Shown here: positions 1 to 64,000 of the stretch, in pieces
How positions within the stretch are numbered: the first letter of the stretch is position 1
How the letters are laid out: the number at the start of each line of letters is the position of its first letter
From: Streptomyces sp. P3
GTDB lineage: Bacteria; Actinomycetota; Actinomycetes; Streptomycetales; Streptomycetaceae
Assembly: GCF_003032475.1 (NCBI RefSeq)
Contig: NZ_CP028369.1
Coordinates: 7,130,001 to 7,194,000 of the forward strand
Reading direction: 5' to 3'
DNA: 64,000 nucleotides
Translations under genes and position numbers: made by a program
Notes under the pieces: generated by a model
What the model was told of the DNA's origin: nothing
The model's input: the letters and a program-made list of their open reading frames with translations, nothing else
Database searches by the model: none

Positions 1-163
1 CTGGGCCGTCACGCCCACCGGTGACGGAAACTACTTCCTCATCAACCGCTACAGCGGGCTCTCCCTCGGCGTCGACGAGGGCAGCACCACTGACGGAGCC
101 AACATCGAGCAGCAGCCGTACGCGTCACAGACACGGCAGCAATGGCAGATCATCCCGTCCTGA
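1..163 (+). CDS. C-terminal end of a ricin-type beta-trefoil lectin domain protein (partial)
   Basis: The reading frame that begins at base 2 runs 53 codons to a TGA at 161-163; the rest lies outside the window. The peptide has the pattern of the last repeat of a ricin B-type carbohydrate-binding module: a YFLINRYSGLSLGV segment, then a QQW motif close to the C-terminus (QQWQIIPS). Such modules usually end secreted Streptomyces glycoside hydrolases and bind sugars outside the cell. The catalytic part is not visible, so the enzyme class cannot be given. Confidence 0.75.
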   Translation, partial: WAVTPTGDGNYFLINRYSGLSLGVDEGSTTDGANIEQQPYASQTRQQWQIIPS

Positions 164-303
164 CCTGCCCTCCGCATTGCTGCAAACCGGGGTGCGCCTC
201 TTCGGCACTGCCCACTTCGTTCGGGGTCAGCGCTCCGACCGCGCACCGCCGGTTCGCCGACTGGGTCCAGCGTCGCCGGGAGTGATCAACCCGTCAAGCT
301 GCG

Positions 304-999
304 CTACGAGTTGCGCCAGACCGTGCCGCGGCGCTCGTACTCCAATACGGTCTCGACCTGGTTGGCGAACTTCGCGCCGAGGAACCGCTCGACCAGCCAG
401 ACCGCGCCGTCCAGGCCGGAGGTGATGCCACCGCACGTGACGAGGTCGCCGTCATCGACCACGCGCGCGTTGACCACCTTCGCGCCCTGTGCGGCGAGTG
501 CGGCCTTGCTGTCCGAGTGGGTGGTGGCCGGCCTGCCGCGCGTGAATCCGGCCGCCGACAAGGCCATCACGCCCGTGCAGACCCCGACCATGATCGCTTC
601 GACGTCGGCGAGGCGCCGGATGAACGCCTTGTCCGCGAGCAGCCGGTGCATGCCCGATCCTGGCTGGTCGTGCCGCATGCCGCCGGGCACGATCAGCACA
701 TCGGCGTCCTGCGGTGACCAGCCGCGCGGTACCTCGATCCGCAGGCCCCTCGACGCGGTGACCATGGTCGGCTTGTCGGTCGACACAAGTGTCGTCCGGA
801 TGGCGCCGCCCATGGTGGCGGCGATGGACAGCACGTCGTAAGGCGCGATGGAATCCAGTTCCTCCACACCCTCGTAGAGCAGAATCTGGACACGCAACGG
901 CGACGCCGCCGAGGGCGACGCCGCCGAGGCGAGGGGCGCGCCCGCCACCGCCAGCCCGGTCGACAACGCGGACGCCTGCAGGAAAGTACGACGTTCCAT
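304..999 (-). CDS. Secreted DJ-1/PfpI (class I glutamine amidotransferase-like) family protein
   Basis: 231 residues. The N-terminus carries a Tat-like signal (RRTFLQASA followed by a hydrophobic stretch ending in ASA around residue 26), so export is likely. The mature part has the DJ-1/PfpI fold pattern with a nucleophile elbow, GVCTGVMAL, placing the likely reactive cysteine at residue 141, and a TCGGITSGLD segment near the C-terminus typical of the family. The start is supported by a GGGAGG ribosome site just upstream. The substrate is unknown; relatives include isonitrile hydratases, chaperones and glyoxalases. It sits immediately downstream of a small ORF whose stop codon overlaps this ribosome site, suggesting translational coupling. 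Confidence 0.8.
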   Translation of the reverse strand: MERRTFLQASALSTGLAVAGAPLASAASPSAASPLRVQILLYEGVEELDSIAPYDVLSIAATMGGAIRTTLVSTDKPTMVTASRGLRIEVPRGWSPQDADVLIVPGGMRHDQPGSGMHRLLADKAFIRRLADVEAIMVGVCTGVMALSAAGFTRGRPATTHSDSKAALAAQGAKVVNARVVDDGDLVTCGGITSGLDGAVWLVERFLGAKFANQVETVLEYERRGTVWRNS

Positions 1000-1002
1000 G
1001 GA

Positions 1003-1251
1003 TTACCTCCCAGTGAGAGTTCTCTCCTGACTGGTCGGCTCGGCCCCACCGGTAGTTCCCGGCACTGCTGTGGACGGTTTACCGGCGTCGCGCCCCGGCC
1101 GCGACGGCATTGCGGACGATCCTGGGACGGCCACACCCTCGTAAACCGCGCCTGCATGCGCCTCATCGGCGTGGAGACGCCAGCTGATCTGCCACGTCAC
1201 GCCGGCGATGTCGTCGGCGAACATGCCGGCGAGCGTGGTGGTGGGCTCCAC
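1003..1251 (-). CDS. Small hypothetical protein upstream of the DJ-1/PfpI gene
   Basis: 82 codons from a GTG start. I do not recognise the protein. Support is contextual: a good GAGGAG ribosome site lies eight bases before the GTG, and the TAA stop overlaps the GGGAGG site of the next gene, as in a coupled pair. The first 35 residues look protein-like and acidic; the remainder is Pro/Gly/Thr-rich and probably unstructured. It could be the truncated N-terminus of a larger gene or chance. Confidence 0.35.
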   Translation of the reverse strand: MEPTTTLAGMFADDIAGVTWQISWRLHADEAHAGAVYEGVAVPGSSAMPSRPGRDAGKPSTAVPGTTGGAEPTSQERTLTGR

Positions 1252-1305
1252 GATCGATTCTCCTCGGCCGAGCTCAGTCGAGTACTGCCTCCTGGGGCCC
1301 TACAC

Positions 1306-1357
1306 TCACCATCGGTAACCAGCCACCCGTAAACAGTCGCCTTCACGTAACCAATGA
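1306..1357 (+). promoter_or_regulatory. Direct-repeat operator, copy 1 (upstream of the HxlR gene)
   Basis: Three half-sites in direct orientation: GTAACCA at 1315, GTAAACA at 1329 and GTAACCA at 1347. The last two are 18 bp apart, the same period as in the related sites at 2968/2986 and 14466/14484. The element ends directly before the ribosome site of the HxlR regulator. I infer it is the binding site of an HxlR protein, perhaps autoregulatory. Confidence 0.55.
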
Positions 1358-1370
1358 GGGGATGTCACGC

Positions 1371-1745
1371 ATGCCAGAGCTTCCGGCCTTCGACGTCATG
1401 ACGGCGACCTGCCCGTCCCGCACCTCACTCGCTCGCGTCGCCAACAAGTGGACGGCCATGGTGGTCATCGCCCTCAGTGCCGACCGCATGCGCTTCCGCG
1501 ACCTGCGTGCCACCGTCGACGGCATCAGCTCCAAGGTCCTCACCGAGACCCTCCGAGACCTGGAACGGGATGGAATCGTCACCCGGCACGTGTACGCCGA
1601 GGTGCCACCCAGGGTCGAATACGAGCTGACCGCACTGGGTCGCACCCTGCACGCCCCGATTCATGCATTGGGCAGCTGGGCCGAGGACCACATCTCCGAA
1701 GTACTCGCGGCCCGCGAGAGCTACGACGCCCGCCAGTGTCCGTGA
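1371..1745 (+). CDS. HxlR-family winged-helix transcriptional regulator
   Basis: 124 residues from the ATG at 1371, chosen because a GAGGGG ribosome site lies nine bases upstream; an in-frame ATG at 1362 abuts that site. Family pattern: an early conserved cysteine (TCPSRTSLARVANKW), a recognition-helix region (RFRDLRATVDGISSKVLTETLRDLERDGIV), the wing RHVYAEVPPRVEYELTALG, and a C-terminal dimerisation helix. HxlR proteins are dimeric, often redox- or electrophile-responsive repressors or activators. A direct-repeat operator lies just upstream. A frameshifted near-paralogue lies at 13690-14130 and another HxlR gene at 13347. Confidence 0.9.
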   Translation: MPELPAFDVMTATCPSRTSLARVANKWTAMVVIALSADRMRFRDLRATVDGISSKVLTETLRDLERDGIVTRHVYAEVPPRVEYELTALGRTLHAPIHALGSWAEDHISEVLAARESYDARQCP

Positions 1746-1931
1746 CCGGTCACCAGAGGTGAACATTCGGCGTCAGGAGGACCTCGCCTCGCACTGGATG
1801 TCCGCCGCGCTCACCGGCGAGCGGAACGTCGTGAAGGTGGACCCGACGGTGCGGGCGGCGCCCTGAACTCGCGCCCGGAGTCGCCCGGAGTCGAGGGATC
1901 CTGCCGCCGGCCGCCCGGCGACCCACGCAAC

Positions 1932-1968
1932 AAGCCGTCCGGCACGGTACCGCAGTGCCGGACGGCTT
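1932..1968. terminator. Bidirectional hairpin terminator
   Basis: A perfect 14-bp inverted repeat (1932-1945 with 1955-1968) around a 9-base loop lies between the convergent HxlR gene (ending 1745) and the SnoaL-like gene (ending 1993). There is no long T-tract, as is usual in Streptomyces. Confidence 0.75.
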
Positions 1969-1992
1969 CCGCCTGGGAAGGATGCGGGCGGC

Positions 1993-2388
1993 CTACTGTC
2001 CCCAGAAGGCGTCCTCGGCCACCTGGTCGCCGGAGAACAGCCACATCTCGACGATCTTGCCGTCCCTGAGGCGCAGGACATCCACGCCGTCCATGCTCAT
2101 GGAGGCGTCCTCGCGCCGCCCGGCGAAGTGGATCGAGGCGGCCACCATGTCGCCGTTGCCCATCAGGGCGTGGACCGTGTCGATGGCGAAGGAGCCCTGG
2201 CTGGCCTCCATCATCCCGCCGAGCATCGCGAAGACGGCGTCGCGCCCCTTGTGCTCACCGGAGAACCGGTTGGCGCCCGGCTGGTGCCAGACGATCCCCT
2301 CGTCCAGAAGCTCGCCCACCTTGGGAAAGTCACCCGTCCGCACGGCCTGGAAGTACTCACTCGCGATGTCGACGTTCTTGCTGGTCAT
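1993..2388 (-). CDS. SnoaL-like / NTF2-fold polyketide-cyclase-type protein
   Basis: 131 residues starting at the ATG at 2388, preceded by AGGAGT. The sequence has the SnoaL-like alpha+beta barrel pattern: an N-terminal helix with YFQAVRTGDF, the strand IVWHQPGANRFSGEHKG, a central VAASIHFAGRR, and the C-terminal LRLRDGKIVEMWLFSGDQVAEDAFWG. Such small proteins act as cyclases, isomerases or ligand-binding cups; the ligand here is unknown. A frameshifted paralogue lies immediately upstream on the same strand, and further fragments of the family lie at 12158 and 14370, all near HxlR regulators or operators. Confidence 0.85.
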   Translation of the reverse strand: MTSKNVDIASEYFQAVRTGDFPKVGELLDEGIVWHQPGANRFSGEHKGRDAVFAMLGGMMEASQGSFAIDTVHALMGNGDMVAASIHFAGRREDASMSMDGVDVLRLRDGKIVEMWLFSGDQVAEDAFWGQ

Positions 2389-2513
2389 GACAACACTCCT
2401 TATGCCCCTGACATAGAGGCAGTACGACTTGCTGTTACAGGTTGGATGCGAGGCGCGACATACGCGACTTGGGATGGATCGATGACGCCCGGTCAGGTTT
2501 CGGCAGACCCCCC

Positions 2514-2911
2514 TCAGGCACTGCCCCAGAACTCGTCCTCGCCCAACTGGCCGGCCGAGAAGAGCCACACCTCCGCGATGCGCTCGCCTTCGATTCGCAG
2601 AAGGTCGACGCCGTTCATTCCCATCACTACGCCGTCCCGCTCGGCCGAGAAGTGGACGGGTACCGCGACCAGCGAGCCGTTCGCCATGGGCTCCATGGTC
2701 GGCTCGAGTGCGAACGTCCCTTCGGCGACCGCCATCATGCCGCCGACTCGCCGATCGCGGCCGTGCCGCGATGCGAACCGAAGAAGCGGTTGTCGCCCGG
2801 CTGGTGCCACACGATGTCATCGGCGAACAAGCCCGTGACGGTGGCGAAGTCTTTCGCGGAGACCGCGTCGGCGTACTGCCGGGCGATCCTGAGCGCGGTG
2901 GTGGACCCCAT
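2514..2911 (-). pseudogene. SnoaL-like protein, disrupted by a frameshift
   Basis: The first part (from ATG 2911, with an AAGGAG upstream) reads MGSTTALRIARQYADAV and reaches HQPGDNRFFGSHRG. The second part (another frame, ending 2514) continues from VGGMMAV to the C-terminus WLFSAGQLGEDEFWGSA. Joined by adding one base near 2745, the two match the neighbouring gene at 1993-2388 end to end. The 2911 start is preferred over 2962 because the operator at 2952-2996 would overlap the longer version. Either a true pseudogene or a base-calling error. Confidence 0.75.
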
Positions 2912-2951
2912 GGCCGGCCCCTCTCCTTCGGTGAGTTCGTCCTGCTGCACC

Positions 2952-2996
2952 GCCATACTCACCCTCGGTAACCAGGCACCTCAACGTAACCAATGG
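2952..2996 (-). promoter_or_regulatory. Direct-repeat operator, copy 2 (upstream of the SnoaL-like pair)
   Basis: Two GTAACCA half-sites at 2968 and 2986 (18-bp period), flanked by CCATACTC on one side and AATGG with a CGCAC-TCACAC block on the other. Over roughly 65 bp this matches copy 3 at 14451-14515 closely, and the half-sites match copy 1. It sits between the minus-strand SnoaL genes and the plus-strand sulfur operon, so it could affect either. Confidence 0.55.
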
Positions 2997-3217
2997 ATCG
3001 ATGTGTCGCACATCACACATCGCCTCGGTGTTACCCGGGGGTTACGCGGCCCCGGCGTTCACGGCCCTGCTGTTAGCGGGATGTAAATACCCCCTCTCGG
3101 ACGGCCTTTTCCGGCCGCCGGGTGTCACGGTTGGCGCCTCCACCGGAACTCACCTCGTGAAAGCCGCTGCGGCAGCCGCCGGCAGGTAGCGGAACGCGAA
3201 GAGAGGGATCCGAAGCC

Positions 3218-3760
3218 ATGACTCAGACCGTGCCGACCAGTGGCCTTGAAAGCATCGACGCCGACGGCCTGGAAGCACTCGCCAGCAGCGCCAAGGCGGA
3301 CCCGAGCACCGGCAGGAAGACGCTTAAGGCCGTGACCACCTGCGAGGGCGGCTTCCGCAACCTGACACAGATCCGCACCCTGGAGCCGGTGCTGATTTCG
3401 GAGCCCTGCCACCTGCTCGGTGACGACGCCGCGCCCAACCCCTCCGAGATGGCGCTCGCGGCCCTCGGCTCCTGCGTCTCCGTCGGCCTGCTCGCCAACG
3501 CCACCCAGCGCGGCGTCACCCTGAGCAGGATCGAGGTCGCCATGGAGGGCGACATCGACATCTCCGCCGTCTGGGGCGTCGGCGACACCCCGGATGGCAA
3601 GGTACTGGGCTTCACCGCCGTGCGCTGCTCCGTCACGCTCGCCGGCGACGCCGACGACGAGGTCCTCGGCGAGATCAAGGACAGCGCGATGACGTGGTCG
3701 CCGGTGGTCAACACGTTCGCGAACAACGTCGAGATCTCCTCGACCCTGACCACCGGCTGA
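3218..3760 (+). CDS. OsmC-family protein (first gene of the sulfur/cyanate operon)
   Basis: 180 residues. OsmC/Ohr proteins are thiol-dependent peroxidases or related sulfur-handling proteins. The family helix with the first cysteine is present (PSEMALAALGSCVSVGLLANA). The position that normally carries the second redox cysteine reads SAMTWSPVVNTFAN, with serine where cysteine is expected. A two-cysteine peroxidase cycle therefore looks unlikely; a role in binding a sulfur-containing metabolite or persulfide is possible. AGAGGG lies upstream of the ATG. Cyanase follows after eight bases, and ten genes from here to 12081 appear co-transcribed. Confidence 0.85.
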   Translation: MTQTVPTSGLESIDADGLEALASSAKADPSTGRKTLKAVTTCEGGFRNLTQIRTLEPVLISEPCHLLGDDAAPNPSEMALAALGSCVSVGLLANATQRGVTLSRIEVAMEGDIDISAVWGVGDTPDGKVLGFTAVRCSVTLAGDADDEVLGEIKDSAMTWSPVVNTFANNVEISSTLTTG

Positions 3761-3768
3761 GGCCCGCC

Positions 3769-4221
3769 ATGAGCACTCCGATCCTGCCCAAGTCCGAGGC
3801 CGCGGCCCTGGTGACCGCCGCCCGGATCCGCCGGGGCCTGACCTGGTCGGCGATCGCCGCCGAGATCGACAAGCCGGTCGTGTGGACGGTGGCGGCGCTG
3901 CTTGGCCAGCACCCCATGACCGCCGAGGACGCGGCGGCCGTCGCCGCGCTGCTCGGGCTCGGGGACGACGTCGTCGAGTCGATGCAACTGCAGCCCGCAC
4001 GCGGCGTCGACCCGGAGCTGATGAAGGATCCGACGGTCTACCGCTTCTTCGAGGCGCTGTCGGTCTACGGCCCGGCGCTGAAGGAGCTCATCCACGAGGA
4101 GTTCGGCGACGGAATCATGTCGGCGATCAACTTCAAGGTCGACATCCAGCGTCGCGCCCACCACGACGGCGACCGGGTGGTGGTGACGTTCGACGGCAAG
4201 TTCCTCGACTACCGCTGGTAG
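3769..4221 (+). CDS. cynS: Cyanate hydratase (cyanase)
   Basis: 150 residues, close to the usual 156. Cyanase converts cyanate plus bicarbonate to ammonia and CO2 in the cytoplasm as a decamer. An N-terminal helical DNA-binding-like domain (residues 8-75) is followed by the conserved catalytic domain YRFFEALSVYGPALKELIHEEFGDGIMSAINF. The catalytic triad known from E. coli aligns with Arg92, Glu95 and Ser118. The ATG at 3769 gives the right length; the long in-frame extension back to 3694 only overlaps the OsmC gene. The context (flavoenzyme, ABC importer, rhodanese) suggests cyanate is either imported or formed from a sulfur compound such as thiocyanate. Confidence 0.95.
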   Translation: MSTPILPKSEAAALVTAARIRRGLTWSAIAAEIDKPVVWTVAALLGQHPMTAEDAAAVAALLGLGDDVVESMQLQPARGVDPELMKDPTVYRFFEALSVYGPALKELIHEEFGDGIMSAINFKVDIQRRAHHDGDRVVVTFDGKFLDYRW

Positions 4222-4274
4222 CGCCGAGGCAGAGCCGGCGTACCGGGACCACTCCCCGACCATCTGGAGGACTG

Positions 4275-5369
4275 ATGACCACCGTGCACGCATCCCCCGT
4301 CGGCAGCGTCGCCGACCTCGACCAAGTGGCCTTCGAGGCCGTCCTGGCCCGCGTCGGTGAGGGAGCCGACCGGCTGGACGCCGACGAGGCCGGCCAGGCC
4401 CGGCAGGTGCTGACCTGGCTGGCCGAGGCCGGTGCCACGGACCTGGGTGCTCCCGGCAACGCTGGCGGCGGGCTCCCGGGCATGGCCGAGGTGATCAGCG
4501 CCCTGGCCGCCCGCTGTGTGAGCTCCGCGTTCACGACATGGGCGCACCGGATGTGCCTGGAGTACCTGCTCATGTCCGGTACGCCGTACGCCCTCGCCCA
4601 GGCCGAACGGCTCCGCGCTGGCACCGTGCCCGGCGTGACCGGGATGGCGTCGGCCTTCCGGGAACTGGCGGGCTGCGGATCGCTGGAGATCACGGCGACC
4701 GCCACCGAGGACGGTTACGAGTTGTCGGGGCCGATCCGCTGGGCGTCCAACCTGTACGACGACGCGGTGCTGGTCACCGCGGCCCGTACCGACGCCGGCG
4801 ACCGGATCGTCGTCGCCCTGCCGCTCGACAGCGAGGGCATCAGCGTCGGCCGTCCGTTCCCGCTGCTCGCCCTGGGCAGCACCGCGTCGTCCTACCTCAA
4901 CCTCAAGGACGTGAAGGTGCCGCACGAGCGGGTGCTGACCCGGGACTTCGAAGGCTTCCTCGCCTCCGTGCGGGGCACCTTCCTCACCCTGCAGACCGCA
5001 CTGTGCGTCGGCCTGGCGGGCACCTGCCTCGACAACGCCAGGGCCAGCCTGACCGGGGTGAACACGGTGTTCGCCGGGGATGTCGACCGGGCCACCGGGC
5101 GCCTGTCCGTCGCGCGTACCGCGATGCGTGACGTCGCGCGTCGCGTCGGATCCGGCAACCCGGCCACCTGCATGGAGATGCTGTCCATGCGGCTCGCGGC
5201 GGCCGAGGTCGCCACAGAGGCGGCGACCCTGGAGGCGAAGACCGCCGGCGGGCGCGGCTATGCCCGCACCTCAGGTGCCTCGCGGCGCTTCCGGGAGTCG
5301 TTCTTCATCCCGGTGCAGTCCCCCTCCGAGGCCCAGCTGAAGTGGGAGCTCGCCCAGTGCCGGCCATGA
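4275..5369 (+). CDS. Acyl-CoA-dehydrogenase-like flavoenzyme (possible FMNH2-dependent monooxygenase)
   Basis: 364 residues, start ATG 4275 behind GGAGG. The protein has the acyl-CoA dehydrogenase layout: N-terminal helices, a middle beta domain (SGPIRWASNLYDDAVLVTAAR, then LGSTASSYLNLKDVKVP), and a C-terminal helical domain with EAKTAGGRGYARTSG. No clear catalytic glutamate was assigned. Many relatives in sulfur operons (DszC, SfnB) use reduced flavin and oxygen rather than acyl-CoA. A flavin reductase domain two genes downstream would supply the reduced flavin, which supports the monooxygenase reading. The substrate is unknown. Its stop overlaps the sigma factor start (ATGA). Confidence 0.8.
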   Translation: MTTVHASPVGSVADLDQVAFEAVLARVGEGADRLDADEAGQARQVLTWLAEAGATDLGAPGNAGGGLPGMAEVISALAARCVSSAFTTWAHRMCLEYLLMSGTPYALAQAERLRAGTVPGVTGMASAFRELAGCGSLEITATATEDGYELSGPIRWASNLYDDAVLVTAARTDAGDRIVVALPLDSEGISVGRPFPLLALGSTASSYLNLKDVKVPHERVLTRDFEGFLASVRGTFLTLQTALCVGLAGTCLDNARASLTGVNTVFAGDVDRATGRLSVARTAMRDVARRVGSGNPATCMEMLSMRLAAAEVATEAATLEAKTAGGRGYARTSGASRRFRESFFIPVQSPSEAQLKWELAQCRP

Positions 5370-6034
5370 GCACCGAGGCGGAACGGGGCCAAGTGCCCCC
5401 GGAGGATGCACGGTCGTACTGTCCGGAGGCGGCGGTGCTCAAGGGCGGGGACCGCGACGCAGTCGCGGCGCTCATCTCCGCGCATTACCCGGCGATGCTG
5501 CGCTTCGCCGACTCGCTGATCCCCGGTGACCGGACCCTGGCCGAGGACGTCGTTCAGGAGACCTGGATCGCCGTTCTCAACCGGGTCGACACCTTCGAGG
5601 GACGGTCACGATTTCGCACCTGGCTGTTCGGAGTGCTGCGCAACAAGGCGCTCAAGCTCGCCGAACGCGAACTGCGCCGTGCCCAGCGGGAGAGCGCCGG
5701 TTTCGGGGAGACGGACCTGTTCGCGGAGCGCATGCACCCGGAGGGCCATCCGAAGGCCCACCACTGGTCCGTACCGCCGACCAGCCGCTTCCTGCCCGAG
5801 GAGTCGGCGATGTTCGCCGAGCTGATGGGCGTGGTCTGTGACGCACTGGCCGGGCTGCCGCGCAACCAGCGCCTGGTCGTGCTGCTGCGCGACGTCGAGG
5901 GGCTGTCGGCGGCCGAGACCCGCGAACTGCTCGACCTCGACGACACCAACCAGCGTGCGCTCCTCCATCGCGGCCGCGTGAAGCTCCGCGGCGCACTGGA
6001 GTGTTACCAGGACAAGAAGGGAATCCGGCCGTGA
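5366..6034 (+). CDS. ECF-type RNA polymerase sigma factor
   Basis: 222 residues. Region 2 is seen as YPAMLRFADSLIPGDRTLAEDVVQETWIAVL with FRTWLFGVLRNKA. Region 4 is LAGLPRNQRLVVLLRDVEGLSAAETRELLDLDDTNQRALLHRGRVKL. The start ATG 5366 overlaps the previous stop (ATGA), and its own stop overlaps the GTG of the anti-sigma gene (GTGA). It presumably directs core polymerase to its own operon, held inactive by the next gene product. No convincing cognate promoter was identified. Confidence 0.92.
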   Translation: MSTEAERGQVPPEDARSYCPEAAVLKGGDRDAVAALISAHYPAMLRFADSLIPGDRTLAEDVVQETWIAVLNRVDTFEGRSRFRTWLFGVLRNKALKLAERELRRAQRESAGFGETDLFAERMHPEGHPKAHHWSVPPTSRFLPEESAMFAELMGVVCDALAGLPRNQRLVVLLRDVEGLSAAETRELLDLDDTNQRALLHRGRVKLRGALECYQDKKGIRP

Positions 6035-6846
6035 CGACCGTACTCGACTGCCGCGAGTTCATCGGCATGGTCGACGACCTGCTCGACGCCGACGAGGAGA
6101 CCTGGCAGGCCGAGGTGGTGCAGCACCTGAAGGACTGTCCGCCCTGCGAGGTCTACCTGGAACAACTCCAGGACGTACGCCGCCTCCTGCGCGGCATGGA
6201 CACCGAGACGCTGCCGAACGATGACCCGCGGGTCAGGGAACTGCTCGACAAGATCGACTCCCGGCCGCGCTTCACACTCGTCGACGAGGACGCGGTGGGG
6301 CACTGGCAGCCCGAGGAAGTCATCGAGCCGCAGGCGCTCAAGGCCGTGGCCGGCGCCTTCCCCAGCGGAGTCACCGTGATCACCACGGCTCCGGCCGGTA
6401 AGCCGGTCGGGATGACGGTGAGCTCGTTCACCAGCGTCTCCCTCGACCCGCCGCTGATCCTGGTGTGTGTCGCGCGGGCGGCGAGCTGCCTGCCGGCCTT
6501 CCGCGTCGGTTCCCCGATGGGCGTGAACGTGCTGTCCCGCGGCCAGGCGCACGTGGCGAAGACGTTCGCCTCTCCCGTGGAAGACCGCTTCGCCGTCGTC
6601 GAGCACCGGACCGGGCCCCACGGCGTCCCCCTCATCGAGGAGACCGCCGCCTGGCTGTCCACCCACATCGTGCGGATCTACGACGGCGGTGACCACGTCA
6701 TCCTCCTCGCCCGGGTGCACGCCCTGCACCGGTCGGCCCACACCCCGCTGCTCTACCAGGCGGGCGCCCTGCACGACTGGAAGCCGACCGTGGTACCGCC
6801 GTCGACCGGTGACCGGCGGGCGGGCCGGAAGGACGGCACACCATGA
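6031..6846 (+). CDS. Fusion of zinc-finger anti-sigma domain with flavin reductase domain
   Basis: 271 residues from a GTG that overlaps the sigma factor stop. Residues 1-75 form a zinc-binding anti-sigma domain (Cys7, then His32-x3-Cys36-x2-Cys39 in QHLKDCPPC). Residues 105-255 are a flavin reductase-like (FMN-binding split barrel) domain: AVAGAFPSGVTVITT, PVGMTVSSFTSVSLDPPLILVC, GVNVLSRGQ, and the late LLARVHAL. The first domain should bind the ECF factor next door; the second is of the type that supplies FMNH2 to two-component monooxygenases. One continuous ORF joins them, with no sign of a chance read-through. I infer that flavin or redox state gates the sigma factor. Confidence 0.85.
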   Translation: MTTVLDCREFIGMVDDLLDADEETWQAEVVQHLKDCPPCEVYLEQLQDVRRLLRGMDTETLPNDDPRVRELLDKIDSRPRFTLVDEDAVGHWQPEEVIEPQALKAVAGAFPSGVTVITTAPAGKPVGMTVSSFTSVSLDPPLILVCVARAASCLPAFRVGSPMGVNVLSRGQAHVAKTFASPVEDRFAVVEHRTGPHGVPLIEETAAWLSTHIVRIYDGGDHVILLARVHALHRSAHTPLLYQAGALHDWKPTVVPPSTGDRRAGRKDGTP

Positions 6847-7607
6847 CGCCGAGACTCCGCACCGGCCAACTGGTGGCGCAATTGATCGATGTGTCCGTGC
6901 GCCGCGGCGACAAGCAGGTGCTCGACGGCATCTCCCTGTCCATCAACTGCGGCCGGGTGCTGGCCCTGCTCGGCCAGTCGGGTGCCGGCAAATCCACGCT
7001 GCTGCACGTACTCACGGGCGACCTGGCGCCGAGTCGAGGCGAGATCGACTCCGGCGGGCACGACCTCAAGAAGGGCACCGTCCGCCAGGCGCCGTTGCTG
7101 TTCCCCTGGCTGACGGTGCGTGAGAACGCCGGACTCGGCCAGACGTACGCCGCCAACAAGGACGTCCCCCGGAAACTCGTCGACGAGTTGCTGGAGCTGC
7201 TGGGACTGACCGCCGTGGCGGACAGCTACGCCGAGGAGATCTCCGGCGGCCAGGCCCAACGGGTCGCGCTCGCCAGGGCCTTGGCCATCGCGCCGGACGT
7301 ACTGCTGCTCGACGAGCCGTTCTCCGCGCTCGATCCGCTCACCCGCGCCGAACTGCAGAGCTGGCTGCGCCGGCAGGTGACCGAGCGGGGCTGGACCACG
7401 GTCATGGTCACCCACGACATCGACGAGGCACTCGTGCTCGCCGACGAGATCGTGCTGCTGGGCACCGGCGGGCGTATCGCGGACCGCTGGACCAACCAGC
7501 CCGAGTCGCAAGGCGGCCCGCCGGGCCGCTCCGCCCGCCAGGCGGAGCTGCGCTCCGAGATCCAGGCGGCCTACCACACCGCGGCGAAGGAGCCGGGCCA
7601 TGTCTGA
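6843..7607 (+). CDS. ABC transporter ATP-binding protein (nitrate/sulfonate/taurine type)
   Basis: 254 residues. Walker A is GQSGAGKST, the Q-loop region is QAPLLFPWLTVREN, the signature is ISGGQAQRVALARAL, Walker B is VLLLDEPFSALD, and the switch histidine lies in MVTHDIDEAL. It most resembles SsuB/TauB/NrtD-type ATPases. The start overlaps the previous stop (ATGA), and its 3' end overlaps the binding-protein gene by eight bases. It energises the permease encoded at 8784. Confidence 0.92.
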   Translation: MTPRLRTGQLVAQLIDVSVRRGDKQVLDGISLSINCGRVLALLGQSGAGKSTLLHVLTGDLAPSRGEIDSGGHDLKKGTVRQAPLLFPWLTVRENAGLGQTYAANKDVPRKLVDELLELLGLTAVADSYAEEISGGQAQRVALARALAIAPDVLLLDEPFSALDPLTRAELQSWLRRQVTERGWTTVMVTHDIDEALVLADEIVLLGTGGRIADRWTNQPESQGGPPGRSARQAELRSEIQAAYHTAAKEPGHV

Positions 7608-8787
7608 GACCTCACGGCCCTACCGCCCGTACTCGCGCCGGGGCGCACTGCGCCTCGGCGGCCGGGTGCTCACCGGGGCCACGCTGGCCGGACTGGCCAG
7701 TACGGGCGCGGTCCGCTCCGTCGCCCCCTCCGCCTCGACCCACGGCGGCCTCCTGGACCGGCCGCTGCGCATCGGATACCTGCCCATCACCGACGCCAGT
7801 GCTCTCCTCGTCGCCTACGAGCGCGGCCTGCTGGCCGACGCCGGCGTCGATGCCGAACGCCCCGTGCTGTTCCGCTCCTGGGACAGCCTCGCCCAGGCAC
7901 TGACGACCGGTCAGGTAGATGTCGTCCACATGCTGATGCCGATGGCGCTGCAGCTGCGGATCGCGAAGAAGGCGCCGATCAAGGTGGTCGCCTGGGGGCA
8001 CACCAACGGATCCGCGCTCACCGTCGCGCCGCGGATCACCGACGTCGCTCAGCTGGCCGGTGCGAAAGTGGCGATCCCGTTCTGGTGGTCGGTGCACAAC
8101 GTCCTGCTCCAGCGGATGCTCGCCGCCGCCGGTCTGAAGGCGGTCACCGGCACGGCGTCCGCGGCGGCCGGCACTGTTCAGCTGCTGGTGATGTCACCGG
8201 CCGACATGGTGCCCGCGTTGCAGACCGGTTCGATCGCGGGCTTCGTCGTCGCCGACCCGTTCTCCGCGCTGGCCGAGGCGAGCGGGGCCGGCCATGTGCT
8301 CCGCTTCCTCGGCGACGTGTGGAAGGACCACGCCTGCTGCGCCGTCACGGTCCGCGAGGACCTCGCCACCGCGCACCCCGAGGCCGCGACCGCGCTGGTC
8401 TCCTCCGTCGTCCGGGCCCAGCAGTGGCTCTCCGCGCACCGCACGCGCGGCGCGCGGGAGCTAGGGCCGACCGGCTACCTCCCACAGCCGGTGAAGGCGA
8501 TCGACAAGGTCTTCAACCGCACCGCCGCGGCGTACCGCGACGTGCTGCGGCACCCGGCATGGCAGGGCCAGCGGCTCGGCTTCTCCGCCTTCCCGGCGGC
8601 CAGTTACACCACCTCGCTCGTGGAGCTGATGGGCAGGACGACGGTCGACGGCGACACCTCGTTCCTGTCCGGCCTGACCGGTGCCGCCGCGCACCGGGAA
8701 CTCGTCGACGACCGTTTCGTCACCCGGGCCCTGAGCTCCGTCGGTATCCCGCTGGTTCGTAACCGCAAGGAGCTGATCGAACCATGA
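7600..8787 (+). CDS. ABC transporter substrate-binding protein (NrtA/SsuA-like)
   Basis: 395 residues. A twin-arginine-like N-terminus (SRRGALRLGG) and hydrophobic stretch suggest export. The mature domain begins PLRIGYLPITDASALLVAYERGLLADAG, typical of the NMT1/NrtA/SsuA clan. Further typical pieces are QALTTGQVDVVHMLMPMAL, GAKVAIPFWWSVHN and IAGFVVADPFSALAEASG. NrtA-like receptors bind nitrate, bicarbonate or cyanate, and SsuA/TauA-like ones bind sulfonates. Presence of cyanase makes cyanate plausible; the sulfur genes make a sulfonate or thiocyanate plausible. Confidence 0.88.
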   Translation: MSETSRPYRPYSRRGALRLGGRVLTGATLAGLASTGAVRSVAPSASTHGGLLDRPLRIGYLPITDASALLVAYERGLLADAGVDAERPVLFRSWDSLAQALTTGQVDVVHMLMPMALQLRIAKKAPIKVVAWGHTNGSALTVAPRITDVAQLAGAKVAIPFWWSVHNVLLQRMLAAAGLKAVTGTASAAAGTVQLLVMSPADMVPALQTGSIAGFVVADPFSALAEASGAGHVLRFLGDVWKDHACCAVTVREDLATAHPEAATALVSSVVRAQQWLSAHRTRGARELGPTGYLPQPVKAIDKVFNRTAAAYRDVLRHPAWQGQRLGFSAFPAASYTTSLVELMGRTTVDGDTSFLSGLTGAAAHRELVDDRFVTRALSSVGIPLVRNRKELIEP

Positions 8788-9650
8788 CCTCGCTCGTCAC
8801 TGAGGAAACCGAGGAGGACGTCAGCGCCGGTACCGCGCCCCCGAGCCCGCGCAGCGGCCGTGACCGTCGTATCCCTGCCCGTGTGGGCACCGCCGCGATC
8901 ACCCTGGCGCCGGTGATCGGAGTCGCCGCGGCACTGCTGCTGTGGTGGTTCGTCACCGAGGTGCTCGCCGCAACCGGCTCCATGCTGCACGACTTTGCGC
9001 CCGCGCCGACCTGGGACGCCCTGGTCGCGCTGCTGCGCAACGGGTCCGTGTTCGACGACGCGACCAGCAGCTTGTGGCGGCTGACGGCCGGCCTGGCCCT
9101 GGCCGCCGTCGCCGGCATCCTCTCCGGCGCCGCGATCGGATCGCGCCGGATCGTGGAGCGCGGCACCCGGCCGGTGCTGATGTTCCTGCGCATGATCTCG
9201 CCACTGTCCTGGGCACCGGTGGCGATCAGCCTCTTCGGCATCGGCGACAGCCCGGTGATCGCGCTGGTCGCGGCGACCGCGGTCTGGCCGATCCTGATGA
9301 GCACGGCCGACGGCGTACGGCGGATCGATCCCGACCACCTGCGCGTGGCTCGTGGCCTGGGCGCCACCTGGTGGGAGGTCGTCCGCTCGGTGACGTGGCC
9401 CTCCGCACAGCCCTACCTGCTGTCGGGCATCCGGATGGCGATCGGCATCAGCTGGGTCGTGCTCGTGCCCGCCGAGATGCTCGGCGTCACCTCCGGACTC
9501 GGGTACGCGATCCTCAACGCGAAGGACCAGCTCGCCTACAGCGACATCACCGCACTCATCCTCATCATCGGCCTCATCGGATACGCGATCGACGCCCAGG
9601 CACGGTGGCTGCTGCAGCCCCGCCGTGAGCGCAAGGCAGCAGCCCGATGA
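8784..9650 (+). CDS. ABC transporter permease (SsuC/TauC/NrtB-like)
   Basis: 288 residues. A hydrophilic N-terminus is followed by about six membrane segments. The cytoplasmic EAA-type coupling motif is visible as RVARGLGATWWEVVRSVTWP, with SGIRMAIGISWVVLVPAEMLG after it. It overlaps both neighbours by four bases. It forms the membrane pore of the importer encoded by 6843 and 7600. Confidence 0.92.
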   Translation: MTSLVTEETEEDVSAGTAPPSPRSGRDRRIPARVGTAAITLAPVIGVAAALLLWWFVTEVLAATGSMLHDFAPAPTWDALVALLRNGSVFDDATSSLWRLTAGLALAAVAGILSGAAIGSRRIVERGTRPVLMFLRMISPLSWAPVAISLFGIGDSPVIALVAATAVWPILMSTADGVRRIDPDHLRVARGLGATWWEVVRSVTWPSAQPYLLSGIRMAIGISWVVLVPAEMLGVTSGLGYAILNAKDQLAYSDITALILIIGLIGYAIDAQARWLLQPRRERKAAAR

Positions 9651-11314
9651 CCCCGGACCAGGTCACCGCCCTCACCGACCTCCAACTCCTCGACATCCGC
9701 GAAATCCACGAGTGGAACACGGGACGCATCCCCGGATCACGGCACATCCCCATGGACGAGGTCCCCGACCGGCTCGGTGAACTCGACCCCGGCCACCCGG
9801 TCCTGGTGATCTGCCGGTCCGGTCGCCGCGCCGACCGCATCAGCTCCTGGCTCGGCGGCAGAGGATACGACGCCCGCACCCTCACCGGCGGCATCGTGCG
9901 ATGGCAGCGCGACGGTGGCCCACTGGAGCAACCCAAGGCCGTGCGTCCCCTGACCGTCGAGATCATCGAGACGCCAGGACTGGGCAACCGGAGCTACCTC
10001 GCCCACGACGGCCACACGGCGCTGGTCGTGGACCCGCAGCGCGACACCGACCGGATACGGACGCTGCTGGACCGTGCGGGCGTCCGCCTCAGCCATGCGT
10101 TCGAGACCCATGTCCACAACGACTATGTGACCGGGGGGCTGGAGCTCGCGCGGTCGCTGGAGGCGACGTACGTCCTGCCGGCGGCCGAGAAAGTGAGCTT
10201 CGGGCGGCTCGGCGTGGTCGACGGCGAGGTGCTCGACGTCGGCAGCATGCGGATGCGGGTCGTGGCGACGCCGGGGCACACCCACCACCACGTGAGCTAC
10301 CTGCTGACCGACGCCGTCGGCGACGAGGTGGCGGTGTTCACCGGCGGTTCGATGCTGTACGGCACGACCGGGCGCACCGACCTGCTGGGTTCGGAGCACA
10401 CCGAGCCGCTCGCCCGGTCCCAGCACGCGTCGGTCCGCCGGCTCGCCACGGAGGCGGCGGCCACGACCCGGGTGCTGCCGACGCACGGGTTCGGCTCCTT
10501 CTGCGCGGCCACCCCGGCCGACGGCGAGCATTCGACCATCGGGCGGGAACGCGAGCGCAACCCCGCGCTGCTGCTCGACGAGGACGCCTACGTATCACAG
10601 TTGCTCGCCGGGCTGTCCGATGTCCCGGCCTGGTACGCCCGCATGGCCCCGGTCAACCGGGCGGGCCCCTCTCCTGCGGACCTGACCCCGCCCGAAACGG
10701 CCGCGCCGCAGGACTTGCACGCCCGGACCGACGCCGGAGAGTGGGTGGTCGATCTGCGGGACCGTACGGCGTACGCACGCCGGCATCTGCCCGGCTCCCT
10801 CAGCTTCGAGCTGTCCGCGAGCTTCCTCACGCACCTGGGCTGGCTGCTGCCGGAGGGCATGCCGCTCACGCTCGTCGGCGAGACGCCCGATCAGGTGGCC
10901 GAGGCACAGCGCGAGTTGGTGCGGATCGGCATCGACGAGCTGGCCGGTGCGGCCAGCGGCCCCATCGAGGCGCTCGCCGGGAAAACGACACTGGCGTCGC
11001 TGCCGCGCGCGTCGTACGAGGAACTGGCGCGGGCTCGAGAGCGGACCGACGTGCTCGTCCTCGACGTACGCCGGACCGCGGAACACGCCGACGGGGTTGT
11101 CCACGGCTCGGTCCCCATCCCGCTGCACGAACTCCTGACGCGCCGCGGCGAACTGCCGCCGGCCCGGCAGATCTGGGTGCACTGCGCCTCGGGTTACCGG
11201 GCGACGGTGGCGGCGTCCCTGCTCGCAGCACACGGGTACGACGTCGTTCTCGTCGACGGCTGTCTGCGCGCCTGGCTGGAGTCCGGATCACCGGGCGTCG
11301 AGGCATCGCCATGA
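9647..11314 (+). CDS. Rhodanese / metallo-beta-lactamase / rhodanese fusion (persulfide dioxygenase-like)
   Basis: 555 residues. Residues 8-92 are a rhodanese domain with active-site loop CRSGRRA (Cys56). Residues 103-330 are a metallo-beta-lactamase domain of the ETHE1/persulfide dioxygenase type: HVHNDY (His155, His157, Asp159) and TPGHTHHHVSY. Residues 360-440 form a degenerate rhodanese-like region. Residues 450-550 are a second active rhodanese (VHCASGYRA, Cys513). Known relatives oxidise protein- or glutathione-bound persulfide to sulfite and move sulfane sulfur. Together with the TauE-type exporter downstream this suggests handling of sulfur released by the pathway. Confidence 0.9.
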   Translation: MTPDQVTALTDLQLLDIREIHEWNTGRIPGSRHIPMDEVPDRLGELDPGHPVLVICRSGRRADRISSWLGGRGYDARTLTGGIVRWQRDGGPLEQPKAVRPLTVEIIETPGLGNRSYLAHDGHTALVVDPQRDTDRIRTLLDRAGVRLSHAFETHVHNDYVTGGLELARSLEATYVLPAAEKVSFGRLGVVDGEVLDVGSMRMRVVATPGHTHHHVSYLLTDAVGDEVAVFTGGSMLYGTTGRTDLLGSEHTEPLARSQHASVRRLATEAAATTRVLPTHGFGSFCAATPADGEHSTIGRERERNPALLLDEDAYVSQLLAGLSDVPAWYARMAPVNRAGPSPADLTPPETAAPQDLHARTDAGEWVVDLRDRTAYARRHLPGSLSFELSASFLTHLGWLLPEGMPLTLVGETPDQVAEAQRELVRIGIDELAGAASGPIEALAGKTTLASLPRASYEELARARERTDVLVLDVRRTAEHADGVVHGSVPIPLHELLTRRGELPPARQIWVHCASGYRATVAASLLAAHGYDVVLVDGCLRAWLESGSPGVEASP

Positions 11315-12081
11315 CGCTGCTGGCCACGCTCGTGCTCGCGCTGCTCGTCGGCGGCGCGCTCGGACTGCTGGGAGGCGGCGGCTCGATCCTGGCTCTGCCG
11401 GTCCTGGTTTTCGTGGCGGGGCTGCCGACGACGTCGGCGGTGCCGATGTCGCTGCTGGTGGTGGGATGTTCGGCGACGGTCGCGTCCGTGAGCCGGATCC
11501 GCGCCGGACACGTCCACTGGCGGATCGCGGGCATCTTCGCGGTGACCGGTGCGGCAGCGACGTATGGCGGCGCCTTGGTGAACCGCCGGCTCGACCCGCG
11601 CCTGGTGCTCGCCGGATTCGGCATCCTGCTCGCCGTCACCGGGGCGCGGATGTTCCTCGACCGTCCGGTGCGCCGTACCGGTTGCGCCGCGCCGGACGGT
11701 GGGACGGAGCTGCGCCGGTGTCTGCCGCGCGCCGTGGCTGTCGGTGCGCTGGTCGGTTTTCTGACCGGGCTGTTCGGCGTGGGCGGCGGGTTCTTCATCG
11801 TTCCCGCGCTCACGGTGGTGCTGGGGCTGCCGATCGCGACGGCGGCGGGCACGGCGCTGGTGATCATCGTGCTGAACTCGTTCAGCGGGTTGGCGTCCTG
11901 GCTCGGTCACGTGAATCTCGACCCGCTGCTGGCGGGCAGCTTCACGGCGTGCGCCCTCCTCGGCGCCGCCGCGGCCGCGCCGGTGGGCTGCCGGCTTCCG
12001 GCCAGGGCGCTGCGACGCGCGTTCTCGGTCTTCGTACTGGCGGTCGCGGGCTTCGTACTCGTTCGCGTGGCGGCCACCTGA
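11311..12081 (+). CDS. TauE/SafE-family membrane transporter (probable sulfite or organosulfur exporter)
   Basis: 256 residues, very hydrophobic, about eight membrane segments in two homologous halves. Glycine-rich repeats typical of the family are seen near the start (ALGLLGGGGSILALPVLVFVAGL) and in the middle (GFLTGLFGVGGGFFIVPALTVVLGL). The start overlaps the preceding stop (ATGA), and it is the last gene of the ten-gene operon. Its partner, the persulfide-dioxygenase-like fusion, makes export of sulfite the simplest reading. Confidence 0.88.
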   Translation: MTLLATLVLALLVGGALGLLGGGGSILALPVLVFVAGLPTTSAVPMSLLVVGCSATVASVSRIRAGHVHWRIAGIFAVTGAAATYGGALVNRRLDPRLVLAGFGILLAVTGARMFLDRPVRRTGCAAPDGGTELRRCLPRAVAVGALVGFLTGLFGVGGGFFIVPALTVVLGLPIATAAGTALVIIVLNSFSGLASWLGHVNLDPLLAGSFTACALLGAAAAAPVGCRLPARALRRAFSVFVLAVAGFVLVRVAAT

Positions 12082-12157
12082 AAGGGCGCTTTCTCTCCGT
12101 GCGATCGCGCACCGGCGGAGCAGGCGCCGGCGACGACCCGCGGTCCTGGCGTGTCTG

Positions 12158-12359
12158 GAACATCGTGTTGCTGTTCGCGGAGGTCTCCGGCACGTCCTGG
12201 ATGACATCCCGGTGCTCGACGATCTTCCCGTCCAGCACGCGGAAGAGGTCGACGATCACCTGGCCCCGCTCGCCCGGCGCGGTCACGAAGTGGGCGCGCA
12301 CGGCCACCAGGTCGCCCTCCGCGAGCACCTGCTTCAGCGCGACCGTCAGGTGCGGCATC
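12158..12359 (-). pseudogene. C-terminal fragment of an NTF2/SnoaL-like protein
   Basis: The frame reads HLTVALKQVLAEGDLVAVRAHFV, then GQVIVDLFRVLDGKIVEHRDVIQDVPETSANSNTMF, which is the typical end of a SnoaL-like protein. The N-terminal half is absent, and no stop follows NTMF: the frame runs on into antisense of the TauE gene. It is a leftover of another member of the family seen at 1993 and 2514. Confidence 0.65.
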
Positions 12360-12400
12360 GGGGCCGGGCGGTCCTGTGTGCAACTGCCCGGCCCCGATGC
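12355..12400. terminator. Hairpin terminator after the NmrA-like gene
   Basis: A perfect 15-bp inverted repeat (12355-12369 with 12386-12400), 16-base loop, directly downstream of the minus-strand NmrA-like gene that stops at 12413. Confidence 0.75.
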
Positions 12401-12412
12401 CGTGGGCACGTG

Positions 12413-13282
12413 CTATGCCACTCCTATGTCGGTCAGCCACTGGATCGCGGTCCGGGGAGCGACGCCCAGCAGTTTCTGGGCGGAGCGCTCGGGTGCGATC
12501 GAGCGGTCCGGCAGCGCTTGCATGGCCTGGTAGCTGCCCGCGACGTCTGCGGCGGGGCCCTCCCCGATCACGGGCGCGACGGATGCGCGGAAGGCGTCGG
12601 GAGTGATCGCCTCGTAGACCACGTCCCGCCCGAGCCGGGCACTGAACGCCTCGGCCAGGTCCTGTCCGGTGATGGCCGGGTACTGCCCGACGGAGACCAC
12701 ACCGGTGACATCCGGGCGCTCGAACAGCGCGGCGGCGACGTCGGCGATGTCGAGGTGCGAGGCCCATGAGACGCGGAAGCCGGCAGGCAGCGGATAGCGC
12801 AGTACGCCCTGCTCGCGGACCGCTCCGACCACGTGCGGCATGAGCAGGTTCTCGAAGAACAGCCGGGGCTCGATCACCGCGTAGGACACGCCGCTGTCCG
12901 CCAGCCCACCGACCAGCGTCGCGACCGCGCTCTCGGCCGTGCCGTCCTGATCGCTGTTACCGGGGTCATCGACGACGAAGCCGCTGGTGGAGAACACCAC
13001 GCGGGCCGGCCGGGCCGCGCGGACGGCGGCGACGACGTTGCGTGCGTAGGCCCGGCGGTCCTCTTCCGCGACTATCGGCAGGTGGACGAACACCCCCTCG
13101 GCGTCACGGTAAACCTCGGTCAGATCTTCGACGGAGGAGTAGTCGGCGGCCACCACGCGCGCGCCGGCGACGGTGGCCTCCGCATTGCGGGTCAGGGCCA
13201 CGACGGACTCGTCCGCAGCGGCCAGGGCGGGGACGACAGGAGCACCTTGGGCGCCGGTGGCGCCATGAATCACGTACGTCAT
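12413..13282 (-). CDS. NmrA-like / NAD(P)-binding Rossmann-fold oxidoreductase
   Basis: 289 residues. It opens with the nucleotide-binding loop TYVIHGATGAQGAPVV and has the atypical short-chain dehydrogenase pattern of NmrA/azoreductase-like proteins: DYSSVEDLTEVYRDAEGVFVHLPI, ARVVFSTSGFV, YAVIEPRLFFENLL and a late substrate lobe. It probably binds NAD(P)H; the substrate is unknown. ATG 13282 gives the usual N-terminus; an ATG at 13291 would add three residues. The gene is divergent from an HxlR regulator across a palindromic operator, a pairing common for quinone- or electrophile-responsive systems. Confidence 0.85.
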   Translation of the reverse strand: MTYVIHGATGAQGAPVVPALAAADESVVALTRNAEATVAGARVVAADYSSVEDLTEVYRDAEGVFVHLPIVAEEDRRAYARNVVAAVRAARPARVVFSTSGFVVDDPGNSDQDGTAESAVATLVGGLADSGVSYAVIEPRLFFENLLMPHVVGAVREQGVLRYPLPAGFRVSWASHLDIADVAAALFERPDVTGVVSVGQYPAITGQDLAEAFSARLGRDVVYEAITPDAFRASVAPVIGEGPAADVAGSYQAMQALPDRSIAPERSAQKLLGVAPRTAIQWLTDIGVA

Positions 13283-13286
13283 GAGC

Positions 13287-13333
13287 CCCATTAGTGCATA
13301 GGCTGCACCAGTTACATCAACTGCACTAATGGG
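13287..13333. promoter_or_regulatory. Palindromic operator between divergent NmrA-like and HxlR genes
   Basis: A perfect 12-bp inverted repeat, CCCATTAGTGCA (13287-13298) and TGCACTAATGGG (13322-13333), with a 23-bp spacer that holds a further TGCAC half-site. It covers the start region of both divergent genes. I infer it is the site of the HxlR protein encoded at 13347. Confidence 0.65.
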
Positions 13334-13346
13334 ATATGCTCAAAAA

Positions 13347-13682
13347 ATGAACAAGTTCTGCGAGCCCGGGTGCGGGGTCGCCCGGTTCCTCACCCTGCTC
13401 AACGGTCCGTGGGCCACGCTGATCGTGCGGGAACTCCTCCTGGGCCCCAGGCGGTTCACCGAGTTGCGCGACACCCTGCCCGGCATCAGCCCGCACACGC
13501 TCACCAGCCGCCTGCGCCAGTTCGAGCAGTACGGCATCGTCACCCGCACCGCGTACGCAGAGATCCCGCCACGCGTCGAATACCGCCTCACCCCACTCGG
13601 CGAGGGACTGCGCGAAGTCCTCGAAGCTATGGCCACCTGGGCGCTGTCGATCCCGGATCCGGTTCCTGACGCGGCGTCGTGA
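13347..13682 (+). CDS. HxlR-family transcriptional regulator
   Basis: 111 residues. The sequence has an early Cys pair (FCEPGCGVARFLTLLNGPWATLIVRELLLG), the helix-turn-helix region RFTELRDTLPGISPHTLTSRLRQFEQYGIV, and the wing RTAYAEIPPRVEYRLTPLG. ATG 13347 is the most likely start, though no good ribosome site precedes it; with the operator so close, the transcript may be nearly leaderless. It likely controls the divergent NmrA-like gene through the palindrome at 13287-13333. Confidence 0.88.
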   Translation: MNKFCEPGCGVARFLTLLNGPWATLIVRELLLGPRRFTELRDTLPGISPHTLTSRLRQFEQYGIVTRTAYAEIPPRVEYRLTPLGEGLREVLEAMATWALSIPDPVPDAAS

Positions 13683-13689
13683 GACGGGA

Positions 13690-14130
13690 CGCCAGGGAAG
13701 GAAGTCGGCGCAGGGTGTCGTAAGTCTCGCGGCGGCGAGTACCTCGGGAATGTTCTCCTCGGCCCAGCGGCCCAGCGGCCCAGCGGCCCAGCGGCCCAGC
13801 GGCCCAGCGGCCCAGCGGCCCAGCGGCCCAGTGCGTGCAGCGGCGTGTGCAGGGTGTGTCCCAGCGCGGTCAGTTCGTACTCGACCCTGGGCGGTATCGC
13901 AGCGTAGGCGTACCGCGCGACGAGGCCGTCGCGTTCCAGATCCCGTAGCGTGCCAGTGAGGACCTTGGGGCTGATGCCCTGGACCGTGGCGCGCAGGTCG
14001 CCGAAGCGCATCCGGCCGGTGCCGAGCGCGATCACCACCATCGCGGTCCACTTGTTGGCGATGCGGGACAGGGACGTCCGGGAGGGGCACGTCTCCCCGT
14101 GAGCACGTGAAAGTCCGCCTGCTGCGTCAT
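13690..14130 (-). pseudogene. HxlR-family regulator, broken by frameshifts and a tandem repeat
   Basis: Three frames must be joined to recover the protein. ATG 14130 (GAGG upstream) gives MTQQADFHVLTG. One extra base near 14095 is needed to enter TCPSRTSLSRIANKWTAMVV, which continues to YELTALGHTLHTPLHALGRWA. The octanucleotide array at 13761-13832 then shifts out of the expected tail EENIPEVLAA, and a further shift follows. The joined product closely matches the intact paralogue at 1371. At present the middle frame reads through the array into unrelated sequence. Pseudogene or variable gene; see findings. Confidence 0.7.
13761..13832. repeat. Octanucleotide tandem repeat (GGCCCAGC)n
   Basis: Eight perfect and one near-perfect copy of GGCCCAGC in a row, inside the 3' part of an HxlR gene. 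The 8-bp unit is not a multiple of three, so any gain or loss of one copy changes the reading frame; three units encode an eight-residue WAAGPLGR repeat. Confidence 0.95.
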
Positions 14131-14230
14131 GCCTCACGCCTCTCCAGATGGTCAACCAAAAGGCTGGTCAGGGTTGAGACCGACGGACGACGCCCCGCGA
14201 CGCCGACGAAGCCGCCGCGCCCAGGAAAAC

Positions 14231-14265
14231 GGCCCCGGCGGCCGGTGCAGATGACCGCCGGGGCC
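14231..14265. terminator. Hairpin terminator
   Basis: A perfect 11-bp inverted repeat (14231-14241 with 14255-14265) around a 13-base loop, downstream of the SnoaL remnant on the minus strand and upstream of the broken HxlR gene. Confidence 0.6.
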
Positions 14266-14369
14266 TTGGTTGTCGCCCGGGCACTCGGGGGAATAGGACT
14301 CCGGGCGACGTTCGGGGGGTGCGACGGCCGGGTGTGACCGCCGACGAGAAGGACTCCGGGGTTCTGGGC

Positions 14370-14409
14370 TCAGCTGCCGTTCCAGAAGGCGTGTTTCGGC
14401 GAACTGCAT
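14370..14409 (-). pseudogene. SnoaL-like gene reduced to its two ends
   Basis: A ribosome site (AAGGAG) and ATG at 14409 remain, followed within a few codons by the family C-terminus in another frame, KHAFWNGS and a TGA at 14370-14372 (compare EDAFWGQ and EDEFWGSA in the relatives at 1993 and 2514). The body of the gene is missing, while the operator upstream (copy 3) is intact. Confidence 0.5.
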
Positions 14410-14450
14410 GGCCGATCTCCTTGCTTTGCCGGAGTCCTTCCTGGCGCCAC

Positions 14451-14515
14451 CCATACTCGTGATCCGTAGCCAGTCACCTCAACGTAACCAATGGGGTGGC
14501 ATGGCGCACGTCACA
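14451..14515 (-). promoter_or_regulatory. Direct-repeat operator, copy 3
   Basis: GTAGCCA at 14466 and GTAACCA at 14484, again 18 bp apart, inside a block of about 65 bp that matches copy 2 at 2952-3016: CCATACTC, CACCTCAACGTAACCAATGG, then CGCAC-TCACAC. It precedes the SnoaL remnant on the minus strand and lies about 200 bp upstream of the carbonic anhydrase gene on the plus strand. Confidence 0.55.
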
Positions 14516-14716
14516 CTTCCCGCCCTTCGACGCCGCGATCCGGGAATCACCCCTTTTCACAACACCGCCCGCATGGCGCACACATCCCCATCCATCCTCC
14601 ATCAATTCATCGTGAAGTCCTCATCGGTCTTTCACCTCGCATTACCTGCCCCTGATATAACTACGTACTCAAAGCGCTCGGGGGGAATCCGGCGTAAACC
14701 TAAGGAAGACCGAGCA

Positions 14717-15487
14717 ATGTCTGTAGCTGGAAATCCGCTCCGCAGAACCTTTCTCACCGGAGGATTGGCGGCCACCGCTGTCGCGCTCTCCGGCTGTTCC
14801 TCGAAGTCAGAGGGAAAGGAAAACGGGAAAGCGGCAAACGCAGCGGCCGCGGCAACCGCCTCGCCGGCCCCGAACGCCCGCCCCTCCTCGCCGTGGGGGG
14901 CATTCTCAAGGCTGATGGACGGCAACAAGCGCTGGCAGGACGGCAGCCTCCAGCATCCTGACCGAGACCCCGAGCGGCGAGAATTCGTGGCCGAGGAGCA
15001 GGACCCCTTCGGCGTGATCCTTTCGTGCATCGACTCCCGCGTGCCGCCGGAGTTGCTCTTCGACACCGGGCTCGGCGACCTGTTCGTGATGCGCACCGGT
15101 GGGCAGGTGGTCGACTCGGTGGTCACCGGTTCCGTCGAGTACGGGCCCATGACCTCGGGAACTCCCCTGATCGTCGTCCTCGGGCACCAGCGCTGCGGCG
15201 CCGTCAAGGCGTCGTACGAGGCCATGCGCGGCGGCAAGAAGCTCCCCGGCAACCTCCAGTCGATCGCCGACGCGCTGCGGCCGGCGTACGAGGAGACCGT
15301 GGAGGAAAAGCACGGCGACCCGGTGGACGCGATGACCCGCATCCACGTGAAGCAGACCTCTGCCGCGCTTCGGTCCAACAAGGATCTCGGCCCGCTCGTG
15401 AAGAAGGGATCTCTGGCGGTGGTCAGCGCCTATTACTCGCTCGACACCGGCCGGGTGGAAGTGCTCACCGGAGCGCCTTCCGCCTGA
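14717..15487 (+). CDS. Beta-class carbonic anhydrase, predicted lipoprotein
   Basis: 256 residues from ATG 14717, preceded by AAGGAAG. The first 27 residues combine a twin-arginine motif (RRTFLTGG), a hydrophobic stretch and a lipobox LSGC (Cys27), so the enzyme should be anchored outside the membrane. The zinc site is complete: Cys104 with the Asp106/Arg108 dyad (ILSCIDSR), His157 and Cys160 (GHQRCG). It interconverts CO2 and bicarbonate. Bicarbonate is a cyanase substrate, but the external location argues against a direct cytoplasmic role for cynS. The long upstream in-frame extension to 14408 is non-coding in character. Confidence 0.9.
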   Translation: MSVAGNPLRRTFLTGGLAATAVALSGCSSKSEGKENGKAANAAAAATASPAPNARPSSPWGAFSRLMDGNKRWQDGSLQHPDRDPERREFVAEEQDPFGVILSCIDSRVPPELLFDTGLGDLFVMRTGGQVVDSVVTGSVEYGPMTSGTPLIVVLGHQRCGAVKASYEAMRGGKKLPGNLQSIADALRPAYEETVEEKHGDPVDAMTRIHVKQTSAALRSNKDLGPLVKKGSLAVVSAYYSLDTGRVEVLTGAPSA

Positions 15488-15507
15488 CCAGGTAATTGTC
15501 CGATCGA

Positions 15508-15556
15508 CCGACTCCGCCGGGCAGGTCGCATTGCGTCGACAGTTCGGCGGAGTCGG
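15508..15556. terminator. Hairpin terminator between convergent genes
   Basis: A perfect 12-bp inverted repeat (15508-15519 with 15545-15556) with a 25-base loop, lying between the carbonic anhydrase stop (15487) and the isonitrile synthase stop (15605). Confidence 0.6.
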
Positions 15557-15604
15557 CTGATCCGGGATTTTGAATGGCGTGCGCTTGCTACCGGGCGGCG
15601 GCGT

Positions 15605-16570
15605 TTACGCACCCCATGGATTGACGGCGGCGCGTGTGTCAGCCTCCTCGAAGTGGCTCGGTCTGCCGTTCCGGTGGACCAGACGGCCGAGCCGCTCCGC
15701 CCTCGCCCGGGGCATGAGCGTCCACCTGCCGTCGGGATCGCGCAGGGCCGCCGAGTGCCAGGGAGTGGTCCAGGCATCGGGTGCGTCGAGGAGGCGGATG
15801 CCGAACTTGGCGGCGCCGACGGGCTGGGGGTGGATGGACAAGCGTACGGCGCGGGGGTGGTGCTCGGCGATGAGGGCGCCCCAGGCGCGGCTGCGCTGGA
15901 TGACGCCGTACGCGCGCTTGCGGCACTCGCGTTGGAGGGCGGAGCGGGTGCCGGTGAAGTCGGCGGTGTCGTCGACGAGGAAGCGGGTGATACCCCGGTA
16001 CAGGGCGAGGGTGTGGGCGTCGGTGCGGACCTCGGCGCGCAGGGCCTCCAGGGTCGGGGCGTACTGGTCGTGGATGCGGGCGCGTTGTGTGTCGTGGGGG
16101 AGGTCGCCGAGGATGTCGCGCAGGTCGAAGACGGACAGGTGGTGCAGATCCAACGCCTGTATGACCGCGCGAAGTTCGTCCGAGTAGGCGTCTATGCGGT
16201 CGTCCGGGACGCCGATGAGGTCGCCGAAGACGTGGCCGTCGGAGCAGATGACGATCCGGGCGCCCGGTGCGTAGATCCGTTCGATGTTCATGCACAGGGT
16301 GTGGAGAAAGGTGAGGGAGAGTCGCTCACCCTGGTCGGGGAGGTGGCCGAGCACCTTGGCCGGGTTCGGGGACTTGCAGGGGAAGCCGGGCAGGGTGAAC
16401 ACGACGGGTTCTCGTTCGTTTACGAAGCCGTCGATACGGCGCCGCTGGTGCCGGAACGCCTCCGCGGTGGCGGGCGCGTGGTCGGTGGTGCGGTGATACG
16501 GCAGGAGCAGGCGCAGGATCGCGGCGCTGATGCCGGTGGAGCGGGGGTCCGGCGCGGTCGTCAGCGGCAT
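15605..16570 (-). CDS. PvcA/IsnA-type isonitrile (isocyanide) synthase
   Basis: 321 residues from ATG 16570 (GGAGG six bases upstream), close to the 328 of P. aeruginosa PvcA. Family features: FTLPGFPCKSPNPAKVLGHLPDQGERLSL near the N-terminus, IERIYAPGARIVICSDGHVFGDLIGV, and the later IAEHHPRAVRLSIHPQP. Members turn the alpha-amino group of tyrosine or tryptophan into an isonitrile using ribulose 5-phosphate as carbon donor. It is the last gene of a minus-strand set MFS - asparagine synthase - P450 - isonitrile synthase. The amino acid used cannot be told from the sequence. Confidence 0.88.
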   Translation of the reverse strand: MPLTTAPDPRSTGISAAILRLLLPYHRTTDHAPATAEAFRHQRRRIDGFVNEREPVVFTLPGFPCKSPNPAKVLGHLPDQGERLSLTFLHTLCMNIERIYAPGARIVICSDGHVFGDLIGVPDDRIDAYSDELRAVIQALDLHHLSVFDLRDILGDLPHDTQRARIHDQYAPTLEALRAEVRTDAHTLALYRGITRFLVDDTADFTGTRSALQRECRKRAYGVIQRSRAWGALIAEHHPRAVRLSIHPQPVGAAKFGIRLLDAPDAWTTPWHSAALRDPDGRWTLMPRARAERLGRLVHRNGRPSHFEEADTRAAVNPWGA

Positions 16571-16615
16571 GTGGGTCCTCCGTGAGGGCATGCGGGCATG
16601 GCCGTATGGCGCCGA

Positions 16616-16663
16616 TGGGGGTCCCCCCTGCTCAAGCGAAGCCGAGAGCTTGGGGGAGGGGCG
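16616..16663. repeat. Streptomyces-type intergenic palindrome
   Basis: A GC-rich imperfect inverted repeat between the P450 and isonitrile synthase genes: a GGGGGTCCCCCC core, then CTCAAGC and GCTTG arms around AAGCCGAGA, and a final GGGGAGGGG. Nearly identical elements are frequent between Streptomyces genes from general knowledge. It may also attenuate the transcript. Confidence 0.6.
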
Positions 16664-16757
16664 CCGGGCGCCGACGGTGGTCAGGTGGGTGGTCAGCCTG
16701 GGCGGCCGGGACCAGTGCGGATTGTGGGACCGGGCCCTGTCGGCCGGATGTCAGGCG

Positions 16758-18023
16758 TCAGCGGCGTCGGTCGTATCCGACGGGCAGGTGGTTGGTGCCG
16801 CGGCCGAGGACGGCCGGGATCCACTTGATGTCCTCGTCGCTGATCGCCAGGTGCAGGCCGGGCAGGCGCGTGAGCAGGGTGCCAAGGGCGATCTGGAGTT
16901 CGGCGCGGGCGAGGGCGGCGCCGGGGCAGAAGTGGATGCCGTGGCCGAAGGACAGGTGCGGGTTCGGCGATCGCTCGAAGTCCAGGGTGTCAGGGTCGGG
17001 GAAGCGGCGGGGGTCGCGGTTGGCCGCGCACAGGGAGACGATCACGGAATCTCCGGACGGGACTTCGGTACCGTGCAGCTCGCTGTCCTGGTCGAAGAAG
17101 CGCCAGGTGGTCAGCTCGAAGGCACTGTCATAGCGGAGCAGCTCCTCGACCGCGCGCGGTAGCAGGTCCGGGTTGTCGCGGAGCCGGGCGAGTTGGCCGG
17201 GGTGGCGGAAGAGCGCGATCAGGGCGGTGGTGATCTGGTTGGTGACCGGCTCCTGGCCTGCCACGAGGAGCTGGAAGATCATCGAGTCCAGTTCCTCATG
17301 GGAGAGCTCGTCGTGGTCGCGGGCCGCGACGAGGCGGCTGAGCAGGTCGTCGTCCCCGTGCTCGCGCTTGTGGGCGACGATGTCGGCGATGTAGCTCTGC
17401 AGGCCGTGCAGCCGCGCCTCGTACGCTGGGCGTCCGGGGTCGGTGGGGCCGACCGGCTGGACCACTTTGCCCCAGTCGCGGTTGAAACGGGACGCCAGTT
17501 CGGCGGGGAGGCCGAGGATCTCGGCGAGGACCTGGAAGGGGAAGTGGGCGGCGAAGCCGGTGACGAGGTCGGCGGGGCCGGTCTCGGGCAGGGCGTCGAC
17601 GAGCGTGTGGGCCAGTTCCTGGAAGCGGGGCCTCAGCTGCTCGATGCGGCGCGGGGTGAAGGCGTCGGTGACGAAACGCCGCATGTGGGTGTGCTGGGGC
17701 GGGTCCTGGTGGAGGAGGTGGACCTGGAGCTGCGAGTGCTGCGGCTCCGGCATGATCGAGGCGCGGGCGCGCCAGCGGTCGTTGCCGCGGTCGTGGTTCT
17801 TGCCCAGGCGGTCGTCGTTGAGGGCGGCGTGGGCGGCCTCGTATCCGGTGACGAGCCACGCCTGTACCCCGCTGGGGAAGAGCACGCGGTGGACCGGGCT
17901 GGCCTCGCGCATCTTCTCGTAGAGGGGGTAGGGATTGCTTTTGTAGGGGCAGCCCATCAGCGGGACCGGGTCGGGCAAGGTCGTCTCCGGCTCCGCGGCC
18001 GCCGAGGGTTCCTGGATGGTCAT
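16758..18023 (-). CDS. Cytochrome P450 of the isonitrile cluster
   Basis: 421 residues, start ATG 18023 behind GAGGAG. The haem loop is FGHGIHFCPGAALARAE (Cys366), and the K-helix ExxR is in EELLRYDS. The I-helix reads LLVAGQEPVTNQI: the usual acid-threonine pair (AGxE/DTT) has lost its threonine, replaced by proline. Such changes occur in P450s with altered proton delivery or non-hydroxylating chemistry. It presumably acts on the isonitrile product; redox partners are not encoded nearby. Confidence 0.9.
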   Translation of the reverse strand: MTIQEPSAAAEPETTLPDPVPLMGCPYKSNPYPLYEKMREASPVHRVLFPSGVQAWLVTGYEAAHAALNDDRLGKNHDRGNDRWRARASIMPEPQHSQLQVHLLHQDPPQHTHMRRFVTDAFTPRRIEQLRPRFQELAHTLVDALPETGPADLVTGFAAHFPFQVLAEILGLPAELASRFNRDWGKVVQPVGPTDPGRPAYEARLHGLQSYIADIVAHKREHGDDDLLSRLVAARDHDELSHEELDSMIFQLLVAGQEPVTNQITTALIALFRHPGQLARLRDNPDLLPRAVEELLRYDSAFELTTWRFFDQDSELHGTEVPSGDSVIVSLCAANRDPRRFPDPDTLDFERSPNPHLSFGHGIHFCPGAALARAELQIALGTLLTRLPGLHLAISDEDIKWIPAVLGRGTNHLPVGYDRRR

Positions 18024-18043
18024 GGGGAGGCTCCTCTACAGGT

Positions 18044-19870
18044 CTACAGGGCGAGTTCGGGCTGGTAGTGGTCCAGCCACAGGGCGAGGTCGACGACACG
18101 TTCCAGACGCAGGCGGTGGCCCCACTCCAGCCGGTCGGGCGGGGTGTCGAGGCAGGGCTTGATGCGGGACTCGTCCACGAGGGCACGGACCCGGTCGTCG
18201 GCCAGCGCGTCACGGGCCATGTCCTGCAGGCCGCGGTTGTAGTCGGGGTGGTGGGTGGTCGGGTAATGGTTCTTGGGCCGGTGCAGCACCGAGTCCGGGG
18301 CGAGCCCGGCACCCGTGGCGCGCAGCAGGCTCTTCTCCCTGCCGTCGAAGCTCTTCAGCGCCCAGGGCGCATTGAAGGCGTATTCGACGAGGCGGTGGTC
18401 GCAGTACGGCACGCGGACCTCCAGGCCCTGGGCCATGCTCAACCGGTCCTTGCGGTGCAGAAGTTGGCGCAGCCAGCGGGTCAGGGACAGGTGCTGCATC
18501 TCGCGCTGCCGGTGCTCGGTGGAGGTTTCGCCGTCGAGGTGGGGTACGGCGGCCAGGGCGCTGCGGTAGGTGTCGTCGCGGAACTCGGCGATACGTAGGT
18601 CGAGTTCGGGGTTGAGCGGCATGGCGGCCTCGTCACCGGTGACCAGCAGCCAGGGAAAGGTGGCCGCGGCCAGCGCCTTGGGGCTGTGGAACCAGGGGTA
18701 GCCGCCGAACACCTCGTCGGCCGCCTCACCGGACAGGGCGACGGTGGAGCGCCGGCGGATCTCCCCGAAGAGCAGGTACAGCGAGGTGTCCATGTCGCCG
18801 ACGCCGATCGGCGAGTCCCGCGCCGCGACCACCGCCTTGCGGTGCTCGGGGTCGAGCAGGGTACGCGGGTCGAGGACGACCGTGCTGTGGTCGGTGCCGA
18901 TGAAGGCACCGGCCTCGGTGGCGTACGGGGTGTCGTGGCCGGTGCGCAGCACATCCCCGGTGAAGCGCGACGCCTGGTCGCTGTAGTCCACGGCGTAGGA
19001 GCGGATGCGGGCGTCCGGGCCCTGGCGCAGGCGGAGTTCGTCGGCGAGCAGGGCGGTCAGGACAGTGGAGTCGATGCCGCCGGAGAGCAGGCTGCACAGC
19101 GGGACGTCGGCCTCCAGCTGACTGCGGGCGGCCGTACTGACCAGGCTGCGGACGCGCTCGACGGTCGCGTCCTCGTCATCGGCGTGGGCACCGGCCTCCA
19201 GCTGCCAGTAGCGGCGTTCGCGGATGCCGGACCGGTCGAGGACGAGCAGGCCGCCGGGCTCGACCTCGCGTATCCCGGACCACACGGTCGGTCCGGTGTT
19301 GAACAGCAGGCTGTACGCCTCCCGCAGCCCGTCCGCGTCCACCCGGGGCAGTATCTCCGGGTGGGCGAACAGCGCCTTGGGTTCGGAGGCGAAGGCCAGG
19401 CCGCCGTCGATGACCGCCCAGAACAGCGGTTTGACGCCGAGCCGGTCGCGGACCAGCAGCAGCCGCCGGGCTCGTTCGTCCCAGACGGCGAAGGCGAACA
19501 TGCCCTCCAGGTGGTCGGCGACGTCCTCGCCCCACTCGGCGTAGGCGCGCAGCACCACCTCGGTGTCGCTGCGCGTATGGAATGCGTGCCCGCGGGCGCG
19601 CAGCTCGGACCGCAGTTCGTGGTGGTTGTAGACCTCGCCGCTGTAGCTGAGCACGAGGGTCGGCCGGTCGGGCCGGTCGGCCATCGGCTGGACGCCGCCC
19701 TCGATGTCGATGACGGCCAAGCGGCGGTGGCCGATCGCCGCGTGCTCGCCCAGCCATATGCCTTCGGCGTCGGGGCCGCGCGGGGCGAGGGTGGCGGTCA
19801 TGGCTTCGATGACCGGGGCGTGAGTGCGGGCGTCGCTGTGGAAGGACGCCCAGCCGGTGATTCCGCACAT
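18044..19870 (-). CDS. Asparagine synthase (glutamine-hydrolysing)-like amidotransferase
   Basis: 608 residues beginning MCGITGW, with Cys2 as glutaminase nucleophile; ATG 19870 is supported by AGGAG. The N-terminal Ntn glutaminase domain (to about residue 210) includes APRGPDAEG, GHRRLAVID and YSGEVYNHHELR. The C-terminal synthetase domain has the pyrophosphate loop LLSGGIDST and ALSGEAADEVFGGYPWF. Inside a biosynthetic cluster, such enzymes often amidate a carboxylate of the product rather than make free asparagine. It lies 16 bases after the MFS gene and 20 before the P450, in one operon. Confidence 0.9.
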   Translation of the reverse strand: MCGITGWASFHSDARTHAPVIEAMTATLAPRGPDAEGIWLGEHAAIGHRRLAVIDIEGGVQPMADRPDRPTLVLSYSGEVYNHHELRSELRARGHAFHTRSDTEVVLRAYAEWGEDVADHLEGMFAFAVWDERARRLLLVRDRLGVKPLFWAVIDGGLAFASEPKALFAHPEILPRVDADGLREAYSLLFNTGPTVWSGIREVEPGGLLVLDRSGIRERRYWQLEAGAHADDEDATVERVRSLVSTAARSQLEADVPLCSLLSGGIDSTVLTALLADELRLRQGPDARIRSYAVDYSDQASRFTGDVLRTGHDTPYATEAGAFIGTDHSTVVLDPRTLLDPEHRKAVVAARDSPIGVGDMDTSLYLLFGEIRRRSTVALSGEAADEVFGGYPWFHSPKALAAATFPWLLVTGDEAAMPLNPELDLRIAEFRDDTYRSALAAVPHLDGETSTEHRQREMQHLSLTRWLRQLLHRKDRLSMAQGLEVRVPYCDHRLVEYAFNAPWALKSFDGREKSLLRATGAGLAPDSVLHRPKNHYPTTHHPDYNRGLQDMARDALADDRVRALVDESRIKPCLDTPPDRLEWGHRLRLERVVDLALWLDHYQPELAL

Positions 19871-19886
19871 GCCGATGGCTCCTGGG

Positions 19887-21296
19887 TCAGTGAGGGGCGG
19901 CAGTCGCCGCGTCGGTGGTCTTCTCGGGGATGGGGGTCGGCCGTCGGCCGGGCAGGGCCAGCAGGGGCACGGCAAGGCAGGCGGCCCCAGCGGCGAGCGC
20001 CAGGGAGGCCCGTACGCCGCCGTCCGCCCCGGCCGACGCCCACGTGGCGGTGGCCAGGGCCGGGCCGAGCGTGAAGCCGAGGCTGCGGGCGAGTTGTACG
20101 GCCGAGCCGACGGTGGCGGCCCGGTCCGGTGGGGCGGCGCCCATGATCAGGGCCTGGGTGGGACCGCCGACCAGGCCCATGCCGATCCCGGCCAGTGCGA
20201 GGCGCCAGGCCACGTCGGGCGGCGACCAGGTGTCGCCGAGGGGGACCAGCAGGAGCAGTCCGACGGAGGTGAGCACGGCGCCTGCCACCGCGACGGGCTG
20301 CGGACGGTACCGGTCGGCCAGTCGTCCGCCGAGTGGCCCGGCCAACCCCATGCCGAGCGGGAAGGCGAGCACGGTCAGCCCGGTCCTGGTGGCGCTGACG
20401 CCGTCGTCGCGCTGAAGGTGCAGGGCGACGACGTAGTGCATGGCGGCGAACCCGGCCGCCAGCGCCAGCACCGCGCCGTGCGCCCGCAGCAGCCGCGCCT
20501 CCCGCAGCACGCCGGCCACCGGACGACCCCCCGGTCCGCGCAGCCACCACCACAGCGGCGGTACGGCGGCGAGCGCGAGCAACAGGCATGCGGAGGCGTC
20601 GGAGGCCAGGGTCAGAGACAGCAGCAGAACCGTCACGCCGGTGGCGACCAGCGCCATGTCGCCCGAAGACCGCCGGTCGGGCCGGCGCAGGCGGCCGTCA
20701 CGAGGCATCGCCTTCCAGGCCACGGCCAGCGCCAGCAGACAGAACGGGATCTTCACCAGGAAGACCGAGCGCCAGCCCAGCTGGTCCAGCAGCAGCCCGC
20801 CCACCGCCGGACCCGTCACCGCGCCCAGCGGGCCGAGCGTCGCGGGCACGCTCATCGCCCGGCCGCGCGCCTGAGGCCGTACGGCGCGCATCGCCAGCAC
20901 CGGCATCAGCACGAACAGCACCGCACCACACGCGCCCTGCCCGATCCGGGCGGCGATCAGCCAGGGCGCCCACGGGGAGGCGGCGGCCAGGGCACTGCAC
21001 AGCGTGAAGCCGCCGGTCGCGGCCAGCAGCGCGGGACGCAGACCCATAGCGTCCAGCCACCGGCCGACGGGCAACAGCAAGGCGACGACCGGAAGTTGGT
21101 AGCCCAGCACCACCCACTGGGCGGTCGCGGCCGAGACGTGCAGCCCCTCGGAGATATCGGCGAGCGCCACGTTGACGATGTTCATGTCGAGCATCGCCAC
21201 GAACGACAGCAGGCCCGCCACAGCCACCAGGAGCCAGCGGTCCTCGACCGCGGGTATGTGACCGGGCCGCTGCGAACCGGAACCGTGGTCCGTCAC
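19887..21296 (-). CDS. MFS drug/metabolite exporter (EmrB/QacA-like)
   Basis: 469 residues with 12-14 predicted membrane segments. Typical motifs: the first segment MLDMNIVNVALADI (motif D1-type, as in DHA2 exporters), GRWLDAMGLRPALL in loop 2-3, and the central TLGPLGAVTGPAVGGLLLDQLGWRSVFLVKIP (motif C region). It probably exports the cluster product. First gene of the biosynthetic operon. Confidence 0.9.
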   Translation of the reverse strand: MTDHGSGSQRPGHIPAVEDRWLLVAVAGLLSFVAMLDMNIVNVALADISEGLHVSAATAQWVVLGYQLPVVALLLPVGRWLDAMGLRPALLAATGGFTLCSALAAASPWAPWLIAARIGQGACGAVLFVLMPVLAMRAVRPQARGRAMSVPATLGPLGAVTGPAVGGLLLDQLGWRSVFLVKIPFCLLALAVAWKAMPRDGRLRRPDRRSSGDMALVATGVTVLLLSLTLASDASACLLLALAAVPPLWWWLRGPGGRPVAGVLREARLLRAHGAVLALAAGFAAMHYVVALHLQRDDGVSATRTGLTVLAFPLGMGLAGPLGGRLADRYRPQPVAVAGAVLTSVGLLLLVPLGDTWSPPDVAWRLALAGIGMGLVGGPTQALIMGAAPPDRAATVGSAVQLARSLGFTLGPALATATWASAGADGGVRASLALAAGAACLAVPLLALPGRRPTPIPEKTTDAATAAPH

Positions 21297-21726
21297 TCTC
21301 CGCCCCTTCCGTCGCGGAACGGGCTGCCGAACAGCAGCCTCGTCCCAGGGGTCGGAGGAGCGCTCGGGTCAGTTCCCGGGGCTGGCCGAAAAAGTGCGGA
21401 GAGAAAGGGAGTTCAAGGGGCGCGGCGCCTCAGGTGTGCCGCGCCGCGGCACCGGCGGCGCACCGCTCGCGGCCTCGTGCCGCCGTCTCCACCAGCAGAT
21501 AGAGCCCGGCAGCGAGCGCCGGCCCGGCGGCACAGCCGAACCAGGGCGCCGGGGGTGCCACGACGACGGAGCCCGGTCGGCCGACGCCGTCGGCCGACCG
21601 GCCAGGCCGTGGCGAGCAAGGGCCCGGACCCGCCAAGGAGCCCTTCCCTCGTGCCGTACGCCGGTACCGGCCCCGCCCCGTCTGCACCGACCGGAGGGGG
21701 AGGCCGGAAGAAGCCGCGGCCGGAGG
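21297..21726. other. Intergenic region upstream of the biosynthetic operon
   Basis: About 430 bp. No ORF here has convincing coding character. It should hold the promoter of the minus-strand MFS-asnB-P450-pvcA operon. A short minus-strand frame (21430-21687) has a hydrophobic patch but no ribosome site that I trust. Confidence 0.5.
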
Positions 21727-21942
21727 TCAGGACGTGGCCACGCCGTCCAGCGTGCCGGACTTGGCGTCCGCGACGAGCGACGCGAACTGGTCGGCGCTCA
21801 TCTGCACCCGCTGTCCGAAGTCATCCGTGAGCACCACACGCCGCTCCGCCGGCGCGGCCGGGTCGACGAACAGCTGCGGGCATCCGCAGTCGCAGTCGCC
21901 GCAGAACGTCGCCACCGGGGTCAGGCGATCGATGCCGGTCAT
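21727..21942 (-). CDS. Small Cys-rich protein between isonitrile cluster and metal-chelate importer
   Basis: 71 residues from ATG 21942. The N-terminal half has four cysteines in a tight FCGDCDCGCPQLF motif; the C-terminal half, VVLTDDFGQRVQMSADQFASLVADAKSG, looks like a small folded strand-helix unit. I do not recognise a named family. The cysteine cluster could bind Cu(I), Zn or an iron-sulfur centre, or serve as a modified peptide core. Its position between a metallophore-type gene cluster and a metal-chelate ABC transporter on the same strand favours a metal role. Confidence 0.65.
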   Translation of the reverse strand: MTGIDRLTPVATFCGDCDCGCPQLFVDPAAPAERRVVLTDDFGQRVQMSADQFASLVADAKSGTLDGVATS

Positions 21943-22091
21943 CGTCCACAACCTTTCGCGCTGGGGAGGGCGCTCACCGGCTCACCGGGGTGCCCCTCGG
22001 GGACTGCCCCGGGGATACCCGCGCCGGCATTCCGCCAGTCCGGACGGCCCGGATGGGACATCTCACGCCGGATCCCGGGAACTCAGCCGCC

Positions 22092-22916
22092 TCACGAGCC
22101 GACTTGTGCTGCGGTGGGGCCGCTTCTCGGGAGGACCGGTCCGTCCGCCGGGGCCCGGTGGTCGAAGGCGATCAGGGGATCGCCGGTCAGCGGATGTTCC
22201 ACCACGGCCGCGTGTACGCCGAACACCTCGGCCAGCAGGGCGGGGACGAGCACCTCGCGGGGCGGGCCGGACGCGACCACGCTTCCCTCGTGCAGGACAT
22301 GCAGCCGGTCGCACACGGAAGCGGCGGCGTTGAGGTCGTGCAGCGACACCAGCGTCGTACGGCTCTGGGCACGCAGCAGGGCGAGCAGTTCCACCTGGTG
22401 GCGGATGTCCAGGTGGTTGGTGGGCTCGTCCAGGACCAGGACGTCCGTCTGCTGGGCGAAGGCACGGGCCAGCAGGACGCGTTGGCGTTCGCCGCCGGAC
22501 AGCTCCGTGAAGCGGCGTCCGGTGTGGTCCGCCATGCCGGCGTCGGCGAGCGCCTTCGCGACGACGTCCCGGTCGGTGGCGTCCTCCCCGGCGAAGGCCC
22601 GCTTGTACGGGGTACGTCCCATGGCGACGACCTCGCGCACGGTCAGCTCGAAGTCGCCGCCCCGCTCCTGCGGGAGCGCGGCCACCCGCCGGGCCGCCTG
22701 GACGGGGCTCAGCTCTCGCAGGTCGGTGCCGTCGAGCAGGACGCGCCCGGCGGCGGGTTTCAGGTGGCGGTAGACGGTCCGCAGGAGCGAGGACTTGCCG
22801 CTGCCGTTCGGTCCGACCAGGCCGGTGATCTCGCCTTCGGTGGCGATGAGGTGCGCGCCGGCCACGACCGTACGGCCGTCGTAGGCGATGTGCAGGTCCT
22901 CGACGTCGATTCTCAA
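22092..22916 (-). CDS. Metal-chelate ABC transporter ATP-binding protein (FecE/FhuC-like)
   Basis: 274 residues. Walker A is GPNGSGKSS, the signature is ELSGGERQRVLLARAFAQ, Walker B is VLVLDEPTNHLD, and the switch is VSLHDLNAA. The spacing and the AMGRTPYKRAF segment are those of siderophore, haem and cobalamin import ATPases. It follows its permease gene after about 20 bases. Confidence 0.9.
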   Translation of the reverse strand: MRIDVEDLHIAYDGRTVVAGAHLIATEGEITGLVGPNGSGKSSLLRTVYRHLKPAAGRVLLDGTDLRELSPVQAARRVAALPQERGGDFELTVREVVAMGRTPYKRAFAGEDATDRDVVAKALADAGMADHTGRRFTELSGGERQRVLLARAFAQQTDVLVLDEPTNHLDIRHQVELLALLRAQSRTTLVSLHDLNAAASVCDRLHVLHEGSVVASGPPREVLVPALLAEVFGVHAAVVEHPLTGDPLIAFDHRAPADGPVLPRSGPTAAQVGS

Positions 22917-22935
22917 CTTCCGCTCCTCCGGATCC

Positions 22936-24042
22936 TCAACTTCGGCTTCCCAGGCGCCGGTCCAGCAGATACAGCAGCGTCGGTGCGCCGATCAGCGAGG
23001 TGACGACCCCGACCGGCAACTCCTGCGTGTCCATGGCGGTACGGCACACGATGTCGACCACCACCAGCAGCAGCGCCCCGAACAGCGCCGAGACCGGCAG
23101 CAGTCGCCGGTGGTCGCCGCCGACGACCAGGCGGCAGGCGTGCGGCACCATCAGTGCGACGAAGGCGATGGCGCCGGACACCGCGACCAGGACGCCGGTC
23201 AGCAGGCTGGTCGCGGTGAACAGCTCACGGCGCAGCCGGGTGGCGTCGACGCCGAGCCCGGCCGCCGTCTCGTCGCCCATGAGCAGGGCGTTGAGCGCCC
23301 GGGCGCGCGCCTGGAGCCACAGCAGGGTGGCGGGTACGGCGACGGCGGGTACGGCGAGCAGCTGCCAACTCGCCCCGCTCAGACTGCCCATGAGCCAGAA
23401 CAGCACGCTGTGCGTCTGCTGCTCGTCGCCGGCCTGGAGAACGAGATAACTGGTGAAGCCGGACAGGAACTGGCCGATCGCCACCCCGGCCAGCACCAGC
23501 CGCAGTGGGGCGAAGCCGCCACGGCGCCGGGCCACCGTCCACACCAGCGCGAACGTCGCCAGCGCCCCGGCGAACGCCGCGCCCGACAGGCCGAGCCCCA
23601 GCGCCCCGCCCGTCCCGACGCCGAGCACGATCGCCGCGACCGCCCCGAGGGAGGCGCCGTTGGAGACACCCAGGAAGTAGGGGTCGGCCAGCGGGTTGCG
23701 CACGAGAGCCTGCATCGCCGTACCGACGAGGCCGAGCCCGGCACCGACGAGAGCGGCGAGCAGGGCTCGGGGGACGCGCAGTTGCCAGACGATGAGGTCA
23801 TCCGTGCCCGCCCGGGGCGCCTCTCCGGAGAGCCGCCGCCCCACCACGCCCCACACCTCACCCGGCGGAATGGACGTCGAGCCCCAGGAGACCGCCGCAG
23901 TGAGAGCGGCGAGCAGCGCCACGGCGAGGACCGCGGCCAAGGGGCCGGCGAGCACCGAACGCGCCTGCCTGCGGGCGTCCGCGCGCTCTCGATCCGTGCC
24001 CTTTCGGCCCGTACCCTTTCGGCTCAGCAGGGCGTCGATCAC
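22936..24042 (-). CDS. Metal-chelate ABC transporter permease (FecCD family)
   Basis: 368 residues from GTG 24042, two bases after the stop of the binding-protein gene; the longer frame to 24201 only reads antisense-like sequence. The protein shows the FecCD pattern: WQLRVPRALLAALVGAGLGLVGTAMQALVRNPLADPYFLGVSNGA, GVAIGQFLSGFTSY, and MVPHACRLVVGGDHRRLLPVSALFGALLLVVVDIVCR. About ten membrane segments. It imports a metal chelate together with genes 22092 and 24045. Confidence 0.92.
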   Translation of the reverse strand: MIDALLSRKGTGRKGTDRERADARRQARSVLAGPLAAVLAVALLAALTAAVSWGSTSIPPGEVWGVVGRRLSGEAPRAGTDDLIVWQLRVPRALLAALVGAGLGLVGTAMQALVRNPLADPYFLGVSNGASLGAVAAIVLGVGTGGALGLGLSGAAFAGALATFALVWTVARRRGGFAPLRLVLAGVAIGQFLSGFTSYLVLQAGDEQQTHSVLFWLMGSLSGASWQLLAVPAVAVPATLLWLQARARALNALLMGDETAAGLGVDATRLRRELFTATSLLTGVLVAVSGAIAFVALMVPHACRLVVGGDHRRLLPVSALFGALLLVVVDIVCRTAMDTQELPVGVVTSLIGAPTLLYLLDRRLGSRS

Positions 24043-24044
24043 GG

Positions 24045-25109
24045 TCAGCCGACCTTGCCGGGGTACAGGGCCTTGGCGATCGCCTCGACCGTGTCGGCGT
24101 TCTCGACACCGGCGATGGTGGTCTGCTCGGAGCCGATCCGCAGGAAGTGCCCCTCCTTGACCGCCTTCAGCCCCTTGGTGGCGGAGTTCGTCTCCAGCCA
24201 CTTCTGGGCCTCGTCGAACGCCTTCTTGTTCGCGGCCTCGCTGCCCCGGTTGCGCAGGCCCAGATGGATCCAGTCCGGGTCCTTGGCGATCACGTCTTCC
24301 CAGCCGACCGGTTTGAAGTCGCCGTCGCAGTCGGCGAAGACGTTGCGGGCCCCGGCCTGGGTGATCACCGCGTGGGCGATCTGCCGGTTGCAGACGGCCA
24401 TGGGCTGCTTGGTGCCGGCGTCGTAGTCGAAGAAGAAGTACGTCGGCCGCTCGGCCTCACCCGTGCCGCCGACGGCCTTCCGCACGGCGTCCGCCTTCTC
24501 CTTCATGCCCGTGACCAGTTCTTTCGCCTTCGCCGAAGTGCCGGTGACGGCACCGAGGGAGGTGATGTCTTTCTCGACAGCCGTCAGGTCGGTGACAGGG
24601 CTCTTGCTCTGCGCCGCGCAGGCGGTGGACTTCAGGTAGATGTGCCTGATCCCGGCGGCCTTGAACTCCTCCTCGGTCGGCGCGTCTCCCATCCCGCCGC
24701 CCATGTTCATGTTGGCGAAGGTGTCGATGTACAGGTCGGCGCCGGAACCGAGCAGTTTCTCCTTGGGGATCACGGTCTGGCCGAGCACCTTGACCTTCTG
24801 CGCCGGAGCGTCCAGCTCGCCGGGCAGCGTGCCCTTGCCGGGCGGGAAGCCGGTGCCGATCACCTTGTCCCCTGCTCCCAGCCGGAGCAGCAACTCCAGG
24901 CTGGAGGCATTGCTGGTGACGATCTTCCGCGGAGCCTCGGAGAACGTGGTCTTGGCGCCCATGCAGTCGGTGACGGTCACCGGGTAGCCGTCGGAGACGG
25001 CCTTCCCGGCAGCGGGGCTCGCTTCGCCGCCGTCCCCGCTGCCGCAGCCCGCCGCCAGCAGGCCGCCGAGCACCACGGCCGTCGTACCCCACCACACGCG
25101 AGAACGCAT
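24045..25109 (-). CDS. Metal-chelate-binding lipoprotein (FecB/BtuF-like) with a Met-rich loop
   Basis: 354 residues from ATG 25109 (GGAGAG upstream). The signal peptide ends in lipobox LAAGC (Cys22). The binding fold is of the type III (siderophore/cobalamin) class: APRKIVTSNASSLELLLRLGAGDKVIGTG in the first lobe, VGWEDVIAKDPDWIHLG in the second. A notable loop, ANMNMGGGMGD, holds three or four methionines, and extra cysteines are present (DCMG, ADCDGD). Met-rich loops favour soft metals such as Cu(I). The cargo is inferred, not shown. Confidence 0.88.
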   Translation of the reverse strand: MRSRVWWGTTAVVLGGLLAAGCGSGDGGEASPAAGKAVSDGYPVTVTDCMGAKTTFSEAPRKIVTSNASSLELLLRLGAGDKVIGTGFPPGKGTLPGELDAPAQKVKVLGQTVIPKEKLLGSGADLYIDTFANMNMGGGMGDAPTEEEFKAAGIRHIYLKSTACAAQSKSPVTDLTAVEKDITSLGAVTGTSAKAKELVTGMKEKADAVRKAVGGTGEAERPTYFFFDYDAGTKQPMAVCNRQIAHAVITQAGARNVFADCDGDFKPVGWEDVIAKDPDWIHLGLRNRGSEAANKKAFDEAQKWLETNSATKGLKAVKEGHFLRIGSEQTTIAGVENADTVEAIAKALYPGKVG

Positions 25110-25285
25110 CGAAACTCTCCAGGATCCACTCGGGCACGGGCGGACCTCTGCCACCCGTTCCAGAAGTCGGGCCGAACTCCGCGTGGGTTCCCGCCACTTG
25201 GGGTGCCGGTTCATCCGGCTGCCGGAACCCCGGGAGGGAGCACCGCGACTACTGAGGTGTGAAGCGGAGGAGCCTGAAGAGCCCG

Positions 25286-25798
25286 ATGCGTCCGACACGT
25301 TGGACGCGTTCGACGCCGAGAAGTCTGTTCACGAGCGCGCTGCGGTCCGCCGCGGTACCCCTCGGCGCGTGCTGCGCGGCTCTGATCCTGCTGACCGCCT
25401 ACGCCATGACCGGCCTGGCCGGCGATCCTCCGCCCCGGATCACGGTCGTGGACGCCCGGATCATCGCTCCGCCCAGGGGCGCGAGCTCCACCGCCGCCTA
25501 TTTCGAGATCCGAAACACCGGCGTCTCGCGGGACACTCTCCTGTACGCGGACTCGCCGGAGCTGGGAGTCAGCGCCATCCGCCGCGCCGGAGGCCGGGAG
25601 CGGGCGGGGCTCACGGAACAGGTGTGGTCCGTCGACGTTCCGGCGGGCGGCACCGTGCGCATGGCCCCGGATGGTCTGGGCGTCCTGATCATGGATCCGC
25701 CTGCGCTGAAGCCGGGCCGGGAAGTGCTCTACAACCTGTGGTTCCGGTACAGCGGAAGGGTCGGAGTCCGGGTACCCGTGACCACGGCTGCGAGATGA
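25286..25798 (+). CDS. PCuAC-like secreted protein (DUF461 family type)
   Basis: 170 residues from ATG 25286 (GTG 25259 is possible). An N-terminal membrane anchor or signal precedes a beta-sandwich that resembles periplasmic copper chaperones PCuAC: ITVVDARIIAPP, STAAYFEIRNTG, DTLLYADSPELG, VDVPAGGTVRMAPDGLGVLIMDPP. The canonical His/Met ligand set (H-M-x-M and M-x-H) is not preserved; only single methionines remain. It is transcribed divergently from the metal-chelate importer. Confidence 0.65.
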   Translation: MRPTRWTRSTPRSLFTSALRSAAVPLGACCAALILLTAYAMTGLAGDPPPRITVVDARIIAPPRGASSTAAYFEIRNTGVSRDTLLYADSPELGVSAIRRAGGRERAGLTEQVWSVDVPAGGTVRMAPDGLGVLIMDPPALKPGREVLYNLWFRYSGRVGVRVPVTTAAR

Positions 25799-25855
25799 CC
25801 CGACTGTGCCGACGCCCACCATGCCGGGATCGGCTGTATGTCCGTGTCATCCGTG

Positions 25856-26830
25856 TCAGGAGAAGCGTTCCCGGTAGTCGAGGGGCGAGATCCGCAGCAC
25901 CCGCTGGAACGACCTGAGCATCGTGGCCTGCGTACCGAACCCCGTCTCGCGCGCGATGACCTCGGGACTGCGGAGCGTCTCCGTGAGCAGGCGGGAGGCG
26001 GCGGCCACCCGGGCCCGCTCGACGTACTCCCGCGCCGACATGCCGACCTGGGCGCGGAACTGGCGGGTGAAGTGGCGCTCGGAGATGCCTGCCTGACGGG
26101 ACAGGGAGCGGATCGACAGATCGCCGGCCGGGTCGGCGAGGATCCGCCGCTGCACCGCGCGCAGCACCGGGCTGCGCGCGTCGGGGCCGAGCGGCTCGGC
26201 GAACTGGAGCTGACCGCCCGGCCTGCGTCGGTACGTGACCAGGGACCGGGCGACCTGCTGGGCTGCCTCGCCGCCCAGGTCGTCCTCCACGAGGGCGAAG
26301 GCCAGGTCGAGGCCGGAGGCGGCGCCCCCGGCGGTCGTGACGCGGCCGTCCCGCACCACCGTGTCCCGTGCGTCGGCCTCGACGGCCGGGTACCGGCGGG
26401 CGAGTTCGTCCGCGAACTCCCAGTGCGTGGCCGCCCTGCGGCCGTCGAGAAGCCCGGCATCGGCGAGGAGGAAGGCGCCGGTGCCCACCGAGGCGACGCG
26501 CCGGGCCCGCCGGGCAAGGGAACCCACCGCGTCGACGTTCGCCCGATCGAGGGCAGGGATGCCGTCCGTGCCCGGCACGATCAGCGTGCCGGCCTCGGCC
26601 ACGTCCATCGTGCCGTGGTCCGGTCGGACGGTGAGTCCGCCGGACGCGCGGACGGGACCGCCGTCCAGGGAGGCCGTCCTCACCTCGTACCGGCAGGTTC
26701 CCGAGCTCATCTCACCTGCCGCGGCGAAGACATCGGCGGGCCCTGAGAAGCCGAGGCTCTGGGCCCCGTCGAAGAGCAGGATGAGCACCAGGTGGGGCTG
26801 CTGCCCGCTCGTATGGTCCGGACTGTTCAT
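25856..26830 (-). CDS. GlxA-type regulator: DJ-1/PfpI domain plus AraC helix-turn-helix
   Basis: 324 residues from ATG 26830 (GAGG upstream). Residues 12-190 are a DJ-1/PfpI-like sensor domain (LVLILLFDGAQSLGFSGPADVF; the nucleophile position reads SVGTGAF, without cysteine). Residues 225-320 are an AraC DNA-binding domain with ISERHFTRQFRAQVGMSAREYVERAR and ETGFGTQATMLRSFQRVLRISPLDYRERF. The ligand is unknown. It may regulate the copper or isonitrile genes on either side. Confidence 0.88.
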   Translation of the reverse strand: MNSPDHTSGQQPHLVLILLFDGAQSLGFSGPADVFAAAGEMSSGTCRYEVRTASLDGGPVRASGGLTVRPDHGTMDVAEAGTLIVPGTDGIPALDRANVDAVGSLARRARRVASVGTGAFLLADAGLLDGRRAATHWEFADELARRYPAVEADARDTVVRDGRVTTAGGAASGLDLAFALVEDDLGGEAAQQVARSLVTYRRRPGGQLQFAEPLGPDARSPVLRAVQRRILADPAGDLSIRSLSRQAGISERHFTRQFRAQVGMSAREYVERARVAAASRLLTETLRSPEVIARETGFGTQATMLRSFQRVLRISPLDYRERFS

Positions 26831-26955
26831 TGCGACCTCGCTCGTACGCGCATCTTCCTGCGCGCGACTGTCATCCATGGGGGTGCTCGGAACGGTTCGG
26901 CGAGAGGAAGGGCGCCGGCCCGCGCTTCGGACGGACGGCGCCGGCGCCCTTTCGA

Positions 26956-27597
26956 TCACGCGGCCAGCGGGGTCGGCCCGGCCGTCGCCTCGGCCTCGGC
27001 CAGCAGCTCGATGAGCGTGGCCCGGGCGCGGGCCACGCGCGAGCGGACCGTTCCGATGGGGCAGCCACTGGCCTCGGCCGCCTCCGCGTAGGGCAGTCCC
27101 ATCAGCTGAGTGAGAACGAACGCCTCACGGCGCTCAGAGGGCAGCGCGTCCAGCAGGTCGAGCAGCGCGACGCCGTCGTCGAAGCCGGGCAGACCGCTCG
27201 GCTGGGCGCTTTCGACTGTCACTCTCCAGTCGTCCGCGCCGCACAGGCGTGGCCGGGCGGCGGCGTACCGGTAGCTGTCGATCACGGCGCGGCGTGCGAT
27301 GGACAGCAGCCACGCACGCGCCGAGGAGCGCCCCTCGAACCGGTGCAGGCTGCCGAGTGCCCGGAGGAACGTGTCCTGGGCCAGGTCATCGGCGGCCTGG
27401 GGGTCGGAGGACAGATGCGCGACATAACGGACGACGTCGGGGCGCAGAGCTCGTACGAAACGCTCGACGGCGGCAGGGTCTCCGGCGCGGCCGGCGAGCG
27501 CCCAGGCGGTCGTCGACTCGTCGAACGACGCCACCGCACCGTCTTTGTTCACCTCTCTGCGTTTGTCGCGGGAGGCGGGCAGAACAGGAGTGATCAC
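26956..27597 (-). CDS. ECF-type RNA polymerase sigma factor
   Basis: 213 residues if it starts at GTG 27597 (AAGGA six bases upstream); other in-frame starts exist. Region 2: FVRALRPDVVRYVAHLSSDPQAADDLAQDTFLRALGSL with ARAWLLSIARRAVIDSYRY. Region 4: LLDALPSERREAFVLTQLMGLPYAEAAEASGCPIGTVRSRVARARATL. No anti-sigma gene is adjacent. It follows a Met/His-rich membrane protein gene on the same strand and may control the copper block; this is inferred from position only. Confidence 0.88.
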   Translation of the reverse strand: MITPVLPASRDKRREVNKDGAVASFDESTTAWALAGRAGDPAAVERFVRALRPDVVRYVAHLSSDPQAADDLAQDTFLRALGSLHRFEGRSSARAWLLSIARRAVIDSYRYAAARPRLCGADDWRVTVESAQPSGLPGFDDGVALLDLLDALPSERREAFVLTQLMGLPYAEAAEASGCPIGTVRSRVARARATLIELLAEAEATAGPTPLAA

Positions 27598-27794
27598 CTG
27601 ATGTCCTTCTCGGGTCATCCGGCATCCGGCACGGCGGCGCGTACGACCGTGCTGAGGCACGACGGCCGCGTGACACCGCTTGCGGATGGGTCCGGGAGTG
27701 AAGGGGGGACGACCGTACGAGGGCGTACGGCCGATGCCCGAGGCGCGGGTGCCGATGACACGACACCGTCTACGGCCCCGGGGAACCGGCTGTC

Positions 27795-28505
27795 TCAGAC
27801 GACAGCGGTCCCGGCCGGAGGCCCCCGAGGAGTGATCGAGTGAACGAGAAGAAGGCGCCGCGGCACCCGTTCCGAGCGGGCGCGGCGCAGCCGGACGCGC
27901 AGTCGGCGTGGCGGCGCGACAACAGCGAACAGCAGCTGCAGGGGTGCGGCCAGCCAGCCGGCGACGGCCCTCAGGCCACGGAACGCGGCACGCTCCCCAT
28001 GGCCCAGCCACAGGCCGCAGAGCAGCGCGGCGAGTGTGTGGGCGGCCAGCATGCCGAACGACGACATCCCGCCCATGTGGTGGCCCACGGAGCCCATGTG
28101 CCCCATGTGCGCCGCGTGGTCCGTGGCCATGTGACCCATGTCCATGGAGTCCATGGGCATGGCGCTCATGCTGTGGCCCATGGACTCCATGGCGTGTCCC
28201 TGGCCCCCCGAGCCGGGCGGCGTGGTGTCCGGTCCGTCTGCGCTCGTGGCCGTCGACTGCGCTCGTTCGAAGACCGAGTGGAGCACGCCCTGGGTGACCA
28301 CGACCAGGGACACGACCAGCGCAGGTCCGCGCTCACGGCCCGCGAGGCACCAGCCCGCACCGCCCGTGACGGCAAGTCCGGCCGCCAGTGCCCACCATGA
28401 GACGGTGGCGCCGGACATCAGGACGTGGCCGAGAGCGGCGAGCAGCACACAGACGGCCGCGAACACCGCGGCCCGTATCGTGCGCGCACACCGCCCAGCA
28501 GTCAT
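27795..28505 (-). CDS. Met/His-rich membrane protein (copper-related)
   Basis: 236 residues from ATG 28505 (GAGG six bases upstream). It has three or four N-terminal membrane segments, then an extracytoplasmic stretch packed with methionine and histidine (around residues 112-160: HAMESMGHSMSAMPMDSMD, MGHMATDHAAHMGHMGSVG), then a final membrane segment and an Arg-rich tail. Such His/Met clusters bind copper. No named family was recognised. Confidence 0.75.
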   Translation of the reverse strand: MTAGRCARTIRAAVFAAVCVLLAALGHVLMSGATVSWWALAAGLAVTGGAGWCLAGRERGPALVVSLVVVTQGVLHSVFERAQSTATSADGPDTTPPGSGGQGHAMESMGHSMSAMPMDSMDMGHMATDHAAHMGHMGSVGHHMGGMSSFGMLAAHTLAALLCGLWLGHGERAAFRGLRAVAGWLAAPLQLLFAVVAPPRRLRVRLRRARSERVPRRLLLVHSITPRGPPAGTAVV

Positions 28506-28810
28506 GACGGCCCTCATCCTCGCATCCGGGATTCCGTCGCCATGAAGGGGTACGGAATAGGCCCCGCCCTCCACTCAATCCCGGACCAGTGATACAGAAC
28601 ATGCCCACGGGCCGGAACTCGGCGCACGCTTCGGCCGACAACTGAAGATGCGGGGTCTGTCCCGGACCCGCTGTCCACTCGGTCGCGCGGCTTCCCGCCG
28701 GACCCGCCGCGTCGGCAGGGCACCGCCCCGCCCCTTCGCTCGCTCTGCGAGGACGCCGTCACCGCGTGCACGGTCGGCATGCTCACCGAGTCCACCGGGC
28801 AGGCCGCCGG
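28506..28810. other. Non-coding gap in the copper block
   Basis: About 305 bp between the Met/His-rich membrane protein and the PCuAC-like gene. No supported ORF. Likely holds the promoter of the 27795 gene and the 3' end signals of the copA operon. Confidence 0.4.
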
Positions 28811-29332
28811 TCACGCCCCGCCCATCCCCGGGCGGACCACCACCGCAAGGGTGCTGATCCGACCGCTGCGTGCGAAGTGCAGCGTGAACGGCACGAGGTC
28901 GCCCTCGCGCCACGTCTCCTTCGCCCTCACGGTCACATCAGTGCCGAACGGAGACATGGCGAGGCTTTCGCCGGCCGGGACGGCCGCGGAGTCCACCGCC
29001 TGCCCGTACGCCGCCCGTGCGCCAGCCATGCGGTGGCGGCTGAGCGTGGCGTCGCCGCCGGTGGCGGAGGACGTGACCTTCAGCAGCCGGTCGTCCGCGC
29101 CGCCGGAGTTGGTGATGCGGAAGAACGCGGAGGTCTCCCGGGTGCTGTTGAACGAGAGGAAGACACGCCCGCCGGTGACCGCAATCCGTGCAGGGCTGCC
29201 CGCGTTGCCCTGGGCGACCCAGGTGGTCAGGCCCCCGAGGGCGACGCCGCACGCGGCGACGGGCGCGAGCGCGGCGATCAGGCTGTCGGTGACTCGTCGG
29301 CGGGTCGGACGCCACAGGCGCTGTCCGGTCAT
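28811..29332 (-). CDS. PCuAC-like copper chaperone family protein
   Basis: 173 residues, with ATG 29332 overlapping the copA stop (ATGA). A single N-terminal membrane segment anchors a beta-sandwich: RVFLSFNSTRETSAFFRITNSG, DDRLLKVTSSATGGDATLSRHRM, VPAGESLAMSPFGTDVTVRAKE and LHFARSGRISTLAVVVRP. A histidine and methionine in SRHRM and a methionine in LAMSP could be metal ligands. Known PCuAC proteins carry Cu(I) outside the membrane. Coupled to copA and to a small Met-containing membrane protein. Confidence 0.72.
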   Translation of the reverse strand: MTGQRLWRPTRRRVTDSLIAALAPVAACGVALGGLTTWVAQGNAGSPARIAVTGGRVFLSFNSTRETSAFFRITNSGGADDRLLKVTSSATGGDATLSRHRMAGARAAYGQAVDSAAVPAGESLAMSPFGTDVTVRAKETWREGDLVPFTLHFARSGRISTLAVVVRPGMGGA

Positions 29333-31626
29333 CGGGTACCTCCCCGGACCCGCGACGGCTGCCAGGCCCGCAGGCGCAGACTGTTGCCGACCACCAGCAG
29401 GGAACTCACCGACATCGCCGCCGCGGCGAGCATCGGGTTCAGCAGTCCGACCATGGCGAGCGGCACGGTCACCACGTTGTAGCCGAACGCCCACAGGAGG
29501 TTGACGCGGATCGTCCCCAGAGTGCGCCGGGCGAGCCGGACCGCGTCGCCCAGGGCCTCGATGTCACCGCGTACGAGTGTCACGTCGGCGGCCCCGATCG
29601 CCGCGTCGGTGCCACCGCCCATGGCGATGCCGAGGTCGGCCCCGGCCAGCGCGGCGGCGTCGTTGACCCCGTCGCCGACAACCGCGACCCGGCAGCCCTG
29701 CTCCCTCAACTCCCGTACGAGATCGGCCTTATCCTCGGGCGCGCAGCGGGAGTGCACCTCCTCGATGCCGAGCGCGGCGGCGACCGCCCGCGCCGGTGCC
29801 TCCCGGTCGCCGGTGGCGAGCACCGGGCGCACACCGAGGCGCCGCAGCCGGTCCACGGCCTGGTAACTGCCGGGACGTACGACGTCTCCGACCTCGATCA
29901 GCGCCTCGGTGACCCCGTCGACACGGACCAGCACGGGGGTGTTGACGCCGGCCTCCGCCGCCCGCAGCGCGTCGGTGAGGACGGCGGGCAACTCGCCGTC
30001 CGGCGCGAGGACTTCGACCAGCCGCCCCTCGACCCGGCCGCGCACGCCGCGCCCCGCGGTCGCGGCGAAGCCGCTCACCTCCGGCAGCGTGCCCTGCCCG
30101 GTCAGGGCATCACCCGACGCTCCAATACGCTCACGCGGGGACACCCCCGTGGCGTACGCGACGATCGCCCGGCCCAGCGGGTGCTCCGAGCCCTGCTCCA
30201 CCGCACCGGCCAGCCGCAGCACCGCCTCGCGCCCGAGCCCGTCCGCCACGGCCGTGACCCGGGCGACGGTCATGTGGCCGGATGTCAGGGTGCCGGTCTT
30301 GTCGAGCACGACCGTGTCGATGTGCTGCAACCCCTCCAGGGCCTGCGGGCCCCGGACCAGGACACCGAGCTGCGCGCCGCGCCCCGTGGCGGCCATCAGC
30401 GCGGTCGGCGTGGCCAGCCCCAGAGCACACGGGCACGCCACCACCAGGACGGCCACGCACACGGTGACCGCGGCCTGCGGGTCGGCCCCGGCACCCAGCC
30501 AGAACCCGAACACGGTCACGGCGAGCGCCAGCACCACCGGCACGAACACCCCGGCCACCGCGTCCGCCAGCCGCTGCGCCCGCGCCTTGCCCGCCTGAGC
30601 CTCGGTCACCAACCGGGTGATGCGGGCAAGCTGTGTGTCCGCACCGACCGCGGCAGCCCGGACGAGCAGCAGTCCGCCGACGTTGACCGCCCCGCCGACC
30701 ACGGCCGAACCCGGTCCGACCTCGACCGGCTCGCTCTCCCCCGTGACCAGGGACAGGTCCACGGCGGAACTGCCCTCCGCCACCACGCCGTCGGTGGCGA
30801 CGCGCTCACCGGGACGGACGACGAAGACCTGCCCGACCCGCAACTCCTCGACAAGGATCAGCCGCTCGGCCCCGTCCTCGCGTACCGCCACTTCCTTCGC
30901 GGCGAGTTGGGCCAGCGACCGCAGGGCCGCCCCGGTGCCGTTTGTGGCCCGCGATTCCAGGAACCGCCCGGTGAGCACGAACAGCGGTACGACGACGGCC
31001 ACTTCGAGGTACAGGTGCGCCGTGCCGTCCGAGGCTTCGGGCAGCAGGCTGAACGGCATCGTCATGCCCAGCACGCCCGCACCGCCGAAGAAGAGCGCGT
31101 ACACCGACCAGGCGAAGGACGCCGCCACGCCCAGCGAGACCAGGGTGTCCATGGTCGCCGTCGAGTGCCGCAGCCCGCGCAGCGCCCGCACGTGGAACGG
31201 CCACGCACTCCACACCGCGACCGGCGCGGCCAGCACGAAACACAGCCACTGCCAGGAGCGAAACTGCAAGTCGGGCACCATGGACAGCACGACCACCGGC
31301 ACCGCGAGCAGCGCCGTGATCACCAGCCGTTCGAGCTCCTGCCGGGTGCCATCGGACTCCCCGCCCTGGCCCTCCTCGCGCTGCTGCTTCGGAGGCTCGG
31401 GCAGCGCGGCCGTGTATCCGGCCTGCTCAACCGTCGCCATGAGTTCGACGGGGCTGACGTGCGGCGGATGGCTCACCCTGGCGCCCCCGGTGGCCAGATT
31501 GACCGTCGCGGTCACGCCCTCCAGCTTCGCGAGCTTCTTCTCCACCCGCCGCACGCAGGCCGCGCAGGTCATCCCGCCGACGGTCAGGTCGGTGGTCACC
31601 ACTGAGGTGGCCGGTTCCGTGGTCAT
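29329..31626 (-). CDS. copA: Copper-translocating P1B-type ATPase
   Basis: 765 residues. An N-terminal heavy-metal-associated domain with GGMTCAACVRR (Cys21, Cys24); eight membrane segments including the metal-binding CPC in VVACPCALGLATPT; phosphorylation site DKTGTLTSG; and the hinge VAVVGDGVNDAAAL. CopA pumps Cu(I) out of the cytoplasm using ATP. Its start overlaps the stop of a 77-residue membrane protein, and its stop overlaps the PCuAC-like gene, so three genes form one operon (31859 to 28811). Confidence 0.95.
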   Translation of the reverse strand: MTTEPATSVVTTDLTVGGMTCAACVRRVEKKLAKLEGVTATVNLATGGARVSHPPHVSPVELMATVEQAGYTAALPEPPKQQREEGQGGESDGTRQELERLVITALLAVPVVVLSMVPDLQFRSWQWLCFVLAAPVAVWSAWPFHVRALRGLRHSTATMDTLVSLGVAASFAWSVYALFFGGAGVLGMTMPFSLLPEASDGTAHLYLEVAVVVPLFVLTGRFLESRATNGTGAALRSLAQLAAKEVAVREDGAERLILVEELRVGQVFVVRPGERVATDGVVAEGSSAVDLSLVTGESEPVEVGPGSAVVGGAVNVGGLLLVRAAAVGADTQLARITRLVTEAQAGKARAQRLADAVAGVFVPVVLALAVTVFGFWLGAGADPQAAVTVCVAVLVVACPCALGLATPTALMAATGRGAQLGVLVRGPQALEGLQHIDTVVLDKTGTLTSGHMTVARVTAVADGLGREAVLRLAGAVEQGSEHPLGRAIVAYATGVSPRERIGASGDALTGQGTLPEVSGFAATAGRGVRGRVEGRLVEVLAPDGELPAVLTDALRAAEAGVNTPVLVRVDGVTEALIEVGDVVRPGSYQAVDRLRRLGVRPVLATGDREAPARAVAAALGIEEVHSRCAPEDKADLVRELREQGCRVAVVGDGVNDAAALAGADLGIAMGGGTDAAIGAADVTLVRGDIEALGDAVRLARRTLGTIRVNLLWAFGYNVVTVPLAMVGLLNPMLAAAAMSVSSLLVVGNSLRLRAWQPSRVRGGTR

Positions 31627-31859
31627 CAGCCGCCGCTCCCGTGCTTCATGTCCATGCCGCCCTCCGTGCCGCCACTGCCGTCGCCGCTCGTTCCGGAGCG
31701 CTGCATGTCGGGCGCGACGGGGCCGGCGGCGGCTCCGGCGGCGTACGACACCGTGAAGACCAGGGCGAGCAGCAGAAGGAAACCGCAGAGGGCGGGCGGC
31801 GGCACCAGTCTCCGCAGCGCAAAACCCGCTTCAGTGGAGGACTGCTGGGGTTCTTCCAT
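31626..31859 (-). CDS. Small single-pass membrane protein with Met/His tail, upstream of copA
   Basis: 77 residues from ATG 31859, with AGGAGG six bases upstream. One membrane helix (ALCGFLLLLALVFTVSYAAG) is followed by a Gly/Ser-rich tail ending GGMDMKHGSGG and an earlier DMQRSG. The stop overlaps the copA start. The tail could bind copper and hand it to, or take it from, the ATPase. Confidence 0.75.
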   Translation of the reverse strand: MEEPQQSSTEAGFALRRLVPPPALCGFLLLLALVFTVSYAAGAAAGPVAPDMQRSGTSGDGSGGTEGGMDMKHGSGG

Positions 31860-31899
31860 CACCGGCCTCCTGACCTTGGTCGGACGGCTCGGAAACGGG

Positions 31900-31950
31900 G
31901 ATCACGGTGGGATCCCCTACGGCCGTACCGTATAGAGGAGTCGGGTCACG
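31900..31950 (-). promoter_or_regulatory. Candidate operator/promoter of the copA operon
   Basis: An imperfect palindrome CTACGGCCGTACCGTATAG at 31917-31935, containing a perfect TACGGCCGTA, lies about 60 bp upstream of the first gene of the operon. CsoR and similar copper repressors bind comparable GC-rich palindromes, but the match to a CsoR consensus is weak. Confidence 0.3.
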
Positions 31951-32112
31951 CAAGGAGCGAGTTCCGTGCGCCTCTGTGCGATACGCCACAACCGCCGGGG
32001 ATTTCAGGCCGACTCTCCACCGCGACGGCCCTGAGCCGCCATGCCCCGACACCGAGAAGGAGGACAGCAACGTCGGCACCGACAGGGACGGCAAGCTGGG
32101 GCGCTGGAGACC

Positions 32113-32608
32113 GTGACCGTGCCATCCCAGCCACTGTTGTCTTCACCCGCGGGAGGCTTCGGCCCGGAAAGGGTGCAAACACGGCTGGTGGGCCGGGCAG
32201 CAGACCTCGCACACCGCTCCCCCGGCCTCCAGACCAAGCGCCGCTTCGCCCACCACCTCCGGGAGGCGGTACCGGAACACGCCGAGCGCATCCTCAACGA
32301 CCCCGCCTGGGACGCACTCGTCACCGTGCTCGCCGAGGCAGAAGCAACAGGCAACCCGGCCACCGTCCTCCATCAGGCGCTCGGCCAGCGCACCCTGGAC
32401 GACGCCCAGCCCCGCCCGCGCCCTGACCTGGCGCATCCGCCGCCTCGGCGAACTCCACGTACCCGGCCCGCACGCCGATGCAGCCAAGGCTCGCAGCGTC
32501 ACACCACGCCGGGCCGCTCCCTTCCAACCAGCGGCAGCCACTCCAGTGCCGCAGTTCGTCGCCAGCACGTCGGCGCTGATTACGGCCGCGCGGACACCTT
32601 GGGAGTAA
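32113..32608 (+). pseudogene. Remnant of a mobilisation/relaxase-type protein (C-terminal part)
   Basis: From 32113 the frame reads LVGRAADLAHRSPGLQTKRRFAHHLREAVPEHAERILNDPAWDALVTVLAEAEATGNPATVLHQALGQRTLDDAQ, then a one-base slip near 32410 is needed to continue with ARALTWRIRRLGELH to a stop at 32606. This helical block resembles the C-terminus of relaxase/transfer proteins of Streptomyces integrative elements, from memory of the family. The N-terminus is absent. Confidence 0.5.
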
Positions 32609-33137
32609 GCAGATCCAGCGCCTCCTCCCAGCGGTAGTGATCCGCGCCGCCGCCGGCCTTCGGCCGGTGAGGCTCGTACGAGCCGATCAGGACGCCCATC
32701 TCGCACAACCGCTCCAGGCTCTGTCGGTACGCGGGATGGGCGGCCTGGGCCGAGTTCACGTATGGCAGGACGGCCGTGGGGATGCCCATGCCGTACGCCT
32801 CGCACAGGATGCCCAGTGCCAGGGTGTCGGAGATGCCTGCCGCCCACTTGTTGACCGTGTTGAAGGTGGCCGGCGCCACCGCGATGGCGTCGGCGGGCGG
32901 CAATGGGCGAGGATCGCCGGGTGAGCGCCAGGCCGATCGGATGGGGTAGCCGGTCTGGGCTTCGACCGTCTCTGTGTCGATGAAGCCCAGGCCCTGCGGG
33001 GTGGCCACCACGCCCACGTTCCAGTTCGCCGCCTGAGCAGCCGTGATCAGCTTGCCGACGTTGTCGGCGACTCCGGCCGCGCACACGACGACGTACAGGA
33101 ACGGCTTCTTGGTCTGCTGGTCGGGCTGGTCGCTCAC
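32580..33137 (-). CDS. Flavoprotein (PPC-decarboxylase-like fold)
   Basis: 185 residues from GTG 33137, overlapping the stop of an upstream remnant (GTGA). The fold is that of the HFCD flavoproteins: FLYVVVCAAGVADNVGKLITAAQAANWNVGVVATPQG, then PADAIAVAPATFNTVNKWAAGISDTLALGILCEAYG (the FMN-binding region) and PTAVLPYVNSAQAAHPAY. Family members decarboxylate C-terminal or free cysteine derivatives. In Streptomyces this type is often encoded just after a helix-turn-helix/TPR regulator; here only the regulator's 3' end survives. Confidence 0.85.
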   Translation of the reverse strand: MSDQPDQQTKKPFLYVVVCAAGVADNVGKLITAAQAANWNVGVVATPQGLGFIDTETVEAQTGYPIRSAWRSPGDPRPLPPADAIAVAPATFNTVNKWAAGISDTLALGILCEAYGMGIPTAVLPYVNSAQAAHPAYRQSLERLCEMGVLIGSYEPHRPKAGGGADHYRWEEALDLLTPKVSARP

Positions 33138-33357
33138 GCGGGGACTCCCAGTCGACGGCTGAAGTGATGCAGTGCTGGCAGCGTACGGCGGCGGTCGCGG
33201 GCGGCCATATCCGCGACCAGTTCCCGGACGGCGGGGCGGCGGATGTCCTGGGCCGCGCAGCTTTCGGCGATGCGCAGCGCCTGGTACCCGTCGGCGAGGC
33301 GGCCCTGCTGGTTGTAGGCGCGGGCGGCCTCGACCCACAGGGCGGCGCGGCGCTCGT
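33134..33357 (-). pseudogene. 3' remnant of a TPR-type (XRE) regulator, cut by an IS256 remnant
   Basis: The frame reads ERRAALWVEAARAYNQQGRLADGYQALRIAESCAAQDIRRPAVRELVADMAARDR and ends LHHFSRRLGVPA with its stop overlapping the flavoprotein start. This is the tetratricopeptide-like end of a helix-turn-helix regulator. At 33357/33358 it joins transposase sequence directly. Confidence 0.75.
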
Positions 33358-33905
33358 GAGAACGTGTCCAAGTCTGAGGCTGTCGAGCCCCTGAAGGCTG
33401 TGTCGGCGAAGGCCGTGGACGACCAGCTGATCGACGAGCTGGTGGGCCGAGCCCAGGCCGAGGGCTTGCAGCTGGCCGGCGAGGGCGGACTTCTCCAGCA
33501 ACTGACCAAGCGGCTGTTGGAGTCGGCCCTGGAGGGCGAGATCACCGACCACCTCGGATATGACAAGCACGACCCGGCGGGCAAGGACGGCGGCAACTCC
33601 CGCAACGGCAAACGCTCCAAGACCGTGCTGACCGATGTCGGCCCGGCACGACGAACGCGATCGAGTCGGTGAACGCGCGGATCCGCCGGGCAGTCAAGGA
33701 CCGCGGACACTTCCCCAACGAGCAGGCTGCGTGGGGAAAAGCGGCTACATGGCAATCATGTCGCTCGATCCCACCGGCAAAGGTCAGGCCCGCTGGACCA
33801 TGCGCTGGAAGACCGCACTGAACGCCTTCGACATCACCTTCGATGGCCGCCTCTCAGCGGCCCCGTCAGTAACCCCAACTAGCCCAGTTGGACCACTCGT
33901 TTGAC
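33358..33905 (+). mobile_element. IS256-family element, truncated and internally deleted
   Basis: The plus strand begins inside the transposase N-terminus (ENVSKSEAVEPLKAVSAKAV, then LLQQLTKRLLESALEGEITDHLGYDKHDP). It breaks off after TVLTDVGP near 33645 and resumes in another frame with the family C-terminus (NAIESVNARIRRAVKDRGHFPNEQAA, then YMAIMSLDPTGKGQARWTMRWKTALNAFDITFDGRLSA). The catalytic middle is gone. The right end resembles a terminal repeat (GTTGGACCACTCGTTTGACA before 33908); the left end is lost. Not mobile on its own. Confidence 0.85.
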
Positions 33906-34079
33906 AGACCCCGAGGGAGCCCTCGTCCGAGCACAATGTGCCCGGATGCTCAAAGATGTCGGCTTCTGTGCCGCATAACGATCGGTCGGAGTTACATCCA
34001 GGATGTGTCAAGGGCCGGGAGTGAGCGTGCTCAGTGTTTCTGGGTGGGGGTGGTGTGAGGGGCGGGAGGATGAGTGGGT

Positions 34080-34300
34080 GCTGTCCCGGGTCCGAGGTCT
34101 GACTCATGATATTTCTGACCGAAGTGTCCCGCTGTCACAGTGTCGGCCGATGGTCGGGGATGGCGCGTTGTCGGTACCGGGCTGGCGGGGCGTGTCCCGA
34201 TAGGGGCCTGCCGATTGCCGTGGCGTCCTCACGATTCTGACCGTCCGACGCGGCCCGGTACCGGCAACGCGACACGTCATAGGACTGGGAAGGGATCGAG
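34080..34300 (+). ncRNA. Putative bridge RNA region of IS110 copy 1
   Basis: IS110-group elements encode a structured bridge RNA in the non-coding left end that pairs with donor and target DNA (established for IS621 and relatives). This 220-bp left part has no ORF and is partly conserved with copy 2: CACGATTCTGACCGTCCG, GGCCCGGTACCGGC and CGATAGGGGC. Exact ends and loops cannot be set by eye. Confidence 0.4.
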
Positions 34301-34301
34301 T

Positions 34302-35417
34302 ATGGCGAATTCGACCACGTCCAGTACGTTGCCTGCTCCGAAGTCCCGCCGTCGCCCTCCGGCGGGGGAGGTGGTGCTGGGAGTGGATACGCATCGTGAT
34401 GCGCATGTGGCTTCGGTGCTCTCCTTGACGGGGGCGGTGTTGGCCACCGGTGAGTTCCCGGCCAGCGCGGCTGGATACCGGGATCTGCTGAAATGGGTCA
34501 GGAAGTCGGGAGCCGTGAGGCGGGCCGGGGTGGAGGGGACCGGCTCCTACGGGGCATCCCTGACCCGCTATCTGCTGGCCCAGGGCATAGACGTGTTTGA
34601 CGTGAACTGGATGGACCGAGCGGATCGCCGTCGGCGCGGCAAATCGGATCCACTCGATGCCCAGAACGCGGCGCGAGCCGTATTGAGCGGACGTGCCTGT
34701 GCTCGGGCGAAAGCGGGCGACGGGCCGGCGCAGATCGCCAGGATGTACAGACTCACGAAGGCGTCGGCGGTCAAAGCGCGTACCCAGGCTATCAACCAGC
34801 TGAAGGCCGTTCTTGTTACTGCTGACCCTGCCTTACGGGAAGAGCTGGCCGGACTGGGAAATGCCGAACTCTTCCGTATCTGTGCGCGGTTCACGGACGT
34901 GGGCGGGCACGAGGAGGTCGGTGACGAGTCTGTGCTGCAGGCCACTCGGATCACGCTGGGTCTGCTGGCTCACCGGATCGGCCAGCTCTCCGAGCAGATC
35001 CGCGATGTGGAAGCTCGTCTGGCCCGTCTCGTCAAATGTCACGCCCCGCAGCTGCTCGACGTGGTGGGGGTCGGTCCGGACACGGCGGTCGCTTTGCTGA
35101 TCACGGTGGGGGACAACCCGGAACGCCTGGACAGTGAGGCGTCCTTCGCCGCCCTGTGCGGGGTCAGTCCTGTCGAGCGTTCCTCGGGACGCCGGCAGTT
35201 CCGTCGCCTCAATCGGGGTGGCGATCGTCAGGCAAATGCCGCGCTCCATCGCATCGTGTTCACCCGTCTGCGGGTTGATCCGCGCACTCAGGTCTACTAC
35301 GAGCGTCGGATCAAGGAGGGCAAGACCCGGCGTGAAATCGTCCGTTGCCTCAAACGCTATGCGGCCCGGGAGGTCTTCCACCTGGTCAAACAGCTGCAAC
35401 CAGCACCCCGCTCATAG
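34302..35417 (+). CDS. IS110-family transposase (DEDD type)
   Basis: 371 residues from ATG 34302. The N-terminal RuvC-like DEDD domain starts VVLGVDTHRDAHVASVLS and includes GVEGTGSYGASLTRYL and KSDPLDAQNAARAVLSG. The C-terminal Tnp2 domain, with the family serine region, is VVGVGPDTAVALLITVGDNPERLDSEASFAALCGVSPVERSSGR. It appears intact. It shares clear but far from identical sequence with the transposase at 41174, so the two came from separate insertions. Confidence 0.95.
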   Translation: MANSTTSSTLPAPKSRRRPPAGEVVLGVDTHRDAHVASVLSLTGAVLATGEFPASAAGYRDLLKWVRKSGAVRRAGVEGTGSYGASLTRYLLAQGIDVFDVNWMDRADRRRRGKSDPLDAQNAARAVLSGRACARAKAGDGPAQIARMYRLTKASAVKARTQAINQLKAVLVTADPALREELAGLGNAELFRICARFTDVGGHEEVGDESVLQATRITLGLLAHRIGQLSEQIRDVEARLARLVKCHAPQLLDVVGVGPDTAVALLITVGDNPERLDSEASFAALCGVSPVERSSGRRQFRRLNRGGDRQANAALHRIVFTRLRVDPRTQVYYERRIKEGKTRREIVRCLKRYAAREVFHLVKQLQPAPRS

Positions 35418-35491
35418 GGGCTGTCGTGACAGGTGAGGATTCCCGTCGGATTGCTCCGGCGGGGGTCCTGCGTAGACGGGGACCCGATACA

Positions 35492-35527
35492 ACGACGCCC
35501 CGCTGGCTTGCTGCGGCGGGGCGTCGT
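35492..35527. terminator. Hairpin terminator after IS110 copy 1
   Basis: A perfect 12-bp inverted repeat (35492-35503 with 35516-35527), 12-base loop, between the IS and the convergent restriction-modification gene. Confidence 0.7.
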
Positions 35528-35581
35528 CGTGCGAATATTCCGTTGATGTTGCGGGCGTCAGGCACTCAGGCCGGACGGGTG

Positions 35582-38500
35582 TCAGTCCGAGAAGTCGAGG
35601 CTCTCCTGACCAGGGCCGGGGGCGCGTCGAGACTTCCGCGGCGGTTTCGGTTCCTTGGTTGCGTAGGCAGGTACGGGCAGGATGCCCTCGCCCCCTAGGT
35701 CGTCGGTGCTGATGAGCGGGCCGCTGCTCACGGCGTCCAGCAGCCGGGCCTGTCGGGGTTCGAGGGCTACGAGGAGCCCGAGCGCGTTGATGAGGTCAAT
35801 AAGGTCAACGGTCCACCGAGCAGGCCAGGTCGGGGGAAGGATGTCGTTCAACGGGGTCTGTCGTTCCACGTCTGGCTTGCGCTTGCGGAAGCTGAACCAC
35901 TTGCGGATCACCTGCACCCCGCCGATCCGATAGTCCCAGACTTCCGGCGCCACCGGACGTATGCAGCCCTTGCCCACCGTGAGGGTTCGCGTGGACGCGT
36001 CGTAGGAGATGTCCTCAGGTAACCCGTCGTGCTCTCCGATCACGACGACGCATTCCGGTTGTTCCTCCGGGGGAAGCCTGGGGGACGAGCCAGGTGAACT
36101 GTCGTGGTGGGAGGCGAAGCGCTGGCCGTACGTGTGGATCCACACCGTGCGCCTGCCCACTTCCACGAGCTCCGCCCATAGGGCCGGGTCGCGTGTTATG
36201 GGGATACGGGCACCGCGCTCGGCGAGGTTCGCGGCGAAGCGGCGGGTGTAGCCGCTGTGGCCGGCTGTTCCCGCGATGTACGCGAAGAGGTCCTCGGCGG
36301 TGACCGTCACGCCGTGCGTCTTGGTGAGCAGCCGCAGCAGGCCAGGGGTGACATTTGGTTCAGCCTGGTGGGGGTGGCGGTAAAGAGGGGCGACGCGGCC
36401 GCCTTCGGTGCCTTTGAAGTGATGAATGTCGGGCAGGAGGGCGGTGAAACTCACCGCTGGCCCCGGACGGCCTGATTCCGTGTGGAGTTCGGACAGGTAG
36501 ATCTGACGCTGGTCGTTGTGGGCGAACCACAAGGCCGGCCGCGGTCGGTCGATCACTCTACGGTCCGCGATGATGTACTGCCGGTCGAACGTCATCCGTC
36601 CGTACTTGACGATGACCGGAACCCTCTCTTTCTCTGCGGCAAGACTGCCCGTCTCCTGCTGGCCGGGCAGTGGTGGTTCCAGCTTGTCCGGGCGGCGGTC
36701 TCCGGTGCTCTTCATCAGCTCCGCTTTGGCGTCTGCCGGAGCCTGGACGAGCCTGTGCCAGCGCCTCTCCAGAACGTCCCGGCTGGGTGAGACGGGCCAG
36801 TTGCGGTTGTTCTTGTTGCCGGAGCTCGTCCAGGGCAGCAGGGCGTTCACCGGTGGCATTGCCGACCACTCGGAGTCGGACGTGACGTGAAAGGGCGCGG
36901 TCCACTGTGTGGGGCAGAGCTGCCAGGAGGTCCCTTCGCGATGGCCGTCGAGGCCAAGCCCTTCCAGCCAGTCGAACTTCTCCTCGCGTGTGCCCGCGGG
37001 GACGTCGAGTCGCCAGACCCGTGCCGGTGTATCCGCATCCGGGGCGCCATGGCGGACGAAGACGGCGATGCAGATCTCCCGCTTGACATCCTGGAAGACA
37101 CGGGTGCGCGTGTCGGAGTAGGCGCCCTCGGGGGAGAGACCGATGACCCAGCCCTCGTCGGCGACCTCGCGCAGGTAGTGGCGCATGCCGGCCGAGCCCT
37201 CGCTGTCCAGGTATCCGGAGTTGGTGATGAGGGCAACGATCCCGCTGGGGGCCTTCGGCGCTCCCGAGGCGGTCAACTGGTCGAAGACCTTCCAGGTGGA
37301 CCACGCCCAGAAGTAGACGTAGAGGTTGTCGAGGGCGTATCCGATGCGTCCGTTGTCCTCTGGGTGGAAGCGGGCGAGGATCGGGCCCTGGCCGTTCGGG
37401 TTGCCCTCTGTGACCCAGCGTCCGACGCCCGACTGTCTCGCACCCCGCAGGTAGGGCGGATTGCCGATGACCACCATGACCTTCTCGTCCGCCTTGATCT
37501 TGTTCGCCATTCGGCGGTGGCGGGCGATCGCCTCGTACATGAAGCCCAGGTGGTGCTCGACGGCGGGATCGTCGAGTGTGTCGGCCACCAGAAGCCTCGG
37601 CGGGCGGCGCGTGATGTCGGCGTCGTGGGACCGGAAGGCGTGGTGCACACGGAGTTCGGCGACGGCGTACGGCCCGGTCTGTTTCTCCAGCCCGACCAGT
37701 CGGCCCGAGAGCTCCCGGAGAAGCCCGGACTTGAGCGTGCTGCCGTACTTCAGTGACAGGGACTTGGCGACGTGGTCGATGATGTTGATGAGGAAGGTCC
37801 CGGTGCCCATGGCCGGATCGACGACGGTGACGTCCTCGCTTCCGTAGCCGTCCTCCTGGCCGAGCCGGTCACGCAGCACCTCGTCGGTGAAGCCGACCAT
37901 GAAGCGGACGACCTCGCCAGCCGTGTAGTAAGTACCCGTCCGCCGTCGCAGTTCCGGGTCGTAGGCGCCCAGAAAGCCCTCGTACAGGTGGAGGTAGGCG
38001 TCTCCGGTCTCGTCCTTGAACATCTCGGGGTCGACGGCCGATAAGACGTCGATCAGCGGGTCGATGATGCCCCGCAGATCGTCGAGGGCGTCGTCCGTCA
38101 GCACCGCCAGCGCCTTGCCCATCAAGGAATGCCGCTTGCCCAGTCGGATCGCGACCTCGGGAAGCGTGAGCCTGCCCAGATCAATGTGCTCAAGGCGAGC
38201 CAGCAGCATGGCAAAAGTCAGCGTCTGACTGTATTGGTCCGCGAACTCCTCCGGGCGAGCATCGGGAAAGAGCAGGTCCTTCCAGTTGTCGGCCAGGATC
38301 GAGAACGCAGCGTCAGCCTCCCCGTGCTCCTCGCGGGTGAGACGCTCGGTGACCTCGTCACGCAGCAGGGCGCAGATTCCCGCGATGCGCTTGACCAGTT
38401 CGTTGATGCTGTCGTGGACGATGGGCGCTGGCAGGAAGAAGTGCGTGAGGGCACGCTCGAACCCGGTGTCCGCGACGACGAGTTGCCGACTACCGGAATC

Positions 38501-38946
38501 AAGGTCTCCGACCAGGATTCCGGTCGGGCCGACCTGTACGCCGCCCACTGGTATCCGTCGGTGTACAGCACATTGTGGAGTGCCTTGATCTTCTCCCACT
38601 GCTTGCGGTCGTGGCTCTTCACCGACCACTTCTCCGGATCGGCCCCCGAGCCCGGCTGCTTCAGCTCGACGTGCCCTATGGTCCTGCCGCCGCAGGCGAT
38701 GGCGAAGTCGGGCCGGATCCCGAGTTCCTTGATGCGACTCTGACCGTGGACGATGAGCTTGAGGCGTTGCCGCGAGGCCATGCCGCGCAGCAGATGCTCC
38801 ACCGGCGCGGTCAGGCTGTCCTCCTTACTGCTGACCGCCCCTGCGGGACCTTGCAGCTTGGCCCTGACCTCCTCGCCGAACTTTGCAACGAGGTCCGCTA
38901 CCGATCCGGTCGTGCCCTTTCCCGCCCAGACGTCCCCTCTTGCCAT
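35582..38946 (-). pseudogene. Single-chain restriction-modification enzyme (type IIG/ISP-like), one frameshift
   Basis: Two overlapping frames make one 1121-residue protein if a single base is added near 38515 (joining [11 protein letters not shown] to [14 protein letters not shown]). Order: N-terminal PD-(D/E)xK nuclease (Asp80; Glu94-x-Lys96 in [10 protein letters not shown] and GHVELKQPG); a helical linker; an N6-adenine methyltransferase domain (motif [16 protein letters not shown], motif [13 protein letters not shown]); then a C-terminal target-recognition region. No helicase domain is present, unlike full type ISP enzymes. ATG 38946 follows a G-rich site. Either inactivated or a sequence error. 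Confidence 0.85.
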
Positions 38947-39409
38947 CGGCCCCCCAAGGTTGCACCCACGCCGACGATCAGACCCATACAGAATGCCCAT
39001 GACATCTCAAGCAGCAAACACCAGCGGATGTAGGTTGATTGGTGACATGCCGCCAAAGCCCCGTGTACGGAGGTGGGTTGGATCGTCAGCTGGGAGTGCC
39101 TCCCGGGCGTGCGTCAACGTGCGGAGCGCAATCAGTTGACGGTACGGCGATCTTGCAGGAACGCTGGGGCGATCGCGGGGGCAGCGTGCGTGCGTCAAAC
39201 GAAGCCATCATGGCTGCGGGGCTCCTGGTATGTCCCCGCTGCTGCGCTCGGAGATCGACCACGTCGCCACCCGCGAGCTGGGCCGTGCAGCGGTGCTCAG
39301 CGCGGTCGACGACATCCGACATTGGGTGCGACGAGGCCGTGCCGTTCTGTCTGAGATCACGGATGATCATCTGAGTGCCACCCAGTCGGTGCGCGCCCGC
39401 AATCGCGGC
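38947..39409. other. Non-coding region between the RM gene and its upstream neighbour
   Basis: About 460 bp on which I see no supported gene on either strand. It should carry the promoter of the RM gene. Frames crossing it are low-complexity shadows. Confidence 0.4.
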
Positions 39410-40816
39410 TCAGGGGCCGTAGGGGCTCCAGTGCCCGAGGAAGGACCTGAGGTCGTCGGCTCGTGGTTCGGGGATGTCGGGCAGTCGGGGCGGTGTGTTC
39501 AATGGGTCGAGGCGCTCGACGGTGGATGCGGCCCAGCTGATCCATGCTTCGGCTTCGGTTCTGGTCTGCCCCGGTGGCATGGCCTCGACTCGCGTGCGTA
39601 CCGCGCTCACGTACTCCGTAAGTCCGGTGGCGTGGCGCCATGCCGCTTCCTGCGCTTCAAAGTGTCTGAAGCGGTACGCCTCGGCGTACCGGATGCGGGC
39701 GTCTTCCATGGCGGCTTCCCAGCGGATGCGCTTCTGGCGTGCGGCTTCGATCTCGTCGAGACGTCTGCGTTCGGCGGCTTCGCCGCGGAGGGTGACCTCC
39801 TGTGCGATCTCGGCGAGCTGCTCTTCGAGGGCGCGGCCGGGGGCGTCGGCCCATTCGCTCGCCCGGTGTGGCTGGCCGCCGCTGAGGACAAAGCGAAGGC
39901 GTTCGGATGGGGTGTAGTCGAAGCGGGGGATCCTGACCCAGGAGTGCTTCTTGGCGTCGGCGAGTTCCTTCTCGGTGGCAACGTGCTCGGTCCGGTCCTG
40001 CTCCTGGAGGACGAGAAACCCAACGGGCTGGCCCTGTGCCGTGATGGTGAAGTGAGGATGTGCCCTGCGGCGGCGATGAGACGGGGGCGCGAAGCCGGTG
40101 GCTCCCGCCGAACAGGAGTGTCCTTCGGCCTCGGCGGCGGTGATCAGAGCCTGGATGAGCCAGAGAGCACGTCCTTGGACGGGCTTGGTCAGGCCGAGCG
40201 GCTGGCGTTCGTTCTGCATGGCCCGGATAACGGTGTGCGGCCGAGTGAGTCGGGCGGGCACGGGGACGGGGTCGAGGAGGGCAAGGCGCCAGGCGGGGAT
40301 GTCGACGAGTTTGATCTCATACCCGCCGCTGCACCAACCCCCGTACAGCTCCTTCATCTCCGGAATCCTTCCGGATCTGCGTGCGGCGGCGACGCGGGAC
40401 GGCCACTTCTCCAAGTCGGGACCGCTGCCGCTCTTGACGATTCGGCCGCCGGCCTCCCCGAGCTCCTGTAACAGCTGCTCCGTGAGCGTCACACGAGGCT
40501 GTGAGGGAGGGTCTGGCTTCCGCCCGGCGGCCGGAGTTGCCTGTGCTCGGGTGACCTGGGGTCGTGGGGCGGCGGCCTGAGTCTTCCGCGAGCGTGATCC
40601 GCGGGGAGGGTATGTGCCGTGTGCCAGGTAGTGCTGGCCGGCGCTCGTCAGGGCGACGCTCCACTGCCCGGCCTTCCGGGAGACCGTCACCAGACCCCGG
40701 TTGTGCAGTGCCTGACAGGTGGTCTTGTAGGAGCTCGTCTCCCATACGCCGGCAGGACACCCGGCCCCCACCCACTGCAACACCGAGAGCTGCCGCTCAT
40801 TGACCCACCGTTCCAA
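39410..40816 (-). CDS. Hypothetical protein with winged-helix-like N-terminus and coiled coil
   Basis: 468 residues if it starts at TTG 40816 (GGGGGA just upstream); the frame stays open to 40930. Not recognised. Residues 1-80 look like a winged helix (LERWVNERQLSVLQWV, YKTTCQALHNRGLVTVSRKAGQWSVALTSAGQHYL). The middle has a basic, Pro-rich stretch and ALITAAEAEGHSC. Residues 320-420 form a charged coiled coil (ALEEQLAEIAQEVTLRGEAAERRRLDEIEAARQ). Its place next to an RM gene and an IS suggests an island gene, but function is open. Confidence 0.7.
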   Translation of the reverse strand: MERWVNERQLSVLQWVGAGCPAGVWETSSYKTTCQALHNRGLVTVSRKAGQWSVALTSAGQHYLAHGTYPPRGSRSRKTQAAAPRPQVTRAQATPAAGRKPDPPSQPRVTLTEQLLQELGEAGGRIVKSGSGPDLEKWPSRVAAARRSGRIPEMKELYGGWCSGGYEIKLVDIPAWRLALLDPVPVPARLTRPHTVIRAMQNERQPLGLTKPVQGRALWLIQALITAAEAEGHSCSAGATGFAPPSHRRRRAHPHFTITAQGQPVGFLVLQEQDRTEHVATEKELADAKKHSWVRIPRFDYTPSERLRFVLSGGQPHRASEWADAPGRALEEQLAEIAQEVTLRGEAAERRRLDEIEAARQKRIRWEAAMEDARIRYAEAYRFRHFEAQEAAWRHATGLTEYVSAVRTRVEAMPPGQTRTEAEAWISWAASTVERLDPLNTPPRLPDIPEPRADDLRSFLGHWSPYGP

Positions 40817-40959
40817 TGGTCCCCCTTCGACTCGAAGTGACGTACGACGGCGGCATGATGTCAGTTCCGTTGGCAGGCGACCGGTGCTTCGACTCGATTC
40901 GTCCGAACGAGCGAGCTGACGTGGCTGCAAGCCGGATAGACGGAGAACGGTAGGTGGGT

Positions 40960-41173
40960 GCTGTCCTGCGGCGGGGTCTGACTCCTGAGATGCCTGACCA
41001 GAGTGTCCTGCTCACACTGTGTCGACCACCGGCCGGGGGCGGTGCGTTGCTGGTCTCGGGCTGACCGGGCGTGTCTCGATAGGGGCTTGCCGGAAAGGCG
41101 TCATCACGATTCTGACCGTCCGCACGGCCCGGTACCGGCTAGCGATAAGCCGTCAGCCTGAAAGGGAACGAGC
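40960..41173 (+). ncRNA. Putative bridge RNA region of IS110 copy 2
   Basis: Non-coding left part with blocks shared with copy 1 (TCACGATTCTGACCGTCCG, GGCCCGGTACCGGC, CGATAGGGGC). Between these blocks the two copies diverge, as would be expected of the guide loops of a bridge RNA. Ends are approximate. Confidence 0.4.
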
Positions 41174-42274
41174 GTGATCGGCACACCCTCCGCTTCGCGT
41201 TCTCGTCGCCGCCGGTCGGCGAGGGAGGTGGTCCTGGGAGTGGACACGCACCGGGATGCCCATGTGGCCGCCGTGCTCTCCCTGGTGGGGGAAGTGATCG
41301 GCACCGAGGAGTTCCCGGCCAGTGCGGCTGGATACCGGGACCTGCTGGGGTGGGCCAGGGCGTCGGGTACGGTGCGGCGGGCCGGAGTGGAAGGAACCGG
41401 TTCCTTCGGGGCGGCCCTGTCCCGCTACCTGCTGGCCCAGGGCGTGGACGTTTTCGATGTGAACCGGTTCGACCGGGCCGACCGCCGCCGGCGCGGCAAG
41501 TCCGACCCGCTCGATGCCGAGAACGCGGCCCGGGAGGTGCTGAGCGGACGGGCACGCGCTCAGGCCAAGACGGGCGACGGGCCGGTGGAGATCGCCCGGA
41601 TGTACAAGCTGGCCAAGGACTCGGCGGTCAAGGCCCGCACACAGGCGATCAACCAGCTCAAGGCTGTCCTCATCCGTGCTGATCCGCAGCTGAGGGAGGA
41701 ACTTGCCGGGCTGGGCAACGCAGACCTCTTCCGCACCTGCGCAGGGCTCGTCGACGACAGCCTGAACCACGAGGCCGACGAAGGGGCGGTGCTCCACGCC
41801 ACCCACGTCACCCTGGCTCTCCTGGCCCGGCGCATCAGACAGCTCAGCGAAGAGATCCAGGACCTGGGAGGCCGCCTGACTCGGTTGGTGGAACGCCACG
41901 CTCCGCAGCTGCTCGAGGTAGTGGGCATCGGCCCGGACACAGCCGTCACTTTGCTGATCACGATCGGAGACAACCCGGAACGCCTGGGCAGTGAGGCGTC
42001 GTTCGCGGCGCTGTGCGGGGTCAGCCCCGTCGAGCGTTCCTCGGGCAGTCGGCAGTACCGTCGCCTCAACCGGGGCGGCGACCGGCAAGCGAACGCGGCC
42101 CTGCACCGGATCGTGCAGACCCGCCTCCGCGTCGACCCGCGCACCCAGGACTACTACGAGCGTCGCAGCAAGGAGGGCAAGACCCGGCGCGAGATAGTCC
42201 GAAGCCTCAAGCGCTACGCGGCCCGGGAGGTCTTCCACCTGGTCAGACCAGTGCAGTCGTCACCTCCGTTATAG
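41174..42274 (+). CDS. IS110-family transposase (DEDD type)
   Basis: 366 residues from GTG 41174 (AAAGGGA upstream). Same domain order as the copy at 34302: VVLGVDTHRDAHVAAVLS, GVEGTGSFGAALSRYL, KSDPLDAENAAREVLSG, and the Tnp2 part GIGPDTAVTLLITIGDNPERLGSEASFAALCGVSPVERSSGS. Appears intact. Confidence 0.95.
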   Translation: MIGTPSASRSRRRRSAREVVLGVDTHRDAHVAAVLSLVGEVIGTEEFPASAAGYRDLLGWARASGTVRRAGVEGTGSFGAALSRYLLAQGVDVFDVNRFDRADRRRRGKSDPLDAENAAREVLSGRARAQAKTGDGPVEIARMYKLAKDSAVKARTQAINQLKAVLIRADPQLREELAGLGNADLFRTCAGLVDDSLNHEADEGAVLHATHVTLALLARRIRQLSEEIQDLGGRLTRLVERHAPQLLEVVGIGPDTAVTLLITIGDNPERLGSEASFAALCGVSPVERSSGSRQYRRLNRGGDRQANAALHRIVQTRLRVDPRTQDYYERRSKEGKTRREIVRSLKRYAAREVFHLVRPVQSSPPL

Positions 42275-42300
42275 GGGCAGTGTGAGAGTGGTGTGCGACG

Positions 42301-42334
42301 AGAAGCCCCGCGGGTGCGGCCCGGCGGGGCTTCT
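42301..42334. terminator. Hairpin terminator after IS110 copy 2
   Basis: A perfect 11-bp inverted repeat (42301-42311 with 42324-42334), 12-base loop. A partial copy of the right arm recurs at about 42830, as part of the duplicated block described in the excisionase entries. Confidence 0.65.
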
Positions 42335-42347
42335 GAGTAGGTGGGTT

Positions 42348-42530
42348 TCAGTGTCTGCTGTGGCCACCGTTGCACTCGGGTTCTCCTCTCTCAAGCACCC
42401 GAAGCAAGAGCGCGGTTACGACAGGAGTCTTACGGCCAACGCGCAGCATCCGACCCCGGGAACTCTTCGCGACCCACCAGGTCGTAGCCTTCACTCCTGC
42501 AAAGCCGAACGCCTTTGGAGGCGTCTGCGG
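42348..42530 (-). pseudogene. Degenerate excisionase-like HTH gene (first copy of a duplication)
   Basis: The C-terminal tail PVVTALLLRVLERGEPECNGGHSRH parallels RVVTASLLRVLESGEPEYNGAH of the copy at 42853, and the DNA upstream lines up with it (ACCAGGTCGTAGCC; CGCC-TGGAGGCGTC), but frames must be changed to recover a helix-turn-helix (KAFGFAGVK). It is a broken paralogue. Confidence 0.6.
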
Positions 42531-42852
42531 CACTGCCAGTGCTCTCCGATGTTGCGTGGACCGCGTGCGGCGACTACCACGGCGTTGCCGGAGACGACGG
42601 TCGCAGGCCGTCACGCGTCACCGCCGAGGACTTTGCCCGCTTCATCTCACGGCCGCATCGCTCCGCTGGCCTGGAAGCGGGTGGCATCCCTGCATGTCGC
42701 CCGCTGCCGAACGCTGCCCGCTCGCGGGCCATGTTGCGCCTGCCTCTGGGCCCTCGGTTCTTCCGGATCTCGAAGTCCATTGCATCCCCTGAACTGGGGT
42801 GTTGCGACGACCACTAGAACTCAGGGCTCGGCGGGGCTTTTGTGCACAGAGG

Positions 42853-43128
42853 CTATGACGGAGTGCAGCGGCTGGCGTGGGCACCGTTGTACTCCGGCTC
42901 TCCGCTTTCGAGCACGCGGAGCAAGGACGCGGTGACGACACGCGTGCTACGTCCGATGCGTAGCACGCGGCACGGGAACTCCCCGCGACGCACCAGGTCG
43001 TAGCCCTTCGCCCGAGAGAACCCCAACGCCCTGGAGGCGTCTTCCATGCTCCCCGTTCCGTCCCAGGTGGCGCGGATGTGTGTAGGGCTGTAACGGGTGC
43101 TTTGCACCTCGTTGGTCTGTCCGTGCAA
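42853..43128 (-). CDS. Excisionase-like helix-turn-helix protein
   Basis: 91 residues from TTG 43128 (GGAGA upstream); the start is uncertain. The core, SMEDASRALGFSRAKGYDLVRRGEFPCRVLRIGRSTRVVTASLLRVLES, is the short winged helix of the excisionase/AlpA type used by integrative elements. No integrase gene was found nearby, so it may be a stranded part of a lost element. Confidence 0.75.
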   Translation of the reverse strand: MHGQTNEVQSTRYSPTHIRATWDGTGSMEDASRALGFSRAKGYDLVRRGEFPCRVLRIGRSTRVVTASLLRVLESGEPEYNGAHASRCTPS

Positions 43129-43813
43129 TTCTAATTCTCCAGTTGCTAAGGCGGTGCGGCTTGCGCGCAGCCGATGGGGTTTGAAGCTGCTGAAATCGTG
43201 CCGCGCTGCGCGGCAGGGGCAGCGGATCACGGTGCCGACCCGGAAATTGATCAAGACAGCTAGTGACGTAATTGAGGTCACCCAGCCTTGTGCGCTGAGG
43301 TTGATGCCGATGAGCAGGCCACCCCGCAGCAGGTCAACTTCATTCCTGGGTGCACTCGGGATGCGATAGAAGCCAACCCCCTACGGCGCGGGGGAGGTGG
43401 GGATGCCGCTACGGGCTTCGCGGGACCTCGAGCGCCCACGGCACCTGTTCCATACGAGCTCTGCGGCAGCCCAGAGAGCTGACAGCCGCGCGACACTTTG
43501 AATTGACAGCCGTCTTGGCGATTCCTCTCGACGTAGGTGCAGGTTGTGGCGGTGGACCATCAATGATCCGGGGAAATGCCGGTTTGGCTAACTGGTGATC
43601 CCGCGCTATGTTGCTTCGCTTCGAACGGTCAACGTGCCGGAGCGTGCCTGCGCGTGCGCGTGCGAACCATCACCGTGCAAGCGATTTGGGCCATCAGGCC
43701 CATACCGGCCACGTCGGGCCAACCGCGAGAACGACGGAGCCCTGGGCTTCTTCCCGCTCAGTAGGATCACCGGCAGAGCGGGGCGGGAGGCGCACGGGGT
43801 GGGGAGAAGCGGT
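43129..43813. other. Gene-poor region upstream of the NO VEIN-like gene
   Basis: About 685 bp without a supported gene; the frame of the large downstream gene is open back to 43595 but lacks a ribosome site there. It contains the first copy of a 46-bp repeat (43701-43746) whose second copy lies after the large gene. Confidence 0.45.
43701..43746 (+). repeat. Imperfect direct repeat flanking the NO VEIN-like gene, left copy
   Basis: Shares GCGAGAACGACGGAGCCCT and the flanking CATAC-CCGGC and GGCCA blocks with 49369-49416 in the same orientation, 5.7 kb apart. Confidence 0.7.
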
Positions 43814-46800
43814 ATGGCTACGGGGGGCCGGCGACCGTCGGCGGAGCGTGTGCGGCAGCGCCGGTCGGCCGCCGTGCGCAGGCGGGTGCACGAGAAGGCG
43901 CTGGTCGAGGTGCGCGGCTGTCTGCGGGACTGGGACGACGGCCGTGACGCGGCCCGAGAGGCCAAGGCCGTGGCCGAGACGATCATCGCGCCCGAGTACG
44001 AGGGCCGGGTGCTCATCGAGTTGTTGCAGAACGCGCACGACGCGCACCCGGCCAGAGCCACCGACGGACGTATCGAGATCCGCCTGGACGAGGACGAGGG
44101 TGAGCACGGCACCCTCTATGTGGCCAATCGCGGCAAGCCGTTCGGCGGCAAGAACTTCAAGGACCTTTGCAGCATCGCCCTTTCCAGCAAGCGTGCCGAC
44201 GCTGGGATCGGCCACAAGGGCGTCGGTTTCAAGAGCGTGCTGCACCTGTGCGACGCGCCCGAGGTCTACAGCGTGGCCAGGGAGGGGTCTCGGCTCCTCG
44301 ACGGGTTCACCTTCCGGTTCGCCCGGCTCGACGACTACGACGCGCTCGCCCGGGAGGTGGCGCCCGAACGCGCGGGTTTCGCTGACTACTTGAAGGAGAA
44401 CCTGCTCACGCTGAAGGTGCCGGTCTTCCTGGAGGAGGCACCGCAGACCGTCCAAGGCTTCGCGCGCCGGGGCTTTGTCACCGTCGTCCGTCTGCCGCTG
44501 AAGTCGGCCGACGCGTGCTCGGCCGCCGGGGCGCAGGTGCGGGAACTCATGGACGACAACGCCCCGTTCGAGCTGTTTCTCGACCGGTTGGAACGTGTCC
44601 GGTTGGAGTGGCGGGCTGCGGGGGAGACCCGGCGCAGGGTGTATGACCGTCAGGTGGAGGTGCTGCACCACGCCCGTGGCCTGAAGGTGCAGCAGGTCAC
44701 CTTGCGTCGGCGGATGCGTCTGATCGTCATCTGCGGGAAGGCCGACCCGGACCGCGCCCGGGAGGCGCTCGCCGCGTCGATCGAGAAGAGCGGGATGCGA
44801 CGCGACTGGATGGCCTGGGAGAAGAAGGCCGAGGTACGCGTCGCCGTACCGGTCGCCGATCCCCTACGGGACGGGCGGCTCTACGCCTTCCTGCCGATGG
44901 GCGAGCAGATCCCGGCGCCCGTGCGCGGCTATGTCCACGCACCGTTCTTCGCGGAGATGAACCGTCGTTCGTTCAACGAGGCGGTGCCGTGGAACGGCCT
45001 GCTGCTCGACACAGTGGCTGAGGTGTGCGCCCGGGCGGTGCTCGCAGCGGCGGATGGGCGGGCATCGATTCCGCCTGGCGCGCTCGTCGACCTGATGTGC
45101 TGGCAGCCCAAGGCACTGGCGCGGCTGACGTCTGCCTTCCAACGGCTAGACCATGGCATCGCCCACGTGCCGTTCATCCCGGTGATCGGAACGACACCCG
45201 GGGCTCGCACCTCCCTGCACCGTGCCCTTCTGTGGGAGGGGAAGATCGGCTCCACGATCTTCACCCCGCACGCTGTCGCCGCCACGGGGGTCATGGATCT
45301 CCTCGATCCGCATCTGCACCCCATTCGGTTGCGGCGGCTGGCGTCCCTGGCCAGGAGCGCGGGCACGCGCCTCGAACCCCCCACAGAGCGCCTCGCGTCG
45401 TGGGCGGAAGGGCTCGCCGGGGCCGCCGTTCGTGACACCTTTGATCCCGGATGGTGGGCGGACTTCTACTACGACCTCTCCCAGGCGTTCCCCGACGGCT
45501 CGGCCCTGACCGGCAAGCGGATCGTCATTACTTCCAGGTCGACGACGGCACCGGCCGGCGCGGACGGCGTCTTCTTCGACCGCGACACTCCGCAGGGCGG
45601 CTCCCTGCCGACCCTGCCCGACGGCCTGTCCGACCGCCTGCACTTCGTGCACGAGGGCATCGCCTGGTCAGGCAAGGGCCGCAAGCGCAGAGCCCAGGGC
45701 CGCAAGTGGCTCAGGACCGCGAACCTCGTCCATGACTACGGCGCCGACCGGGTGCTCGCGGTCGTCGCAGCCGCACTGAGCGCGGACAGCGAGGACAACG
45801 GCGTACGCCTGGCCTGCCTCCGCTACGCCTGCGCGGTCTCCCACGCTCTGGAGACGGAGGGCCGCAGGGCTCCCTTCCTGGGGGATCTCCACGTACTGAC
45901 CCGGGCCGGCTGGATCGACGCGAGCCGCGCCATGTTCGGGCCGGGATGGCCCGCCGAGCACTCCTCCGTCGACGACACCCTGACCCGATTCCTGGAGCGC
46001 GTCCGGGAACTGTCTCCCGTGCTCACCCAGACGGAAGGACGGCTCCTCGTCCGCCCCGACGAGCTGTGCGGCGACGCGATCCCCGTGGAGGCCATGCGGC
46101 GCTTCCTCGAACGGCACCACGTCGCTCATGGCCTCCGTCCCCGGAACGAGACCTTCCGCACGAGTGTCAGGGGAGACGCCCTCAACCGGCCCTCCCGTTT
46201 CTGGGCCCCGGACCGGCAGGATCTGCTGCCGCAGTGGCGGACGAGCGCCGAGCGCTGGCGGAACCGGCGTAGGGTCGGCTACATCAGCGTGGAGTACCAC
46301 TCACGCTCCCGTGCCGCGGCCATGCTGCCCGGTCAGGACGACTACGCCGCCTTCTCCGAGGAGGACCGCAGACTCTACGCGGAGCTCATCGTGCACGGCC
46401 TCGCCTTCGCCTGGGCCGACTCCGCACTGGAGATGCAGTTCGTACGCCACAGCGATCCCACCGGGACGCCCTGGCCCACTCCGCTGTCCGCCTTCCTCAC
46501 CCACGCACCGTGGATCCCGCAGACGGCTGCCCCGAGCGCCACCTCGGAGGGGACCGTGTTCGCCACCGCCGGCACGGCCTGGTGGTGGCACGGCACGCAG
46601 CCCCCGCCCCAGTTCCTCGGCGTGGTGCCGGCTTCCTTGCGCAGCAGGCGGTCCGCCAAGCTCGTGGCACGGCTCGGCCTGCTCGGCATCCGCTCCTGGG
46701 ACGATCCCGGCACCGCGCTCGACCGGCTCCGCCACCTGCCGGACCTGGTGCAGGCCAACGTCCACCTCAGGGAAGGAAGACTCGCGCACGAGATCGGACG

Positions 46801-49147
46801 GGAGTACGAGAAGGCGTGGGCGCAGCTGCTGCCGGCGGAGGGCGGGACGCGCACCGCCGACAGCGGGCAGCCCGCGGCGCCGCGCCGGTTGCTGGTGACC
46901 CGCGCTGGTGCCCTCGCCTCGCTGGACCCGGCGGAGACGGACGAGACGGTCTTCGTCCCGGATCCTGACGGGGCCCAGAACCGAGCCCTTCTGGACCGGG
47001 TCCTCGTGCCCGTGATCCCGGTACGGGACAGGGCACTGGGCGGCCGGGTCCACGCCTTCCTCCAACGGAGGACGACGTTCGATGTCCAGCGGTGCGGCGA
47101 GGCCGCGCACGACATCCAGGCCGACGGATTGCCCGTCCGTGATGCACCGCACGTGCCGTTGACGGAGTACGCGGGATCCTGGCTGCTCACCCTGGTCGCG
47201 GCCCTGGTGGAGTTCGACGAGGAACGAGCGTCCCGTCCGGAGCCCGTGGCTGCGGCCGACGTGGCCGGCCTACTGCATCGCTGCGACGTGACCGTGGCCG
47301 GCGAGGCCGTCCTCTGGATCGCCGGCCACCGCCTCACCGAGCACGGAGCGGACCGAGCCCTGCTGCACCCGCACCCAGACCGGCCCCGTGTGGTCGTCGT
47401 GCACAGCGAGCCGCGTACCGGCTGGCGAGTGCTCCGCACCGCCGCCCCCGCCGTGGCTGCCCTCATCGGCGCGCCCTACCTCGCAGACCTGCTGTGGAAG
47501 GCGCTAACCAAACTGGAGGAACGCGGCCTGAAGACCGACCACGTCCCGGAGGAGGATCTCACGGACGTCCTGGACCTGCGGCCGCACCAACTGCACGCCG
47601 TCCTCGCCGAGCGGGCGTCACAGCGTTCCGGCAGCGCGCGGCTGGTCCCCCTCCTCGCCTGCCTTGATCTCGACCTCGCGGAGCAACTGCGGCAACGCGC
47701 CGAGGACTTCTCCGACCGCGCCGCCCTCCTCACCTGGCTCACCGACCGGATCGGCGCACCGAACGCGGAACAGCTCATGCGGTTGCTGGAGGACGACGAC
47801 CGGGAACGGCAACTGAGCGCCATATCCGTGCCCCTGGCCGACGCCAACCGCGCATGGCGCGCCCTCGGCCTCCCGGAGATCGACAACAGGGACCGGCATG
47901 AACGGCATTTCGCGGCATGGCTTCAGCGGAACCGTCCCGCGCTCGCCGAGCGGATCAGGGACGCCTATAGGGACGTCCACCGGTCCGGACGGTCCCGGGC
48001 CGGGTACGTGAAGCTGCGCGACCTCTCCCTACTCGCGCCGGACCCGGCCTGGCACACGACGCTGTGGCATCTCTCCGACGAACTCCTCCAAGCCCACGCG
48101 GACGCCTGGCTGTTGAAACAGCTTCCCGCACCCTCGTCGACGTCACGCCCCCTGAGGCCACTGGCCGAGGTACGCGAGGCATCCAGCACAGCGGTGCACA
48201 AGCAGGTACCGCGGCTGCGGCAACTGATCGAGGAATGGGAGCGCCTCCATCCCGCAAGTCGCCCCACGGTGCTGCCCCCGGCCCAGGACGTCCTGCGGGA
48301 ACTGGACGGCGACGGCCTGCTGGACTTCGAAGTCTTGTCCGTGAAGGCGTTGATCGCCTGGCTTAGGGCTCGCGGCCACTGGCCCCAAGACATGCCTCTG
48401 TCGGACCGGCGCGCGGACCTCGGACTGGCCGCGACACGTCCCCCGGAGCCCGCGGGGAACACGGGCGGAGCCACGGGCGGAGGCCGAACCGGAGGGTCCG
48501 CACCCGGCCCCCATGTAGTGCTGAACGGCAGGCCCGTGTCGGCCCTGCCCGACGACCTGGCGGCGCTCGCCCGCGAGGTGGCCGCAGACCTCACGCCTGA
48601 GCAGCGGGCCACCTCGGCCACGTCCGCCACGGCGCTCGCGCCCCGTATTCCGCAGCCACGCACCTCGTCGTCGTCCGGTGCAAGGTCGCACAGCGGTTCG
48701 TACCAGGTCCCCGCGAGCGACCAGGACCGGACATTGGCCGTGGGCCTTGCGGGGGAGGCGGCGGTGGGCGCGTGGCTGCAAGAGCAGTTTGGGGTCGAAC
48801 CACAGGACTCATGGAAGTCCGGTCTGCGAGTCCACGGGCTCGCCGGCGCGCAGCCGGGAGACGACCGGCTCGGATACGACTTCCTCATCCACGACGGCGA
48901 CGCGACCTACCTCTACGAGGTCAAGGCATCCACCGGCGACAGTGGCGAGTTCATCCTCGGCGAGTCCGAGGTTCGACGCGCTTCTCGCCTGAAGTCGGAC
49001 GAGACGTACTTCATCGTGTACGTCTCTCACGTCCTCGACCGCGACCGTCGCAACATCACCGTCCTGCCCAACCCATTCGGCGCCCCCAACCTCGCTGGCT
49101 ACGAACTGGTCAGCACCCAGCTGAGGCTCCGATTCAACCATGGCTGA
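43814..49147 (+). CDS. NO VEIN/sacsin-like giant ATPase with C-terminal NOV_C (DUF3883) domain
   Basis: 1777 residues from ATG 43814, with GGGGAG seven bases upstream. N-terminal GHKL (Hsp90-like) ATPase: N-box LLQNAHDAHP (Asn73), NRGKPF around 105-110, and glycine box GIGHKGVGFKSVLHL (131-145). A very long middle region has no motif that I recognise. The last 130 residues form an NOV_C domain (LAGEAAVGAWLQEQFG, then GDDRLGYDFLIHDGDATYLYEVKAS), with the YDF...EVK pattern of a nuclease-like fold. The plant protein NO VEIN shares these two end domains. Many bacterial relatives sit in defence islands, as here, which suggests anti-phage sensing; the mechanism is unknown. Confidence 0.88.
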   Translation: MATGGRRPSAERVRQRRSAAVRRRVHEKALVEVRGCLRDWDDGRDAAREAKAVAETIIAPEYEGRVLIELLQNAHDAHPARATDGRIEIRLDEDEGEHGTLYVANRGKPFGGKNFKDLCSIALSSKRADAGIGHKGVGFKSVLHLCDAPEVYSVAREGSRLLDGFTFRFARLDDYDALAREVAPERAGFADYLKENLLTLKVPVFLEEAPQTVQGFARRGFVTVVRLPLKSADACSAAGAQVRELMDDNAPFELFLDRLERVRLEWRAAGETRRRVYDRQVEVLHHARGLKVQQVTLRRRMRLIVICGKADPDRAREALAASIEKSGMRRDWMAWEKKAEVRVAVPVADPLRDGRLYAFLPMGEQIPAPVRGYVHAPFFAEMNRRSFNEAVPWNGLLLDTVAEVCARAVLAAADGRASIPPGALVDLMCWQPKALARLTSAFQRLDHGIAHVPFIPVIGTTPGARTSLHRALLWEGKIGSTIFTPHAVAATGVMDLLDPHLHPIRLRRLASLARSAGTRLEPPTERLASWAEGLAGAAVRDTFDPGWWADFYYDLSQAFPDGSALTGKRIVITSRSTTAPAGADGVFFDRDTPQGGSLPTLPDGLSDRLHFVHEGIAWSGKGRKRRAQGRKWLRTANLVHDYGADRVLAVVAAALSADSEDNGVRLACLRYACAVSHALETEGRRAPFLGDLHVLTRAGWIDASRAMFGPGWPAEHSSVDDTLTRFLERVRELSPVLTQTEGRLLVRPDELCGDAIPVEAMRRFLERHHVAHGLRPRNETFRTSVRGDALNRPSRFWAPDRQDLLPQWRTSAERWRNRRRVGYISVEYHSRSRAAAMLPGQDDYAAFSEEDRRLYAELIVHGLAFAWADSALEMQFVRHSDPTGTPWPTPLSAFLTHAPWIPQTAAPSATSEGTVFATAGTAWWWHGTQPPPQFLGVVPASLRSRRSAKLVARLGLLGIRSWDDPGTALDRLRHLPDLVQANVHLREGRLAHEIGREYEKAWAQLLPAEGGTRTADSGQPAAPRRLLVTRAGALASLDPAETDETVFVPDPDGAQNRALLDRVLVPVIPVRDRALGGRVHAFLQRRTTFDVQRCGEAAHDIQADGLPVRDAPHVPLTEYAGSWLLTLVAALVEFDEERASRPEPVAAADVAGLLHRCDVTVAGEAVLWIAGHRLTEHGADRALLHPHPDRPRVVVVHSEPRTGWRVLRTAAPAVAALIGAPYLADLLWKALTKLEERGLKTDHVPEEDLTDVLDLRPHQLHAVLAERASQRSGSARLVPLLACLDLDLAEQLRQRAEDFSDRAALLTWLTDRIGAPNAEQLMRLLEDDDRERQLSAISVPLADANRAWRALGLPEIDNRDRHERHFAAWLQRNRPALAERIRDAYRDVHRSGRSRAGYVKLRDLSLLAPDPAWHTTLWHLSDELLQAHADAWLLKQLPAPSSTSRPLRPLAEVREASSTAVHKQVPRLRQLIEEWERLHPASRPTVLPPAQDVLRELDGDGLLDFEVLSVKALIAWLRARGHWPQDMPLSDRRADLGLAATRPPEPAGNTGGATGGGRTGGSAPGPHVVLNGRPVSALPDDLAALAREVAADLTPEQRATSATSATALAPRIPQPRTSSSSGARSHSGSYQVPASDQDRTLAVGLAGEAAVGAWLQEQFGVEPQDSWKSGLRVHGLAGAQPGDDRLGYDFLIHDGDATYLYEVKASTGDSGEFILGESEVRRASRLKSDETYFIVYVSHVLDRDRRNITVLPNPFGAPNLAGYELVSTQLRLRFNHG

Positions 49148-49272
49148 ATCAACAAGTTCGTGCCCGGCTGACTGTGGGACGACGGAGGTGGCTCGCTCCA
49201 TCCAGGCATGCCCGCCCTCGGTCCATATTGCCGCCGAGTTCCTCGAACACGCCCCTGACGTGGTGCTCACGA

Positions 49273-49366
49273 TTCCTCGATGGCCCAGTGCCCGCGAACG
49301 CGTTCCGCAAGGTCAGCAGCGTTCGCCTGGTGCACCGTCAGACTCGTGATCGCGTAGACGCGTTCG
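49273..49366 (-). pseudogene. Fragment of an ISAs1/IS4-type transposase
   Basis: The minus strand reads ERVYAITSLTVHQANAADLAERVRGHWAIEE, the conserved block before the C-terminal glutamate region of ISAs1-type transposases, then stops. The rest is absent. It directly adjoins the right 48-bp repeat. Confidence 0.75.
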
Positions 49367-49368
49367 GG

Positions 49369-49416
49369 CATACACCGGCAGGTTCAGGCCAGCCGCGAGA
49401 ACGACGGAGCCCTTGG
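49369..49416 (+). repeat. Imperfect direct repeat flanking the NO VEIN-like gene, right copy
   Basis: Matches 43701-43746, with GCGAGAACGACGGAGCCCT identical and small differences around it. It lies next to a transposase fragment, so both copies may be remains of one transposon family. Confidence 0.7.
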
Positions 49417-49456
49417 TGCGAATGCGAGGCTGGACATGCCCTTTCGTATGCCTGGG

Positions 49457-50770
49457 TCACGCATCGGGAGCGCCGTCGGCCTGTTGATTCCTGCGTCGTC
49501 GTCGTGGCGTTCGTTTGGGTTTCGGGATGTGACTGGGACGGGAGACGATGATCACATCGGTGATGTCGGGAAGCTTCAGGAGAGCGTTGCGGGTCGTGTC
49601 GTGTTCCTGGACGGAGGAGGACTCGTCGTATATGAAGACGGTCATCTGCCGGTAGGACGAGTTTCCGGCAAGGTAGCCGATGTAGTCATCGTAGATCTCC
49701 TTCTCGAAGGTCTTGAAATCGGCGGCCTTGCGCGCGTATTTGACCTCGATGAGCAGAGCGAGCGAAGGGATGCCGAAATCCGCGCGGTAAGTGCTGTGGC
49801 CGAGCCGCCGGAGGGTTTCTTCCTCGACGAGGTCGTCGAATACGGGCCGGAGCATGAGCCAGAGGATGTTCTGGATCTCGCGTTCCGAGGTGATGGGCCA
49901 CCTGATGGGGTTGTCGAGGTCGTCACCGTCGTAGCGCCATTGCCGCATCGCAGCCTCGAAACGGCTCAGGAGAACGCCTACATGGGTGCGGCTCAGGAGA
50001 GTCTCGTCGATGCTGGCGGTGACTATCTGGGCGGTTGCCTCAAGGAGTAGCGCTGCCCGAGGCGCGGTTGGCTGCCCTGTATCGGTCAGGAGGATGTCGC
50101 TGAGCAGCCGGGACTGCAGTCGCCGCAACTCGTCCTGGTCCGTGAGCGGTACGTCTCTGGCTGAGACGGTCAGCCAGTGAATGCAGGCAGCTTCTACCGG
50201 ATCGCGGATGCTGCGGGCGTCCACCGCAACGGCGGTTGTGGTGCCGAGGATGCGCCGGGCGTGTTCCTGGAAAAGGCTCAGGAGGATGTTGGCAGGGCGC
50301 AGCTTCGGGTCTTGGAGGACCTCGGCCAGCCATGTGCGGGCTCGCGGAGTGTCATCCTGCATTGAGTTGACGGCGAGCGCGAGTCCGATGATTTGTCCGG
50401 GGTCGTTGACGAAGGTGACCCCGTCGTCCTGGAAGGGGTTCTTCCGCATGAGGGCAGGCAGGCCGACGGTCAGGTGTTTCCGGGCGGCGGACTGGGAGGC
50501 GGCTGTTGAGGAGAACCCGGCGAGGCCGTAGCCGAGGACGGCCAGGCCGTGAGAGTGGGCGAAGCGGTGCTCGTTGTCGGCGAGCCATGCCGGCGCCAGG
50601 GGGTTGACGTCCCAGTCGAAGCTGAGGCGTCGTCGGCTCAGGATGTGATAGGCGAGCAGGCCGTCGAGGTTGCCGGGCGCGTTCGCGCGTCGGATGCATT
50701 CCTCCAGGCGGGCGGTCTGCGTGGCCAGCAGGTGTCCGGTGGGTGTGGCTCTTCCGGGTTCTTCGGTCAC
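49457..50770 (-). CDS. PD-(D/E)xK nuclease gene coupled to the Argonaute gene
   Basis: 437 residues from GTG 50770, which overlaps the Argonaute stop by the classical GTGA. The first 300 residues are helical without known motifs (DETLLSRTHVGVLLSRFEAAMRQW). The C-terminal domain has the PD-(D/E)xK signature: Asp331 in YRADFGIPSLALL and Glu342-x-Lys344 in IEVKYARKAADF. The protein ends in a basic tail (PKPKRTPRRRRRN). Long-B Argonautes, which lack slicer activity, are known to be encoded with a separate effector such as a nuclease; the tight coupling fits that scheme. Confidence 0.85.
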   Translation of the reverse strand: MTEEPGRATPTGHLLATQTARLEECIRRANAPGNLDGLLAYHILSRRRLSFDWDVNPLAPAWLADNEHRFAHSHGLAVLGYGLAGFSSTAASQSAARKHLTVGLPALMRKNPFQDDGVTFVNDPGQIIGLALAVNSMQDDTPRARTWLAEVLQDPKLRPANILLSLFQEHARRILGTTTAVAVDARSIRDPVEAACIHWLTVSARDVPLTDQDELRRLQSRLLSDILLTDTGQPTAPRAALLLEATAQIVTASIDETLLSRTHVGVLLSRFEAAMRQWRYDGDDLDNPIRWPITSEREIQNILWLMLRPVFDDLVEEETLRRLGHSTYRADFGIPSLALLIEVKYARKAADFKTFEKEIYDDYIGYLAGNSSYRQMTVFIYDESSSVQEHDTTRNALLKLPDITDVIIVSRPSHIPKPKRTPRRRRRNQQADGAPDA

Positions 50771-53035
50771 AGGAACCACCGGCTGGAGCGCAGCTTGGTG
50801 GCGACCGCGTCGGCGTTCCAGTTCCGCACGTGGCGCAGCTGTCCGAGCAACTCAGCGATCAGGTCTGAGTACAAGATCGTCACAGGAATGCGTGACGGGT
50901 ACATGCTCCGCCAGGACATCGCTGTGAACCGAAACGCCTGCCGTCCCAGGTATTCGATGTCAGTGAAGGTCGAATGGCGGTGGAGCTTGAGCAGAAGCGG
51001 CTTGGGGGCACCGTGCAGAGCGCTCTTGAGATCCATGGGTCCGCTGACAGCCACGAGCAGCTCACGCTGGCCGATGGGTACGGCATGGCCACGCTCCGGC
51101 ACATACTGCCCCTTGGCCCGGCCGCTGGCCCCCCGGTTCACTCCCGCGCTGGCCCGGTCGAACATGACCCAGTCGTGGTCGGTGCTCACGTGCACGAACG
51201 CGAACTCGACCCTGGCGTACGTCCGGGTAAGGCGCTCGACCAGCTCCTTGACCGCAGCGGCCTCAATGTCTTTGAGCGGTTTGAACACATGGAAGATAAG
51301 GCGCAGTTCGTCGCCCTTCTGCCAGGCGTTGCGGATCTTGATCGCGTCGATGCATTCTGTCAGGGAGCGCAGGAGTTCCCGGGGGTAGTCGTCGTAGTCG
51401 GCCTCCCGGGACGTGTTGGAGAGAAGGTAGTTGCCGTCTGCGCTGAACACGGTGGTGATGCCCACTACTCGTTCCGGCGCGGTGAGCCGGCTCTCTTTGA
51501 CGTGCGCGCTTCCGATGCCGATGACCAATTCGTGGGTGAGTGAGCGTGGAGCGGCGATCACGAAGGGGATTCCGCCCAGCTTGGCGTAACAGGCCAGGGC
51601 AATGCTGTTGAGCGGGTAGGCGAGCTTACTCAGTCGGACCGTTTCGATTCTCACGTCCTGGACGGGGACGCCCTGTCCCATGAAGGCTGATTTCGCCACA
51701 AGGTACGGGCTGTTGTCGCCCGTGAGATGAGCCTGATCCTCGCTGGTGATGACGATGGCCAGGTCGATGTCCCCGCTGAGCAGTGCCCTCCGGCACGCCT
51801 CGCGGTAAGCGTTGGCATCGGTCGTGGCCCCGTCGAAGGGGTGCAGGGAGACGTCACAGCCGGAAAGGTGATACTTGCGGATGAACCCGAGGCCGAACGT
51901 CCTTTCTCCTTGGATCCCGTGGAGGAACTTGAAAAGGAAGTTCTCGACGACACCTTTGTGCGCGCGGGGTGTGATGACGGCGATCCTCGGTTTCTTCTTC
52001 GCGAAGAATTCCACGTCGAACGGGCCGTATTCGTCCAGGCCGCGGTCGGGTGACCGGCTCGTCTTATCTCCGGCCTGGTCGAACTGGAACGTAAGTCCCG
52101 CTCACTTTCCTGCCGCTGCTCGACCCGACTGGCTGCTCGATGACCACGGACAGGTCACCGGCCACCTGTAGTTGGCCGAGTCGCTGCAAGCGGCCGGCAA
52201 TGCTGACCGCACCCTCGTAGCGGCCGAAGGCCCCGAGCAAATCGAACGTCTTCTGGTCCAGTTCCTTGAGAATCCTGGCGCTGTCGCCTCCGGCCAGGGC
52301 ACGGACCACGTCGTCGAAGGTCTCCCGTCGGCTCTCCAGCCACGCGTTGCTGGCAGAGATTCGGGTCACCCCGGGGGCATCGCGCAGTAGCAGGTCGGTG
52401 CCGTCGACGTGGTCGACAGCACCGACCGCCTGCCGGGCGGCGTGGTGATCCATGCGCGGGTCGGGTGTGCTCGCCGCGTCCTCGCTCAGCACGTAGCGCC
52501 CGCGCACGTCGAGGCCCTGGTGGATCAACTCGTCCACCGTCATGTCGATCTCGTAGCGGCTCTTCACCCCGACGATCACACCAGGGTGGTTCGAGGGACC
52601 GATGGTCCTGCTGTCCAGCCGGTATTCCGGATAGACGTGGAGCCTTCCGAGGGCCTCCTGACGCCGGCCGCGGACCGAAGGCTCAAGCAGATCCCTGCCC
52701 GCCAGGCGAGAGACGAACACCGGTGGGCTAAGCCGACGCACCTTGTACCCCCAGCCCAGCACCGACCGGAGCAACGCCTCCTGGACGAGACGCATGGTGA
52801 GGGACCGGTGATCGCGTGTCCGGAACGTTGTAGGCGTGCCGTAGACGTCGCTGTCGGCCTGCACGGGAATGCAGGCGATGCTTGTTCGTGTCTTGGCGAC
52901 CACGTGGCTGTCGCCAAGCTTGGCTCGGAGGTCAGCGAGTTGCTCGGGTGACTCGAATTCGATCAGCCCACCCTTGAACTCGTCCGCCGAAAAGCGGACC
53001 GGCAGGAAGTTAAAAGCCAGCACCGGCGGATTCAT
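50767..53035 (-). pseudogene. Long-B-type prokaryotic Argonaute, one frameshift
   Basis: Two frames (52064-53035 and 50767-52014) form one 755-residue protein if one base near 52090 is removed; the joined segment then reads SGTYFQFDQAGDKTSRSPDRGLDEYGPFDVEFF. The N-terminal part holds the N and reduced PAZ regions (PEYRLDSRTIGPS; VKSRYEIDMTVDELIHQGLDVRGRYVL). The MID region contains RIAVITPRAHKGVVENF. The PIWI domain ends FTAMSWRSMYPSRIPVTILYSDLIAELL. The strand expected to hold the first catalytic Asp reads ELVIGIGSAHV, so slicing is unlikely. It would be a guide-dependent sensor for the nuclease encoded next. Confidence 0.85.
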
Positions 53036-53531
53036 TCTGCCCCCTTGCGTCCAAGCCCCATTCCCTCCCCGGCATCGAGGCGGTTACACGTCACGGCACC
53101 TCGTCACCAAGGTGCCCTTCACGCTCAGAGCATTGTGGCACCGGGGTATGACAACGGGCGGGGAAGAGCCGCTTGACCGGATCAATCACGTGATGCCGGT
53201 CAGCCGTAATCGCCACAACCGGAGCTCTCCTTGAGTTCTCCGTGTGCCCGCGAGCCGCGCCCCTGCCCTTGGCGGACCGCCACCTCATCCTGCGAGCGAT
53301 ACGGAACGATCCGTGTTGGGTGAACCCTCCCCGAACCTGCGCTCGGCGGCATACGCTGGCCAGCCAGTGCCGCCGTGATCACCGGGAGCCCCGGGAGGCG
53401 CGGCGGGAGGAAGGACAGCAGGACCGGGGCAGGCCGCCCGCCTGTACGCAAGCACCGGGCACTGTACCGACGCCGTCTGGGAGTGCGTGCTGTGGCCGGG
53501 CAGGGCCGCGTCGCCCGGCAGGGGGAGGGCC
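53036..53531. other. Divergent promoter region between Argonaute and Dicer-like genes
   Basis: About 495 bp with no supported gene. It must carry promoters for the minus-strand Argonaute-nuclease pair and the plus-strand Dicer-like gene. I see no strong palindrome or repeat. Confidence 0.45.
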
Positions 53532-56462
53532 ATGAACCGCTGGGTCGGCATCGTGTCGCTGCGCGAGACCGCGCCGCCGACACCCGTGCACCGCATCGCG
53601 CTCGCCATCGACGCCGCGCGGAACCGGACGTCGTACCAACTGGCCGGCCGGACGGTGCCGTATGCGCGGATGCGGTCGGCGCTGCGCACGCTCGGTCAGG
53701 AGCACGCGCGCCACCATGAGTGGGGGCGGTACGAGTACTGCGTCGACCTGGCCGGTGACTTCTTCGACGGCGGCCACCCCCCGACCGGCCTGCCTTCCTG
53801 GCTCACCAACAAACTCCAGAATCTCCTGGACGGCAGGTCCGGCACACCGCCGACGGGCGGGCGGAGGGCGCAGGCGGCCCCTCGGCGGGCTGTCTCGCGT
53901 CCTGTCCACCAGGGCCCGGCGTCCACCCGCCGGGGCCGGAACACACCCCCCGAAGCCGCACGCCCAGCCCGGCTGGCGCGGTCGGCCCCGCCCGCGACCG
54001 GACAGCTTCCGTCGCCCGAGCCGGTCCGGCCCTACTCCCGCGCCGAACGGCGGCTCGACGTCCACGACGTCACGTACCCGGCGCTTTGCGAGCCACCCGT
54101 GTCGCTGGTGGGCACGTACGGGCGAGAGGTCCGCGAGGTCGTGGGGAAGGCCGTGCGCGGATGGGACGCCAGCCCCGAGGTCACCGCCTGGCTCGGCCTG
54201 GCCGTCGAACACCGCAGTCACCTCTACGAGTGCCACCACGCCGCCCAGGTCACACCGCACGTGCTCGGCCTGCTCGACCGGCTCGGCGCCACCGCGCTCG
54301 ATGTGATCCTGCTCGACGCTTACGCGCGATGGGCGACCCCTTGGAAGGCGGGCGAACAGTCGAGCGAACACGCCCGGCGACGCGCCGCCGCCGACCTCGC
54401 GCTCGGCGCGTGGGTTACCAAGCAGGGGCTGGTGCGCATGGGCGCGGGGGAGGCGCAACAGCCCGCCAGGTCCGTCTTCGAAGGAGTGGCCCGGCAGATC
54501 CTCGGCGTGCTCAGCCTCTGTGGCGAGCACGAGATCGCCCGGAGGCTGGTCGTCTCCGTGTGGCCCGACCTCGACCGCCCGTCCGCGGAGACGGGAGCCG
54601 ATCCTGTCACTCTGGCGCATACGGCCTTCCACAAGGAAGGACTGACCTACGACTACGACGAGGAGGGCCCGGACCACCGCAAGGTCTTCCGCGCCGTCGT
54701 CCGCACCGGAACCGGCCGCACGGCGGAAGGCACCGGCCAGTCCAAGAAGGCGGCACGGGCGGCGGCGGCACGAGCCCTGCTCGACGCATACCCGCAGGTG
54801 GCCGCAGCGGCGGGCGCCGAGCGGAAGGCGGCACCCGCGACCCTGCCGGCCGCGTCGCCGCTGCCGTACGCGCAGCCGGGCAATCGGCACCGGGACGCGG
54901 TGAGCGACCTAGCGGCCATGTTCGAGCTCGGCCATCACGCGGACGGGCTCCTCGCCCAGGCCCTCACCCATGTCTCCTGGGTCCACGAGAACCAGGCAGC
55001 GGCGACCGCTGCCCGCCAGCGCGACAACCACCTGCTCGCCCACCACGGCTCGCACGTGGTGAACCACCTCGCCGCCCACGTTCGCGTCCGCCAGGCCCTC
55101 GCGCACAGCCTCACCCCCGACGAGGACGAGGCGCGCATCCTCACCGCCTCTGACGACGACACCGCGCGGCTCGGTGCGACCCTCCAGCTCGCGGAAGGGC
55201 TGCTGACGAGCCGTGGTGAGAGCGGACAGGGCCGCACAGCGGTGTCGGACGCCGCCCAGGCGGTCGTCGCCGCGGCCTGGCGCGTCCACGGGCCTCGGCT
55301 GCTTGGGCGCCGGCCCGCCGTCCTTGACGACTGGCTCTCCGGCCTGGAGCACCAGCACGACCCGGTGACCGTCCTCGCCGCCATGGCCACCATGTACGGC
55401 ATCGAACACGAGTACACGTACGACGTCTCAGGGCCGGACCACCTGAAGAGCTTCACCGCCACGATCGGGCTGCGGGATGCTCGGGGCCGGGTCCACCGGT
55501 GGACCGAACCTCTGCCCGGAACCCCCGGAAAGCCGGAGGCGAAGAAGGCGACCGCCGAGGCCGTCCTCGACATCCTCGCCACCCCCGTCAACGGCGTCGT
55601 CGACGATCTCCCCGCCCCGGAACGGGGCCTGCTCGTCTTCCTCCTGCGCGCCCAGCTCGATGGCCTAGGCCGGCCGACGGAACGGCAACGCGCACGCATG
55701 CTCGCCCGCGGCGACCTAGGCACCGACCTCCTCACCACCGGCGACACCGAGGCGTTTCTTGCCTGGGCAGAACGCGTCTGCCCCCTGCTCGGGCCGGACG
55801 ACACGGCCGTACCGGATGCGTTGCGCGAGCTGTACCGGAAGGTCCTCGACGACACGCGCATCGGGCCCGGCTCGCTCCTGCGCCGCATGGCCGCCAGCCC
55901 CGGACCCGACGCCGCGAGCGTGGTCCGGCGAAATGCGACGGACGCCGTACGGCGAGCGCTGAGCAGCGGGCCGCAGGCCGCCTCGGTCCGAGACATCGTG
56001 CAGGACTGGTGGCGCGACCAGGCCCCGGCCACCGGCGTCACGGTCCGCGACGACATGCGTCAGGACGTCTTCCGCCCGCTTCCCGTCCACCTCGGCGCGC
56101 TGGACGAGACCCTGACGTGGTGCGGCGAAGCCGCCGAGGCAGCCGGCACCCGCATCGACGTCGAGCTGACGGTTCAGGACGGCACGCTGCACGTGTGGCT
56201 CGGCCTCGACAAGGTGGACATTCGAGCGGCCTGCGACGATTTCGCCCGCCTGCTGTCCCACACCCTTCCGTTTACCGACTGCCTGGTCGGTGACGACCAT
56301 GTACTGCTGCGCCTGCACGGCGATCTTGAGACGGCTCCCCTCCATCCCCTGGCCACAGCGGGCATGGATGCCTACGTCTCCGTGCCGCTTGATCGGCGGA
56401 GGCTCACCAGGGAAGTCATCGACGGGCCAATAGGAGCACAGGACGTGCAGCCGTACTCGTGA
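53532..56462 (+). CDS. Dicer-like protein: two degenerate RNase III-like domains, each followed by a dsRNA-binding domain
   Basis: 976 residues from ATG 53532 (GGGGGAGG upstream). An N-terminal region and a Pro/Arg-rich linker (115-185) come first. Domain 1 (about 190-345) has an RNase III-like layout, AWLGLAVEHRSHLYE, GLLDRLGATALDV (246-258) and ARSVFEGVARQILG (312-325). A dsRBD follows (357-420, ending GQSKKAARAAAARALLDAY). Domain 2 (about 453-605) has LLAQALTHVSWVHEN, DNHLLAHHGSHVVN (498-511) and TAVSDAAQAVV (569-579). A second dsRBD (610-682) ends KPEAKKATAEAVLDIL. Then 290 mostly helical residues. The RNase III acids are largely lost (LGD reads LGA and HGS; the late Glu reads Arg and Gln), so it is probably a dsRNA binder, not a nuclease. 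Confidence 0.75.
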   Translation: MNRWVGIVSLRETAPPTPVHRIALAIDAARNRTSYQLAGRTVPYARMRSALRTLGQEHARHHEWGRYEYCVDLAGDFFDGGHPPTGLPSWLTNKLQNLLDGRSGTPPTGGRRAQAAPRRAVSRPVHQGPASTRRGRNTPPEAARPARLARSAPPATGQLPSPEPVRPYSRAERRLDVHDVTYPALCEPPVSLVGTYGREVREVVGKAVRGWDASPEVTAWLGLAVEHRSHLYECHHAAQVTPHVLGLLDRLGATALDVILLDAYARWATPWKAGEQSSEHARRRAAADLALGAWVTKQGLVRMGAGEAQQPARSVFEGVARQILGVLSLCGEHEIARRLVVSVWPDLDRPSAETGADPVTLAHTAFHKEGLTYDYDEEGPDHRKVFRAVVRTGTGRTAEGTGQSKKAARAAAARALLDAYPQVAAAAGAERKAAPATLPAASPLPYAQPGNRHRDAVSDLAAMFELGHHADGLLAQALTHVSWVHENQAAATAARQRDNHLLAHHGSHVVNHLAAHVRVRQALAHSLTPDEDEARILTASDDDTARLGATLQLAEGLLTSRGESGQGRTAVSDAAQAVVAAAWRVHGPRLLGRRPAVLDDWLSGLEHQHDPVTVLAAMATMYGIEHEYTYDVSGPDHLKSFTATIGLRDARGRVHRWTEPLPGTPGKPEAKKATAEAVLDILATPVNGVVDDLPAPERGLLVFLLRAQLDGLGRPTERQRARMLARGDLGTDLLTTGDTEAFLAWAERVCPLLGPDDTAVPDALRELYRKVLDDTRIGPGSLLRRMAASPGPDAASVVRRNATDAVRRALSSGPQAASVRDIVQDWWRDQAPATGVTVRDDMRQDVFRPLPVHLGALDETLTWCGEAAEAAGTRIDVELTVQDGTLHVWLGLDKVDIRAACDDFARLLSHTLPFTDCLVGDDHVLLRLHGDLETAPLHPLATAGMDAYVSVPLDRRRLTREVIDGPIGAQDVQPYS

Positions 56463-56499
56463 GCCCGGCCACCGGCCCCAACTGCCCCGTCGCCACCGC

Positions 56500-58023
56500 T
56501 CAGAGGACGGTCCTTGGCCCCGGTTCCAGTCGGCCGCTGGCCCAGGGGTAGTACGCCCATCCCTGGACGAGGATCGGGTTGAGGGAGTTCTCGTGCCCGT
56601 TCAGGCATTCGTTGAGCGCCCAGGTGGAGCGCTCGGGGTCGGCCGCCCGTTCCAGGAGCAGAGAGCTGGGTGTGGTGTCGGTGAGGGTCACCAGGCGTTC
56701 GACTTCGTGGGCTGCGACGACCGTGGTCGGGATGTCGGCGGTGGGTAGGTCGAGGTGAGGCAGGTTGGCGTTGGCGACGGGGAACGGTTCAAGGGTGACG
56801 ATCAGTGCCTGTCGTGGACGGTCGGTCGGAATTTCGGCGAATGCCGGATGGCGCTGGTCGATCTGGGCCGAGGTGGCGTTGACCTGGCGGAAGGCGCGGG
56901 CGAGTTTGCTGTCGGTCTCGGCGACGCCAAGTTCCAGGCCGAGGCGGGCGTTCTCGGTCGGCATCATGGACTTGACCTCCACGAGCAGCACCAGGTCGTC
57001 GAAGACGACGAACCAGTCGACGCTTTGCAGTTCGTTCCGCTTGACCCGGTACGTGACCTCCGAGATGACATCGGCGTCCGGTATCAGGCGGAGCTGGCGG
57101 CCGACGTACTCCTCGAAGAGGTAGCCGGTCTCCTGCAGGAAGTCGGGTCCGAAGTGCTCGCGTCCTGTGTGGTATATACCGGCCGGCGTCGCTTTGCGCC
57201 AGACCAGCTGAGGCGAGGGGCACAGCAGGCCGGGTCCGAAGCCGGTGACCGCGGGCCGGCCGAGCAGCGGGTTGTAGGTGAAGCGGCGCAGCTGGGCCGC
57301 TTTGCCGCCAGCCACCTTCGCCAGGTTCTGCGTGGTTCGCTTCTCGGCTGCTTTGAGGGAGGCCACGTCGGTGGCGAAGTGGCGTTCGACGACGGGCAGC
57401 ACCGTGTCCCGGCTCACGGCGCGGTTGAACTTCTCCCCATCGGGGCCGTCGTAGAACGCGGGATCGAAACGCCCGGCGTTCAACAGCGCACATCCCCACA
57501 GCAGCTGAGCGGTGCCGACGTAGTCGGGCAGCGGGCAGCCGAAGACTTCGGTGTCCCAGCCGGGGACTATGCAGCGGGGTTGCCGGCGTGCGGGGAACGG
57601 TGTGTGCAGGTACAGCGCGGCGGTACGGGCGAGAGTGGCGAACTCCGGGGTCTGGAAGGCCATCTGCTCGCCGCCCAGACGCATCATGAAGTCCCTCAGG
57701 CGGATCGGATCCTCGTCGGTACCGTGCAAGGTCGGTTCCTTCAAGCTGGAATACGCCGCGAGGATCTCCAGCAGGTCACGCTCGGTGGCTTCGGCCCTCT
57801 GGTGCTCGGTGCCGTATGCCAGGCAAACGCGGGCCGCATCAGCCAGAGCCCAGGGCGTGTACTTCAGAAAGGGGCTTTCCAGCCAGGGCTGTGGCCGCTC
57901 GGGCGTGCTGTAGCGAGCCGCCGCTGCAGCGATCAGGGGAAGCAGCGAGCTGGGACGATGACGCCGGATGCGCTGACGGTATTCGTCCTCCGTCACCAGC
58001 CGGTCATACAGGTACGCAGCCAT
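56500..58023 (-). CDS. Uncharacterised protein with C-terminal PD-(D/E)xK-like domain
   Basis: 507 residues. The N-terminal two-thirds are helical and unrecognised (LTEDEYRQRIRRHRP-like start, then PWLESPFLKYTPWALADAARVCLAYG). A domain from about residue 295 has FEEYVGRQLRLIPDADVISEVTYRVKR followed by SVDWFVVFDDLVLLVEVKSMM, giving Asp336 and Glu349-x-Lys351. This pattern is that of a restriction-like nuclease. It converges on the Dicer-like gene and could be part of the same defence locus. Confidence 0.72.
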   Translation of the reverse strand: MAAYLYDRLVTEDEYRQRIRRHRPSSLLPLIAAAAARYSTPERPQPWLESPFLKYTPWALADAARVCLAYGTEHQRAEATERDLLEILAAYSSLKEPTLHGTDEDPIRLRDFMMRLGGEQMAFQTPEFATLARTAALYLHTPFPARRQPRCIVPGWDTEVFGCPLPDYVGTAQLLWGCALLNAGRFDPAFYDGPDGEKFNRAVSRDTVLPVVERHFATDVASLKAAEKRTTQNLAKVAGGKAAQLRRFTYNPLLGRPAVTGFGPGLLCPSPQLVWRKATPAGIYHTGREHFGPDFLQETGYLFEEYVGRQLRLIPDADVISEVTYRVKRNELQSVDWFVVFDDLVLLVEVKSMMPTENARLGLELGVAETDSKLARAFRQVNATSAQIDQRHPAFAEIPTDRPRQALIVTLEPFPVANANLPHLDLPTADIPTTVVAAHEVERLVTLTDTTPSSLLLERAADPERSTWALNECLNGHENSLNPILVQGWAYYPWASGRLEPGPRTVL

Positions 58024-58271
58024 CCCGCCATGATCCTCGCCGCAGATAGATTATTCGAGCGGTTTCTCCTGGTTGGTACTGCACGCGCGTATGTTCCGGG
58101 CAGCATCCGACTGGAGCGGATCGCCCGCTCTCGCGCCCGGCTCAAGTCAGGCTGTCGCCGACCCACGGTGGGTGGTTCGTGAGTCTTTGGGTCGTTCTTT
58201 GGTCGCCTGAGGGTGTGGGGTGTGGGTGGAATCCGCAGGATCGCGGTGCGGGCTCTGCTGGGGTTGGCGGG

Positions 58272-58580
58272 GTGAGTGAACGCAAGCCGCATCCCAGTGA
58301 CTTATCGGCGAGCGGTGGTCGTTGATCGAGCCGATGATCATCACGTGGAAGGACCGGCACCGCTCGGTCTGCGGTCATCAAGGCGCCTACGGCATGCGGG
58401 AGATCGTGAACGCGATCCTCTACCAGGGGCGGACCGGCTGCCAATGGGCCTACCTCCACCACGACCTGCCGCAGAAGAACGCGACGTACTACTACTTCGC
58501 CGCCTGGCGGGACGACGGAACCGACTAAATCATCCATGAACTCCTGCGCCGCCTGGTCCGGGACTGCGAACGTCTTCCAC
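58272..58580 (+). mobile_element. Fragment of an IS5-family transposase
   Basis: GTG 58272 begins SERKPHPSDLS; after a one-base slip the frame reads ERWSLIEPMIITWKDRHRS, then GAYGMREIVNAILYQGRTGCQWAYLHHDLPQKNATYYYFAAWRDDGTD, followed by an in-frame stop and IIHELLRRLVRD. This is the N-terminal quarter of an IS5-type transposase with at least two disabling changes. Confidence 0.82.
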
Positions 58581-58662
58581 GGCACGGAGCGCTTTCGGCG
58601 CGCGCCGGTGGATCTGCTTAATCCTGTGACAGATGGGGGTGGTTCGGGCAGCATCGGGCGTG

Positions 58663-60021
58663 ATGGTTGCTCTTCGCTCCCGCCGTCTGGAGGGGCTCTT
58701 CGGAGCCCGGCTCGACGCGGTCTCGCACGCTCAGATCGCCACCCTGAGGACGAACGCGGTCTCTGAGTCCTACGACCTGGAGTTCAAGGGGGAGCTCTAT
58801 GGCGGTAACGACAAGGCCAAGCGGGACTTGGCCGGTGACGTGGCGGCCCTGGCCAACACCGCCGGTGGAGTCCTGCTGCTGGGAGTTGCCGAAGACGACC
58901 AGGCCCGGGCGACAGAGCTCCCCGGGGTCGCGCTCAGCGACGCTGAGGTGTTGCGGATCCGAAACATCGTGGCCGACCAGGTCCACCCCCTGCCCGTCTT
59001 CGACGTTGAGCAGATCGAGGACCCGGACAAACCTGGTCATGGGATTCTGATGATCGCTGTGCCCCGCAGCCCCTCCGCTCCGCACGGAGTCCTGGTCAAC
59101 CAGGGCCTGCGCTACCCGCGCCGCAATGGCGCCAGCATCATCTACCTGACGGAGGCCGAAGTGGCCGCCGCCTACCAGGACCGCTTCGCTCGTCGCCAGT
59201 CCCGCCACGACGACCTGCTCCGCTACGAGCGGGACCTGATCGGCCGCCTGGACGTGAGCGACCAGACGTACGTCGTTGTCACCCTGGTCCCGGACCTCAG
59301 TGGGGACTTCATCCTCGACACCAAGGCCCTGCGAGCCTTCCAGCAGGAAACCCGCGACAAGGACCTGCTCGTCATCCCGCGTGGTGCGTACGTCCGGCAC
59401 GTCACGGTAGGCAGCCGCCGTCTGATGGCGCACGGTGGCTCCGAGCCCGCGACGGCCAAGTGGATCGCGTGCGAGTTCCACCAAAGCGGCGCCGGCACCT
59501 TCGCCGCCGTCGCCGCCAACCGCACCGACCTTGCCCGACCCGGCCAGGTGGATGAGAACACCACGGTCAGTCGGATCGAAGATGAGGACCTGGTCCTCGA
59601 CATCTGGTCCGGACTCCGGCTCCTGGCTCGCCACGCACGGGACCGAGCTGCCGCAGGAGGCACTGCCACAGTCCGCGTGACCATCACCCCTGTCAACGCC
59701 GACCTTCCGGCCGAACTGCGTCACCCACGCGGACACGCCAATCTCGGCGGCAGTCTTGGCACTCACCAGGTGACCGAGCCACCCCAAGCGACTTCCGTCT
59801 TCGACATCGACGACCTAGCCGAAGACGGACCGGGCCTGATCGCGGCCACCTCCGTCCTCGCAGCTGGCCTGATCCAGCACTTCGGCTACCCGGAGACCCT
59901 CCAGATGACCACTGACGGCGTCATCCGGACCAAATACTGGAGTTCACAGCGCTACGGCCCTGGCGTGCAGCAGTGGGCCACTCAAGCCAACGTCGACATG
60001 ACCGACGACACCGTTGACTGA
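58663..60021 (+). CDS. Schlafen/AlbA_2-domain protein
   Basis: 452 residues from ATG 58663 (the GTG at 58660 is an alternative). The N-terminal 150 residues form an AlbA_2/Schlafen domain: SESYDLEFKGELYGG, DLAGDVAALANTAGGVLLLGV, GILMIAVPRSPSAPHGV. Many such proteins bind nucleic acids or act as RNases in defence. The C-terminal 300 residues have no motif that I recognise. The start of the frame lies just after an IS5 fragment, so the promoter may have been brought in by that insertion. Confidence 0.78.
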   Translation: MVALRSRRLEGLFGARLDAVSHAQIATLRTNAVSESYDLEFKGELYGGNDKAKRDLAGDVAALANTAGGVLLLGVAEDDQARATELPGVALSDAEVLRIRNIVADQVHPLPVFDVEQIEDPDKPGHGILMIAVPRSPSAPHGVLVNQGLRYPRRNGASIIYLTEAEVAAAYQDRFARRQSRHDDLLRYERDLIGRLDVSDQTYVVVTLVPDLSGDFILDTKALRAFQQETRDKDLLVIPRGAYVRHVTVGSRRLMAHGGSEPATAKWIACEFHQSGAGTFAAVAANRTDLARPGQVDENTTVSRIEDEDLVLDIWSGLRLLARHARDRAAAGGTATVRVTITPVNADLPAELRHPRGHANLGGSLGTHQVTEPPQATSVFDIDDLAEDGPGLIAATSVLAAGLIQHFGYPETLQMTTDGVIRTKYWSSQRYGPGVQQWATQANVDMTDDTVD

Positions 60022-60097
60022 CTGTCGACCGCTGGCCAGAAGGGGCTTCTACGGTTGATCGGCGTGGCCTATCAGCGGCGTCCTCTAGGTTCGCACT

Positions 60098-60583
60098 GTG
60101 ACAAACAATTGGACGAGTCTGTTCCTGGCTCCCTTCGATCCGGACCCGGACTCGTCGGGCCGTCGTTCCTACGGCGGGTCGACGGGCATACCAGCGGACT
60201 TGGACTGGAATTCACTGGACCGCATCTGCCGGGTCGTATCCCTACCCCACCGGTGCAGCCCTATCCGGCAGCAAGCAATACCCCGGCAAACCCGACGGCA
60301 GCGGCCCGGTTGTCGCAGGCAAACTGCTGGCCCGCAAGCGGCCGCACCTCATCCCCATCTACGACATCCGCATCAAGCAGCTGTTCGAGCGACCGAAGGC
60401 GGACCACTCCTTCTGGACCGCGCTGGCTGCGGCCCTGCGGGTAGACAACGGTGCCTTCCATGATCAGTTGGTCCATCTCCGCGATCAGGCGGGTATCGGT
60501 GAGGACATCGGCGTCCTGCGTGTGTTCGACGTCGTCGCCTGGATGCACCAAGGCCGGCAGGGTCAGGTCGCGACGAGTTGAGC
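60098..60583 (+). pseudogene. Degenerate gene, DUF6308-like C-terminus
   Basis: The first frame (ATG 60098) gives MTNNWTSLFLAPFDPDPDSSGR. A different frame then gives SGSKQYPGKPDGSGPVVAGKLLARKRPHLIPIYDIRIKQLFERPKADHSFWTALAAALR and continues to a TGA at 60581. The LLARKRPHLIPIYD segment recalls the DUF6308 family, from memory. The frame change means the gene is broken or misread. Confidence 0.45.
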
Positions 60584-60912
60584 TCTGAGGTGGAGTGTGG
60601 CGGGGAGGCGCATGCGGAGGCCGATGCCCCGAGGCGGGCGACGCTGAGCGCAGACTACTGAGCCCTGCCGGTGCCCGAAGAGCTCAAGCCGTGCCCGACG
60701 CTGTCGCCCGTCGAGAAGCAACTGCGGGAAAACCTCCCCGAGCAGTATCCCGGCTGGGTAAACCGATGGTCCGACTACGTCGAGGTGGACGGTGTGCCGA
60801 CCGTGGGTCGGCGGGCAAGACCAAGACCTCAGCCGCTGGGCGGCCGGAGTCGAGTGCCGCGAGGTGACGACGCCGGCCCGCCACGCATGCCCGTGCGGGA
60901 TGAGCCTGCAAG
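60584..60912. other. Region with only gene debris
   Basis: About 330 bp before the convergent pPIWI-RE stop. A plus-strand stretch (from about 60671) reads VPEELKPCPTLSPVEKQLRENLPEQYPGWVNRWSDYVEVDG, which looks protein-like, but no start or intact frame could be supported. Confidence 0.35.
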
Positions 60913-63780
60913 TCACCGACTCGGTGGGGAACCTTCCTCTCCGGAGGACTCGTCGGATTCGCCGTCGTGTGGCAGGACGTATTGTGCGGTCTTTGCCGCC
61001 ATGTGGAGCGGGAGTGGAAGCCCTAGGGTCACGTTGTAGTCAGGCGCGCGGCGCAACTGGTGGGTGATGGCGGCCCAAGGTCCCGGCACGCTGGATTTCT
61101 CTGGCACGGCGACAACCGCGATCTCCAGTGCGGCCGGGTTCCATGCGTTGGTGCCCGTGTCGATGACGGGCTCCGGCTCTTTGTCCTCTTCATCCTCCGA
61201 GCGCTTCTTCTTCAGCGGGATCCGGGTGGCAATCTTCGAGGCGGTCTTCACCGCGTGCTTGGCTGTGTGGGGCTTTTCGCCGGTGCTGTAGTACACGCGG
61301 TGGTCGTCGTCGGCGCCCGGGTGGGCCCACAGGCCGCTCGCGAAGCCGTGATCGGCGGTGTCGTCGTCCGGGGCGAACCACTGGGGGGTTTCGTCGGATG
61401 CGTGGTCGCGTACCCGCACATGGCACAGATTCTCGCCGTACAGGGTGATGTGCTGGGCCGGGTTGGGGCCGAACTGGAGGGCGTCGGGGCGCAGTCGGCC
61501 GTTGGTCAGCCATGGCCAGTGCAGACGGGAGTTCTGCGCGTGCGAGAGCAGCAGGACGTGGCGGTCGCGCAGGCTGTAGAGCATCGCCCGGATGAACTGG
61601 GCCGTCTCGGCCCGTTGATCGTCCAGATCGGGAACCCAGGTCGTGGTGCGTTGTCTCTTTCCATCCTCGGCTTCCGGCCTCGGCGCGTCCTCCTCCCCGG
61701 TCGCTCCTGTGACTTCACCGTCCTCGCCGTCTTGGTCTTCCTCGTCGAACTCTTCATACTCGCCCGGGATCTCGGCGTGGCGGGCGAGAGAGAGCAGGAG
61801 TTCCGGGTACGGAATCCAGTCCCCACGATCGGGGTCCCACCCCATGACCGAGCTGTCGGCTGCGCTCATTTTGACGGCGACAGGGGAGGTGCGGCGTTTG
61901 CGGGTGGGCCCGTCGGCGCGGCGCTTGACCATCCACAGTGCGACGTACTCCAGGTCCTTGGGCAGTTCGTCCACACTGTGTTCCGGTGCCGTGCAGACGC
62001 CCAGTTGCCGAAGGACGTCGTTCCACGCCTGCAGGGCTCGGTGGGCGATGCTCTTCTTGGTGGCGGTGTTCCAGTGCGAGCTCGGCAAGGTGATGAACTT
62101 TGTCAACCGTCCGGCATCGGCATACCCGAGGCGTACGGCGAACTTGGGGTCCACGAAGTCGGGCCGGAAGGACTTCGGGTGGCCGATCTCGACCACGACG
62201 GCCTGGACGTCTGGTCGTTCGTCGCGCTCGCACAGTTCGGCGATCTCTCGCCGGCGGGCACTGATCGCTGTGGTGAGGGTCTTTCGTTTCGGCTGGCCGT
62301 CGGGGAAGTCGAGCCGGGCGGCGACGACACCGGCGTCTTCCAGGTACAGGCGCACCGTCAGCTCTGGTGTCGTCCAGGTACGTACGGCCTTGTCCGTTCC
62401 GCCCGGGCCGTCCAGGCCCAACAAGACTGCCAGTTGCTCGATCAGGGCGCCACGCGTGCGGTCGTTCTGCCAGCGCGCTTCGACGATCAGGGGCCGGCCG
62501 TCGAGTACCCGTGCCAGGGCGGCGCGTCGTTCGTTGTGGCCTTTCCGCTCCAACTCGACCTTCTGGAGGGCGCGTTCCTCCCTCGTCTTGGCTGTCGGAG
62601 TCTTGGGGAGATTGCGTGGGAGGACTGGAAATCGGCTGCGGGTGAAGTCGCCGAGCTGGGTGAGGTGAGGCAGCAACGCCCCGGCTGCCCAGTCGGTAAG
62701 GGGGGAACGGTCGCGCGGCATGAGACCGGTGCCGACGCCATGGCCGCCCATCGACGTGGCATGCACGACGCTGATCTGGATGCCTTCCTTCCCGGGGATC
62801 CAGGCGTCGGGGTTCTCCTGCACTGCCGCTGCGTTCGGGAGTTCGCGAGAGAACCGGAGGCTGCTGAGCATGCCTTGGGGGCCTCCGCGCGTCCACTGGG
62901 GCAGGGACGTGTTGCGGTCGATGGCCAGTCGGCACACCGAGAGCCGTCCGGTTCCTGTCGACTGCCCTAGCCAGGGCGTTTGCGCGAGCAGGTACGCCGA
63001 CACGGCCCGCCGATACGGTACGGGCACGGGCCCACCGGTGCGCCAGCGGCGAACTCCCGTGCGGACATGGAGGCGGAAGTCGCCGGCGAAGGGCACGGTC
63101 TGCACGGTGAGCGTGATGACGAACGAGAACTTCCACCACATTCCATCGTCGTCCTGGTGGTCACGCGGCGGCCAGGAGACGAGCTCGGCGCCGCGTTCGG
63201 CGGCGGCGATTTTGAACGTCATCTCGACGCCCTCGAAGCGGTAGGGATCCAGTTTCGCGATGCTCTGTGCGAGGGCGTCGGGCAGGAGCTGGTGGATCAG
63301 CGGGTCCGGCTCGAAGGTGCCGCCGGGCGAGGTTGTGCCCGCGAAGAGGTCGACGGTGTGTGGCTGCCAGGTCAGCCCAGCCACGTCCAGTGAGGCGCTG
63401 AGCTTGGTGGCCCGTTCGGTGATGTCCGGGTACTTCTTACGGGTGCGCGGGGAGTGCAGGTCACGGATCCAGGCGTGGATGAGCTGCCGCATGACAGGGA
63501 GCGGAAGCGGCGTTTCTGCGTACAGCCATGGGGTGTTGTCGTCGAGTGTGGCGCCGCGCGCGACACACAGCAGGTCGGGTGCCACGGCACGGATGACCTC
63601 GTTGAGCCTGCGGATAGGTACCTGGTTGATCCTTTTCGGTTCGCGTTTGCCGATCCGGTAGAAGTCCAGTACCTCGGCCCGCCACGAGGCGGGGAAGGCG
63701 AGTCCGTGGGTCTGGCGGATGAAGTCCGTGCCGCGGGCGGGCTCGAACGCGGTGAATCTGACGGTGGGGTAGGAGGGCAC
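60913..63780 (-). CDS. pPIWI-RE module protein (prokaryotic PIWI with R/E signature)
   Basis: 955 residues from GTG 63780 (AAGGGA upstream). It matches my recollection of the pPIWI-RE family (DUF3962/DUF3893-type). The long N-terminal half includes GVEMTFKIAAAERGAELVSWPP and TVPFAGDFRLHVRTGVRRW. The RNase H-like PIWI half has AVVVEIGHPKSFRPDFVDPKFAVRLGYADAGRLTKFI. The conserved tail has WPWLTNGRL, YGENLCHVRVRDHASDETPQWF and GFASGLWAHPGADDDHRVYYSTGEKP. An acidic linker (EEFDEEDQDGEDG) lies between. In known loci it is encoded with a helicase and a restriction-like nuclease and is proposed to act in DNA defence. Confidence 0.8.
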   Translation of the reverse strand: MPSYPTVRFTAFEPARGTDFIRQTHGLAFPASWRAEVLDFYRIGKREPKRINQVPIRRLNEVIRAVAPDLLCVARGATLDDNTPWLYAETPLPLPVMRQLIHAWIRDLHSPRTRKKYPDITERATKLSASLDVAGLTWQPHTVDLFAGTTSPGGTFEPDPLIHQLLPDALAQSIAKLDPYRFEGVEMTFKIAAAERGAELVSWPPRDHQDDDGMWWKFSFVITLTVQTVPFAGDFRLHVRTGVRRWRTGGPVPVPYRRAVSAYLLAQTPWLGQSTGTGRLSVCRLAIDRNTSLPQWTRGGPQGMLSSLRFSRELPNAAAVQENPDAWIPGKEGIQISVVHATSMGGHGVGTGLMPRDRSPLTDWAAGALLPHLTQLGDFTRSRFPVLPRNLPKTPTAKTREERALQKVELERKGHNERRAALARVLDGRPLIVEARWQNDRTRGALIEQLAVLLGLDGPGGTDKAVRTWTTPELTVRLYLEDAGVVAARLDFPDGQPKRKTLTTAISARRREIAELCERDERPDVQAVVVEIGHPKSFRPDFVDPKFAVRLGYADAGRLTKFITLPSSHWNTATKKSIAHRALQAWNDVLRQLGVCTAPEHSVDELPKDLEYVALWMVKRRADGPTRKRRTSPVAVKMSAADSSVMGWDPDRGDWIPYPELLLSLARHAEIPGEYEEFDEEDQDGEDGEVTGATGEEDAPRPEAEDGKRQRTTTWVPDLDDQRAETAQFIRAMLYSLRDRHVLLLSHAQNSRLHWPWLTNGRLRPDALQFGPNPAQHITLYGENLCHVRVRDHASDETPQWFAPDDDTADHGFASGLWAHPGADDDHRVYYSTGEKPHTAKHAVKTASKIATRIPLKKKRSEDEEDKEPEPVIDTGTNAWNPAALEIAVVAVPEKSSVPGPWAAITHQLRRAPDYNVTLGLPLPLHMAAKTAQYVLPHDGESDESSGEEGSPPSR

Positions 63781-63827
63781 GTGTGGAGGTCCCTTCGTGT
63801 ACAGGGGTAAGGGAATGGCCGTGCGGT

Positions 63828-64000
63828 TCAGTCGGTCGGGTCCGGGGCGGAAGGGACGATGCCGGCGAGCGCGGTGTGTAGGGGTTCGTACAGGGCTTTG
63901 ACGAGGGCCCGGTCCAGAGCAGTGATCGGTACAGCGCCGGGGGTCGTCTCGTCGGCCGGGGGCGGAGCGAGGTAAGGGTCCAGGACGTGCCGCATGGCGA
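63828..64000 (-). CDS. C-terminus of the gene upstream of pPIWI-RE (partial)
   Basis: The last 56 codons of a minus-strand gene, stopping at 63828-63830, 48 bases before the pPIWI-RE start, so probably the same operon. The visible end is RHVLDPYLAPPPADETTPGAVPITALDRALVKALYEPLHTALAGIVPSAPDPTD. Too short to identify; in pPIWI-RE loci a helicase or nuclease gene is expected. Confidence 0.6.
   Translation of the reverse strand, partial: AMRHVLDPYLAPPPADETTPGAVPITALDRALVKALYEPLHTALAGIVPSAPDPTD

Follow-up and report, generated by a model that had tools for sequence, protein, structure and literature searches.

DRP, a bacterial protein with a Dicer-like layout and two catalytically degenerate RNase III-like domains, probably senses double-stranded RNA

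Results

Layout of DRP and its catalytic sites

The pseudo-Dicer protein DRP carries two RNase III-like domains in one bacterial chain, each followed by a dsRNA-binding domain (dsRBD), and both RNase III-like domains have lost catalytic acids in all aligned members of the family. It is encoded in the window, the whole 64,000-nucleotide stretch of Streptomyces sp. P3 DNA that was analysed, by an ORF on the + strand (53532..56462) that gives 976 aa without internal stop. Its reading as a complete protein is based on this ORF, on 75 homologues found by sequence search and on the dN/dS ratios given below. The window's own DRP (P0001) and the 75 homologues make 76 sequences, of which 22 form alignment A1 and 49 alignment A2. 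We excluded fragments and the transposase fusion P0076, along with some full-length proteins, near-duplicates among them; P0067 and P0074, which have disrupted ends, are in A1 and absent from A2.

The tandem RNase III/dsRBD arrangement proposed in the preliminary description was borne out by profile searches and by the structure model. RNase III-like domain 1 (D1, residues 189-345, 54096..54566, + strand) together with dsRBD1 matched TIGR02191 RNaseIII (E 2.2e-13) with 50.2 bits, which does not reach the equivalog cut-off of 166.25 bits. As a single sequence, D1 and dsRBD1 (residues 220-417) matched M. tuberculosis RNase III 2a11 with an E of 1.4e-5, and 2a11 compared with the DRP family profile gave 8.8e-13. 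For RNase III-like domain 2 (D2, residues 451-605, 54882..55346, + strand) Ribonucleas_3_3 matched residues 472-583 of the window's protein under the cut-off (E 1.8e-4), and the same model was found at D2 in 47 of the 49 relatives (E<=0.1, best 6.2e-10). T. maritima RNase III 1o0w also matched the family profile, with its best stretch at 443-576 (E 8.2e-5). When the structure model (pTM 0.42) was searched against solved structures, residues 189-686 superposed on Drosha and Dicer, with Drosha 5b16 as top match at an rmsd of 10.6 A. Profiles and superposition thus both give two RNase III domains per chain, as in Dicer, and the superposition suggests that they may form an internal RNase III pseudo-dimer. 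A profile-profile comparison of D1 with D2 gave a probability of 3.3%, too weak to show duplication.

The catalytic acids of RNase III are numbered E40, D44, D107 and E110. D1 lacks D44 and E110 in all 49 aligned sequences; around D107/E110 its alignment could be shifted by one residue, and the alternative register puts R321 of the window's protein at E110. In D2 position E40 is A, D44 is S or A and E110 is Q, again in 49 of 49. The fixed glutamine, Q576, reproduces the substitution of the A. aeolicus mutant E110Q, whose structure with dsRNA is 1yz9 (by its title). The sites are also dead in the divergent relatives, of which 10 were readable for D1 and 11 for D2; P0088 is absent from the D1 count (10 of 11 relatives) because of its short domain. 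Intact catalytic acids in both RNase III domains, as expected of a Dicer, were therefore found in none of the 49 sequences, and the loss of metal-binding acids that had been predicted holds for the family. This loss supports the earlier suggestion that the protein would bind or sense dsRNA without cutting it. DRP has not replaced the ordinary RNase III, for which the host genome retains a separate gene.

Double-stranded-RNA-binding domains

dsRBD1 (residues 357-419, 54600..54788, + strand) matched Pfam dsrm (PF00035) with an E of 6.9e-10 and 39.8 bits against a gathering cut-off of 23 bits. It retains the GPDH and SKKAA RNA-contact motifs, and the contact residues G379, P380, H382, K405 and K406 are invariant in 49/49 sequences. 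The combination of a score above the cut-off and preserved contact residues holds for dsRBD1. The divergent dsRBD2 (residues 610-682, 55359..55577, + strand) of the window's protein has no Pfam match of its own; it shows an alpha-beta-beta-beta-alpha pattern in the structure model, and its profile was matched by all 11 divergent relatives (E<=6e-5). In the controls the best of 57 ORFs reached an E of 6.4 and the genome's own RNase III 0.23.

N-terminal module, linker and C-terminal region

The N-terminal module (residues 1-101, 53532..53834, + strand) begins with the near-invariant start motif MNxWVGxVxLR, present in 61 of the 64 proteins of at least 900 aa. It ranks among the best-conserved parts of DRP and was also found by profile in two Rhodococcus relatives (7.3e-9 and 7.2e-5). 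Residues 1-101 gave no Pfam match and nothing at E<=0.001 in Foldseek (best E 1.8, model pLDDT 71). We rejected a role as shared adaptor domain, since a search of the own genome gave no second convincing protein (next best E 0.92). The following Arg/Pro-rich linker (residues 102-185, 53835..54086, + strand) is of low confidence, with a model pLDDT of about 31-48 across most of 101-180, and has the highest dN/dS among the regions in 5 of 7 comparisons.

Behind dsRBD2 the structure model gives a helical region (residues 690-811, 55599..55964, + strand) and a GHKL/HATPase-like fold (residues 812-940, 55965..56351, + strand), the latter by structural assignment only. The profile of this GHKL-like region found no family by sequence, none of the 49 members has a HATPase Pfam match at E<=0.1, and the G1-box pattern D[ND]GPG occurs in 0 of 78 P0001-type proteins or fragments. 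The N, G1 and G2 ATP-binding boxes of GHKL proteins are thus not recognisable, where N and G2 were judged by eye from the alignment. EACC1 of Pfam matched the C-terminal region under the cut-off (E 0.01). The N-terminal module, the C-terminal GHKL-like fold and the frameshift in the Argonaute gene described below had been overlooked in the preliminary description.

DRP is transferred as a single gene and lies near defence genes

Nucleotide similarity to loci with other flanks (L002-L007, L011) starts at 53299-53325, so that about 230 bp upstream (53302..53531, + strand), presumably promoter and 5' leader, move with the gene. The transferred unit is a single gene, these ~230 bp and the ORF, amid mostly different neighbours; a few neighbour families are common to two loci, and no conserved partner gene adjoins DRP across the loci. 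A conserved RNA element in the leader was considered and rejected, as the predicted fold has no covariation support (term 0.07). DRP is under purifying selection, with dN/dS of 0.24-0.42 against 7 open homologues; L005, L009, L010 and L011 were omitted because of interrupted frames. These four are the interrupted ones, as assembled, among 11 near-full-length loci, and two further loci (L012, L013) are C-terminal remnants that stand outside the neighbour family survey. The interrupted and remnant loci fit defence-gene turnover and also dispensability.

To the 74 pooled neighbour ORFs 129 PADLOC models matched, compared with 1 for the 57 control ORFs. The neighbours were taken from 11 loci as ORFs of >=120 aa lying no more than 6.5 kb away; they were predicted with a simple script based on GC bias, so that some calls may be wrong. 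Because of the redundancy of PADLOC models, 129 is not a count of systems, and the controls come from five arbitrary places of one genome that were not matched for chromosome arm. When 20 of the 74, chosen mainly by size and with none from L003, were scanned singly, 13 matched PADLOC at 1e-15; in two cases, one from L004 and one from L011, the match was to generic protein-kinase models. Defence genes near DRP other than the PIWI genes below include Gabija (L005), Wadjet (L007), Tmt (L009) and a DISARM-like system (L011). The matches listed also include LysR regulators, dehydrogenases, a carboxyltransferase and an MFS transporter, and many of the neighbour Pfam families, seen as the best 25 of 63, are ordinary metabolic or regulatory ones. 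No DRP relative was found in the phage records and viral contigs searched.

Argonaute and other PIWI genes

The preliminary description had placed DRP divergently from an Argonaute gene and 4.5 kb from a second PIWI gene, and these positions are correct: the Argonaute ORF ends at 53035, 496 bases from the DRP start, and the pPIWI-RE ORF lies at 60913, with 4,450 bases between it and DRP. The functional tie to Argonaute that was drawn from them did not stand. Divergent adjacency to the class II pAgo gene set was seen only in the window and in L001. Of 13 loci to which the window's genes were compared, none but L001 has its Ago genes, and there the Ago ORF is one single frame. In the window this ORF is frameshifted, with a deletion of 14 bases relative to L001. 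The preliminary description had taken homologues situated mostly apart from PIWI-type defence genes as evidence against its reading. Some PIWI-type gene (pAgo or pPIWI-RE) is nearby in at least 4 of 12 loci (window, L001, L002, L004), whereas conserved operonic or adjacent linkage, as in pAgo systems, was not found; L002 and L004 carry other PIWI genes, located downstream, that of L004 being a different, short pAgo.

A divergent branch joins the core to a histidine kinase

In a divergent branch, 26% identical to P0001, the same dead core is joined to an intact-looking histidine kinase. Pfam gave HATPase_c for the kinase (2.7e-16) and Response_reg for the regulator (3.3e-18), and KinB matched residues 795-1010 of the kinase-branch protein (E 2.4e-11). 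The H, N, G1 and G2 boxes are all present in 7 of the 10 proteins examined, two of which, P0079 and P0084, share 97% identity; P0086 shows the H box alone, P0087 and P0090 have none. Kinase and response regulator genes overlap by 4 bases in all three loci seen, where the overlap in the third relies on a start codon that we chose; the core was confirmed upstream in this locus. The regulator sequences come from plasmid records and from a genome search; Streptomyces sp. NBC_00841 and the potato-scab species S. europaeiscabiei each carry such a kinase and regulator pair. The set of H box, ATP-binding boxes and cognate receiver-domain protein that defines a two-component system was found in the kinase branch only.

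The output region of all three regulators contains RNxxxHG (HEPN motif RNxxxH), which fits the HEPN rule Rx4-6H with N after R given in PMC3710099. A HEPN profile matched one of the three, weakly and under the cut-off (E 0.0039), and the regulator profile found no HEPN protein among solved structures. The output region is, judged by its motif, a probable HEPN RNase that would be catalytically active. As read from these genes, the kinase branch indicates that a signalling output can be attached to the core. However, being just 26% identical to P0001, this branch need not predict the output of DRP.

Discussion

DRP probably senses dsRNA. From the defence-gene neighbourhood and the kinase/HEPN branch we read its core as an anti-phage dsRNA receptor with exchangeable outputs, and a cytosolic dsRNA receptor that shares its core with this sister branch is the reading we somewhat favour; dsRNA binding, signalling and an anti-phage role are what we infer for the window's protein. 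The two dead RNase III domains would form an internal pseudo-dimer that grips the RNA duplex, as in Dicer and Drosha, and the paired dsRBDs would add affinity. Binding would then change the state of the N-terminal residues 1-101 and the C-terminal GHKL-like fold and so generate a signal. In the kinase branch, phage-derived dsRNA would activate the kinase and, through it, the response regulator, leading to RNA cleavage and growth arrest, while in the window's branch the output would have to run via the conserved N-terminal module or else via a partner whose gene lies at another place.

Another reading, which we regard as unlikely, is that DRP has a structural or regulatory task as a dsRNA-binding protein, perhaps by modulating host RNase III or translation, and none in defence. 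Its precedent would be mL44, a mitoribosomal subunit with an inactive RNase III-like fold and a dsRBD; the human mitoribosome chain 3j7y_c is among the Foldseek matches (E 0.025) and the Pfam mL44 model matched 1 of 49 members (E 0.063). However, the patchy spread of a single gene, mostly different neighbours, frequent decay and defence-gene enrichment nearby are unlike housekeeping, and the kinase-branch relatives appear to be signalling proteins. Less probable still is that DRP acts directly, by coating or sequestering phage dsRNA or through an unrecognised activity of the N-terminal module. The missing conserved partner gene and the strong conservation of a module that matches no known fold would agree with this, whereas residues 1-101 belong to no recognised Pfam family and the kinase branch points to a core wired to signalling. 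We rejected as very improbable that DRP is a partner of the adjoining Argonaute and loads it or supplies its guides in the manner of a prokaryotic Dicer, because despite the divergent adjacency in the window and L001 and the PIWI-type genes elsewhere, the arrangement recurs in 1 of 13 loci, one gene is transferred, DRP stays open beside a frameshifted Argonaute and both of its RNase III sites are dead.

Extending the receptor reading, we tentatively propose that the innate immunity of Actinobacteria includes dsRNA sensing by a dead Dicer core with outputs that differ by lineage: a histidine kinase and HEPN-RNase regulator in one branch, which in its logic would parallel OAS-RNase L or PKR, and in the window's branch the N-terminal module and dead GHKL domain, which would act through a presumed partner. 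A bacterial family with the Dicer layout that stays under selection after loss of its active sites, among phage-defence genes, would mean that the Dicer architecture serves as a receptor in bacteria too. It would also be a dsRNA sensor of bacteria whose output can be read (kinase, regulator, HEPN RNase), and it could then be tested directly whether phage dsRNA serves bacteria as a danger signal.

Comparison with known systems

In the accessible parts of open-licence full texts no description of the DRP family was found. Eukaryotic Dicer and Drosha have as a signature two RNase III domains in tandem on a single chain, and DRP resembles these in having two such domains and dsRBDs in one chain and in superposing over residues 189-686. 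In difference to them DRP is bacterial, both sites are dead, a dsRBD follows each RNase III domain, the C-terminus is GHKL-like, and there is an added N-terminal module for which no relatives are known. PAZ or helicase domains had no Pfam match in P0001, nor are they among the 12 families matched by any of the 49 members; some small Dicers also do without a helicase. Each half of DRP corresponds to the RNase III-dsRBD of bacterial RNase III, with that of M. tuberculosis as nearest solved relative by sequence, but two copies are fused and catalytic acids are lost. With mL44 DRP shares an RNase III-like fold that would serve RNA binding; however, the fold occurs twice in DRP, whose gene is mobile and is found in regions with defence genes.

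In OAS-RNase L and PKR a dsRNA sensor turns on a HEPN-type RNase or a kinase. The kinase branch would share this sensor-to-RNase/kinase logic, but with another sensor fold and a two-component relay, and nothing indicates common descent of the pathway. According to PMC3710099, the KEN domain of RNase L is a HEPN domain. The same paper describes cyanobacterial HEPN-RNase III-dsRBD fusions, in which HEPN and an RNase III, treated as active, are found in one chain. These fusions join dsRNA recognition by RNase III/dsRBD to a HEPN RNase, as the kinase branch would, whereas the core of DRP is tandem and dead and the HEPN-like domain resides in a separate regulator, in the kinase branch only.

A tandem RNase III/dsRBD protein with degenerate active sites

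The gene at 53532-56462 (+) is an uninterrupted frame of 976 codons and its product, here called DRP, was read in the preliminary description as two RNase III-like domains alternating with two dsRNA-binding domains (dsRBDs). Profile searches bear this layout out. Pfam places a dsRNA-binding motif at residues 372-417 (6.9e-10) and, under its threshold, an RNase III-like region at 472-583, the NCBIfam bacterial RNase III model matches under its equivalog cut-off (2.2e-13), and residues 220-417 align with RNase III of M. tuberculosis. A profile of 22 homologues matched the M. tuberculosis enzyme with the first half of DRP (8.8e-13) and that of T. maritima with 443-576 as the best stretch (8.2e-5). 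When homologues were scanned singly (E<=0.1), dsrm was matched by 49/49 and Ribonucleas_3_3 by 47/49. Each of four single-domain profiles (RNase III-1, dsRBD1, RNase III-2 and dsRBD2) recovered the 11 divergent relatives tested without exception, the weakest match being that of the N-terminally shortened P0088 with the RNase III-1 profile (E 0.023). Over these four profiles the best control values were 0.27 among 57 ORFs and 0.092 among 200 shuffled RNase III sequences. The ordinary RNase III of the same genome gave 0.0055 with RNase III-1, 0.0018 with RNase III-2 and 3.8e-12 with dsRBD1, but no useful score with dsRBD2 (0.23).

The active sites were read in 49 sequences by comparison with the genome's own RNase III, whose catalytic acids are numbered here E40, D44, D107 and E110. 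Domain 1 has A, R, G or H in place of D44 and has also lost E110 in 49/49; in domain 2, E40 is always replaced by A, D44 by S or A and E110 by Q. Isolated acids stay, namely D at E40 and E at D107 in domain 1 (45 of 49 each) and D107 in domain 2 (42/49), but no complete site does, and both centres are degenerate. Among the divergent relatives, D44 or E110 was found in none of 10 first domains and E40, D44 or E110 in none of 11 second domains. The fixed glutamine of domain 2 is notable because the A. aeolicus RNase III mutant E110Q was solved with bound dsRNA (1yz9, from its title). The dsRBD1 RNA-contact residues G379, P380, H382, K405 and K406 are kept in 49/49. Degenerate sites together with these contacts make dsRNA binding without cutting, as claimed from the start, the natural reading of the predicted protein.

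Distribution and mobility of the gene

At least 75 proteins matched DRP. All named sources among the matches listed are Streptomyces or Kitasatospora; a genome-contig scan added Wenjunlia, and searching plasmids brought in Rhodococcus as well as two Streptomyces proteins that are unusual. Within reach of these searches the family is narrow. Values of dN/dS against seven open homologues were 0.24, 0.25, 0.26, 0.26, 0.28, 0.30 and 0.42, and the gene is under selective maintenance where open. Decay is frequent, as among 13 loci seven are open over their length, four are interrupted as assembled and two are C-terminal remnants.

Nucleotide similarity between the window and seven further loci (L002-L007, L011) sets in roughly 230 bp ahead of the start codon and ends at most about 50 bp from the stop codon; with L008 and L010, which are more distant, it is confined to parts of the gene. 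Flanks are shared by the window and L001 and by L004-L006, partly with L009, and a few gene families occur in two loci; otherwise the flanking genes differ. The gene thus travels alone. The preliminary description had tied DRP functionally to the neighboring Argonaute. Only L001 and the window have the Argonaute set and the GapS1-like gene beside DRP (L009 holds a GapS1 remnant of 28 residues). The class II Argonaute is one frame of 773 codons in L001; in the window (50767-53035 (-)) it lacks 14 bases by comparison, a deletion that breaks it into ORFs 52064-53035 and 50767-52014. Because of this and the solitary travel, DRP is regarded as independent of this Argonaute. The Helical-REase partner gene (49457-50779) looks whole.

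Defense genes around DRP

The surroundings of DRP are rich in defense genes. With PADLOC at E<=1e-20, 74 neighbor ORFs from 11 loci matched 129 models, whereas 57 control ORFs, taken from the own genome at five arbitrary places, matched one. The families listed also include ordinary neighbors (LysR regulators, dehydrogenases, a carboxyltransferase and an MFS transporter). Among individually scanned neighbors, of which none came from L003, the named systems vary from locus to locus: L002 has pPIWI-RE and the DinG helicase that belongs to it, L004 a short Argonaute and its nuclease partner besides DruE-like and GajB-like helicases, L005 Gabija GajA/GajB, L007 Wadjet JetC, L009 TmtA and L011 a DrmD-like helicase. 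The window itself contains TmtA, an Argonaute, a pPIWI-RE protein and a GapS1-like gene. The few proteins scanned singly from L006, L008 and L010 gave no match. In Rhodococcus, one relative has a gene run annotated DUF1819, DUF1788 and brxC at a distance of 2.5 kb.

In the window, the TmtA-like protein (43595-49147 (+), 1850 aa, PADLOC E 0) has a sacsin-type N-terminal ATPase and NOV_C. The GapS1-family-like gene (56500-58023 (-); NF047931 5.2e-13, under cut-off) is convergent with DRP and has a 94% identical copy in L001. A Schlafen AlbA_2-domain protein (58633-60021 (+), 8.6e-12) stands between it and the pPIWI-RE gene (60913-63780 (-); PprPIWI 1.1e-221), whose DinG and REase partners may lie past the window edge. 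On a Rhodococcus opacus plasmid (L018:5601-17041) a treble-clef zinc-finger protein precedes the DRP relative and BREX genes follow it.

A sister branch with a histidine kinase

A lead on the mechanism comes from a sister branch in which the same core is followed by a histidine kinase; its proteins were seen in a Streptomyces genome (L036) and on plasmids from S. europaeiscabiei (L015) and Streptomyces sp. NBC_00841 (L017). HATPase_c matched the L015 and L017 proteins (2.7e-16 and 1.4e-15), residues 795-1010 of the former align with sporulation kinase KinB (2.4e-11), and the H, N, G1 and G2 boxes are present in 3/3. Among seven further relatives, P0084, P0085, P0088 and P0089 have all four boxes, P0086 the H box only, and P0087 and P0090 none, apparently through C-terminal disruption.

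In all three loci the next gene is that of a response regulator (Response_reg 3.3e-18 and 6e-18 in the two scanned) and overlaps the kinase gene by four bases (GTGA, ATGA, ATGA), the regulator start in L036 being our choice inside a longer frame. The L036 core, directly upstream of the regulator, matches DRP at 2.5e-37. The C-terminal parts of the regulators carry RNDIFHG, RNGLAHG or RNALAHG; according to Anantharaman et al. (PMC3710099), HEPN RNases have the active-site signature Rx4-6H, in which R is typically followed by N, D or H. Pfam HEPN_RiboL-PSP matched one of three regulators, under cut-off (0.0039), and a regulator profile search of structures found no HEPN structure.

Located 1.7 kb upstream of the L015 operon is a TPR-CHAT protein (L015:1874-5905; CHAT 1.9e-43), a possible further effector; no such protein was seen in L036 or in the ORF listing for L017.

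The N-terminal module

The window's branch lacks the kinase: no H-box or G1-box pattern was found in 78 of its proteins or fragments. Outside the core, conservation in this branch is highest in the N-terminal module (residues 1-101), common to the Rhodococcus branch. Since residues 1-11 (53532-53564; MNxWVGxVxLR) are almost invariant yet modelled at very low confidence, this suggests a candidate binding peptide for a partner. In L016, the open frame 7248-10076 includes the module, and the record annotates only 8517-10076, starting 1.27 kb later.

Proposed function and comparison with known systems

We propose that the dead Dicer core would serve as a dsRNA receptor and that the modules appended to it would be interchangeable outputs. 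For the kinase branch, the chain would run from dsRNA to the kinase, the regulator and a putative HEPN RNase. Source records call family members 'putative dsRNA-binding protein', 'dsRNA-specific ribonuclease', 'Ribonuclease 3' 'hypothetical protein' and similar names, and searches of open-licence full texts turned up no paper recognised as a description of the family, including passages of PMC3710099, PMC12839542, PMC7159879 and PMC8195603. DRP is not a Dicer, because catalysis is lost and neither PAZ nor helicase was found in it; it is proposed to put the Dicer grip to use as a receptor. Among the precedents seen, the cyanobacterial HEPN-RNase III-dsRBD fusion described in PMC3710099 comes closest.
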